Assembly: GCA_016192915.1 (NCBI GenBank)
Contig: JACPTF010000017.1
Coordinates: forward strand, 1 to 36,547
Length of the DNA stretch: 36,547 bases
Reading direction: 5' to 3'
Source of the DNA: Candidatus Woesearchaeota archaeon
Lineage (GTDB): Archaea; Nanobdellota; Nanobdellia; Woesearchaeales; UBA10216
The position numbers and the translations under genes are program-made. Under the pieces are notes generated by a model. The model saw only the letters and a list, made by a program, of their open reading frames with translations, searched no databases and was not told the DNA's origin. This document shows, one piece after another, positions 1 through 36,547 of this stretch. The stretch's first letter is position 1; each line of letters begins with the position of its first letter.

Positions 1-340
<340 letters not shown>

Positions 341-697
341 GTTGTTTTGCTTGCCGCATTTGAATAGCAGCAGCATTTGCTTCCAACTATCCTGTCGGGA
401 ATACTTGGTATGGTCGCACTATCGCTTTTCACCTAAAGAAATTATTGGTTTGCACATCACAAGGACAATCACAAAATTGCGATTGCTTAGTTGTTGATGC
501 ACTCTGCCTACATCGTGCATGACATTAGCATGTCAGGCATTCATCCCAACTTGATCGTAAACCCTTAAACGGTTCGCTAAGGGACAGAAACCGTGAAATG
601 ACCTTTTTGCCGATGCAAAAAGCTCAACCAAAAAACGTGAAACATTTCTGGCTCACAGCGGAGGTCATAACGCCGCCATAGACGAATCCATGACGGG
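341..697 (-). ncRNA. Structured 16S rRNA leader (transcribed spacer)
   Basis: The stretch between the predicted rRNA start and the 16S 5' end has no credible gene. It holds several hairpins on the minus strand: ATGACG/CGTCAT at the predicted start (690-706), CTTTTTGC/GCAAAAAG near 603-625, CCCTTA/TAAGGG near 560-590, TGACAT/ATGTCA near 515-535, and CAATC/GATTG near 463-485. Archaeal leaders normally carry one strand of the 16S processing stem. The partner strand would lie beyond the 16S 3' end, outside the window, so it cannot be checked here. Confidence 0.6.
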
Positions 698-718
698 AAA
701 CGTCATAACTTAGGGGTT

Positions 719-727
719 ATATATAAA
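719..727 (-). promoter_or_regulatory. rRNA operon promoter (TATA box)
   Basis: The minus strand reads GTAACCTTTATATATAACCCC, a strong archaeal TATA box. A start about 26 bases downstream falls near 697, giving a leader of roughly 355 nt before the 16S 5' end. The predicted start coincides with a perfect small hairpin, ATGACG/CGTCAT. Confidence 0.7.
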
Positions 728-750
728 GGTTACTGTTCGTAATTTGCCGC

Positions 751-784
751 AGCTGTTTCTAGCCGTAAGAAGGGAAAAACAGCT
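751..784 (-). terminator. Inverted repeat downstream of eL41
   Basis: AGCTGTTT (751-758) and AAACAGCT (777-784) are perfect 8-bp arms around an 18-nt loop. It lies between the eL41 stop and the rRNA promoter, so it may end the eL41 transcript. No strong T-tract follows, so the role is uncertain. Confidence 0.35.
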
Positions 785-787
785 TTC

Positions 788-813
788 ATAATAGGCATTA
801 ATAATAGGCATTA
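788..813. repeat. Two perfect 13-bp tandem copies
   Basis: ATAATAGGCATTA occurs twice head to tail (788-800 and 801-813), just downstream of the eL41 stop codon. It looks like a simple tandem duplication; no function is evident. Confidence 0.8.
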
Positions 814-829
814 ATGCTAGAGAATAACC

Positions 830-946
830 TTATACGTATCTTGCAGACCTGCGCTTCCTGACACGCTTGAGGCGCTTTATCCTTTTGCGCTGCCACTTCC
901 AGCGCATCTGGCGCTTTTTCTTCCAACGACGGGATGATCGCTTCAT
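830..946 (-). CDS. rpl41e: Ribosomal protein eL41, 38 residues
   Basis: A very short basic protein: it starts MKRSSRRWKKKRQMRWKW and continues with alternating Lys/Arg clusters (KRIKRLKRVRKRRSA) to a TAA stop. Charge pattern, size and Trp/Arg content match eL41, the smallest ribosomal protein, which bridges the two subunits in archaea and eukaryotes. The canonical protein is about 25 residues. An internal Met at position 14 would give exactly that length, so the first 13 residues may be an extension or the true start may be internal. A TATA box at 970-978 lies about 27 bases upstream of the first ATG, which favours the longer, leaderless start. It is easily missed because of its length. Confidence 0.85.
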   Translation of the reverse strand: MKRSSRRWKKKRQMRWKWQRKRIKRLKRVRKRRSARYV

Positions 947-969
947 GCGAATAAAGAAATTTTAGGGTT

Positions 970-978
970 GTTTATAAA
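970..978. promoter_or_regulatory. Shared bidirectional TATA box
   Basis: GTTTATAAA is nearly palindromic and can be read both ways. It lies about 27 bases upstream of the eL41 ATG on the minus strand and about 30 bases upstream of the zinc-finger ORF ATG on the plus strand. One site could serve both genes. Confidence 0.5.
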
Positions 979-1005
979 GTTAATGATATCAGTTGCGGAG
1001 GTCAT

Positions 1006-1296
1006 ATGGATGGCTATCCTTGCCATCTTTGCCCTGAGAAGAGCTCTCAGAATGATAATCCTGCTGCAAAGAAGGCACATGAGGATGTGTGCCCAAAACA
1101 AACGGCTTAGTATCGCGAAACAGGTTATTACCATCATCAGGACCCTGGTAAGTCGGCCTGCTTGGAGGCGGGCTTTTACCATCAAAGCTGCCTAGCTGCG
1201 TTGGCGGAGAATCTACTTTCTTTTCCAGATCTCCAGCTTTTGGACGCTGTGATATTGCAATCATCGGAGCGGTTTCAAATTTCCGCTCCTTCTTAA
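1006..1296 (+). CDS. Small zinc-finger protein with in-frame TAG
   Basis: ATG at 1006 follows a GGAGGT ribosome-binding site (997-1002) and a TATA box. The first 34 residues carry CHLC followed by H25 and C29, a C-X2-C-X15-H-X3-C zinc-finger pattern, and end at TAG (1108-1110). The same frame stays open for 61 more codons to TAA at 1294-1296. That part also looks like a metal-binding protein: it includes YYHHQDPGKSACLEAGFYHQ and then SCLAAL, a FYH-x2-C arrangement typical of zinc-binding domains. Options are a 34-residue microprotein followed by decayed sequence, amber read-through (for example pyrrolysine or a suppressor tRNA), or a recent nonsense mutation. I do not recognise the family. 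If TAG is a true stop, the gene is 1006-1110. Confidence 0.5.
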
Positions 1297-1330
1297 GCTT
1301 TGCCCAGGAGAAATATGGAGGAGTATTCGT

Positions 1331-1831
1331 TTACCGTATCATTATCTCAGGAACAATTGGTTTAACGTAGCGCGCCCCGTAATGAATCACTCCTTCCCTT
1401 AATGGCGTTTCAATAATATCGAAGCCAAATGCCCGGTAAAACTCAAGAGCGTCAACAGCACTTCTGGCCACAGCAGGTGCGCCTGATTTAAATCTGGAAC
1501 GAGTCACAGCAATGGCTGCACTAAGCATAGCAGCCGCAATTCCCCTCCCCCGAAAATCCGGATGAACCTCTATTCCAACCCCATTCAGATATTCAAGATT
1601 AGGCCTACAATAAGTCCACATCGGGTTTTCTATTAGCAGCTCACCATTAGACTCAAAAAGCATTGCAAAACCGACATTTATTCCATCACACCGAGCTACA
1701 ACTTCTGCAATATCGGGTTCCGGCTTTCCCAGATAAACAGGAAATTCCAATGCAAGCGTAATTGCCTTTCCAACATCAAATTGCCTTCCGGGCGATTCAA
1801 GCATCCTACTTGCTAAGTCCGTAACATTCAT
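1331..1831 (-). CDS. GNAT-family N-acetyltransferase
   Basis: A 166-residue protein with the GNAT acetyl-CoA motif A: a hydrophobic strand then VHPDFRGRGIAAAML (R-x-x-G-x-G/A pyrophosphate loop). A C-terminal ALEFYRAFGFDI matches motif B, as in many small-molecule and protein N-acetyltransferases. The acyl acceptor cannot be predicted. The Met at 1831 is chosen over the upstream ATG at 1888 because a TATA-like ATTATTATA lies about 20-25 bases upstream of it, and the longer form would run into the preceding gene. It reads in the same direction as the methyltransferase gene upstream. Confidence 0.8.
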   Translation of the reverse strand: MNVTDLASRMLESPGRQFDVGKAITLALEFPVYLGKPEPDIAEVVARCDGINVGFAMLFESNGELLIENPMWTYCRPNLEYLNGVGIEVHPDFRGRGIAAAMLSAAIAVTRSRFKSGAPAVARSAVDALEFYRAFGFDIIETPLREGVIHYGARYVKPIVPEIMIR

Positions 1832-1871
1832 GGCATTGGGGAATATAATAATGCTTAAGAAACTTTCGTAA

Positions 1872-2738
1872 TTATTTTGTTGCCACAACGCCCAGCACGT
1901 CCTTCCTCTCCGCAGCGTTCTGGAACCCTGCTTCTTTCAGGCGCTTAACAACTCCTTTTGGGATGTTTACGCCTCTTTTCTCTCCCGGGCTGCCGGTGTA
2001 GTGGTAAAGCTTGCCGCCTTTTTTCAAAACCCTGAACAAATGCCGGTAGAACTCAAGCGAGTACAGCTCAGGAGCAAGCTGCAGCCGTGGAGGGTCGTGG
2101 ATGACTGCAGAAAAAAAGCCGCCGCTGAAATACCTTATCGCCGTGAAAATGTCATCAAGTGAAAGCTTTATCTTTATGTCATTGAAAAGCGGCTGCGACC
2201 ACGGGTTGTAGTCCGCTAACAGGACCATGTTCTTGTCACTTTCAAACGTGTACACTCTCTGGACTTTTTTGCTCACGGCTGCCGCAATTGCCGTGTAGCC
2301 GAGGCCGCAGCAGGTGTCAAGGACCATCCCGGAAAGGGGCTCAACGCATTTTATCTTGTCCTCAGTGTCCTCCCAAGGCGAGCGCTCCTGAACGCGGTGC
2401 ATCCTTATGCCGGAGATTTCAGCGGTGGGTGCATCCTTTGTCGGGAAAAGCTTGTAAAAGCGGTTGGTGTCTGCCGAGAAAAGCTGTATCTTTGTTGCTG
2501 CCGTCTTCCCTTTTTCAACAACGAAACAGACATTCTCGGTTGCTGCTATTTTTGATATTTCATCAAATGTAAGCTTCTCATCAGGCGAAAAAACAGCGAC
2601 CTGCCGCCTGTAATCCATTGTTGCTGTTGATGCTGTCAGGCCAAGGTCTGTTGAAATCCTGATTTTATCCTTCTTGTCGAGTATAGCCCTGGCTATCTCG
2701 GATGCCTGAAAATGCGACAGAACAACAAACTTAGACAT
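1872..2738 (-). CDS. Class I SAM-dependent methyltransferase
   Basis: A 288-residue protein. The C-terminal half is a Rossmann-type methyltransferase: VLDTCCGLGYTAIAAA is motif I (SAM glycine loop), followed by an acidic position at FESD (ribose contact), IHDPPR as motif IV, and KKGGKLYHYTGSPG near the C-terminal strands. The N-terminal 110 residues form a separate domain, perhaps for substrate recognition. The DPPR motif suggests methylation of a nitrogen on a base or amino acid, but the substrate is unknown. It resembles an archaeal group of uncharacterised methyltransferases. A TATA box near 2762-2768 sits about 27 bases before the ATG, so the mRNA is probably leaderless. Confidence 0.8.
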   Translation of the reverse strand: MSKFVVLSHFQASEIARAILDKKDKIRISTDLGLTASTATMDYRRQVAVFSPDEKLTFDEISKIAATENVCFVVEKGKTAATKIQLFSADTNRFYKLFPTKDAPTAEISGIRMHRVQERSPWEDTEDKIKCVEPLSGMVLDTCCGLGYTAIAAAVSKKVQRVYTFESDKNMVLLADYNPWSQPLFNDIKIKLSLDDIFTAIRYFSGGFFSAVIHDPPRLQLAPELYSLEFYRHLFRVLKKGGKLYHYTGSPGEKRGVNIPKGVVKRLKEAGFQNAAERKDVLGVVATK

Positions 2739-2815
2739 GCGGCAACGGTGATGCTGCTGCTATAAAAAGTTGATTGCGTTGAATAAAGACTAATGTAGCA
2801 CGCATTTGGTGCGCA

Positions 2816-3427
2816 TTAAAACCCAAGCTTTTCCTTAACAAGAACCAATGTAATCCTGCCAGGTGCAAACTCCTTGCTTAGTATCAGCAGCTTGTTGACG
2901 CCGCTGCCCATTCCGTAAGCTTTCCTGGCGCGTGCGTCCTCCAATGGCAGGGTGTAGTCATAAATCCTCCTGATGCCATCATCAAGATTTTTGACAATCT
3001 TCTGCGCGCCAACCACCCAGATTACATTGCCGGCACTGTAGGCATAAGCCGGCAACTGGCTTCCGGAAGCTGATGCAACCAGCACCTTGCCGTCCTCGGT
3101 AACTGCATGAACGCTGCCAACCACCCAGTCAGGCGCGGCTCCCAGCCTTCGCATTTCTGCACCTTGCGCTTTCCAATTCAGCGCATCCAATTTCTTTCTT
3201 ACGGAATTGAACATGCCTGGCTCAAGTATTTTCTGAGAAACGCCAATTGCGTCAAGCGTCATAGAGGTCATGTCCATAACTTCAGCCCCTTTCGGCAGGA
3301 TTTCAAGTACCTTCTTTCTTGCCTCTTCACCATTTTCGGTTACAAATGCCTCTATGCCGTTGGCTTTCAAAGCTGCAACGGTTTTTTTAATTGATTCTTC
3401 ATCCGCCAATTTTTCCCATTTGTCCAT
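2816..3427 (-). CDS. LUD-domain protein (LutC/YkgG family)
   Basis: A 203-residue protein built almost wholly of the LUD fold. It has an N-terminal helix with KANGIEAFVTENGEEA, the GAEVMDMTSMTLDAIG strand-loop typical of the family, and a C-terminal glycine-rich region AYSAGNVIWVVGAQKIVKN. In bacteria, LUD proteins (LutC) are parts of lactate-oxidising complexes with LutA and LutB. No partner gene is nearby, so a stand-alone role is likely and its substrate is unknown. The ATG at 3427 is preferred because it has a GGAAGGTG ribosome-binding site. An in-frame ATG 21 bases upstream lies directly after the tRNA-Glu T-tract. Confidence 0.8.
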   Translation of the reverse strand: MDKWEKLADEESIKKTVAALKANGIEAFVTENGEEARKKVLEILPKGAEVMDMTSMTLDAIGVSQKILEPGMFNSVRKKLDALNWKAQGAEMRRLGAAPDWVVGSVHAVTEDGKVLVASASGSQLPAYAYSAGNVIWVVGAQKIVKNLDDGIRRIYDYTLPLEDARARKAYGMGSGVNKLLILSKEFAPGRITLVLVKEKLGF

Positions 3428-3460
3428 GTTCACACCTTCCACTGCCATAATTCAAAAAAA

Positions 3461-3642
3461 TGCCCCCGGCGGGATTTGAACCCGCGTCTCGGGCGTTCTC
3501 CGTGACTGTGGATTTCTTGGTTGGGCCCAAGTCGCTTTCAGCGACTGGGCCCAGTCGAGCTTACCTCGACTTGGGCTTCTTTGCTTGCCAAAGAAGGTCA
3601 CACGAGAGGCCCACATCCTTGACCGGTCTAGACTACAGGGGC
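3461..3642 (-). tRNA. tRNA-Glu(CUC) with 107-nt intron
   Basis: The acceptor GCCCCTG (from 3642) pairs with CGGGGGC (3462-3468), A at 3461 is the discriminator, and the T-arm is GCGGG-TTCAAAT-CCCGC. Exon 1 is 3603-3642 and exon 2 is 3461-3495, giving a 75-nt mature tRNA with anticodon CTC. The intron (3496-3602) is at the canonical 37/38 position. The splice sites form a perfect BHB: CTCT pairs with GGAG, with 3-nt bulges CGT and AAC, and the next helix is GTGAC/GTCAC. The intron contains a CTTCTTTG/CAAAGAAG hairpin and one double-hairpin element. A T-tract follows the 3' end; CCA is not encoded. A TATA box near 3690-3697 gives a short leader containing a GACCCTTTT hairpin. Confidence 0.93.
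3526..3575. repeat. Double-hairpin palindromic element, copy A
   Basis: A 50-nt element inside the tRNA-Glu intron. The first hairpin pairs CCC plus AGTCGCT with AGCGACT plus GGG, leaving one unpaired A. The second pairs CCC plus AGTCGAG with CTCGACT plus GGG, leaving one unpaired T. The two hairpins are reverse complements of each other in design, so the whole element is a palindrome around CGACTGGGCCCAGTCG. Confidence 0.85.
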
Positions 3643-3766
3643 TGACCCTTTTAAGAAAAGGGTCAATCCAAAAACGAACAATAGGTTGCTTTTAAATCTT
3701 GTCCTGTGCAACACTTACAAAGAAAATCAGCAAAATATAAAAAGCAGGCGCACAGCCGCCAAAGCT

Positions 3767-4087
3767 ATGCAAGGCGTACACACCGAGAAAGTTCCAGGCG
3801 GGAAACTGGTAAGGATGAAAGTAGACTTCAACCCGGAAGGCGGGCTAATAGAGGACGTGCAGATGCAAGGCGACTTCTTCATACACCCCGAGGAATTTGT
3901 GGAGAACATAGAGCAGCTTCTCGTCAACCTTGACCAGAAAGACAGCGAGGAATCAATAGCTGCGGCGCTAAGCAGGCTGATTGAAGACGAAGGTGCAGAG
4001 CTTGTTGGCATAACGCCCGAATCAATAGCAAAGACTTTCAGGAATGCATTAGCCAATGCGATAGCGCAGCCGGTCCTGCCACAGTGA
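3767..4087 (+). CDS. lplB: Lipoate-protein ligase accessory subunit LplB
   Basis: A 106-residue protein corresponding to the C-terminal domain of lipoate-protein ligase. It opens with TEKVPGGKLVRMKVDF and has MQGDFFIHPEE followed by IEQLLVNL, the hallmark pattern of that domain (K-x-P-x-G-K-L and GDFF-x-P-E). In Thermoplasma and other archaea the ligase is split into a catalytic LplA and this LplB, and both are needed to activate lipoate to lipoyl-AMP. The ATG at 3767 is chosen because a TATA box at 3733-3742 is about 28 bases upstream; earlier in-frame codons lie across the promoter. LplA follows immediately, so the two are co-transcribed. Confidence 0.88.
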   Translation: MQGVHTEKVPGGKLVRMKVDFNPEGGLIEDVQMQGDFFIHPEEFVENIEQLLVNLDQKDSEESIAAALSRLIEDEGAELVGITPESIAKTFRNALANAIAQPVLPQ

Positions 4088-4107
4088 CTCTTTTTGCGAG
4101 GGAAAAA

Positions 4108-4860
4108 ATGCCAAAGTGGAGGGTAATAGACCTGACGGTAAACACTGCAGCCATGAACATGGCGCTGGATGAAGCCATAAGCGAAGCTGCCCGCACGAAA
4201 GCTTCTCTGCCAACAATACGGTTTTACAAGTGGCTGCCGAGCGCCGTGTCAATTGGCTACTTCCAAAGCCTAAAAGACGAGGTTGACGTTGACCTCTGCA
4301 AGAGGCTCGGTGTTGACTTTGTCCGGAGGAGGACAGGCGGCGGGGCAGTTTACCACGACAGCAACGGCGAGCTAACATACAGCGTAATCGCTCACGAAGC
4401 AATGTTTCCGAAGGGAATTACAGAGTCCTACCACTTAATTTGCGGCTGGATTGTTGATGCGCTCGGAAGGATAGGGATACCTGCAGAGTTCAAGCCGATA
4501 AACGACATAATCGCTGCCGGGAAGAAGATTTCCGGAAACGCCCAGACGAGAAGGAAAGGCGTACTGCTGCAGCACGGCACCATACTCTACAAGCTGGACG
4601 TTGCAACTATGTTCTCGCTGCTGAAAGTGCCAAAAGAAAAAATCTCTGACAAATTCATCGCGGATGTCAAGCAGAGGGTGACTTCTGTAACCGATATAAA
4701 TTCGCAGATTTCTGAGCAGCAGCTGAAGGAAGCGCTTGTTGCCGCTTTTACAGAAGGGAAGGAGTTTGAATTCGGCGCTTTGACTGAGAATGAGAAAGCT
4801 ACTGCGGAGAAACTTGTAAAAGAAAGGTATGCGGCAGACGAGTGGAATTTTCTAAGATGA
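4108..4860 (+). CDS. lplA: Lipoate-protein ligase A, catalytic subunit
   Basis: A 250-residue biotin/lipoate ligase fold. Seen here are the lipoate-binding RRRTGGGAVYHD (about residues 71-82), the KISGNAQTRRKG motif with the catalytic lysine region, and the QHGTIL strand. It activates lipoate with ATP and transfers it to a lysine of the lipoyl domain, the likely target being E2 at 5750-7048. It lacks the C-terminal accessory domain, which is the separate upstream gene, so this is a bipartite ligase. The ATG at 4108 has a GAGG ribosome-binding site. A GTG at 4084 overlapping the lplB stop is an alternative start adding 8 residues. Confidence 0.92.
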   Translation: MPKWRVIDLTVNTAAMNMALDEAISEAARTKASLPTIRFYKWLPSAVSIGYFQSLKDEVDVDLCKRLGVDFVRRRTGGGAVYHDSNGELTYSVIAHEAMFPKGITESYHLICGWIVDALGRIGIPAEFKPINDIIAAGKKISGNAQTRRKGVLLQHGTILYKLDVATMFSLLKVPKEKISDKFIADVKQRVTSVTDINSQISEQQLKEALVAAFTEGKEFEFGALTENEKATAEKLVKERYAADEWNFLR

Positions 4861-4873
4861 GCCACCGGACATT

Positions 4874-5500
4874 TTAAGGAAGTGCCGTATATTGGTCAAA
4901 GAAAGTGTCTAGTTGCCTCTTAGCATGCGGAAAATTTCTTTCAATGCTACCTACAACGTAGTGAGGAGATTCAAAGCTTTCCTTCACAGGAAGGATATCA
5001 GTCGCTGCCTTTACTATAACAACAGGCACGCCATGCGCTTTTGCTGCGGCTGCCAGTCCATACGACTCCAAATCAACGCCAACAATACCTGATAGAACCT
5101 CTTCCCTAGAAGCCACCAGATGGTCAAAGGTTTGGAACGCCCCAACATGATGAGGTATCGATTGCACAGATAAGCATCCGACTACTTTTTCAAGCAGGCT
5201 AGACTGCACGGGGATATCGTGGTCGCCGTAATGCACGCGGTTTGCGACAAGGAGGCAGCCAACGCCGAGATTGTCCTGTGCCGCGCCACAGATGCCTAAG
5301 GATAAGATGTAATCGGGCTTGTACGCCTCAAACAGCGTACTTAACGCGTTGGCCGCGTTTGTTTGTCCAATTCCCGAAACGGTCACATAAACGGAATGGC
5401 CACCTACCGGAACCTCCACAATCTCCCCCTGCTCTTTGCTGAAAGGAAGTGCTGAAGGAACTTCCCATTCAACAGCACATACAAGACCGATTCCAACCAT
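4874..5500 (-). CDS. Purine nucleoside phosphorylase-family enzyme
   Basis: A 208-residue protein of the PNP/MTA-SAH nucleosidase superfamily. It starts MVGIGLVCAVEWE, has the SGIGQTNAANAL ligand-binding loop, the YILSLGICGAA strand, DLESYGLAAAAKAHGVP (conserved acidic/Glu motif contacting the ribose) and VVIVKAATDILP. Members cleave methylthioadenosine, S-adenosylhomocysteine or futalosine-type nucleosides; the exact substrate cannot be told. The ATG at 5500 has a TATA-like TTTTTAAG about 28 bases upstream. The frame is open further upstream, but that part runs into the double-hairpin element and tRNA sequence, so it is not counted. Confidence 0.8.
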   Translation of the reverse strand: MVGIGLVCAVEWEVPSALPFSKEQGEIVEVPVGGHSVYVTVSGIGQTNAANALSTLFEAYKPDYILSLGICGAAQDNLGVGCLLVANRVHYGDHDIPVQSSLLEKVVGCLSVQSIPHHVGAFQTFDHLVASREEVLSGIVGVDLESYGLAAAAKAHGVPVVIVKAATDILPVKESFESPHYVVGSIERNFPHAKRQLDTFFDQYTALP

Positions 5501-5573
5501 TTTCCGACAAAGGAGTTGTGCATTCCTTAAAAAGGATACGGTGAGCGTTCCGTTGCAGATTAACAAGCTATGG

Positions 5574-5625
5574 GCGCAAGTCGGCAGCAGCCGACTGCGC
5601 AGTCCTGCAAAAGCAGGACTTGCGC
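5574..5625. repeat. Double-hairpin palindromic element, copy B
   Basis: Arms GCGC plus AGTCGGC/GCCGACT plus GCGC, then AGTCCTGC/GCAGGACT with the same closing GCGC. The first hairpin has an unpaired A and the second an unpaired T, as in the other copies. The two hairpins here have different stem sequences. The element touches the last base pair of the orphan tRNA acceptor and stands where other tRNAs of this window have a T-tract. Confidence 0.8.
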
Positions 5626-5691
5626 CGGGCCCGGGAATCGAACCCGGAAGGCTTCGCAGCAACTTTCGGGTTCACCAATTTCGGAGCCCGA
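5623..5691 (-). tRNA. Orphan 3' part of a type II (Ser-like) tRNA
   Basis: Every base fits the 3' two thirds of a long-variable-arm tRNA: an anticodon-type stem TCGGG/CCCGA (5687-5691 and 5666-5670) around a 16-nt loop, a variable arm AAG-TT-GCT-GCGA-AGC-CTT (5648-5665), a T-arm CCGGG-TTCGATT-CCCGG (5631-5647), the acceptor strand GCCCGGC (5624-5630) and G73. The long variable arm and G73 point to tRNA-Ser. No matching 5' acceptor (GCCGGGC or wobble form) or D-arm occurs upstream, downstream or elsewhere in the window. The 16-nt loop gives no clear serine anticodon. It may be the 3' half of a trans-spliced split tRNA, as in Nanoarchaeum and Caldivirga, or a decayed gene. Confidence 0.55.
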
Positions 5692-5693
5692 TT

Positions 5694-5743
5694 CCCAATT
5701 CGGCTTCGCCGAATGGGCCCAATCGGCTTATTGCCGATTTGGG
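5694..5743. repeat. Double-hairpin palindromic element, copy at orphan tRNA 5' side
   Basis: Exactly 50 nt: CCC plus ATTCGGC/GCCGAAT plus GGG, then CCC plus ATCGGC/GCCGAT plus GGG, again with one unpaired A in the first hairpin and one unpaired T in the second. The stem reads ATTCGG or ATCGG rather than AGTCG, so the fold is kept while the sequence changed on both sides. It ends 2 bases from the orphan tRNA part. Confidence 0.85.
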
Positions 5744-5749
5744 TTCTTT

Positions 5750-7048
5750 TTATTTTTCAACAGGCAATAAAGCTGGATTCTCAAGATAACTTATCACAGT
5801 GTTCAGAAACGCAGCCGCCTGCGCTCCGTCAATTATTCTGTGGTCGTAAGTGAATGAGAGGGGCATGATTTTCCGGACAACGATTTTACCATCCTTGACA
5901 ACAGGCTTCTCAACAATTTTGCCGATGCCGAGGATTGCGGCTTCAGGGTAATTTATGATTGGAGTGAAGAAGGTGCCTCCGATTGAGCCAAGGTTGCTTA
6001 TGGTGAATGTGCCTCCCTGCATGTCGGCCACGTCCAGCTTGCGGCTGCGGGCTTTCTCAGCCAGGCCCTGGATTTCCTTGGCAACTGCCATGATTGCTTT
6101 TGCATTGGCGCCTTTGACAACAGGGACAACCAATCCAGAATCTGTAGCAACGGCAAAGCCTATATTGTAATATTCTTTTACCACGATTTCCTGGGCTGTT
6201 TCATCAAGGCTGCTGTTGACTATGCTGTGCTCAGGCTTCTTCAGCGAGTTAACAACTGCTTTTATTATGAAAGGCACGAAAGTGAGCTTGAAGCCTTTCT
6301 TTTCCGCAGATTTCTTTTCCCTATCCCTTACTGCCGCCAGTTCAGTGATATCAGCTTCATCAAAATTGGTAACAGCCGCGGTTTTTGAAGCTGAAAGCGA
6401 CATCCTGTCAGCTGTTACTTTTCTAATGCCTTTCAGGGGCAGCCTCTGCACGTAGCCCCACATGTCGTATTTTTTGGTGACTTTGATTTGCTGGCCGGAT
6501 GATGATTGCAGTTCACTTTTCACTGCTGCGGCTGCTGGTGCTGAAGAAACACCGGCTGCACTTTTAACGTCCTCTTCAGTAACCCTGCCGCCAGGTCCTG
6601 TGCCCTTGACTGAGGAAAGGCTGACCTTAAGCTCAGCAGCAAGCCTTCTCACAGCAGGCATCGCAAAAACGCCCTTGTCAATGTCAGACATCGAGCCTGG
6701 AAGGAAGCCAACAACTGCGCCTGCATCCTTCTTTTCAGCTTTTTTAAGCACCTTCTCTGCAGTTGCTGCCGTTACATCAGTTGCTTTTCCAGGAACGTAT
6801 TTTTCGACTTTCTGGCCAATAACAACAATAACATCGCCAACGTTTATCTTCTGGCCCTCGCTGCTTTTGTGCCGGAACAGAATTATCCCGGTTCGGGGAC
6901 TGGGCACCTCAACAACTGCCTTGTCTGTTTCAATCTCAACAAGAACCTGGTCCTCCTTTACGGCATCACCAACGCGGACGCGCCACTTTACAATCTCGCC
7001 CTCTGTTATTCCCTGCCCAACATCCGGAAACCTGAATTCGTAAGCCAC
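5750..7048 (-). CDS. Dihydrolipoamide acyltransferase E2
   Basis: A 432-residue E2 subunit of a 2-oxoacid dehydrogenase complex. Residues 1-78 are the lipoyl domain with the lipoylated lysine in EIETDKAVVEVPSP. A peripheral subunit-binding domain follows at about 125-165 (AVRRLAAELKVSLSSVKGTG). The C-terminal half is the acyltransferase core, ending in SFTYDHRIIDGAQAAAF, which carries the catalytic DHR-x3-D-G motif. It moves acyl groups from E1 to CoA. The start is GTG at 7048 with a TATA-like TTAAAG about 25 bases upstream. It stands apart from the E1 genes at 11662-13713, with a P-type ATPase and an accessory island between. Confidence 0.93.
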   Translation of the reverse strand: MAYEFRFPDVGQGITEGEIVKWRVRVGDAVKEDQVLVEIETDKAVVEVPSPRTGIILFRHKSSEGQKINVGDVIVVIGQKVEKYVPGKATDVTAATAEKVLKKAEKKDAGAVVGFLPGSMSDIDKGVFAMPAVRRLAAELKVSLSSVKGTGPGGRVTEEDVKSAAGVSSAPAAAAVKSELQSSSGQQIKVTKKYDMWGYVQRLPLKGIRKVTADRMSLSASKTAAVTNFDEADITELAAVRDREKKSAEKKGFKLTFVPFIIKAVVNSLKKPEHSIVNSSLDETAQEIVVKEYYNIGFAVATDSGLVVPVVKGANAKAIMAVAKEIQGLAEKARSRKLDVADMQGGTFTISNLGSIGGTFFTPIINYPEAAILGIGKIVEKPVVKDGKIVVRKIMPLSFTYDHRIIDGAQAAAFLNTVISYLENPALLPVEK

Positions 7049-7067
7049 GATTTAACCCCTGCAGAGC

Positions 7068-7085
7068 CCCTTTAACTAGCTAGTT
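7068..7085. promoter_or_regulatory. Palindromic site over the E2 promoter
   Basis: AACTAGCTAGTT (7074-7085) is a perfect 12-bp palindrome touching the TATA-like region of the E2 gene and facing the P-type ATPase promoter. It could be an operator. No regulator gene is adjacent. Confidence 0.4.
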
Positions 7086-7174
7086 TAATAGTTTTGCGGA
7101 TTTCAGGCAAAAACAGCGCAGAAAACCTTTTAAACCTGCCAGCGAGTGAAGGGTATTGAAGAGCATAAAAAAAG

Positions 7175-9835
7175 ATGGTGCAGCCGTTGACTGAATCGAC
7201 CAAATTAAGTGGACAGCACTACACAATGCCTATACACAGCGTCCTCCAAAAGCTCGACACTTCTGAAAAGGGGCTCAGCTCAGAGGAAGCCGCAAAAAGG
7301 CTTTCCGAATTCGGCGCAAATGAGCTGAAGGAAGGAAAAAAGGCATCAGCGCTTGAAATCTTCTTAAGGCAGTTTAAGAACGTCGTAATATGGATACTAA
7401 TTTTTGCCACAGTAATATCGGCATTCCTGAAGGAGTACATAGATGCAGTAGTGATACTGGTCATAATCGTGCTTATAGCAGTGCTGGGATTCGTGCAGGA
7501 GTTCCGCGCGGAAAAAGCCATAGAAGCGCTAAAAAAGCTGGCGCCGCTTAAGACAATTGCGCTCAGAAGCGGCCAGAAAAGGGAGATTGACGCGAAGGAC
7601 CTTGTTCCGGGAGACATAATCCTGCTCGAGACAGGGAACAAGGTACCAGCTGACGCGCTGCTGATTGAAGTGCACAACCTCCAGACACAGGAAGCCTCGC
7701 TTACCGGCGAATCCACGCCGATAGCCAAGGCCGTGTGCACACTCGCGGCAGAAACAAGCGTAGCAGACAGGAAAAATTGCGTTTTCTCCAGCACTGTTGT
7801 GGTAAGCGGAAAGGCCAAGGCGGTGGTCGCGGCAACCGGAATGCGAACCGAGATTGGAAAAATAGCGACAATGCTTAACGAAGTCAAGCCAGAGCCAACG
7901 CCCCTGCAGAAAAAGATGGACAGGCTAGGCACAACGCTCAGCAAGGCGGTTGTGGCAATTGCGGCGATAGTCCTGGTTGCGGGAATTATCTTCCAAAAAG
8001 CGCCAATGATTGACATGCTGCTGGTAGCGGTAGCAGTAGCAGTAGCGGCAATACCAGAAGGGCTGCCTGCCATAGTGACGCTGTCCCTTGCGCTGGGCAC
8101 GCAGAAAATGCTCAAAAGGCACGCGCTGATAAGGCGGCTGCCAAGCGTCGAAACACTGGGCTCAACCACCGTAATCTGCACTGACAAGACAGGAACGCTA
8201 ACAACAAACCAGATGACTGTCAGGAAGCTCTTTGCAAACGGAAAAATAACAGACGTAACCGGAGTGGGATATGAAACCAAGGGCGGGTTCCTGCGCGATG
8301 AAAAGCCAGCCAGGATTGATGACGAAACAAAGCTTCTCCTTAAGCTTGGCACGCTGAACAACAACGCAGAGCTAAAGGACGGCAGCGTGCTTGGCGACCC
8401 GACGGAAGGCGCGCTGATAGTAAGCGCGGCAAAGGCAGGCATGAGCAAGGCCAGCTTGGAAGCAGAATACATGCGCGTTGATGAGATAGAGTTCACCAGC
8501 GAAAGAAAAATCATGACAACAATCCACAAGCGGGATGGCAAAAAAATCGCCTACGTGAAGGGCGCGCCGGAAATCGTGCTCAAGGCCTGCAGCCACATAC
8601 TGCTGAAAGGCAGGGAGCTCAAGCTGACAGACAGCACAAGGAAGACCATACTGGACGTCAACAGGGGATTTGCCGATACGGCACTCAGGGTGCTGGGCTT
8701 TGCCTACAATCGGGCAGCTGGCAAGGCACCGGAAAAAGACCTGGTCTTTGTTGGCCTGCAGGCGATGATTGACCCGCCAAGAACTGAGGTAAAGGCTGCC
8801 ATAGAAAAATGCAGGCAGGCAGGAATCAGGGTCGTAATAATAACAGGCGACCACGAGTCAACAGCACAGGCAGTTGCAAGGGAAATAGGGCTGGAAGGCA
8901 AATCGCTCACAGGAGCGCAGCTTGACACCATAACCAACTTGGAGGAAATAGTTGAAGACGTGGCAGTGTTTGCAAGGGTCAACCCTGAGCACAAGATAAA
9001 GATAGTCAGCGCGCTAAAAAAGAAAGGGCATGTTGTCGCAATGACCGGGGACGGGGTTAACGACGCGCCTGCACTCAAGAAAGCGGACATAGGCATAGCA
9101 ATGGGAATAACAGGCACAGACGTCAGCAAGGAAGCAAGCGCAATGATACTTACCGACGACAACTTCGCCTCAATAGTCAACGCGGTTGAGGAGGGAAGAG
9201 GCGTCTACGACAACATAAGAAAATACATAGCATTCCTGCTCTCAGGGAACATAAGCGAAGTTCTGATAATAGTCCTTGGCATAATCTTCGGGCTCCCGCT
9301 GCCTCTCACGGCAACCCAGATACTTTTGATAAACCTTGTGACTGACGGCCTGCCAGCGCTCGCATTAAGCACAGACCCGTTCGAGCCCAACGCAATGACG
9401 AGAAAGCCGCGCAGGCAGGACGAGCCTGTCTACAGCGGGCTGAAGCCATTCCTCCTGTACTATCCGATCGTAATGACAGCAGCAGCGCTGGCAGTGTTCA
9501 GCTGGTTCTACTTCAAGCAAGGCAACTACCTGCAGGCGCAAACAGCAACGTTCCTGACCATAGGAATGTTTGAGCTCTACCAGGCTCTCGCGTCAAGGTC
9601 AACAATCTACCCCGCATTAAAAGTCGGAATATTCAAGAACAAGCTACTGGTGCTCGCTGTCCTGAGCTCATTCGCGTTCATCGCAGCAGGCATATTCATC
9701 CCGGCATTCGGCAAATACATAGACATGGTGCCGCTCAGCATTGGGCAATTTGCGTTCATATGCGCAATATCAAGCATGGGCGCAGTGATAATAGAGGTGT
9801 CAAAGTACCTGAACACCAGGAAAACACCAGGCTAA
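7175..9835 (+). CDS. Calcium-type P-type ATPase (P2)
   Basis: An 886-residue cation pump. In order: an N-terminal cation-ATPase domain; two helices; the actuator domain with SLTGES; M4 with the PEGLP ion-binding motif; phosphorylation site DKTGTLT; the nucleotide-binding domain with [25 protein letters not shown]; and a C-terminal block with SGNISE in M5 and [12 protein letters not shown] in M6. The residues forming SERCA calcium site II (E in PEGL, N in NLVTD, and the D) are present, so a single-site calcium or manganese exporter in the plasma membrane is likely. The calcium site I acidic residue of M8 is not evident. A TATA-like TTTTAAA at about 7130 precedes a short leader. Confidence 0.93.
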
Positions 9836-9962
9836 TACTTCGCCACCGTGCCCAGATCGCTGAGAAATCCGTTAAGCCCGAAACATAACAAAAAGATTTA
9901 AGTAGGATAAAGCACTATCCATCTTCAAGCGTGAGGTGTGCCGTTTTAGGGGTTGAACGGTC

Positions 9963-10241
9963 ATGGCTGGTTTAAAGGTGTTAAAGAAAAAGTTTTTAAA
10001 GGGTACTAGCTCAGATAGAGCTATGAAAAAAGAGGAGGTTGTGTTGCGACCTTCAGGCTTGTCTATGCTTAGTCAAGATGAATTAGTTGAATATCAAGGT
10101 AAATGCTTGGGGATAGTCGAAGGTAAGGTTAAATTCTCTGATGCTGATGCCGATAAGGTACTTCGTGGGCTAATGAGTGTTAAGAGTGAGGATAAAGTAT
10201 TTACGTGTGTGCCTAATATTAAAGCTACCATGGTAAAGTAA
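9963..10241 (+). CDS. DUF5678-like small protein
   Basis: A 92-residue protein. The C-terminal half, from ELVEYQGKCLGIVEGKVKFS through ADKVLRGLM to VFTCVPNIK, resembles DUF5678: a short beta-rich domain with a yeGk-x-vaiv-x-gki pattern and a final strand ending in a VP motif. The N-terminus is basic. Function is unknown. In other genomes DUF5678 proteins sit next to retropepsin-like proteases, and that is the case here: the next gene starts 2 bases after this stop. The TATA-like AAGATTTAAG near 9892 gives a leader with a CCGTT/AACGG hairpin. Codon use is AT-richer than the surrounding genes. Confidence 0.65.
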   Translation: MAGLKVLKKKFLKGTSSDRAMKKEEVVLRPSGLSMLSQDELVEYQGKCLGIVEGKVKFSDADADKVLRGLMSVKSEDKVFTCVPNIKATMVK

Positions 10242-10243
10242 AA

Positions 10244-10747
10244 ATGAGTATACCCTTTTCTTATCAGGCGTTCCCCCCTTTGAGTCCGGAACCGAGGCTA
10301 CGACCTATAATCAGAGTGACGTTAAAATATGGAGATACAGTCCAAGACTTCGATGCGCTTGTTGATTCCGGCTCAGATGTTACATTATCATACGTAACTC
10401 TGGGAGTACCTATGGGTTTGAAACTGAATTATGATGATACTGCCAAAAAGAAAATTGAAACTTTAACTGGCTTGCCATTTGACCATACTATTAATGGTTT
10501 GGGAAAAGAGCCTGTTAAGGTTTGTGTTGTACCTGCTAAGTTGGTGATATACGGAAAGGAAATCACAGCAAGTATTCATTGGATTAAGGAGGATTTTAAC
10601 TCTGCTACTGACTTTTCAATTGTGCTTGGACAAGATACAATCTTTTCTTTGTTTGATATACATTTTTCAAAGAGGCAGCATAAGTTCTTTCTTAATGAAA
10701 AAGTTTTAACACCCGATAACTCAAATAATCCCCCCCTTCAAAAATAG
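10244..10747 (+). CDS. Retropepsin-like aspartic protease
   Basis: A 167-residue single-domain clan AA aspartic protease. It has the catalytic FDALVDSGSDVTL motif (D-S/T-G) about a third of the way in, and the C-terminal VLGQDTIFSLFDIHFSKRQH hydrophobic-Gly motif typical of retropepsins, where two monomers form one active site. It has no signal peptide or membrane helix. It follows the DUF5678-like gene by 2 bases and is probably translated with it. It ends in TAG, the only confident TAG stop I noted in this window, and it is AT-rich, both suggesting acquired DNA. The target is unknown. Confidence 0.75.
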   Translation: MSIPFSYQAFPPLSPEPRLRPIIRVTLKYGDTVQDFDALVDSGSDVTLSYVTLGVPMGLKLNYDDTAKKKIETLTGLPFDHTINGLGKEPVKVCVVPAKLVIYGKEITASIHWIKEDFNSATDFSIVLGQDTIFSLFDIHFSKRQHKFFLNEKVLTPDNSNNPPLQK

Positions 10748-10835
10748 GCACTCTCGGGTATATGTGAATTGCAGACAAGTAATCAGGTGATTATTTACAA
10801 AAGGTTTTTATTCCGAATAGTGAAATCGGACTTTT

Positions 10836-11594
10836 ATGAAGAATTCCTGGTTGGCGGCTGCATTAGCCTTTTTCTTGTTTCCTTTTTCCGCAGGCTATAT
10901 TTATTTAAAAAGATGGTTAGATGCAGCAGTATGGATAACTATTGTGTGGTTGTTGATAGCATTTGATAAATCGTCCTTCTTAGTCCTCATAATTCCATTT
11001 ACCACTTGGGACTGTTATAGAACCGCCAAAAAAGACAATCAAAAAGCTATGGAACTTGCTAAAGAAACTGAAAGAAAGAAGAAGTTGGCCAACCTTGAAA
11101 AAAATAAAAAATTAGCGATAGCTAAATTTGAAACTGAACAGAAAGCCAAAGGCTTAATTAAATTTAACGGTAAATGGGGTACGCCTGAACAAGTTAAGAA
11201 GTGGAAGGAAGTAGAAATTGGTCTCGACAAAAACTTTGCACACCTATCTCACTTTGAATTTGAAGAGTTTATTGGTGAGCTTTTTAGGAAAATGCGGTAT
11301 AACGCAGTTGTAACAAGAAAAACAGGAGATTTCGGCATAGATGTCATAGCCAAAAACTCAAAGGATACAATTGCTATTCAGGTAAAGCAAAACTCTGCAG
11401 GCAATCACGTTGGCGCTGTAACTGTACAGAATGTTCTTGGCTCAATGTGGCAGTACAAAGCCAATAAGGCCATCATAATCACAACGTCTGACTTTACTGT
11501 TCAAGCAGAACAGCAAGCTAAAGAAGCACCAGTTGAGCTTTGGAATAAGAGGCTTCTGCATGAAATGGTTAGAAAATACTTTATAGACAAATGA
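10836..11594 (+). CDS. Membrane-anchored Mrr-like restriction endonuclease
   Basis: A 252-residue protein. Two transmembrane helices lie at about residues 4-23 and 30-55, followed by a charged helical linker rich in Lys and Glu (about 65-110). The C-terminal third is an Mrr-type nuclease domain: HFEFEEFIGELFRKMRY, TGDFGIDVIA and IAIQVKQ form the D-x-n-Q-x-K catalytic core of the PD-(D/E)XK fold. Such nucleases cut modified or foreign DNA. Membrane anchoring suggests action on incoming DNA. A TATA box near 10804-10812 lies about 27 bases before the ATG. It belongs to the same AT-rich island as the two upstream genes. Confidence 0.8.
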   Translation: MKNSWLAAALAFFLFPFSAGYIYLKRWLDAAVWITIVWLLIAFDKSSFLVLIIPFTTWDCYRTAKKDNQKAMELAKETERKKKLANLEKNKKLAIAKFETEQKAKGLIKFNGKWGTPEQVKKWKEVEIGLDKNFAHLSHFEFEEFIGELFRKMRYNAVVTRKTGDFGIDVIAKNSKDTIAIQVKQNSAGNHVGAVTVQNVLGSMWQYKANKAIIITTSDFTVQAEQQAKEAPVELWNKRLLHEMVRKYFIDK

Positions 11595-11661
11595 AGAGTC
11601 GCTTGTTTGCGGGGGTTATCACATAATTCTTAAATTGTGACTGCCAAAAATAAACCAGACC

Positions 11662-12630
11662 TCAAAAGCTAGCCGCCGTCTCAATTGCAGCCACAATCCG
11701 CTCTATGCTCGGAAGATAATGGTCCTCAAGCTTGTAAAGCGGGAAGATGGTGTCAAACCCTGCCACCCTTATTACGGGCGCCTGCAGGCTTGACAAAGCA
11801 CTGTCATTAATCTGGGCAATGATTTCAGATGAGAGGCCGCCGGTTCTCGGCGCTTCCTGGACCACAACGCATCGCCCGGTTTTTTTCACAGAAGCAATTA
11901 TGGTATCAGCATCAAGCGGCTTCAAGGTGCGCAGGTCAATGAGCTCAACATCAACACTTGTATGAGCAAGGGCGAGCTTGGCCTGCTGCAGCATCGAGCC
12001 CCAGCTGATGACTGTAACCTGGCTGCCTGCCCTGACAACCTTTGCCTTCCCAAGCGGGACAGTGTATGACCCTTCCGGAACATCCTCCTTCACAGCACGG
12101 TAAAGCCTGCTTGGCTCCATAAACACAACCGGGTTATCGTCCTTTATTGCACTGATGAGAAGGCCCTTCGCATCGTAAGGGCTTGACGGGATAACAACCT
12201 TCAACCCTGGAGTGTGAACGTAAATCGCTTCCAGGCTCTCGGAATGGTGCTCCAATGCGCGGATTCCGCCACTGTAAGGCGTCCTCACAACAAGAGGGCA
12301 GGTGAAGCTGCCACGGCTTCTGGTTCGGATTCTTGCAGCATGGTTAATCAGCTGGGCAAAGGCCATGTAAAGAAAGCCTGAAAACTGAATCTCAGGAACA
12401 GGCCGCAAGCCGGCAGCGGCCATGCCAATTGAAACGCCAATAATTGCTGACTCAGCAAGGGGCGTGTCCACTACACGCTGCCCGCCAAACTGCTTAAGCA
12501 AGCCCTCAGTAGCCCTGAAGACACCGCCGTCAACGCCAACATCCTCGCCAAGGACAACCACTCTTGCATCATCAGCCAGGGCGCACTTCAAGCCCGAATT
12601 CACCGCCTGAATAAGATTCATCACTGCCAT
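11662..12630 (-). CDS. 2-oxoacid dehydrogenase E1 beta subunit
   Basis: A 322-residue transketolase-like subunit. It begins MAVMNLIQAVNSGLKCAL and contains VLGEDVGVDGGVFRAT, the DTPLAESAIIGVSIGMA helix and the YSGGIRALEHHSES loop, all typical of PDH/BCKDH E1-beta. With the alpha subunit it forms the heterotetramer that decarboxylates a 2-oxoacid on thiamine diphosphate and acylates the lipoyl arm of E2. The sequence does not distinguish pyruvate from branched-chain substrates. It is the last gene of the thioredoxin-like / lipA / E1-alpha / E1-beta operon, 6 bases after E1-alpha. It is convergent with the nuclease gene. Confidence 0.93.
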   Translation of the reverse strand: MAVMNLIQAVNSGLKCALADDARVVVLGEDVGVDGGVFRATEGLLKQFGGQRVVDTPLAESAIIGVSIGMAAAGLRPVPEIQFSGFLYMAFAQLINHAARIRTRSRGSFTCPLVVRTPYSGGIRALEHHSESLEAIYVHTPGLKVVIPSSPYDAKGLLISAIKDDNPVVFMEPSRLYRAVKEDVPEGSYTVPLGKAKVVRAGSQVTVISWGSMLQQAKLALAHTSVDVELIDLRTLKPLDADTIIASVKKTGRCVVVQEAPRTGGLSSEIIAQINDSALSSLQAPVIRVAGFDTIFPLYKLEDHYLPSIERIVAAIETAASF

Positions 12631-12636
12631 CTTAAT

Positions 12637-13713
12637 TTACCTGCCTTCAATCAGCTTTTTGTAGTCATCCATCTGCTGCTGCAAAAGCTGCGGCATCTCC
12701 GAATACGTGTACTTGAAAATGTCATCAACATCAGCCCTGGGAACTTTTTCGTACTCGCCAACAGCAGAGGAAACCCGCCTTTCAGCCCGGACAAAAAGCT
12801 CCCCCTCTTTTTTTGCATTCCAAAGCTTCCTTAACTCCAGGAACCTCCTGAAGCGCAGCACAGGGTCCTTCTTTCGCCAGGCAGCGACTTCTGCCTCTGA
12901 GCGGTACTTTGAGGCGTCATCGCTTGTTGTGTGGTTACCCAAGCGGTAAGTAAAGCACTCGATAAGCGTGGGACCTTCTCCAAGGTAAGCCTTCTTAACT
13001 GCAGCTGCTGCAGCTGAGTACACAGCGAGGATGTCGTTGCCATCCACCCTGACGCCCTCAAAGCCAAAGCCAACAGCCCTCTGTGCAAGTGTTTCGGCAG
13101 CGGTTTGCTGCTTCACCGGAACAGAGATAGCATACTGGTTGTTCTGGCACAGGAAAATAACCGGCGCCTTGAAAACTCCTGCAAAGTTAAATGCCTCATT
13201 CATGTCGCCCTCAGACGAAGCGCCATCCCCAAGGCACGCCAAAGTTGCGAATTTCCTTTTCGTTATCGTTGCCGCCATTGCTGCGCCTACTGCGTGCAAG
13301 CCCTGAGTCCCAACAGGGATGGCGATTGGAAAATTGTTAACGCCCTTTGGAGGAATGCTGCCGCGCTCATCACCACCGAAGTACTGGAAGAGCCTCACCA
13401 TAGGCTGATTCCTGACAACCAAAACAGCAGCGTCACGATAAGTGGGAAAAACCCAGTCAGAGCCGCCAAGGGCGTACGCTGCCCCCACCTGTGCGGCCTC
13501 CTGGCCCAAAAAAGAAGCATAAGTGCCCAATCTTCCCTGCCGCTGCAACGAAAGGGCTTTCTCGTCAAACTTCCTGCACAGAACCATCAGCTCATAAAGC
13601 TCAACAAGCTGCTTTGGGGAAAGCTTTGGCATAAGCTTGGCATCACACTTTCCGCTCTCATCAAGAACCTGCAGATATTTTACAGTGAACGTCTTTAAGA
13701 CTTTCTCCGCCAT
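12637..13713 (-). CDS. 2-oxoacid dehydrogenase E1 alpha subunit
   Basis: A 358-residue TPP-binding subunit. The thiamine diphosphate motif is clear: CLGDGASSEGDMNEAFNF followed by the NNQ of LCQNNQYA (G-D-G ... N-N). The RLGNHTTSDDASKYR loop is the family's phosphorylation-loop equivalent, ordering the active site, and upstream is YRDAAVLVVR. It pairs with the E1-beta gene that follows at once. Its ATG starts 1 base after the lipA stop, so the genes are translationally linked and the cofactor-making enzyme is expressed with its client complex. Confidence 0.94.
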   Translation of the reverse strand: MAEKVLKTFTVKYLQVLDESGKCDAKLMPKLSPKQLVELYELMVLCRKFDEKALSLQRQGRLGTYASFLGQEAAQVGAAYALGGSDWVFPTYRDAAVLVVRNQPMVRLFQYFGGDERGSIPPKGVNNFPIAIPVGTQGLHAVGAAMAATITKRKFATLACLGDGASSEGDMNEAFNFAGVFKAPVIFLCQNNQYAISVPVKQQTAAETLAQRAVGFGFEGVRVDGNDILAVYSAAAAAVKKAYLGEGPTLIECFTYRLGNHTTSDDASKYRSEAEVAAWRKKDPVLRFRRFLELRKLWNAKKEGELFVRAERRVSSAVGEYEKVPRADVDDIFKYTYSEMPQLLQQQMDDYKKLIEGR

Positions 13714-13714
13714 T

Positions 13715-14668
13715 TTAGCTGTAATCCTCCAAATCCTTTGCTTTCAAAACATTCTTCACAAAAAGCTCCCCTGCACGGTAAGAGCTACGGACAAAGGGGC
13801 CTGCAGCAACGTACTTGAAGCCCAGGCTCTCACCAGCAAGTTTCAGCTTATTAAACCTTTCTGGCGCGATGTATTCTGCAACAGGAAGATGCAAAGCGCT
13901 CGGCCTAAGATACTGGCCAAGCGTAAGGATATCAACGCCCACTGCCAGAAGGTCATTCATCGCCAGAATAACCTCCTCCTCAGTTTCTCCCAGCCCAAGC
14001 ATGATTGAGGATTTTGTGAACACTTTAGGATTAATCTCCTTTATTGTTGCCAACACTGACAACGACTGCTCATAACCTGCCCTTGGGTCCCTCACTTTCC
14101 CCTGCAGCCGCCTGACCGTCTCGAGGTTGTGGCCAAAGACGTCAGGACCAGCTTCAACAACGGTTCGTATGCATTCGTTGCTACCGCGAAAGTCAGGAGT
14201 AAGCACCTCAACCATTATGCCATGCACGGCCTTTTTTACTTCCTTCACACAGCTTGCGAAATGCCCTGCCCCCTGGTCAGGAATATCATCGCGGTCAACT
14301 GATGTAATCACGATGTAATCAATCTTATCGCTGCTGCCAAGCTGGTTCATCTCCTTAATACACATGGCAAGCATGGAAGGCTCTGCCTTGTTGACAATCC
14401 CTCTTGGATTCCCAGTCTTCACCGCACAGAACTTGCAGCCTCTGGTGCACGTATCGCCAAGAACCATAAAAGTAGCGGTTCCCCCACTCCAGCACTCTGA
14501 CATGTTAGGGCAGTGCGCCTCCTCGCAGACAGTGTGCAGCCCAAAATGCGCAACAAGCTCCTTCAGCTCTGCAAATGTCTCTGTCGGAGGCCTAATCTTA
14601 AGCCAGCCCGGCTTGCCGCCATAAACGTGAGTTGATTCTGCCGCCAATTGAATCCGCATGTTACACAC
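13715..14668 (-). CDS. lipA: Lipoyl synthase
   Basis: A 317-residue radical SAM enzyme that inserts two sulfurs into octanoyl groups. Both iron-sulfur motifs are present: CEEAHCPNMSEC (auxiliary cluster, C-x4-C-x5-C) and CTRGCKFC (radical SAM C-x3-C-x2-C). The C-terminal RSSYRAGE serine that ligates the auxiliary cluster is also there. The N-terminus has PGWLKIRPP as in other LipA proteins. The start could be the ATG at 14668 or the one at 14659. No LipB octanoyltransferase is in the window; LplA could load octanoate. The gene follows a thioredoxin-like gene by 29 bases and precedes E1-alpha. Confidence 0.95.
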   Translation of the reverse strand: MCNMRIQLAAESTHVYGGKPGWLKIRPPTETFAELKELVAHFGLHTVCEEAHCPNMSECWSGGTATFMVLGDTCTRGCKFCAVKTGNPRGIVNKAEPSMLAMCIKEMNQLGSSDKIDYIVITSVDRDDIPDQGAGHFASCVKEVKKAVHGIMVEVLTPDFRGSNECIRTVVEAGPDVFGHNLETVRRLQGKVRDPRAGYEQSLSVLATIKEINPKVFTKSSIMLGLGETEEEVILAMNDLLAVGVDILTLGQYLRPSALHLPVAEYIAPERFNKLKLAGESLGFKYVAAGPFVRSSYRAGELFVKNVLKAKDLEDYS

Positions 14669-14697
14669 CGTTGCAGCCGCACTAAACAGCCGGTCAC

Positions 14698-14970
14698 TCA
14701 GCTAAGAGCCCATTCTTTAAGCTTCCCGTATTTTGTGTTGCCGCAAATCCACTTACCGCTTTTCTCATTGAAGAAAAAAGGGATGCCGCCGCACCTGCCA
14801 GCGTCAAGCTTCTGAAGAAAAGCCATATTCTCAGAGTTATGCCAGACCTCAAGCTTCTCAACCTTCACGCCAAGCTCCTTCTCCAGCTTCTCAACCAAAG
14901 GGTTCATCTCGTGGCAATGCGTGCACTCAGTGCCCGTAAACATTATCAGCCTTTTGCCATTCTCAGCCAT
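14698..14970 (-). CDS. Thioredoxin/glutaredoxin-like protein
   Basis: A 90-residue thioredoxin fold with ECTHCHEMNPLVEKLEKEL at residues 14-32, a C-x2-C redox site (CTHC), and a cis-proline region at GIPFFFN. It is shorter than classical thioredoxin. It is the first gene of the lipA / E1-alpha / E1-beta operon, so it may supply electrons or handle sulfur for the lipoyl pathway or reduce the complex; that is inference from position. The TATA box lies in the duplicated 43-bp segment at 15001-15044, about 30 bases upstream. Confidence 0.82.
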   Translation of the reverse strand: MAENGKRLIMFTGTECTHCHEMNPLVEKLEKELGVKVEKLEVWHNSENMAFLQKLDAGRCGGIPFFFNEKSGKWICGNTKYGKLKEWALS

Positions 14971-15000
14971 TACAATTTCACCACAATTTGCAACGATTAA

Positions 15001-15044
15001 CCTATTAAAAAGCGTTATTAAAAAGCTTTCTGTAGGGCTAAAAA
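15001..15044 (-). promoter_or_regulatory. Duplicated promoter segment, copy 1
   Basis: On the minus strand it contains two TATA-like boxes, GCTTTTTAATAACG and GCTTTTTAATAGG. The second lies about 30 bases upstream of the thioredoxin-like start. It matches the segment at 15514-15556 over 43 bases with two differences. Confidence 0.75.
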
Positions 15045-15049
15045 TTCCA

Positions 15050-15484
15050 TCATACTGAACTCGAAGGGGGCATGGCGGAAGAAGGGCTAAAGTAGTCTTT
15101 AATGCTGCCGTTTTTCACGACCATGGCAATGCCATTATCAAACCTGACGTAATTAATGGTCCTTGCCCTGTATCTCGCACTAATGCCAGCAGTGCAGTCA
15201 TGAGGATGATTCGGCAAACCCATAAGAAAAGGCTTCAGATCACGCACAAATTCAGAGTTATACATGATAAAGAAGCTAAGTAATGGCGAAATAGTGCCAT
15301 CCTTGAAGGCCATATGACACTCAAGACTAAGGCTATTGCTAATGAAAAACGATGCGGCAGGCTTGCAAGTAAGCGCGCCTCTAAGAACATACAGACGGCG
15401 CTGGGTCATTGGCGTAAATGACTCTGACACTTTAACGTCAAGAGCCTCCCATTCCGAAATTTTATCTGGCGTGGTTACAGCCAT
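15050..15484 (-). CDS. Hypothetical protein, tandem copy 1
   Basis: A 144-residue protein I do not recognise. It has no signal peptide or clear membrane helix. It is rich in beta-strand patterns: RRLYVLRGALT, FFISNSLSLECHMAF, SPLLSFFIMY and INYVRFDNGIAMVV. It is driven by the duplicated promoter segment at 15514-15556. Its C-terminal pattern (Y-hydrophobic-basic, then A-M-V-V) parallels the end of the neighbouring 15569-15976 protein, and both genes end just beyond a copy of the same 43-bp repeat. They are probably diverged paralogues from a tandem duplication. No function is proposed. Confidence 0.6.
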   Translation of the reverse strand: MAVTTPDKISEWEALDVKVSESFTPMTQRRLYVLRGALTCKPAASFFISNSLSLECHMAFKDGTISPLLSFFIMYNSEFVRDLKPFLMGLPNHPHDCTAGISARYRARTINYVRFDNGIAMVVKNGSIKDYFSPSSAMPPSSSV

Positions 15485-15513
15485 TAAAACCCACCTCTTC
15501 CCACAATACGCTG

Positions 15514-15556
15514 CCTATTAAAAAGCATTATTAAAAAGCTTTCTGTAGCGCTAAAA
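15514..15556 (-). promoter_or_regulatory. Duplicated promoter segment, copy 2
   Basis: It holds the same paired TATA-like boxes as the segment at 15001-15044. The proximal one is about 33 bases upstream of the 15484 start codon. Two bases differ between the copies (G/A and G/C). It also lies just after the stop of the 15569-15976 gene. Confidence 0.75.
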
Positions 15557-15568
15557 GAAAAATCAGGG

Positions 15569-15976
15569 CTAAGCCGGGGCGGCCGAATAAAAAACGGCCT
15601 TCCTCCTAAAGATAACCGCTTCAAGCGTCTCAACCTTCAGATAGCCCACACTTTTCTGTGTAAAAATCTCCCCATAAAGCCTAATTCCAACAACGCCTTC
15701 AAGGCCTTTGCCGCTATTCTGATTAAGAAATTCTGCAATGCTTCTCTCATTGACCTGCGGCTTTCCCACCCTTAGAAGAAGAATGCATGGCAACTTCTCG
15801 CCGTTTGACAAGCCGACAGACAACCGAATTTCGGTAGCCTCGTAATCATTAGTTGAACTCGACAAAGGTGTAATGCCTGAAACCTGAAGGCAAAAATGCC
15901 CTTTTGTTGCGCCTATAACCTTAGCAGGATCTGAAAGGGGCAGATTACGCCAGTATTCAACACTTTCATCAACCAT
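15569..15976 (-). CDS. Hypothetical protein, tandem copy 2
   Basis: A 135-residue protein of unknown function with strand patterns ATEIRLSVGL, LPCILLLRVG, GVVGIRLYGEIF and LEAVIFRRKAV. The Met at 15976 is chosen because a TATA-like TTTTTTTATT lies about 28 bases upstream. The frame is open for another 149 codons, but those would run through tRNA-Ile and part of tRNA-Gly, so they are rejected. Secondary-structure order and the C-terminal end resemble the 15050-15484 protein. Together with the shared 43-bp repeats this suggests a tandem gene duplication. Confidence 0.6.
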   Translation of the reverse strand: MVDESVEYWRNLPLSDPAKVIGATKGHFCLQVSGITPLSSSTNDYEATEIRLSVGLSNGEKLPCILLLRVGKPQVNERSIAEFLNQNSGKGLEGVVGIRLYGEIFTQKSVGYLKVETLEAVIFRRKAVFYSAAPA

Positions 15977-16009
15977 AAGAATCAGCTCAACGCGCAATGA
16001 ATAAAAAAA

Positions 16010-16183
16010 TGGGCCCGACGTGACTTCCACAACCGCTGGTTGACGCTTCATTTTTCCGTCAACGCTTTTGCGAGCATCAGCGAGCAAAAGGGTTGATTTG
16101 AACACGTGACCACCGGCTTTCCTAGCCGTGAACCGATGGCGGTCGTATAAGACCGGCGCTCTACCAAGCTGAGCTACGGGCCC
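16010..16183 (-). tRNA. tRNA-Ile(UAU) with introns at 37/38 and 59/60
   Basis: The acceptor GGGCCCG (from 16183) pairs with CGGGCCC (16011-16017). Exons are 16146-16183, 16097-16118 and 16010-16023, giving 74 nt with anticodon TAT. Intron 1 (16119-16145, 27 nt) has a BHB with CTTA/TAGG and bulges TAC and AAA. Intron 2 (16024-16096, 73 nt) interrupts the T-loop; its BHB is TTCA/TGGA with bulges AAT and AGT and outer helix CAACC/GGTTG. Splicing restores the loop TTCAAAT. Intron 2 has hairpins CTTTTGC/GCAAAAG and GTTGACG/CGTCAAC. Most archaea read AUA with an agmatidine-modified CAU tRNA; a UAU anticodon is the alternative known from Nanoarchaeum and Korarchaeum. A TATA box lies at 16209-16219, and a T-tract follows. 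Confidence 0.9.
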
Positions 16184-16252
16184 ATCAAGCACCAGCGACA
16201 AAAAACTTTGTTTATAAATATTGTGTGCCAAAATAAATAAGGAGAAAAAAAG

Positions 16253-16398
16253 TGCGACGGCCGGGACTTTCGCGGCATTACTCTGCCAGTTCGAACCCGG
16301 GTAACGACCTTTTCGCTTTCCGGCTTTTCCGGAGGCGCTTTTCGCCGTAGCGAAAAGGGTCTTGGCAAGGTCGTGTCTTACCGCTGGACCACCGTCGC
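16253..16398 (-). tRNA. tRNA-Gly(GCC) with introns at 37/38 and 59/60
   Basis: The acceptor GCGACGG (from 16398) pairs with CCGTCGC (16254-16260). Exons are 16363-16398, 16290-16310 and 16253-16266, giving 71 nt with anticodon GCC. Intron 1 (16311-16362, 52 nt) has central helix TTGC/GCGA and two internal hairpins (CTTTTCGC/GCGAAAAG and CCGG/CCGG). Intron 2 (16267-16289, 23 nt) is very short: the BHB is TTCG/CGAA with bulges AAC and AGT, capped by a TGGC/GCCG hairpin. Splicing restores TTCGAAT. A T-tract follows the 3' end. The expected TATA position is filled by double-hairpin copy C. The nearest TATA box (16517-16525) predicts a leader of about 95 nt. Confidence 0.92.
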
Positions 16399-16418
16399 AA
16401 TAAGGGCCGCTTCGCATC

Positions 16419-16469
16419 CACAAGTCGCCTTAGAGGCGACTGTGCACAGTCGGCTTCTGCCGACTTGTG
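16419..16469. repeat. Double-hairpin palindromic element, copy C
   Basis: CAC plus AGTCGCC/GGCGACT plus GTG, then CAC plus AGTCGGC/GCCGACT plus GTG, with one unpaired A and one unpaired T as in the other copies. It lies about 20 bases upstream of the tRNA-Gly 5' end, inside its predicted leader, next to a CCCT/AGGG hairpin at 16478-16492. Confidence 0.85.
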
Positions 16470-16592
16470 CCTTATCAACCCTTACGAGAGGGTCAATCAA
16501 GAAAGTTAAAGGCGTTCTTTTAAATGTTTTGTAAAGAATCTGCCTTGCCATTGGCGAAATTTTTTTAAATCAAATGCGATTGCTTTGCCTCT

Positions 16593-17336
16593 ATGTTGCC
16601 AGAACTGGTAAAAATACTGAGCCTTCAATTGAGGGAAACTTGGAAAGACGGAAACCTGGTAAGAACAGACATAATCGATGCCTCCGGGCAAGCTGTTACG
16701 CCTGACCGAATGCCTGCTAAAGGCTCTTATGAGCATTTTGCGCAATTACTTCAAGAGAAGGGTTATGCCATTCTGCCTGCCCTCTCATTCGCGCCCGGGC
16801 CTGCAGTGCTGCCAACTAGTTTGGCTGTGGTGGGTGAAGCGCCTCCAAGTGTTTTTGAAAGAAGCGTAGACTCTGCTTTGCAGCAAGCATCCTTAGGGCT
16901 TTACAAAAAAGGTTTCCTTTACAGTGACTCGTACAACTCAGCCCACAACAGCAGCTTAAGAAGTGGCTTGTGGTTTTTCCAGCAGTACAATCTAGCTATT
17001 GACGGAACTGCCCGCGGCGAATGTGTTCTGTTTGGCACAGATGGCGCAACAAGCCCTGATGCTTTCTCACCAGGCATTCCTACAATTGAAGCCATCGTCG
17101 GGAGGATGGAAGTGCAGCGCTATGTAACGCTGGTTTCCATGGCAGAGTTTCGCCAAGGCCGCAAATGGGCTGTGCCGCTTAGCATTATTGTCGCTAGCAA
17201 CGGCAGATTGCCTCAAAAGACTGCGTGGAACGAGGTTATAGAGGAAATGGGCTTGCCACTTTATTCATCTGGAAAATTTTATTCTTCTGGAATAATGGCG
17301 AATTCTGTTCGTGATGCCGTGCAAGTACCGGCATGA
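16593..17336 (+). CDS. Hypothetical protein, 247 residues
   Basis: I do not recognise a family. No membrane helix or signal peptide is clear; the composition is that of a soluble alpha/beta protein. Notable stretches are YEHFAQLLQEKGYAILPAL near the N-terminus, CVLFGTDGATSPDAFSPGIP in the middle, and a C-terminal EVIEEMGLPLYSSGKFY. A TATA-like TTTTTTTAAAT at 16558-16570 lies about 28 bases before the ATG, which supports the start and a leaderless mRNA. It is divergent from tRNA-Gly and convergent with tRNA-Val. Confidence 0.65.
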   Translation: MLPELVKILSLQLRETWKDGNLVRTDIIDASGQAVTPDRMPAKGSYEHFAQLLQEKGYAILPALSFAPGPAVLPTSLAVVGEAPPSVFERSVDSALQQASLGLYKKGFLYSDSYNSAHNSSLRSGLWFFQQYNLAIDGTARGECVLFGTDGATSPDAFSPGIPTIEAIVGRMEVQRYVTLVSMAEFRQGRKWAVPLSIIVASNGRLPQKTAWNEVIEEMGLPLYSSGKFYSSGIMANSVRDAVQVPA

Positions 17337-17448
17337 ATTTATTGTAACTGGGTTTTTGTCTTAGGTAGTGACTTCACTTGTTATAAAAACAAGAATGGGC
17401 CCAGCCAGACTTTCGCAGGACCCTTTTGCTCGTTGCGACTCGCAAAAG

Positions 17449-17495
17449 CCCAAGTCGACTCGCGTCGACTGGGCGCAGTCGTTTTACGACTTGCG
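17449..17495. repeat. Double-hairpin palindromic element, copy D
   Basis: CCC plus AGTCGAC/GTCGACT plus GGG, then GCGC plus AGTCG/CGACT plus GCG, with the same unpaired A and T. Closing triplets differ between the two hairpins (CCC/GGG and CGC/GCG). It lies in the tRNA-Val T-loop intron. Confidence 0.82.
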
Positions 17496-17533
17496 CGCCC
17501 CCGGAAAAACGACTTAACGTTTTTTGGTTAAGC

Positions 17534-17583
17534 CGCAAGTCGCTTTTAGCGACTGCGCACAGTCGAGCTATGCTCGACTTGTG
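17534..17583. repeat. Double-hairpin palindromic element, copy E
   Basis: CGC plus AGTCGCT/AGCGACT plus GCG, then CAC plus AGTCGAG/CTCGACT plus GTG, with the unpaired A and T. Exactly 50 nt, in the same tRNA-Val intron as copy D, 38 bases away. Confidence 0.85.
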
Positions 17584-17826
17584 TTTTTGCTCACCGCGGT
17601 GAGTAAAAAGGTCAGTTCGAACTGGCGGCCTTCTCCGCTCTCAGCGACGTTTTTGGATCGAACCTTTTGCTTGCAAAAGGGTCGCTTGTAAGGGAGACGT
17701 CATAACCACTAGACCATGGGCCCGTAAGGGCAGCAATTTGAAAACTGCTTATAAAGTTTCCGCAGCAGCTGCAGCGACGGGAAGACGCAGCAACATTTAA
17801 ATAGCTGTAAACCGGGAAAGAGCAGC

Positions 17827-18630
17827 ATGGAAGACAGGATCATCGGGATAGTCCTGGGCAAGGAAAGCAACGAAATCACGTGGAGGAGCATAATTTACGA
17901 CCTTGTCAGGAGCGAGGGGATGGACCCATGGAACATCGACGTTTCTGTCCTGTCAAGGAGGTATGTGCAAATGCTGAAAAAGCTCAAGGGGCTGGACTTT
18001 CGCGTTTCAGGGAAAATGGTGCTTGCTGCTGCGATTTTGCTGAAGATGAAATCCAACCTGCTTGTGGGTGAGGGGATGGCAGAGCTTGACAGGCTCATGA
18101 CACCCCAAGACGAGGAAAGCATGAACGAGGGATTCTATGACGACCTTGAGAGCAGCTACGGGCACGGAATCCATGAGGAATACCAGCCCCAGCCGCTGCT
18201 GCCCAGGACACCGCAGCCGAGGAAGAGAAAGGTTTCAATCTATGACCTTGTCATCTCGCTGCAGAAGGCCCTTGAAGTAAGGGACAGAAGGGTTGCGAGA
18301 AGCATCCCAAGGGGAACCATTGAAGTGCCCCATAGGAAGGTGGACATGGGAAAGCTCATTGGCGAGGTCTACAGCAAGGTAACTGGCTTTTTCACCAAAA
18401 ACAACAGGATGACATTCTCGCAGCTGCTTCCGCAGGATGCAACGAAAGAGGCAAAGATACTCACATTCATGCCTCTGCTGCACCTTGCAAACTTTGACCA
18501 CAGAAAGCTTGACCTGATGCAGCAGGAAACTTTTGGCGAGATAGAGATTGTCCTAAGAAATGGATTGACAGCTGCAGAGCTTTCGGCAGGAGATGCAACT
18601 GAAAAAGCTGGAAACAGCAGCCCCAGCTAA
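17827..18630 (+). CDS. scpA: Segregation and condensation protein ScpA
   Basis: A 267-residue kleisin of the SMC complex. The N-terminal ITWRSIIYDLVRSEGMDPWN and RRYVQMLKKLKGLDFRVSG, followed by VLAAAILLKMKSNLL, are the ScpA signature. A variable, Pro-rich linker (about 110-145) and a C-terminal winged-helix part (KEAKILTFMPLLHLANFDH, then ETFGEIEIVLR) follow. It bridges SMC heads for chromosome compaction and segregation. No ScpB or SMC gene is in the window. A TATA box CATTTAAATAG at 17794-17805 is about 27 bases before the ATG. Confidence 0.92.
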   Translation: MEDRIIGIVLGKESNEITWRSIIYDLVRSEGMDPWNIDVSVLSRRYVQMLKKLKGLDFRVSGKMVLAAAILLKMKSNLLVGEGMAELDRLMTPQDEESMNEGFYDDLESSYGHGIHEEYQPQPLLPRTPQPRKRKVSIYDLVISLQKALEVRDRRVARSIPRGTIEVPHRKVDMGKLIGEVYSKVTGFFTKNNRMTFSQLLPQDATKEAKILTFMPLLHLANFDHRKLDLMQQETFGEIEIVLRNGLTAAELSAGDATEKAGNSSPS

Positions 18631-18657
18631 ATCACAAACCGCCTTTGAAAGGGAAAA

Positions 18658-18687
18658 GCTTATAAATTAGTTCCTATTATGGGAACT
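18658..18687 (+). promoter_or_regulatory. TATA box and operator of the MNT-HEPN pair
   Basis: The TATA box GCTTATAAAT (18658-18667) is followed directly by an inverted repeat AGTTCC-N7-GGAACT (18669-18687), which spans the predicted transcription start just before the ATG at 18691. The downstream protein has a winged helix at its N-terminus, so autorepression through this site is plausible. Confidence 0.6.
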
Positions 18688-18690
18688 ACT

Positions 18691-19239
18691 ATGAAAAGCA
18701 AGGAAGAAAACATCCTCGGGCTGTTTTTCAATAAGCCCACAAGGGAATGGCATTTTGAGGCGATTATAAAAGAAGCGAAAATTACGAGAAGCAAGACCGA
18801 TAAATGGCTAAAACAGCTTATTGAAGAGGGGCTAATCAGAAGAATAAAAGAGCGGGGCAAAATGCCTTATTATGTGAGCAATTATGATGCCCCCCCCTAT
18901 AAGAACAGGAAGAAATTATTCGCGCTAAACAAGCTATATGACAGCGGTTTCTTGGATCACTTGGCCTCCCTGCCAAAGGCAAAAACGGTAATAATTTTTG
19001 GCAGCTTTACACGCTCAGACTGGTACGATAACAGCGATATAGACCTTTTTGTTTATGGCGAACCTGAAGGCTTAAAACTGGCAGAGTATGAAATGAAGCT
19101 CAAGAGGGATGTGCAGGTCTTCACTTGCCGTGACCAAAAGGAACTGCACAAATTTGGCGAAGGGCTTATAAGAAACATAATTAAAGGCAACATTGTCAAA
19201 GGCGATGTTGATTTTGTGCGAGTTGAGATAAATGCCTGA
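18691..19239 (+). CDS. MNT antitoxin with N-terminal winged helix
   Basis: A 182-residue protein. Residues 1-75 are a winged-helix DNA-binding domain (ENILGLFFNKPTREWHFEAI, then a recognition helix and a wing with KERGKMPYYV). Residues about 85-182 are a minimal nucleotidyltransferase with IIFGSFTRSDWYDNSDIDLF, exactly the GS-X10-D-X-D metal-binding motif. In HEPN-MNT systems this protein blocks its HEPN partner by adding AMP to it. The ATG at 18691 is preferred over 18679 because it lies 27 bases from the TATA box and leaves the operator in front of the coding region. It overlaps the HEPN gene by 8 bases. Confidence 0.85.
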   Translation: MKSKEENILGLFFNKPTREWHFEAIIKEAKITRSKTDKWLKQLIEEGLIRRIKERGKMPYYVSNYDAPPYKNRKKLFALNKLYDSGFLDHLASLPKAKTVIIFGSFTRSDWYDNSDIDLFVYGEPEGLKLAEYEMKLKRDVQVFTCRDQKELHKFGEGLIRNIIKGNIVKGDVDFVRVEINA

Positions 19240-19699
19240 ATACCTGACTCAGAAGGAAGCGTTTGGGAAATGCAAAACTGAAGGGAAATTCATCATCATA
19301 GAGCAGATTAATGAAGACAAAATAAAAGCTACACTTGCTATTGCGGATGGAGATGTGGAGTCTGCAAACATTCTTAAGAAAAATCTCCCAAAGAAAAGCA
19401 ACCAGTGGAATAGCATTTACAAATTATATTATGATGCACTGCACGAGCTAGCCGAGTCATTTTTACAGTTTGAAAAGGTAAAAATCGACAATCACCAGTG
19501 CCTATTTGCATACCTTTGTGAAAAACACCCTCAACTTGATTTTAACTGGGATTTCTTCGAAAAAGTAAGGACAAAAAGGAACGGAATTAATTATTATGGC
19601 ACGCCAGTGGATTCAGATGACTGGAAAAAAGCAGAGCTTCAGTTCAACCTCTACATCAAAAAGCTGGGGGAAGAAATAAAGAAGAAGCTCAGAAACTAA
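19232..19699 (+). CDS. HEPN-domain toxin
   Basis: A 155-residue mostly helical protein. The C-terminal KVRTKRNGINYYGTPV matches the HEPN catalytic region (R-x4-6-H, often followed by Tyr), but here the histidine position is Tyr (R-N-G-I-N-Y-Y-G). HEPN toxins are RNases, and the Tyr near this motif is the residue AMPylated by the MNT partner in studied systems. Placement and the 8-base overlap with the MNT gene support a toxin-antitoxin pair. The missing His may mean altered or lost RNase activity. Confidence 0.78.
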   Translation: MPEYLTQKEAFGKCKTEGKFIIIEQINEDKIKATLAIADGDVESANILKKNLPKKSNQWNSIYKLYYDALHELAESFLQFEKVKIDNHQCLFAYLCEKHPQLDFNWDFFEKVRTKRNGINYYGTPVDSDDWKKAELQFNLYIKKLGEEIKKKLRN

Positions 19700-19708
19700 A
19701 TCTTACAG

Positions 19709-20569
19709 TTACAGCGACAGAACCTTAAACTCCCCTGCCGGCATTGCCCTGATTATTTCGTCTATGTAGCTTTTGCCCAGGGTTGATAAGGGCGGCGTAG
19801 AGCTGCCCTTATTGCTGCTTAATCCGAGAATCTTTGCAATTTTTTTGGCGGCATCGCTGGGCTTGTTATCGCCCTGCAAGAGTTTCACGTGTTTTGCACA
19901 GTTTTTTGCGGCTGCCGCTGCAGGCCCTCCCATTAGCTTTCCATTGGAAAGTAGGCCTATTGCAAGCTCAACCCTAACAGGCACAACGTTTTTTTTGCCG
20001 TAAATCATGAAAGCGCCTTTTGAAATGTATTCCCCTGACTTGGCTTCCTTGCTTACCTGCTCAGGCCTCACCCAATACACGTCAGCAGACTGCAGCCCTG
20101 CTTTCCAAGCGCGGGAGTAGCTAGCGGTTGCTATGGCAGCTTCTTCTATAGTCGCAGCTCCGATACTGCCGCTGTGGCTGCCGCTTTTTACAACAAAGAA
20201 GGGCGAGCCGGCAAGCTCGGTGTGAAACACCAAATCAGTGCTGCCGGTGTGCTTCTTTATGATTATCTCGTTTGTTGTTGCGTCCCTTCCGCCAATGCAG
20301 AGAAAGCCTTCTGAGCTGATAAACCAGCGAAACTTCTCAAACCATTCCCTGCCAAGCGCCAGGGAAGATGCTGATTTCCTTTCCTCAGCTTCTGCTGTTG
20401 ACTTCTTTTGGGCAAGCTCCTGCTCAGAAATGAGGTTTTGCAGCTTTTCCCGGGTCCTTTCAAGGGCTGATTTAGCACCCTCAAGCTTCTTCCTTGCCTT
20501 CTTTGCCTTCTCGAAGTAGCCAGCGGCATTGCCATCAACAGACTTTCTCACGTCAAGCACAATCTTCAT
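19709..20569 (-). CDS. Stand-alone NFACT-R (DUF814) protein
   Basis: A 286-residue protein. Residues 1-50 begin like the coiled-coil junction of Rqc2/RqcH/NEMF (RKSVDGNAAGYFEKAKKARKK), a coiled coil continues to about 85, and the rest is the NFACT-R domain: FRWFISSEGFLCIGGRDA, then IIKKHTGSTDLVFHTELAGS. In full-length proteins (about 600-700 residues) an N-terminal NFACT-N domain precedes, and the protein binds stalled 60S/50S-tRNA complexes in ribosome quality control. Here NFACT-N is absent. The ATG at 20569 has a TATA-like GATTTAAG about 25 bases upstream, so the short form is probably the real product. It converges on the HEPN gene. Confidence 0.8.
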   Translation of the reverse strand: MKIVLDVRKSVDGNAAGYFEKAKKARKKLEGAKSALERTREKLQNLISEQELAQKKSTAEAEERKSASSLALGREWFEKFRWFISSEGFLCIGGRDATTNEIIIKKHTGSTDLVFHTELAGSPFFVVKSGSHSGSIGAATIEEAAIATASYSRAWKAGLQSADVYWVRPEQVSKEAKSGEYISKGAFMIYGKKNVVPVRVELAIGLLSNGKLMGGPAAAAAKNCAKHVKLLQGDNKPSDAAKKIAKILGLSSNKGSSTPPLSTLGKSYIDEIIRAMPAGEFKVLSL

Positions 20570-20588
20570 AATGACCACAAGCAAACGC

Positions 20589-21527
20589 TTAAATCCCAGG
20601 AACTGCCATGCTTGCATGCTGAAGCACGCTCTGCGCCAAAGTAATAACCATAAAGGCAGCAGTCATCATAATAAGAGAGTGCCTCAGCCCCGAGGTCATA
20701 TCGCCTTCTGCAAGCTTTCCAAGGACAACCCCGGCGAAAAATCCCTGAATCAGCGCCATGAGCAGGAATATGCCGTTAAGGCTCAGAACCCAGCCGCCAA
20801 GCGATAAGATAAAATTAGCAGGTGACGAAAAATCAAGCGACGCCTCAAGCCTGACACCACCACTTATCTGGCCAGTGGTTATGCCTACATCAGACGCGTT
20901 AGAAGCTCCAAACTTAAGCATGTAAGGGATAAGAAGGTTCTGGATGACAATCATAACTCCGAGGAACACAAAAAAGATGATGTAGCTCTGCATGACCTGC
21001 GCATGGATGCTTGACTTCCTTTCCTCCTTGATTTTCTTAATTTGAAGCAGGGACTCAGTAACTGCTGTCAGAACGTCTTCAATGTTGCCGCCTGCCTGCT
21101 CTGCCTGAATGACCGTGGCTATGGCCCTCCTAATGACAGGGTTTTCAGTCTCCTTGCCAAAACCGATAAACGCCTTGTGAAGCGAAATGGACCACTCAAT
21201 CTGGTTGGCAAGCTTCTTAAGATAAGGAGTAAGGGTGCCGTAATCTCCCTCACAAACATGAACAACTGCCTGGGCAGCAGGCATGCCGGACTTAATGGCA
21301 CCGGAAAGGTTCCTGACAAACTCAGGGAAGCGCGCCTCGATATCCTTCTGCCGCTTGTTCTCCCTCATAATGTCAAGCCAGTGAGGCAATGTCGCAACAA
21401 TAGCCACGATGGCAAGGAAAGGCACAAAGAATATCTTGCCCTTAAAAAAATAGACGTCAGCGAAAAGCAGCAACAAACCAAGCACAAGCGCTACCTTGTG
21501 CCTGCCCTCAAACAGTATCCTCACCAT
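20589..21527 (-). CDS. Type II secretion F-type platform protein (TadC/FlaJ-like)
   Basis: A 312-residue polytopic membrane protein. Two N-terminal helices (about 12-48) precede the cytoplasmic T2SSF domain (FPEFVRNLSGAIKSGMPAA and IEDVLTAVTESLLQI). After it come a helix YIIFFVFLGVMIVIQNLLI and two further C-terminal helices. Such proteins form the inner-membrane platform on which the pilus ATPase turns. It is separated from the main pilus locus by the VapBC-type pair and an unknown gene. A TATA-like TAATTAAAC at 21551-21560 suits a leaderless ATG at 21527. Confidence 0.88.
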   Translation of the reverse strand: MVRILFEGRHKVALVLGLLLLFADVYFFKGKIFFVPFLAIVAIVATLPHWLDIMRENKRQKDIEARFPEFVRNLSGAIKSGMPAAQAVVHVCEGDYGTLTPYLKKLANQIEWSISLHKAFIGFGKETENPVIRRAIATVIQAEQAGGNIEDVLTAVTESLLQIKKIKEERKSSIHAQVMQSYIIFFVFLGVMIVIQNLLIPYMLKFGASNASDVGITTGQISGGVRLEASLDFSSPANFILSLGGWVLSLNGIFLLMALIQGFFAGVVLGKLAEGDMTSGLRHSLIMMTAAFMVITLAQSVLQHASMAVPGI

Positions 21528-21617
21528 AACATTTACTTGCTGAAAAGCAGTTTAATTAGTTTTCTATTTGAACAGCAGGTGAGCAGCTTTTTAAAGCAAA
21601 TATGGTTTCCAAGTCTT

Positions 21618-22097
21618 ATGCTAGAAACACTGCTACGAGAGCTACAACAGCTTGAGAGACCTATTACGGCTGAAGGAAAACGCAGGCTGATGGTGGAAAT
21701 GCACACACGGCAGGCAGGTCTAGGCATTAGCGTTGGTCCTGACGCAACTCATTGGATGGGAAGAGGAGGAATCTATTTCCATTCCCTACAGGACCTCATA
21801 TTGGTTCAAACAAACCTCGATTATCAAGAACAAAAAAGGCCAAGTAGCGAACCGGTGCCCGAAGAAGAATTCTATGATTCGCAAGCTTGTTTTGTCAGGG
21901 ATCTGGAAACTTACCTGAAATTTTTGGCGGCAGATGAAGACCCTCAAAATAGGATCAGAGAAGTTTTTGAACTGATATTAAAAGTTGGCACCTCATCCTA
22001 CTGGTGCAAAGACAGGGCATTGGTTGATGGTTTGATTCGGTCGTATGAAGCACTAGACCGGATAGTGATAAGGCCGTGGGTTGAGCAAGCTTCCTGA
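21618..22097 (+). CDS. Hypothetical protein, 159 residues
   Basis: Not recognised. It is a soluble, largely helical protein: MLETLLRELQQLERPITAEG, a middle GISVGPDATHWMGRGGIYFH, and a C-terminal IREVFELILKVGTSSYWCK. The ATG at 21618 follows a TATA-like CTTTTTAAAG (21587-21596) by about 27 bases. The frame is open further upstream, but that part lies antisense to the 20589-21527 gene. It is transcribed away from that gene from a shared 90-bp spacer. Confidence 0.6.
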   Translation: MLETLLRELQQLERPITAEGKRRLMVEMHTRQAGLGISVGPDATHWMGRGGIYFHSLQDLILVQTNLDYQEQKRPSSEPVPEEEFYDSQACFVRDLETYLKFLAADEDPQNRIREVFELILKVGTSSYWCKDRALVDGLIRSYEALDRIVIRPWVEQAS

Positions 22098-22117
22098 ATA
22101 ATCATAAAGCTTAAGCC

Positions 22118-22154
22118 TCTGCCTACACTTCCGGCTGCGTAAGCTCCAGCTAAG
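22118..22154. repeat. Near-copy of the pilus gene 3' end (left flank of VapBC)
   Basis: The segment around CCGGCTGCGTAAGCTCCAGC closely matches 22834-22869, the last codons and stop of the 22840-25044 gene. By eye about 30 of 35 bases agree. The two copies bracket the VapBC-type pair in direct orientation. Confidence 0.65.
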
Positions 22155-22171
22155 TTAACAGTCGTGACCAG

Positions 22172-22591
22172 TCATTTAAAGTCAGCAATGAACCTGACAA
22201 ATTTTAGCTCCTTAACCCTGCTGTGCAGCTTCTCATCCGCAGTAACAAACACAGCGCCGAGTGACTTTGCTAATGCGGCAAAAACAGCATCGTATACCGA
22301 AATGTCGCAGTTCATAGCTAAGTTGGCGGAGTCCTTTAAAATTTCAATCGTAGGGACTACTATGTCTATTTGCAACTCAAACAGGGACTCTACAGCCTTA
22401 TTGACGTCTTCTGGCGTGTAATTTGGGTTGTATCTTAAAGCGTTTGAAAACTCGTACAGCAGCAGGTCAGGCACAACTATCCCGCACAAGCCTTTATAGA
22501 AGTTATCCCTTACTTTCAAAGCCGTTTCAGAATGGCTTTCTTCATTAAACCACTTCAGAACTACGGAAGTATCAAGTACCAGCAGCTCCAT
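22172..22591 (-). CDS. PIN-domain toxin (VapC-like)
   Basis: A 139-residue PIN domain. Acidic metal-binding residues are at the expected places: LDTSVVLKW (Asp near residue 7), LLLYEFSNAL (Glu), ISVYDAVFAALA (Asp) and VFVTADEKL (Asp). PIN toxins cleave RNA, often tRNA or rRNA. It overlaps the upstream small gene by 20 bases, typical of toxin-antitoxin operons. The pair lies between near-identical flanking segments at 22118-22154 and 22834-22869. Confidence 0.88.
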   Translation of the reverse strand: MELLVLDTSVVLKWFNEESHSETALKVRDNFYKGLCGIVVPDLLLYEFSNALRYNPNYTPEDVNKAVESLFELQIDIVVPTIEILKDSANLAMNCDISVYDAVFAALAKSLGAVFVTADEKLHSRVKELKFVRFIADFK

Positions 22592-22781
22592 GCCTAGTAG
22601 CTCTCCACTTTCTCACTTGTGCAGCACCATTCCAGCCTTTACCACCTTTAATTTTTTTGCGCAAGTTGTCTTGAACCTCTGCAGCTTTTTCCATCCTAGC
22701 CCTGTCCCTAACCTTGGCTAACGTTATTAATTCAATGCCTTTCCGCATTACCATATCCAACTGTTTCAACGCCTTTTCCAT
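22572..22781 (-). CDS. Putative antitoxin of the PIN toxin
   Basis: A 69-residue basic protein: MEKALKQLDMVMRKGIELIT, a charged helix, then a Lys/Arg-rich tail with KIKGGKGWNGAAQVRKWRA. It does not show a clear ribbon-helix-helix or AbrB motif, so the family is uncertain. Its antitoxin role is inferred from size and overlap with the PIN gene. The ATG at 22781 lies 28 bases after a TATA box CTTTTTATATG (22807-22816). A GTG at 22790 would add three residues. Confidence 0.6.
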   Translation of the reverse strand: MEKALKQLDMVMRKGIELITLAKVRDRARMEKAAEVQDNLRKKIKGGKGWNGAAQVRKWRATRHGAAGT

Positions 22782-22833
22782 TCCAAACACCTTCTCCTAT
22801 TCATCATATAAAAAGCTTTCCTGTTTCAGGGCT

Positions 22834-22869
22834 GCTGCCTCACACGTCCGGCTGCGTTAGCTGCAGGAA
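22834..22869. repeat. 3' end of pilus gene duplicated at 22118-22154 (right flank)
   Basis: This copy contains the final codons and stop of the 22840-25044 gene (CCGGCTGCGTTAGCTGCAGG on the plus strand). Together with the left copy it brackets the PIN toxin pair. Confidence 0.65.
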
Positions 22870-25044
22870 TATGAGGAAGGCTATGTTAAGGAGCGGTATA
22901 ACAGCATAGGCGCCAACAGCCATAACCACGTCAACGCCAATGCCTCCAAGAGTGCCGCCAAGCAGGTTAACAAGGGCCATTGCAGCAACGAAAAACAAGG
23001 GAGCTGCTATCAGCACACCAGTATAGATGTCGGAGTATGTGCTCACAGTTTCGTTGTAGCGCTGCCTTTCAAGATTATAAGTGAGGGCTGCCTGGTCAGC
23101 TTCCTGCCTCAGGTACCTGTCAAGGTCTCCGCCTGTTTCAACGGTGCTAACCATGCCCTCAAGGAACTCCTTAAACTGAGGGCTTGGGGTTGTAGCTGCA
23201 ACGGTCCTTAATGCTGTCAGAAGGTCGTAGCCGAAGATGTTAATGAAGTCAACAATCTTCTTGACCTCAACGCCAATCTCGGCATACTCCCTGGAAGCAG
23301 CTATCAGCTCAAACATGCCTACAGGAGGAACGCCTGAAGTGGCAACAGCAGCCATGTGATTAACTGCAAAGGGCATGTTTGTCATGATGTTGCGGCGCCT
23401 TTCCTTGATCTTCATGAAAGGATAAGCGTAAAATACAGTTGCACAGGCAAAACCTGCAACAGCACTTAGGATTACTGCACGCAGGATTATCTGGTAAAGC
23501 GAATAGTTCAGCGTGAAGAACACAACGTTAAGCATGAAGAATGACACCGCGACAACAAAAAGCGTTGAGAGTATCATTATGTTGACATAAGTGTTTGAAA
23601 GCACCTTGACATTGGCAGCCCTCAGGCCGTTGTAAAGAAAGCCAAAAAATTCCGGGAACGTGTCAACCAGGAACAGGCTTACTTTCCTTACAGTAAGGTT
23701 GGCAATCAGCCCGACAGAGCTTCCCTGATACACCTCAGGCTTCTCAACCTCAAGAATCTTCTTAATCCTCCTTGCCTCCTGGGCAAGCAAGGTCGTGTCA
23801 AAGCCCGACAGGCGCTCCTCCTCGTAAATCTTCCGGCGCATCTCCTTAAGCTTCCTCATGTGCACAGGAATGGCTGTCCTCTCTGCAAGTATCGGCTCCT
23901 GCTTGGACCTGAATTTCTCAGTTAGTTCCCGAAGCATGCCCTTGGCAGAGAACCACCCGAATGCCAGGCCAGCTGGCTCTTTACGCTCAGCCAACGGAGC
24001 TGCCTCGCTAACCTTGGCCCGTTTTTCCATCTCAACGATTGCCTCAACAAAAATGCCTTTCTTCTTTTTCTGGCCAAGCAGCTGGCCCACTGCAGAAAGA
24101 ACATTTTCCTTCTGGGGCACAGCCAAGGTAATCCTGTCCTGCTTCTTAGAAACAGCGGCCGCAGGCTCAAACATTGTCTTCGCCTTCTTTCTGGGCAGCA
24201 GTTTCACAATGCCCCGCAATGACTTGGCAGCAGTCACAGGAACATCAATCACAAACTTAAGAACAGCCTTTGCGGCATTAGAAGCGAATTTCAACAAGCC
24301 GAGTTTGAGTTTGCCAGCTGCAGAGGCATTAAAAGGCGAAGGTGACAAAGGCTGCTTTTTCTTAAGCGCCAGACGCGCCCTTTCTGAGCGCAGCTTTTCA
24401 GCCTTCCTCTCAGCCTCCTCAATATCCTTTGCAACGTCTTCAAACCTTGGAATGACAGCCTTAATCGTGCCAAGGGTCTCTGCCAGCTTTGCTGCACGTT
24501 CAGGCCTGCCGCCGGCCTTGGCAAGTTCCTCCAGCTGTTCAGGGCTCACATTCCTTGAGGCAAGCAGCCTCTTAAGGCGGTCAATCTCGTTGTCAATGTT
24601 AAATACCTCAACCTTTGACTCTACCTTTGGCTCCATCCTTGACTCAACCTTGGCCCAGGCAGCCGGTCGTATCAGCTGCTGTGCTGGTGCCTTAACTGCT
24701 GAAACCGCTGCAACACCCTGCGCTGCGCCCCTCACTCTCAGAGCGCTGAAAGAGTTGTCATCATAAACCAGGGCAATTACCTGAGAAACTACGAACTCGA
24801 CCTTCTTAAGCAGGGAGTAAATGCAGGCAGCATAATAGCTTGCCCACTCTTCCCTGCTTCGGCCCCTAAGCAGGGCCTTCTGCTTTTCCTCATACCTAAG
24901 GTAGCCATACCTTCCCTCCTGATACTCCCTATCAACCCTTTTAAGGTCGGCAAGAAAAGAATCCCTCTGCACAGCATAAACCTCAAGCTCAGCAAGAAAC
25001 TCGGTAACCTCCCTAAGCAGCTGCGGCGCGTTTTTATGCATCAT
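22840..25044 (-). CDS. Large TadC-like pilus platform protein
   Basis: A 734-residue protein. The first about 400 residues are cytoplasmic: a helical region (1-80), a Lys/Arg/Glu/Ala-rich coiled part (about 160-235) and a basic linker. A membrane part then follows: INIMILSTLFVVAVSFFMLN, a second helix, the T2SSF domain with MAAVATSGVPPVGMFELIA and VETGGDLDRYLRQEADQAA, and two C-terminal helices. It is the inner-membrane partner of the ATPase in archaeal type IV pilus-like systems. The unusually long N-terminus may dock other parts. Its ATG shares bases with the preceding TAA stop (TAATG), so translation is coupled. Confidence 0.85.
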   Translation of the reverse strand: MMHKNAPQLLREVTEFLAELEVYAVQRDSFLADLKRVDREYQEGRYGYLRYEEKQKALLRGRSREEWASYYAACIYSLLKKVEFVVSQVIALVYDDNSFSALRVRGAAQGVAAVSAVKAPAQQLIRPAAWAKVESRMEPKVESKVEVFNIDNEIDRLKRLLASRNVSPEQLEELAKAGGRPERAAKLAETLGTIKAVIPRFEDVAKDIEEAERKAEKLRSERARLALKKKQPLSPSPFNASAAGKLKLGLLKFASNAAKAVLKFVIDVPVTAAKSLRGIVKLLPRKKAKTMFEPAAAVSKKQDRITLAVPQKENVLSAVGQLLGQKKKKGIFVEAIVEMEKRAKVSEAAPLAERKEPAGLAFGWFSAKGMLRELTEKFRSKQEPILAERTAIPVHMRKLKEMRRKIYEEERLSGFDTTLLAQEARRIKKILEVEKPEVYQGSSVGLIANLTVRKVSLFLVDTFPEFFGFLYNGLRAANVKVLSNTYVNIMILSTLFVVAVSFFMLNVVFFTLNYSLYQIILRAVILSAVAGFACATVFYAYPFMKIKERRRNIMTNMPFAVNHMAAVATSGVPPVGMFELIAASREYAEIGVEVKKIVDFINIFGYDLLTALRTVAATTPSPQFKEFLEGMVSTVETGGDLDRYLRQEADQAALTYNLERQRYNETVSTYSDIYTGVLIAAPLFFVAAMALVNLLGGTLGGIGVDVVMAVGAYAVIPLLNIAFLIFLQLTQPDV

Positions 25045-25298
25045 TATGCCTCATACCCTTTTTGCAATTTCCGTAAAATGCCACGTGCACGCATCAGTTC
25101 AGAAAGGATATCACTTTTTATGACTTTCATCTCACGCTGCGCTTCCTCAAGCTCAGCCTGACTCCTTTGCTCGGAGTTTGCATACTTTTCATAAAGCCCG
25201 ACCAGAGCACTTGTCTTTGAGATGCCATCAGTCACGCCAGCCAGCTCCCCGAGCGAAGACCTGGGCTGGGCTGCAGAAGCTGTTTTCCCCTTTTCCAT
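25044..25298 (-). CDS. Small coiled-coil protein in the pilus operon
   Basis: An 84-residue hydrophilic protein with a C-terminal coiled coil (EELEEAQ-like heptads through REMKVIKSDILSELM). It is not recognised. It lies 18 bases after the ATPase and overlaps the next gene by one base, so it is likely part of the ATPase-platform assembly. Confidence 0.65.
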   Translation of the reverse strand: MEKGKTASAAQPRSSLGELAGVTDGISKTSALVGLYEKYANSEQRSQAELEEAQREMKVIKSDILSELMRARGILRKLQKGYEA

Positions 25299-25316
25299 TT
25301 TACTTTAAATTAAAGC

Positions 25317-28304
25317 TTACTTTATACCAAAGACTTTCAAAACAGACAGCGGATCTTTATAATACTCGTTAACATACTTTGTAACGTCCCTGTAATGGGT
25401 AAGGTTGCGCTCAAGCATCTTCGTTAGGAGCAGCCCACGGCACCTTATTTCCTCCTCAAGCTCCTTGATGGTGGTGCCTGTCCTCTTGCTTATTATGGCC
25501 ATGATATGGGAATTGCCGTTGTAAACAAACTTGTCCTCAATCTGGTTCCACTCAAAAAGCGTGTTGGACTCTACAGTGCCGACCTGCTGCTTGACCTCGA
25601 TTATCTCCTTAACATCCTTAACCCTCCTCATATTCCTCCTCTGGTCTTTAATGTGGATAACGCTGCAGACGATGTCAAGCGAGTCAACAAGGGAAGCAGG
25701 CAGGTTAATTGGAGGGGTCTCAAGCCTCCTTACCAGGGTTTCAACAGAAGCAGCGTGGAAGGTGCTGAAGCTTGGGTGACCAGAGTTGTGAAGAATTATG
25801 CCTGTCGCGCTAAGGAAATTTTCAGCCTTCGGAACAGACAGGTCATACACCGGCACAGCTTTTTCAAGGTTTATCACGTCCACTTCCTTTACGGTATCCA
25901 AGTAAACATCATTCACCTTTTTACAGTTAACTGTCTTTGCTTTCCTCAAAAAGTCCTTTCTGCCAAGAACCTTAACGTGCTTAAAAAATTCCTCCTTGTC
26001 TTCTTCCCTGTAAAATGCAACGCCGTATGTTTTCTTTGATTTATTCCAGTAAACACTCGCCACTATTCCGTAAACGAGCAGGAGCTGCTGAAGCTGCCGC
26101 GCCAGTTCTTTTAATATGGTAGTGTAGCCAAACGACTGGTGCGTTGTATGGCCATCGCCGGTGAACAATCCAGACAAGAACTGACCTATCCTGCCTTTGG
26201 ATAAGCCGAAAATAAAGTCAGGTATCCTCTTTTCCTTGCTTTTGCCACATAGTGCCTTCAACAGCTCAGCGTAAATCCTGTTGCCAATTTTGAGCTCTGT
26301 CGCCTCTCCAAAACCGCGGGCCGTTACCCTCTCTGCAGGTATAATGCCTGTTACTTCAGTCAAGCAACGCCTCATGTCTTCAAGCACTTCCGGATTCTTG
26401 TTGTAGAGGGCTACGGCACTGTTTTTGCCGGAAAAGTTGACAGTGCCTTCTGAAATGAAATAGCCCAAGAGTCTCAGGAATTCATCGGTGATTTCCAGTT
26501 CCGCACGCATAGGCCTGCTTTTTCTTAAAAGTTTTACACTCAATTCAGCCTTTTCTACCGGTGTACCAGCAGCCTCCATTAAACTGAAGAACATGTCCCT
26601 TTTCATTGAGGCAGGGCTTGCCCTCTTGAAATTGCCGTAATAATCTGTTATTGATGCCACTCCGCAAACAGCTGAAGCCCTGTAATAGCCAAGCTTGTGC
26701 GAAGCCTCCTTAATCAGCTCAGGCGCGTAAATGCGTATGTTGGGTATAATTTCTATCAGATTCAATTTGTTGATGTCAGCATAACCACAAGGAATTCTCG
26801 ATGCTATTGCGAGCTTATCCCCGGCCTTCAAAGCACCAGCAGGGACATCGACCATTTGGTTTTGGCTGCCAATGGCAAACAGCGAATGGTCAGGAGTAGC
26901 TATTATTTCCCTTCCTGTTTTTGTAGTAACCTTAACCAATTCAGAGCGTTCAGGATGCCTTATGTGGGCTTTGACAGGCAGCAGCTTGACTTCACAAGTC
27001 ATTGTGTCAAAAGCTACCGTCTGGCAGTTGCTAACGTCAGTAATTTCATCAATCCTTGTTAACTTTGGCCTGCTGTCCTGGATTACCATGACTTTCTGGT
27101 CACCAGGTATGGACGCCATTCCCTGAAAGAGCACATAAGTCTCCTTACCCCTGACCTCGCCCACAACCACATAATCAGGGTTTTGCCTGAACGTTTCCCT
27201 CAAAAGGTCGAAGAGGCTTATCTCGCCATACTGCTTGCCAAGAAGGTTAGGGATGCCAAACCCGACCCTGGCTACTGCAGGAATCCAGTTATCATGGGCA
27301 ATATTCAGCTCCCTGGTGTCTTCGATGGAAACAATCCTCGCCTCTGGAGGCACAAACTGCAGAATTGAATTAAGAAGGGTTGTCTTGCCAGAGGCAGTCT
27401 CGCCAATAGTCATGATGTTGAACTTGTGCTCAATAGCCAGCCAAAAGAAGCCGAAAATCTCAGGACTCGCTGTCTTGTAGCCCAGCAGATGAACAGGCGT
27501 TAGCGGATCCTTTGTAAACTTCCTGATCGTAAAGGTAGGCCCATGGGTGGTGACATCACTGGTGTAAGTGGCATTCACCCTGGACCCGTCAGGTAAAGTG
27601 CCATCCAGAAGCGGCTTGGCAAAGCTGACGTAGCGCCCTGTCTTTTGCGCGAGCTTTTCAACAAAGTCAATAAGGCGCTTAATATCAGAGAAGACTACGT
27701 TGGTTCTCATGTTCTGGTAGCGCCTGTGGACTATGTAGAGGGGCGTTTCACTGCCGTTGCACTCAATATCCTCAATGTAGAAATCATGCATCATCGGCTC
27801 AATCTCATTAAGCCCGACAAAGTCCCTGTAGACATAATACATTATCTTCAGGTAAGACTGCTTTGAAACCTTTGCGCCAAGCTCAGCCAGGATGGACTGG
27901 ACATTTTTCTCAAGATACTTGATAATGAGCTCGGATTTAGAGGCGTAGGCGTAGCTGATGTTAATCATCTCCTCAAGGCCGAGCTGGATAAGCTTCAGAA
28001 GCTCCTTTTCCGTATCGGTAAGGAGCACCTCCTCAACAGAATACAAAAGCTCCTTTGCAGTATTGTCCCAGTATATGTGAGCAAAGGCATAAGGTGGCAG
28101 CAGCGGATAGCGGATATTAATCTTTTCCTTCTCACTGATGTCAGGAAGCTTTACAAACCTGGGCCTCAAATCAATAAAGAACTCAGGAGCGCCCTGCTCG
28201 CCCGAAGTAATGGCGGGCTGCGGCGTAAGCTGAATACCTGCTGCCCCTGCCGCAGCAGCGGGCTGCTGGCCCATCGGCCCAAACTCAGAAACCGCCTCAG
28301 CCAT
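25317..28304 (-). CDS. Type II/IV secretion ATPase with intein
   Basis: 995 residues: a 552-residue pilus/secretion ATPase (VirB11/PilT/FlaI family) interrupted by a 443-residue intein. The host part has an N-terminal domain (about 40-270), Walker A GETASGKTTLL (301-311), an Asp-box at SIEDTREL, Walker B VVVGEVRGKE (380-389), and after the intein the His-box SGHPSFSTFHAASV. It powers assembly of the pilus encoded downstream and upstream. The intein is at the first residue of the His-box, so the enzyme is inactive until spliced. A GGTGGTGA ribosome-binding site precedes the ATG, unlike the leaderless genes here, and a structured leader of about 160 nt is predicted. Confidence 0.93.
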   Translation of the reverse strand: MAEAVSEFGPMGQQPAAAAGAAGIQLTPQPAITSGEQGAPEFFIDLRPRFVKLPDISEKEKINIRYPLLPPYAFAHIYWDNTAKELLYSVEEVLLTDTEKELLKLIQLGLEEMINISYAYASKSELIIKYLEKNVQSILAELGAKVSKQSYLKIMYYVYRDFVGLNEIEPMMHDFYIEDIECNGSETPLYIVHRRYQNMRTNVVFSDIKRLIDFVEKLAQKTGRYVSFAKPLLDGTLPDGSRVNATYTSDVTTHGPTFTIRKFTKDPLTPVHLLGYKTASPEIFGFFWLAIEHKFNIMTIGETASGKTTLLNSILQFVPPEARIVSIEDTRELNIAHDNWIPAVARVGFGIPNLLGKQYGEISLFDLLRETFRQNPDYVVVGEVRGKETYVLFQGMASIPGDQKVMVIQDSRPKLTRIDEITDVSNCQTVAFDTMTCEVKLLPVKAHIRHPERSELVKVTTKTGREIIATPDHSLFAIGSQNQMVDVPAGALKAGDKLAIASRIPCGYADINKLNLIEIIPNIRIYAPELIKEASHKLGYYRASAVCGVASITDYYGNFKRASPASMKRDMFFSLMEAAGTPVEKAELSVKLLRKSRPMRAELEITDEFLRLLGYFISEGTVNFSGKNSAVALYNKNPEVLEDMRRCLTEVTGIIPAERVTARGFGEATELKIGNRIYAELLKALCGKSKEKRIPDFIFGLSKGRIGQFLSGLFTGDGHTTHQSFGYTTILKELARQLQQLLLVYGIVASVYWNKSKKTYGVAFYREEDKEEFFKHVKVLGRKDFLRKAKTVNCKKVNDVYLDTVKEVDVINLEKAVPVYDLSVPKAENFLSATGIILHNSGHPSFSTFHAASVETLVRRLETPPINLPASLVDSLDIVCSVIHIKDQRRNMRRVKDVKEIIEVKQQVGTVESNTLFEWNQIEDKFVYNGNSHIMAIISKRTGTTIKELEEEIRCRGLLLTKMLERNLTHYRDVTKYVNEYYKDPLSVLKVFGIK
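25785..27113 (-). other. Intein with LAGLIDADG endonuclease
   Basis: Residues 398-840 of the ATPase. It starts SIPGDQKVMV (splicing block A, with Ser1) and has the block B TPDHSLF. Two endonuclease motifs, LLGYFISEGTVNF and LSGLFTGDGHTT, mark a LAGLIDADG homing domain. It ends VYDLSVPKAENF ... IILHN followed by Ser as the +1 residue. All residues for splicing (Ser1, block B His, terminal His-Asn, +1 Ser) are present, so it is probably active, and the homing domain looks intact. Confidence 0.93.
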
Positions 28305-28500
28305 TCATCCATTCACCACCTTTTGCACCAGTTTTGGGGCATGGTTTTCCGGAGAGGAAAACCTTGTCGGCTTTTGCCGACATTGGGAACTTCCCAAGGC
28401 ACCATTGCTGCCGCTGCCGAACGATAGCTATACGATGCCCTATCCAGTACACTATAATCCTTATTTGTTGATATTTGTATACTGGAATATTTAAAGGTTT
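28305..28500 (-). promoter_or_regulatory. Promoter, inverted repeat and folded leader of the ATPase gene
   Basis: The TATA-like CTTTAAATATT at 28484-28496 is overlapped by an inverted repeat CCAGTACAC (28444-28452) / GTATACTGG (28477-28485), with one mismatch, a likely operator covering the predicted start near 28465. The leader of about 160 nt then forms a three-way junction closed by CCTTG (28362-28366) / CAAGG (28395-28399) with hairpins TTGGGAA/TTCCCAA and TGTCGGC/GCCGACA, followed by GGTTTTCC/GGAAAACC (28343-28363). No tRNA or known riboswitch class fits. Confidence 0.5.
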
Positions 28501-28560
28501 AGGTTGTAAGTTGTAAGAATTCCACGGTACTATCTGCCCGGAAACCGAAACCGCTCTTCA

Positions 28561-29250
28561 TCACAGCATTGCAAAGCTCAGGAGCAGCTTGCCGAAGAAC
28601 GCGAACACCAAAAGGTTGAAGATGGTGTTGACAATGATAAAGTAAATTATCTTGGGCACTGCCTCGATGCCGCCTGAAATGATGTAAATCGAATCTGAGA
28701 CAATGTGAAAGATGACCAGGGCAATCATGCCAGTCACGACCACGCCCAAACCGAAATTCACTATCAGCAGCTGGGCAAGCCCGCCCGCAATGCCCCTTGC
28801 TATGGCATAAAACAGCGTATTAACGTCCACACCGGAGCTGATGATTTCTGAAGCTATTGTGGTTACGACTCCAAACACTGCTCCGACAGCCGGACCGTAA
28901 GCCGCGCCAGTAATTACGGTTCCAAAGGTCACCATCTCAACAGCTGAGGGCACGCGGATTGTGCGCTTGTAAATTGTTGAGTAAGAAGCGACGAATGCCA
29001 GAACTCCAACGAGAAGGATATCCTTGAGGTTCCTGCCAAAAATGACAACAACAAAGAGGGCAACAGCAAGGAGAAAGACTGTCTTTGGCTTTAAAGCGTG
29101 CCTGAGGTTCCTGAAAAGCTCAACAGCCTGCCTCAGAAGAGCATGAGCAGATAAGTTAACATTGCCATTACCAAAAAAGGCTGGAAATTTTGGCCTCAAT
29201 TTGGCGGCAGCTGCTGCAGCATTTGGCCTTGAAGGCTTTTTAAAAAACAT
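28561..29250 (-). CDS. Polytopic membrane protein
   Basis: A 229-residue protein with a basic, Ala-rich N-terminus (about 30 residues) and five to six membrane helices from about residue 55 to the end. The central region VEMVTFGTVITGAAYGPAVG resembles the compact S-component/MreD-like membrane fold, but this is weak. Its position between pilin genes and the ATPase suggests a role in the pilus system. The ATG at 29250 is chosen because a TATA box CGTTTAAATATT lies about 28 bases upstream. The stretch 28501-28560 after it holds nothing recognisable. Confidence 0.7.
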   Translation of the reverse strand: MFFKKPSRPNAAAAAAKLRPKFPAFFGNGNVNLSAHALLRQAVELFRNLRHALKPKTVFLLAVALFVVVIFGRNLKDILLVGVLAFVASYSTIYKRTIRVPSAVEMVTFGTVITGAAYGPAVGAVFGVVTTIASEIISSGVDVNTLFYAIARGIAGGLAQLLIVNFGLGVVVTGMIALVIFHIVSDSIYIISGGIEAVPKIIYFIIVNTIFNLLVFAFFGKLLLSFAML

Positions 29251-29325
29251 GTTATTCGGGAAAAAGGCATGCACAGCAATATTTAAACGTTTTCACAATA
29301 TTCACGGCATAAACCCGAGCTTAGC

Positions 29326-30051
29326 TTACTTCGCCTTAAAGTTCTCAATCTGGGCCCTCAGGAAGTCGGCCTTGCTGTCCAGCGTAAGAAGGAGGTCGTA
29401 CTCGTAAACTGTTGAGTTAACGTAAGCCTTCAATGCCGCACTGGCCAATCCAGAGCCTGTCTGCTGCAGCTCAGTGTAGCCTGTGCCGTTGGTGGAGCTG
29501 GCATTCTGGTCTATGAAAAAAGTGAAAGCGCCTGTTGTTTGCGAGCCGGTGTCCTTGAACCGGATGTAATTGATAATGGAAGATGTGTTAATGGACGTAT
29601 GGTTGTCCTTGCTGCCATATCTGGTAAAGTTCACAAGAATTCTCGAGTTCTGGAGGACATGGTAATTAGTGAAGTCTGCTGCAGAGACGTCAACGTCGGA
29701 GGCAATAACGAGATTGCCAAGCTCAACCCTTGTCCTGGGCTCAAGCACCTTCGAGTTAGTTTCAATTTTCCACCGCAGCTTGCCGTCCTCAACCTTTACC
29801 GAGCCCTCTGAAACCTCAAGCGGAATTATGCGCTGGGAGCCCTGGCCTTCTTTTGCAACATCCTGAATCTGCTGGTCAAGCGAGGAGAAGGTGTTCCTGG
29901 CGCGGTTGACATTGCTCCTTTCCTGCAGGCTCTTAATAAACGGAATGCCTGCCTCAATCACGACAGTAAGCACAATAATGCCTACAAGAACGTAAATTAC
30001 GGCAGAAACCCATATTGCGCCTTTTTTGCATTTGGGATCAAAGTGAAGCAT
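29326..30051 (-). CDS. Pilin-like secreted protein
   Basis: A 241-residue protein. A class III-like N-terminus (CKKGAIWVSAVIYVLVGIIV) has a Lys-Lys-Gly before a hydrophobic helix, as in type IV prepilins. The exported part is beta-rich with sequons (NHTS, NTSS, NAS, NGT) consistent with archaeal N-glycosylation. It follows the 30088-30534 gene by 36 bases in the same operon. It probably forms a minor subunit of the pilus. Confidence 0.75.
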   Translation of the reverse strand: MLHFDPKCKKGAIWVSAVIYVLVGIIVLTVVIEAGIPFIKSLQERSNVNRARNTFSSLDQQIQDVAKEGQGSQRIIPLEVSEGSVKVEDGKLRWKIETNSKVLEPRTRVELGNLVIASDVDVSAADFTNYHVLQNSRILVNFTRYGSKDNHTSINTSSIINYIRFKDTGSQTTGAFTFFIDQNASSTNGTGYTELQQTGSGLASAALKAYVNSTVYEYDLLLTLDSKADFLRAQIENFKAK

Positions 30052-30087
30052 TTTTCTCGCAACTCACAAAACACGCTTAGCGGTAAG

Positions 30088-30534
30088 TCAGTGGTAAGCG
30101 CACTCGCCTTCAACATCGCACTTGGCAGGGAAAACATAGCAGTCATCAGGATAAACAGTGAAGTCGCCATCAACCTTGACAGGCACCCTGACAGCCATTG
30201 ATGCACCAACCGGTATGCTCACAGCGAACGACTGCTTTTTCGAAACCGAATCGGCTATTGTAAGGTTATGGATGTCCTCAGTGCTTGATATCTCATTCCT
30301 GAACGTGAACTGGAGCTCCTCATCAGTAGCTGTTATGCCGCTGATTGTGTACAGGAAGCCAACGCACCTTGCTGCATCATTACGGGCATCGGTGCCTTCC
30401 CTGGAGCTCTTGTAAATGCCTACGCCCTGGCTTATTATGAAAAACATCAGCATGACACCGACTACGAGAAGAATCAGCGCAACAGCCTTCTTGCCCGTAA
30501 GCGCGCCCCTTTTCGCACTAAGCAGCATTTTCAT
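30088..30534 (-). CDS. Pilin-like protein, 148 residues
   Basis: Prepilin-like N-terminus: KKAVALILLVVGVMLMFFII after a basic start, without the usual Gly at the cleavage site. The exported domain has four Cys residues (ARCVGF, DDCYVF, AKCDVEGEC), probably two disulfides, and NLT/NEIS patches. It starts right after two tandem 33-bp hairpins that separate it from the preceding pilin gene. The function is inferred from context. Confidence 0.7.
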   Translation of the reverse strand: MKMLLSAKRGALTGKKAVALILLVVGVMLMFFIISQGVGIYKSSREGTDARNDAARCVGFLYTISGITATDEELQFTFRNEISSTEDIHNLTIADSVSKKQSFAVSIPVGASMAVRVPVKVDGDFTVYPDDCYVFPAKCDVEGECAYH

Positions 30535-30603
30535 TTTTTGATTAACCTTTTTCCTAAAAAGGTTATCCCGTTTTTTGATTAACCTTTTTCCTAAAAAGGT
30601 TAT
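30534..30603 (-). repeat. Two perfect 33-bp direct repeats, each a hairpin
   Basis: Copies at 30534-30566 and 30571-30603 are identical and separated by CCCG. Each folds as AACCTTTTT/AAAAAGGTT around a 2- to 3-base loop and runs into an A/T tract. The stop codon of the preceding pilin lies inside the outer copy, and the next gene's ATG touches the inner copy. They could be attenuators or partial terminators that lower expression of later genes. Confidence 0.85.
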
Positions 30604-31184
30604 GCAGAACAGTTGCGTATCTCTGAAGCGCTTTTTTCAAGCGGACTCCCGCCGCAAGGAACAAGGACGCCGCCTATAAGTATGCTTGGAACAATCCTCA
30701 CGTTCTTAATCTTGCCATAAGTGGTGTAAGAGTAGCTCATGTTCAGAAAAGCGGACAAACCAACCGGAATTGTGGTGTTAATGGTGTCATTATTATAGAT
30801 GTTCTTTTCACCTCCAATAGAAACGCTGAGCCCCTTTATTGCGTTTGATTCATCCTCATTGTTAAGCCTTACCTCAAGGTAGCCGGCATCGCCGCCCCCG
30901 CCGTAGCATAGCTGGGGAGTGCTGTCAATCTCGGCAACCTTCAGGCTTACCCTAAGGCTGCAGCCAAGCTTGGTCTGGGTGGTCTTCTCGGCCTGGTCGG
31001 TCTGCTGCTGGACAAAGCTCCTTCCCCAGTTCATGACTACAGCGCCAAGAGCCACAGCAAATGCGATAAGCAGGACAGTTGCAATCAGGGGAGAAACGCC
31101 TCTCTTGCCCTTACCGCTGCCGCCCCTTTGAAGATAAACCAAAACACTTTTACGCATAGCAACCCACCTCAGGAACGCTTCCAA
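30600..31184 (-). CDS. Archaeal type IV pilin
   Basis: A 194-residue protein with the archaeal pilin N-terminus: GSGKGKRGVSPLIATVLLIA, followed by FAVALGAVVMNWGRSF, the clearest class III signal in the window (G-K-R-G before V-S-P-L). Cleavage would be after RG. The body has sequons (NDTINTT, NMSYS) and several Cys (LGCSLR, PQLCYGG, VPCGG, RNCSA). The start may be the ATG at residue 10. It overlaps the 31169-31519 gene by 16 bases. It is likely the main pilin candidate. Confidence 0.85.
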   Translation of the reverse strand: MEAFLRWVAMRKSVLVYLQRGGSGKGKRGVSPLIATVLLIAFAVALGAVVMNWGRSFVQQQTDQAEKTTQTKLGCSLRVSLKVAEIDSTPQLCYGGGGDAGYLEVRLNNEDESNAIKGLSVSIGGEKNIYNNDTINTTIPVGLSAFLNMSYSYTTYGKIKNVRIVPSILIGGVLVPCGGSPLEKSASEIRNCSA

Positions 31185-31519
31185 TTCTTGTTCTTTTTGT
31201 ACGTTTCAATAAGCTCGTTCAGCTTTTTCTCCTCCTTGCTCATCGTGAGCATGTAAGGCACAAGGCCAACGGCCAGCACTCCAAAGCTGAGCGCAATCAT
31301 GATATTAAGGAATCTTGCGTCAAGGTACCTGTTCACAAAGCCGACAACGCCGATTATCAGGAATGCAAAATACATCAGAAGCGACTTGTCCAGCAGCAGC
31401 AAGCTCTTTTCCCGGTTCAGCTTCGATTTTTCAATCTCGAGCGAAAGGACCATTTCAGCACTTGCGCCTCCTGAGCTTCCAGCCAATCGGCCTGCCCTCT
31501 GTTTTTGCAACCAATTCAC
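31169..31519 (-). CDS. Small two-helix membrane protein in the pilus operon
   Basis: A 116-residue protein with an N-terminal charged helix (EKSKLNREKSLLLLDKS), two transmembrane helices (about 45-65 and 72-92) and a charged C-terminal tail (KEEKKLNELIETYKKNKN). It starts at GTG. It is not recognised; the position between pilin genes suggests an assembly or anchoring role. It overlaps the next gene by 16 bases. Confidence 0.65.
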   Translation of the reverse strand: MNWLQKQRAGRLAGSSGGASAEMVLSLEIEKSKLNREKSLLLLDKSLLMYFAFLIIGVVGFVNRYLDARFLNIMIALSFGVLAVGLVPYMLTMSKEEKKLNELIETYKKNKNWKRS

Positions 31520-31522
31520 CTC

Positions 31523-31548
31523 TTTTAGTTACTATTTTTAGTTACTAT
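31523..31548. repeat. Two perfect 13-bp tandem copies
   Basis: TTTTAGTTACTAT occurs twice head to tail between the 31556-32062 stop and the 31169-31519 start. It is like the tandem 13-bp pair at 788-813 in form but not in sequence. Confidence 0.8.
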
Positions 31549-31555
31549 TGCTGGT

Positions 31556-32062
31556 TCAGCAAAAATCAATGCTTTCAACCGTAATCTTCCTGCTCTGGCA
31601 CACTGCCCTCTTTTTTCCAACAACGATTATTGGCATGAACTCTGCATGCTTCAGCACGCCCTGCTTCACAACCTCAATGCTCATGGTCTTTTGAGGCGCA
31701 ATGCTGACGTTCTTCTCGCCGCCCTGCGGGTTGTTGTAAATGTCAAATGCGCGCACTTTCAGCCCATCGACTTTGCGGTTGTTGTTATTGGTGACGTTGA
31801 TATTTAAGGTTTGCGGTTTCTGGCAGTAGCCCGCTAAGGATATGCTGGTTTCCTGGCACAACGTCAGAATCTCGCCCTTTTCAGTAAGGTCCTCAACTGT
31901 TTTAGTGGTATGGCCCTTGCTCCACTGAAGCACAAACGTGCCTATAAAAACAACAAGGGCAGTCAGAAGCACCCACGAAATCCACACGGAGACCCCTTTC
32001 TTGCCGCTACCGCCTCTGCCTTGCAAACAATTCAAATGCCTGGTTTTCACGTTATTTCTCAT
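31556..32062 (-). CDS. Pilin-like protein, 168 residues
   Basis: The prepilin-like N-terminus GSGKKGVSVWISWVLLTALV repeats the RGGSGK lead of the 30600-31184 pilin, so the two are related. The exported part has sequons (NVTNNNN, NVS) and four Cys (LCQE, YCQK, VCQS, DFC at the very end). It is in the same operon, 7 bases after the 32069-32599 gene. Confidence 0.78.
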   Translation of the reverse strand: MRNNVKTRHLNCLQGRGGSGKKGVSVWISWVLLTALVVFIGTFVLQWSKGHTTKTVEDLTEKGEILTLCQETSISLAGYCQKPQTLNINVTNNNNRKVDGLKVRAFDIYNNPQGGEKNVSIAPQKTMSIEVVKQGVLKHAEFMPIIVVGKKRAVCQSRKITVESIDFC

Positions 32063-32068
32063 TGCACA

Positions 32069-32599
32069 TCACTTTTTCACAAACACACTGGTTGTAAGCT
32101 TATCCGAAGTGCGGAACACTGCCTTCAGCTGGATTTCCTCATCCGAAAATGAAAAGTCATAAGAGATGCCCGAAATCTTAAAGCTTGCGGCAGACGCAGG
32201 AACACTCATCTCAGAGCTGGAGCCTGAACCCACAAGGTAAGATGAGCTGCCAACAGACACGTTCAAGCCATCATCAAGCCTGTTGCCAACAGCAAGCACG
32301 CCCTTATACTTCAGCAGGTATACGAGCCTGAAGCCCGGCTCGGCTGAGCGGGCAAACGCCAGATAATCATTTGTAAACGCTGAAAACCTTTCCGTAACAT
32401 TTGCACCATCATAAGCTGCGTTGTTAATAATTGCAGAGCCCTCGGTAACGTAGCCCTCATGGAGCAGCTGAAAAGTGTCCTTTGACTTCCTGATAGGAAC
32501 ATCATGCCTTGCAAGGCCAAATGCGTACGAGATGAGCAGCAGCGCAATAAGTATGTAAAACTGGCCTTTCTTGTTAGACAGAAGCCCTGCCATTCTCAC
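32069..32599 (-). CDS. Pilin-like protein, 176 residues
   Basis: The N-terminus LSNKKGQFYILIALLLISYA is a class III-type signal (KKG before an aromatic/hydrophobic helix). The exported domain is beta-rich with sequons (NVTE, NVSV) and Ser-rich stretches. Its ATG overlaps the stop of the giant surface protein (ATGA), so the two are translated together. It is probably a minor or tip subunit linking the adhesin to the pilus. Confidence 0.75.
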   Translation of the reverse strand: MRMAGLLSNKKGQFYILIALLLISYAFGLARHDVPIRKSKDTFQLLHEGYVTEGSAIINNAAYDGANVTERFSAFTNDYLAFARSAEPGFRLVYLLKYKGVLAVGNRLDDGLNVSVGSSSYLVGSGSSSEMSVPASAASFKISGISYDFSFSDEEIQLKAVFRTSDKLTTSVFVKK

Positions 32600-35500
32600 T
32601 GCACCCTCACTTCCAGCTTGGTCTTGTTCAAAGTGGCATCAAAGCCCTTGTTTTCTATTATGAGGTTGTAGCGGCCTGTTGTAAGCGTCTTGTTTCCGGA
32701 AAGGGCTATGTCATCGTATTCCAGGTCGGTGAAGACCACAAAGGTGTCCTGGTCGATTGCGTAGCCAAAGCTCGGGTTCACTGAGTCAAGGAACTTCCTC
32801 TCCTTGAGCAGGCTCTCGACCCTCTCAACACCGCCGGACTGCCTCGTGACGAATATGTAAGCGGTGCCTGCCCTTGCATCGCTTGTCATGTTAAGGGCAG
32901 AGCTCGTTGACGACTTGTCAAAGCTCCTGCTGTCTGTTGCAAGACCAAGCGAGAAGTTGCCAGTAACGAAGTAGATGAGCCTGTCCCCTGAACTGCTGCT
33001 AATGCCGGACTGCACATACTGCACGGTAAACAAAAGAGCCCTGACAGACAGGGTTGTTGTGGCAGTGGCAGAGCCAACATCAACCCCCATTGTGTAAGTC
33101 CCGTTTGTCGCAGGAGAGTCAAACACGAGCGTGTAGTTGCCAGCGCCGTTGTCAAACACAGATGCCGGGATGGCCCCGCCATTAATCTTTACCGTGAAGG
33201 CAGCAGCGCCGAGCTCGCCAAGCCTCTGGCTTGACGAGGTTGTCACAATTACATCGGTTCGCACAACGTCGCCTGTGAAAACTGTCGGGCTCTGCAGCGT
33301 TATGGTTGACGCTGTAGAGGTTGTGCTCACTTCGAAAGTTGTGGAGGCAGGCGTGTTCTCATTAAGGATGGCATCGTGGCACTTGACCAACACGGTGTTC
33401 GAGCCCGTGCTGGCGCTCACCTTCGTCTCATGGTAGGTGCTGTTGGTGTAGGTAAAGTTTAGGTAAGTCGCGCTGTTGAGGCTGAAAGCGCATATCGCCT
33501 TCTCATTGGTGTTCAAGGCAAGCACAACATCCTGGGAAGCAAGAACGCCGCTTGAGCTCGGCTTGCTGAACGTGATTGATGGGGCGGTTGTGTCAATCAC
33601 AGTGCTTACAGAGCTGCTCAGGCTGCTGTTGACGCCGGCCAAGTTGCGGGAGTGCACTCTGGCGTTGTAAGTTGCATCAGCAGTAAGGCCTGTTACGGTG
33701 TAGTTGGTGGTGTTGCCGACCCAGGCATAGAACTCGGGGCTGCTGAAGTCAGAATTATTATCCGCCTGCAAGCTGTAGTTGTCAACGCCAGAGTCAGCAT
33801 CCATGCTCTGAGTCCAGTTAAATGCAACAGAGGTCGTGTTAGTGTACTTCGAAGGCTCAGTCATCTGCGGAGTGGAAGGCGGTGAGGTGTCTACCAGCAA
33901 GGAGTAGTTTGTCGTGGCGCCAAAGTTGCCTGCCTTGTCCTTTGCCTTCACGTGGAAGTACATCCTGCCATCGCCAACAGCGTAAGCCCTGTCCCAGATG
34001 CCATCCTGCTTTAAGTCGCGCACGTCCACTTTTATGCCATACTCGGAAGTGTTTGTCGTGTTGCTGCATACACCAAGCACTTCGCCGCACTGGTAGCTCT
34101 GCGTTGAGCTGTCAATTGAGCTGTTGGAAACAGCAAGCAGCAGGTTGTGCCTGTTGTTGTCATCATCAGTCTCACCGGCAACTGCAACAAAGAACCTTGA
34201 GCCCGTTACCGAAGTAGTCATCGGAACCTCAACAGTGTAGCTTGTTGCATCCAGAATTGAGCTCACAAAGCTTATGTCGTTGCTCGTGTCCACAATCAGG
34301 CTGATGTTGCTGCCGTTCATCGCAAATGATGTTGGAACTGCTGTAATGACGTATACCCTGAAGCCCATGGCATCGGGCGAGCCTGTAGAGGCCTCTGCCA
34401 GCTGCACAGTTACCCTGACAACGTCATTGGCAGAAAGGTTGCCCTTAACCTCAACAAACACTGCAGAGGCGTTGCCTGTGCTGTTGAACTTCAGCATGGT
34501 TGATTTGCCATCGTTGGAACTGCTGGCCAGCGTTGCGTGGTCGTTCTCGGCCTCGGGCACGTTATCCGGAATGGTTGTAGCGTTTGTATCAAGGACGTAG
34601 CTGTACAAGCCTACACCTGACAGCGTATCATTCGCCGACCAGTTGAAAGAGACAGCGCTGTTCGAGCTCCACGCGCTCTGCGAATGGGTGCTGCTGACCG
34701 AAGGCGCATCCGGCAGCGAGATGTCCACAATTATGCCATCTGATGTGCCGTTAGCGCTCCTCAAGCCGGCTGTGTTAATGGCCCTGACCTCAAACGTGTA
34801 GTTTGTGCCGTTGCTCAGGTTCAGGCTGTAAACAGTAACTTCAGCAGCTATGCCGGCATACTGCCACGTCTCGTTAAGGCGCCTTGTAAAGTTGTCAAAG
34901 ACAATCCTGTACTCCCACTCAAGCGGGATGTGCAGAAGCTCACTCTCATGGTCTGTTGAGTTCCACCTCGCATGCAGCGACGAATCAATGTTGGTGTACG
35001 TGCCGCCATCAACAACAGTCGGGATGCCTGGCGGAGTGATGTCAAGGCCTACTCCTGACGTGTTCAGGAATATTGTGTCGTTAGTCCTGTTCACGTTGCC
35101 AGCCAGGTCGCGAACTTCCACGATGGCTGTCTTGTTGCCGTTGCCATCAGAGAGCAGCCAGGCCTTCGCAGTCGTGCAGCCCTCCCAATCGGTAAACTGC
35201 TGGTTCTCATTCGCAAAGCGGCAGCTGCTGACTCCTCCGGATACTGTTGTGGCCGTTCCCCCAGAGGTGTCATTAAACGCGGCAACAAGAGTCACAGCCC
35301 TGCTGAAAGTGTATTCGGTGCTGACATTGGTGAAGCCGGCAGGGCTCAGCCCGAAGATTGAGATGGTCGCGTTAGGCCTTGTGTTGTCAAGCGTGATGTT
35401 CACAGCCGGCCTGAAATAGTTGCCCTCGCTGTCATTAACCGTTGCTGTCAGCTTCTTCACGCCATCACTTGCATTGTTGTTCACACCGATAGTGTAGTTG

Positions 35501-36547
35501 GCAGCATATATGCCATCAGAAGCGACACTGTCAATGCCAACACCGTCGTCGTGCATCACCAGCGCCTGCGTGGAGGTATTATCAAGCTTCTGCAACTCTG
35601 TTAAGTTTATCAGAGCTGTAAGGCCTGCTGATGCCGAGTCATAAAAGAACGTAAGGTTGTCACCGTTCTTCACAACTGCGGGCGAAACTGTCAGCGGGCC
35701 AAGCGGTATAGGCAGCTTTACTTCAATGGTATCGTTAGACTCCTGAACGTTACCGACTTTGTCACGGGCCTGCACAACCGCGGTCTTGTTGCCTGAAGAT
35801 GTGGTAAGCTGCCATACCTTATTTGTAACACAAGCCTCCCAGTCGCCAAAAACACGGTCCTCATTCGCAAACCTGCAGGAATCCATCGCAACAGAATCGT
35901 TTGCGTTTACCGTAAGCTTCACAAGCCGATAAATACTCAGAGCCACGTTGTCGTTAATGACTATGCTCACGTTCGGCTTCGTATTGTCAAGCGTGATGTT
36001 CACCCTTGGCCTGAAGTAGTTGCCAGCCGAGTCGTTGACCTCGGCAATGAGCTGCTTCAAGCCGTCGCTCTCATTGTTCAGCATGCTCAGAGTGTAAGCT
36101 GCAGAATAAGTCGCGTCACCCATCAGGAAGTCGCTGTTGACGCCCGAGTCGTTAAGCAGCAATGCGCCTGAAGTGTTGTCAAGGTTCCTCATCTCGGACT
36201 GGTTAATGCTCACGTTGAACCCTATCCTGTTGCCTGTGAACGTGAACAGCACAGAGCTTCCGTTCCTTACAATAGTCTGGTTGGCAGCCAGCGTGCCGAA
36301 GACTGCGCCAACTGCCGTTGTCACTGTCGTGCTGACCTCGTTGCTTGCCGCTGACTCAAGCAGCGCGTTATCAACAGCAGTCACCTTGTAATAATACTTC
36401 GCATTCACGCCCGGAAAGTCCGTCGTCTTATTAAAGTTCATGCTCACATTCTTAACCCTGGTTGCGGAAGACAGCTCAAAGCTCACGTTAGTCGAGCGGT
36501 AAACATTATAATAAATCACGTCCGCAACAGAAGCTGTAACATTGCTC
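32596..36547 (-). CDS. Giant FN3/Ig-type surface protein, N-terminus outside window
   Basis: More than 1,315 residues. The frame is open to the right edge, reading on upstream of a GTG at 36519 as SNVTASVAD, so that GTG is probably not the true start. The visible part begins in an FN3 domain (YYYKVTAVDNALLESAASNE). Two similar modules of about 165 residues follow, each with SDG..LT/IAEVNDS-type, NYFRP.VNITLDNT and SCRFANE.....DWE.C..... W.L elements, then more FN3/Ig-like domains (GTNYTFEVRAINTAGLRS, TADATYNARVHSRNLAGV). N-glycosylation sequons are dense. It has no cell-wall motif; it is likely a pilus-associated adhesin. It is first in the operon. Confidence 0.85.
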   Translation of the reverse strand, partial: SNVTASVADVIYYNVYRSTNVSFELSSATRVKNVSMNFNKTTDFPGVNAKYYYKVTAVDNALLESAASNEVSTTVTTAVGAVFGTLAANQTIVRNGSSVLFTFTGNRIGFNVSINQSEMRNLDNTSGALLLNDSGVNSDFLMGDATYSAAYTLSMLNNESDGLKQLIAEVNDSAGNYFRPRVNITLDNTKPNVSIVINDNVALSIYRLVKLTVNANDSVAMDSCRFANEDRVFGDWEACVTNKVWQLTTSSGNKTAVVQARDKVGNVQESNDTIEVKLPIPLGPLTVSPAVVKNGDNLTFFYDSASAGLTALINLTELQKLDNTSTQALVMHDDGVGIDSVASDGIYAANYTIGVNNNASDGVKKLTATVNDSEGNYFRPAVNITLDNTRPNATISIFGLSPAGFTNVSTEYTFSRAVTLVAAFNDTSGGTATTVSGGVSSCRFANENQQFTDWEGCTTAKAWLLSDGNGNKTAIVEVRDLAGNVNRTNDTIFLNTSGVGLDITPPGIPTVVDGGTYTNIDSSLHARWNSTDHESELLHIPLEWEYRIVFDNFTRRLNETWQYAGIAAEVTVYSLNLSNGTNYTFEVRAINTAGLRSANGTSDGIIVDISLPDAPSVSSTHSQSAWSSNSAVSFNWSANDTLSGVGLYSYVLDTNATTIPDNVPEAENDHATLASSSNDGKSTMLKFNSTGNASAVFVEVKGNLSANDVVRVTVQLAEASTGSPDAMGFRVYVITAVPTSFAMNGSNISLIVDTSNDISFVSSILDATSYTVEVPMTTSVTGSRFFVAVAGETDDDNNRHNLLLAVSNSSIDSSTQSYQCGEVLGVCSNTTNTSEYGIKVDVRDLKQDGIWDRAYAVGDGRMYFHVKAKDKAGNFGATTNYSLLVDTSPPSTPQMTEPSKYTNTTSVAFNWTQSMDADSGVDNYSLQADNNSDFSSPEFYAWVGNTTNYTVTGLTADATYNARVHSRNLAGVNSSLSSSVSTVIDTTAPSITFSKPSSSGVLASQDVVLALNTNEKAICAFSLNSATYLNFTYTNSTYHETKVSASTGSNTVLVKCHDAILNENTPASTTFEVSTTSTASTITLQSPTVFTGDVVRTDVIVTTSSSQRLGELGAAAFTVKINGGAIPASVFDNGAGNYTLVFDSPATNGTYTMGVDVGSATATTTLSVRALLFTVQYVQSGISSSSGDRLIYFVTGNFSLGLATDSRSFDKSSTSSALNMTSDARAGTAYIFVTRQSGGVERVESLLKERKFLDSVNPSFGYAIDQDTFVVFTDLEYDDIALSGNKTLTTGRYNLIIENKGFDATLNKTKLEVRVQ

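Follow-up and report, generated by a model that had tools for sequence, protein, structure and literature searches.

Are the paired hairpins that cluster around the tRNA genes of this DNA a signal acting on tRNA transcripts, or are they a mobile repeat? The window is the whole stretch that was analysed, 36,547 nucleotides, and is one contig (C15) of a 1.2-Mb Woesearchaeota MAG, here labelled G000; by protein search it falls among groundwater MAGs of Candidatus Woesearchaeota. A first-pass annotation described six double hairpins, held them to be confined to tRNA loci and left both readings open. All six were recovered, at the same coordinates or 1-2 nt off, and each followed the plan claimed for them, namely a closing triplet, an unpaired A, stem, loop, stem and triplet, then a mirror hairpin with an unpaired T (Table 1). 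From their sequence and distribution, we conclude that they very probably belong to a family of mobile but non-autonomous DNA palindromes, or double-hairpin elements, found in one Woesearchaeota lineage.

Table 1. Coordinates of the double hairpins and tRNA genes of the window, and of nested copies
Feature	Position	Strand	Evidence
Long-form double hairpin CCC..GGG CCC..GGG, in tRNA-Glu(CUC) intron	3526..3575		R1 66.4 bits, E 1.5e-14
Short-form double hairpin, flank CG / core CG / flank CG	5575..5624		R2 63.2 bits, E 3e-16; short form by parser
Long-form double hairpin, stems ATTCGG + ATCGG	5694..5743		R1 63.5 bits, E 7.6e-14
Long-form double hairpin CAC..GTG CAC..GTG, immediately 5' (leader side) of tRNA-Gly(GCC)	16419..16469		R1 61.2 bits, E 2.7e-13
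Long-form double hairpin, closing triplets CCC/CGC, in apparent T-arm intron of tRNA-Val	17449..17495		R1 58.8 bits
Long-form double hairpin, closing triplets CGC/CAC, second copy in apparent tRNA-Val T-arm intron	17534..17583		R1 67.2 bits, E 9.6e-15
tRNA-Glu(CUC), 107-nt intron (57 nt without element)	3461..3642	-	ARAGORN before and after in silico element removal
tRNA-Gly(GCC), intron without element here, filled in congener G005	16254..16398	-	Exon halves aligned across congeners; ends read from sequence
tRNA-Val, anticodon-loop intron and long T-arm intron with two elements	17397..17723	-	T-arm intron read from sequence; Rfam partial match 17611-17716
Nested double hairpins	L100:1546-1644, L082:1506-1602, L089:1545-1639, L102:3777-3915		

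Two forms of a DNA palindrome

The copies are ~44-54 bp in size and come in two forms, with five of the six window copies being long and one short. In the long form, NNN-A-stem-loop-stem-NNN is followed directly by its mirror image with an unpaired T, while in the short form both hairpins share a single central dinucleotide, a 2-nt core. The A bulge of the first hairpin and the T bulge of the second make the element strand-symmetric, and these two unpaired bases are retained in nearly every copy.

Pairing within the hairpins is close to perfect. In a 14-copy seed alignment, 18 base pairs were 100% paired, double changes occurred in 29 cells and one-sided changes in none, and this covariation was unmatched in shuffled alignments (0/500). 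Across 78 distinct copies in G000, 1326 of 1353 paired cells were Watson-Crick, with 10 G.T pairs and 17 others. The annotation had taken covariation as an argument for a maintained fold. The covariation is thus confirmed, but the scarcity of G.T pairs and the strand symmetry point to a palindrome in DNA, because a selected RNA fold would tolerate G.U. Selection on an RNA fold is rejected for the lack of such tolerance, and we infer that the palindrome is kept or generated at the DNA level.

Distribution, empty sites and host genes

Two covariance models were used to count copies. R1, which finds the six window copies, gave 143 strand-matches in G000, with E values in the window down to 1e-14, and R2, built for the short form, gave 115, a set that overlaps the first; R1 alone, with strand duplicates removed, yields at least 78 distinct copies. 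R1 matches are abundant in the genus (G001, G004-G006) and thin out across the remainder of the family, where relatives poor in copies include G009, G011-G013 and G015-G018; in 40 other families of the order there are none. Among 371 genomes across the phylum, matches at E <= 1e-5 under strict filters fell only in the home family and at one locus in G289. This locus (L246, G289:C30:64669-64719), the sole R1 match outside the home family in the phylum-wide sample, may reflect transfer, contamination or convergence. As regards viral carriage, the long-form pattern had no match in IMG/VR.

That the elements insert is inferred from comparison with congeners, which show clean empty sites. The AspRS gene carries an insert of 48 bp and the IleRS gene one of 51 bp, each facing clean empty sites at congeneric or related loci and missing from every congener compared; at both, the added sequence is exactly CCC...GGG. 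The long form shows no target duplication at these two sites or at tRNA-Gly. At GatA, relatives have a single CA, whereas G000 has a short-form copy with core TG and a CA on either side of it, a 2-bp duplication. The tRNA-Gly(GCC) intron holds a copy in G005 and none in G001 and G000, and the gene is intronless in G003. The sites C1:44514 and C1:56715 each carry a copy in G006 as well as in G000, and therefore some insertions predate the split between these two genomes. The mobile-repeat half of the earlier reading is thus supported by empty sites in congeners, by nested copies and by enrichment at tRNA loci.

Nesting takes the form of double hairpins lying within the loops or arms of others, and produces palindromes of up to 139 nt. 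The identical short copies L090:1525-1574 and L100:3732-3781 have common flanks (ATAAGGG ... CTGCTGCGCCC), which suggests composite palindromes spreading as a unit. Outer inverted repeats around copies are mildly enriched, those of at least 8 nt occurring at 10/80 copies against 19/800 random positions. The window also contains, at 30534-30603, a tandem 33-nt hairpin repeat, TTTTTTGATTAACCTTTTTCCTAAAAAGGTTAT, and similar palindromes, ACCTTTTT...AAAAAGGT, surround several double hairpins; these may be a further palindromic family or a terminator.

Confinement to tRNA loci did not survive the wider count. Most copies lie elsewhere (intergenic, nested in other copies or in-frame in genes), and 14 of the 74 non-overlapping sites have an Rfam tRNA match no more than 250 bp away, against 1.2 expected (p = 2e-11, ~11-fold). 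Conversely, 15 of the 34 Rfam tRNA matches in G000 have an element within 300 bp, and both proximity counts are minima, since long introns hide genes and leave the tRNA list incomplete. Scattered copies were the outcome that the annotation itself had named as refuting; they refute the restriction, a generalisation from a tRNA-rich contig, but the enrichment stands.

Among the tRNA genes of the window, the placement of the first copy in an intron agrees with ARAGORN, which returns tRNA-Glu(CUC) there. ARAGORN calls neither tRNA-Gly nor tRNA-Val, both of which apparently have two introns, one of them in the T arm; the tRNA-Val 5' exon is conserved in congener G003 (L218). The segment between two elements at 5625-5693 is tRNA-like, with a T arm and no recognisable full tRNA, and receives no tRNA call from ARAGORN or Rfam; it may be a decayed gene or one half of a tRNA.

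About 12 copies, a minority of the total, lie in-frame within protein genes, in a list that is biased because out-of-frame copies break the frame and escape it. The interrupted frames include a GatA-type amidase, AspRS, an IleRS-like synthetase, TRM1, a nuclease-fold protein, a Hel308-type helicase, FtsY, STT3 and a Toprim protein, among others. Where coding sites were compared with relatives, the net length difference was always a multiple of three; at one site with a 52-bp element, the relative differs by one further base, for a net of 51. The AspRS insert adds 16 residues in a variable stretch just before the conserved WVxDFP motif of solved AspRS structures, and the predicted peptide spanning it is PKSAATDWAQSQQRLG. 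In the same gene, 33 nt after the element (L071:3529-3531), an Asp-to-Ala change in a conserved motif gives VVAFPLFEW where congeners have VVDFPLFEW, and could be an error or a functional change. Elsewhere in the window, 25317-28304 holds a 995-aa frame for a type IV pilus/secretion-type ATPase with an apparent intein ending HNSG before SGHPSFSTFHAAS.

A core-target rule and what might move the elements

The sequence at the insertion point obeys a simple rule. A parser with no constraint on flanks or core collected 89 short copies in G000 and relatives, and 79 of them had the arrangement XY/rc(XY)/XY, in which the same dinucleotide flanks both sides and the core is its reverse complement; many of the short loci were brought in by R2, a model whose flank and core columns were left unpaired, though it saw their sequence. 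Among the rule-abiding copies, XY was CG in 36, CA in 21, TG in 19, TA in 2 and AG in 1, and is thus nearly always pyrimidine-purine. The long form follows a related pattern, with a four-base core equal to rc(left dinucleotide) + rc(right dinucleotide) in 78 of 82 copies. Short copies with cores identical apart from XY had the same XY in 10/10 pairs, and agreement fades with divergence. Some of these core-identical pairs have common flanks and may be duplicated composites or orthologous sites, not separate insertions, and the agreement is supportive of the rule, not decisive. Arm families of short copies span several XY, so that a guide would have to change often.

On our preferred reading, the element would move as folded single-stranded DNA, and a hairpin nuclease or recombinase acting in trans would recognise its hairpins and its unpaired A and T. 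Such conserved extrahelical bases lend themselves to recognition, as do those of IS608 and REP hairpins (PMC8266576). The short-form core could quite possibly act as a two-base guide pairing with the target or cleavage dinucleotide, in the manner of the guide and cleavage pairing of IS608 (PMC5934647). Enrichment at tRNA loci would then reflect the tolerance of introns and leaders towards incoming elements, and insertions in coding sequence would survive only when in-frame. The two forms differ in how they insert, so a single mechanism may not account for both.

A search for a RAYT/TnpA-type transposase, proposed by the annotation, found no such gene in G000. The profile for Y1 transposases (PF01797) had no match in G000 or in the copy-rich G001, G005 and G006, and a search of G000, G001 and G004-G006 for reverse transcriptases was likewise negative (these genomes being 82-93% complete). 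Y1 genes are present in family members G002, G004, G009, G014, G016 and G017. We tentatively put forward, as a conceivable though less than probable reading, a new kind of archaeal mobile DNA that carries no gene; its central dinucleotide would pair with the target and so pick the landing site, the mover would be neither a known Y1 transposase nor a reverse transcriptase, and insertion would enlarge tRNA introns and rewrite essential proteins in-frame.

The main rival dispenses with a guide altogether. If the copies inserted by any route, and replication template-switching (quasi-palindrome correction) later perfected both the arms and the core-flank pairing, the rule would be a by-product, and such perfection of inverted repeats has been discussed for nematomorph coding palindromes (PMC6649704). 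The near-absence of G.T pairs and mismatches fits this account, as do arm families with several XY values. Correction of the stems should, however, also erase the unpaired A and T, yet these are kept; it explains perfect arms but not retained bulges. Core-identical copies at different places having the same XY also argues against it, and we consider it unlikely, though well worth keeping in view. That the copies are REP/BIME-type elements, moved by a RAYT (Y1 HUH) transposase now lost or encoded on a missing contig, seems to us rather improbable. The resemblance to REP/BIME pairs noted by the annotation holds for the layout, an inverted hairpin pair with an extrahelical base; complementarity to a guide selects the CT/CA dinucleotides at which TnpA-REP cuts (PMC8266576), and some family members do carry Y1 genes. 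The resemblance fails in the tests of end tags, which are not enriched (GTAG 6/171, CGTC 15/171), and of a resident transposase, the copy-rich genomes G000, G001, G005 and G006 having yielded no Y1 gene; about 12 copies, a minority, lie within genes rather than extragenic.

Two explanations that place the function in RNA fare worse. Excised hairpin RNA might be reverse-spliced into transcripts with help from the archaeal splicing endonuclease and ligase, and returned to DNA by a reverse transcriptase. The enrichment at tRNA loci would suit this route, and the double-hairpin elements of Allomyces were proposed to pass through RNA because they lack duplications (PMC2800124), but with no reverse transcriptase in the five genomes searched, no G.U tolerance and a strand-symmetric element, we regard it as very improbable. 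A structural or processing signal for tRNA transcripts, acting in intron folding or end processing and kept by selection, was the other half of the annotation's reading. The ~11-fold enrichment near tRNAs speaks for it; most copies, however, have no tRNA nearby, the orthologous tRNA-Gly gene has the element in one congener and lacks it in others, other copies sit in-frame within protein genes and the pairing lacks G.U tolerance, all of which makes this explanation scarcely credible. The reading that we prefer is that of mobile DNA elements.

Comparison with known mobile palindromes

Our literature search turned up no relevant account of palindromic elements in Woesearchaeota or in the tRNA introns of archaea. 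If the mobile-element reading is true, these copies constitute a palindromic mobile family in archaeal housekeeping genes that resembles Rickettsia palindromic elements (RPEs) and double-hairpin elements (DHEs), and no description of such a family was found in the literature searched. Direct evidence of how archaeal tRNA introns can grow comes from the tRNA-Gly intron, which holds an element in one species and none in others. The dinucleotide core/target rule provides a simple prediction for target finding by gene-less hairpin DNA, and the in-frame insertions in AspRS, IleRS, GatA and others are natural tests of how proteins absorb random peptides.

The transposon IS608 (IS200/IS605 family) offers a possible precedent for the rule, in that its guide sequences pair with the target or cleavage site and its hairpins carry an unpaired base (PMC5934647, PMC8266576); the elements described here likewise have hairpins with an unpaired base, and their short-form core, the candidate guide, is the reverse complement of the flank in 79 of 89 copies. 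IS608, however, encodes a transposase and uses a tetranucleotide target, with TTAC in the left flank, whereas the Woesearchaeota elements are gene-less and have a dinucleotide in its place, the same one on both sides. REP/BIME elements (REPIN) similarly join two imperfect hairpins in inverted orientation, with an extrahelical base; other palindromes can harbour REP dimers (PMC3733652), and the REP cleavage dinucleotide is set by base pairing (PMC8266576). The Woesearchaeota elements differ in having no GTAG/CGTC tag, no RAYT found in the copy-rich G000, G001, G005 and G006, two target modes and, for a minority of copies, insertion in coding DNA.

Closer parallels come from two other groups. 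RPEs are palindromic mobile DNA of 105-146 bp that occurs in RNA genes as well as in-frame within conserved protein genes (PMC2229807), and our palindromes share the in-frame position within conserved protein genes. They are set apart by size and description, being ~44-54 bp, made of two hairpins, archaeal, nested and present in tRNA introns, and their core/target rule has no counterpart described for RPEs (PMC2229807). The DHEs of fungal mitochondrial DNA (Allomyces; Schizosaccharomyces octosporus and osmophilus) likewise join two adjacent hairpins in one short, multi-copy mobile unit. DHEs are patchy between close species, and those of Allomyces have no reported flanking duplication (PMC2800124, PMC10085805); here the long form showed none at AspRS, IleRS and tRNA-Gly, and the short form had a 2-bp CA duplication at GatA. 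Unlike DHEs, the Woesearchaeota elements reside on an archaeal chromosome rather than in mitochondria, have conserved A/T bulges and in-frame copies in essential protein genes, and include a second form combining a 2-bp duplication with a core complementary to the target. By analogy, then, the family appears to work most like mitochondrial DHEs and RPEs, yet the host, size or target features that define those groups exclude it from both; it is a small mobile palindrome with an unusual target rule.
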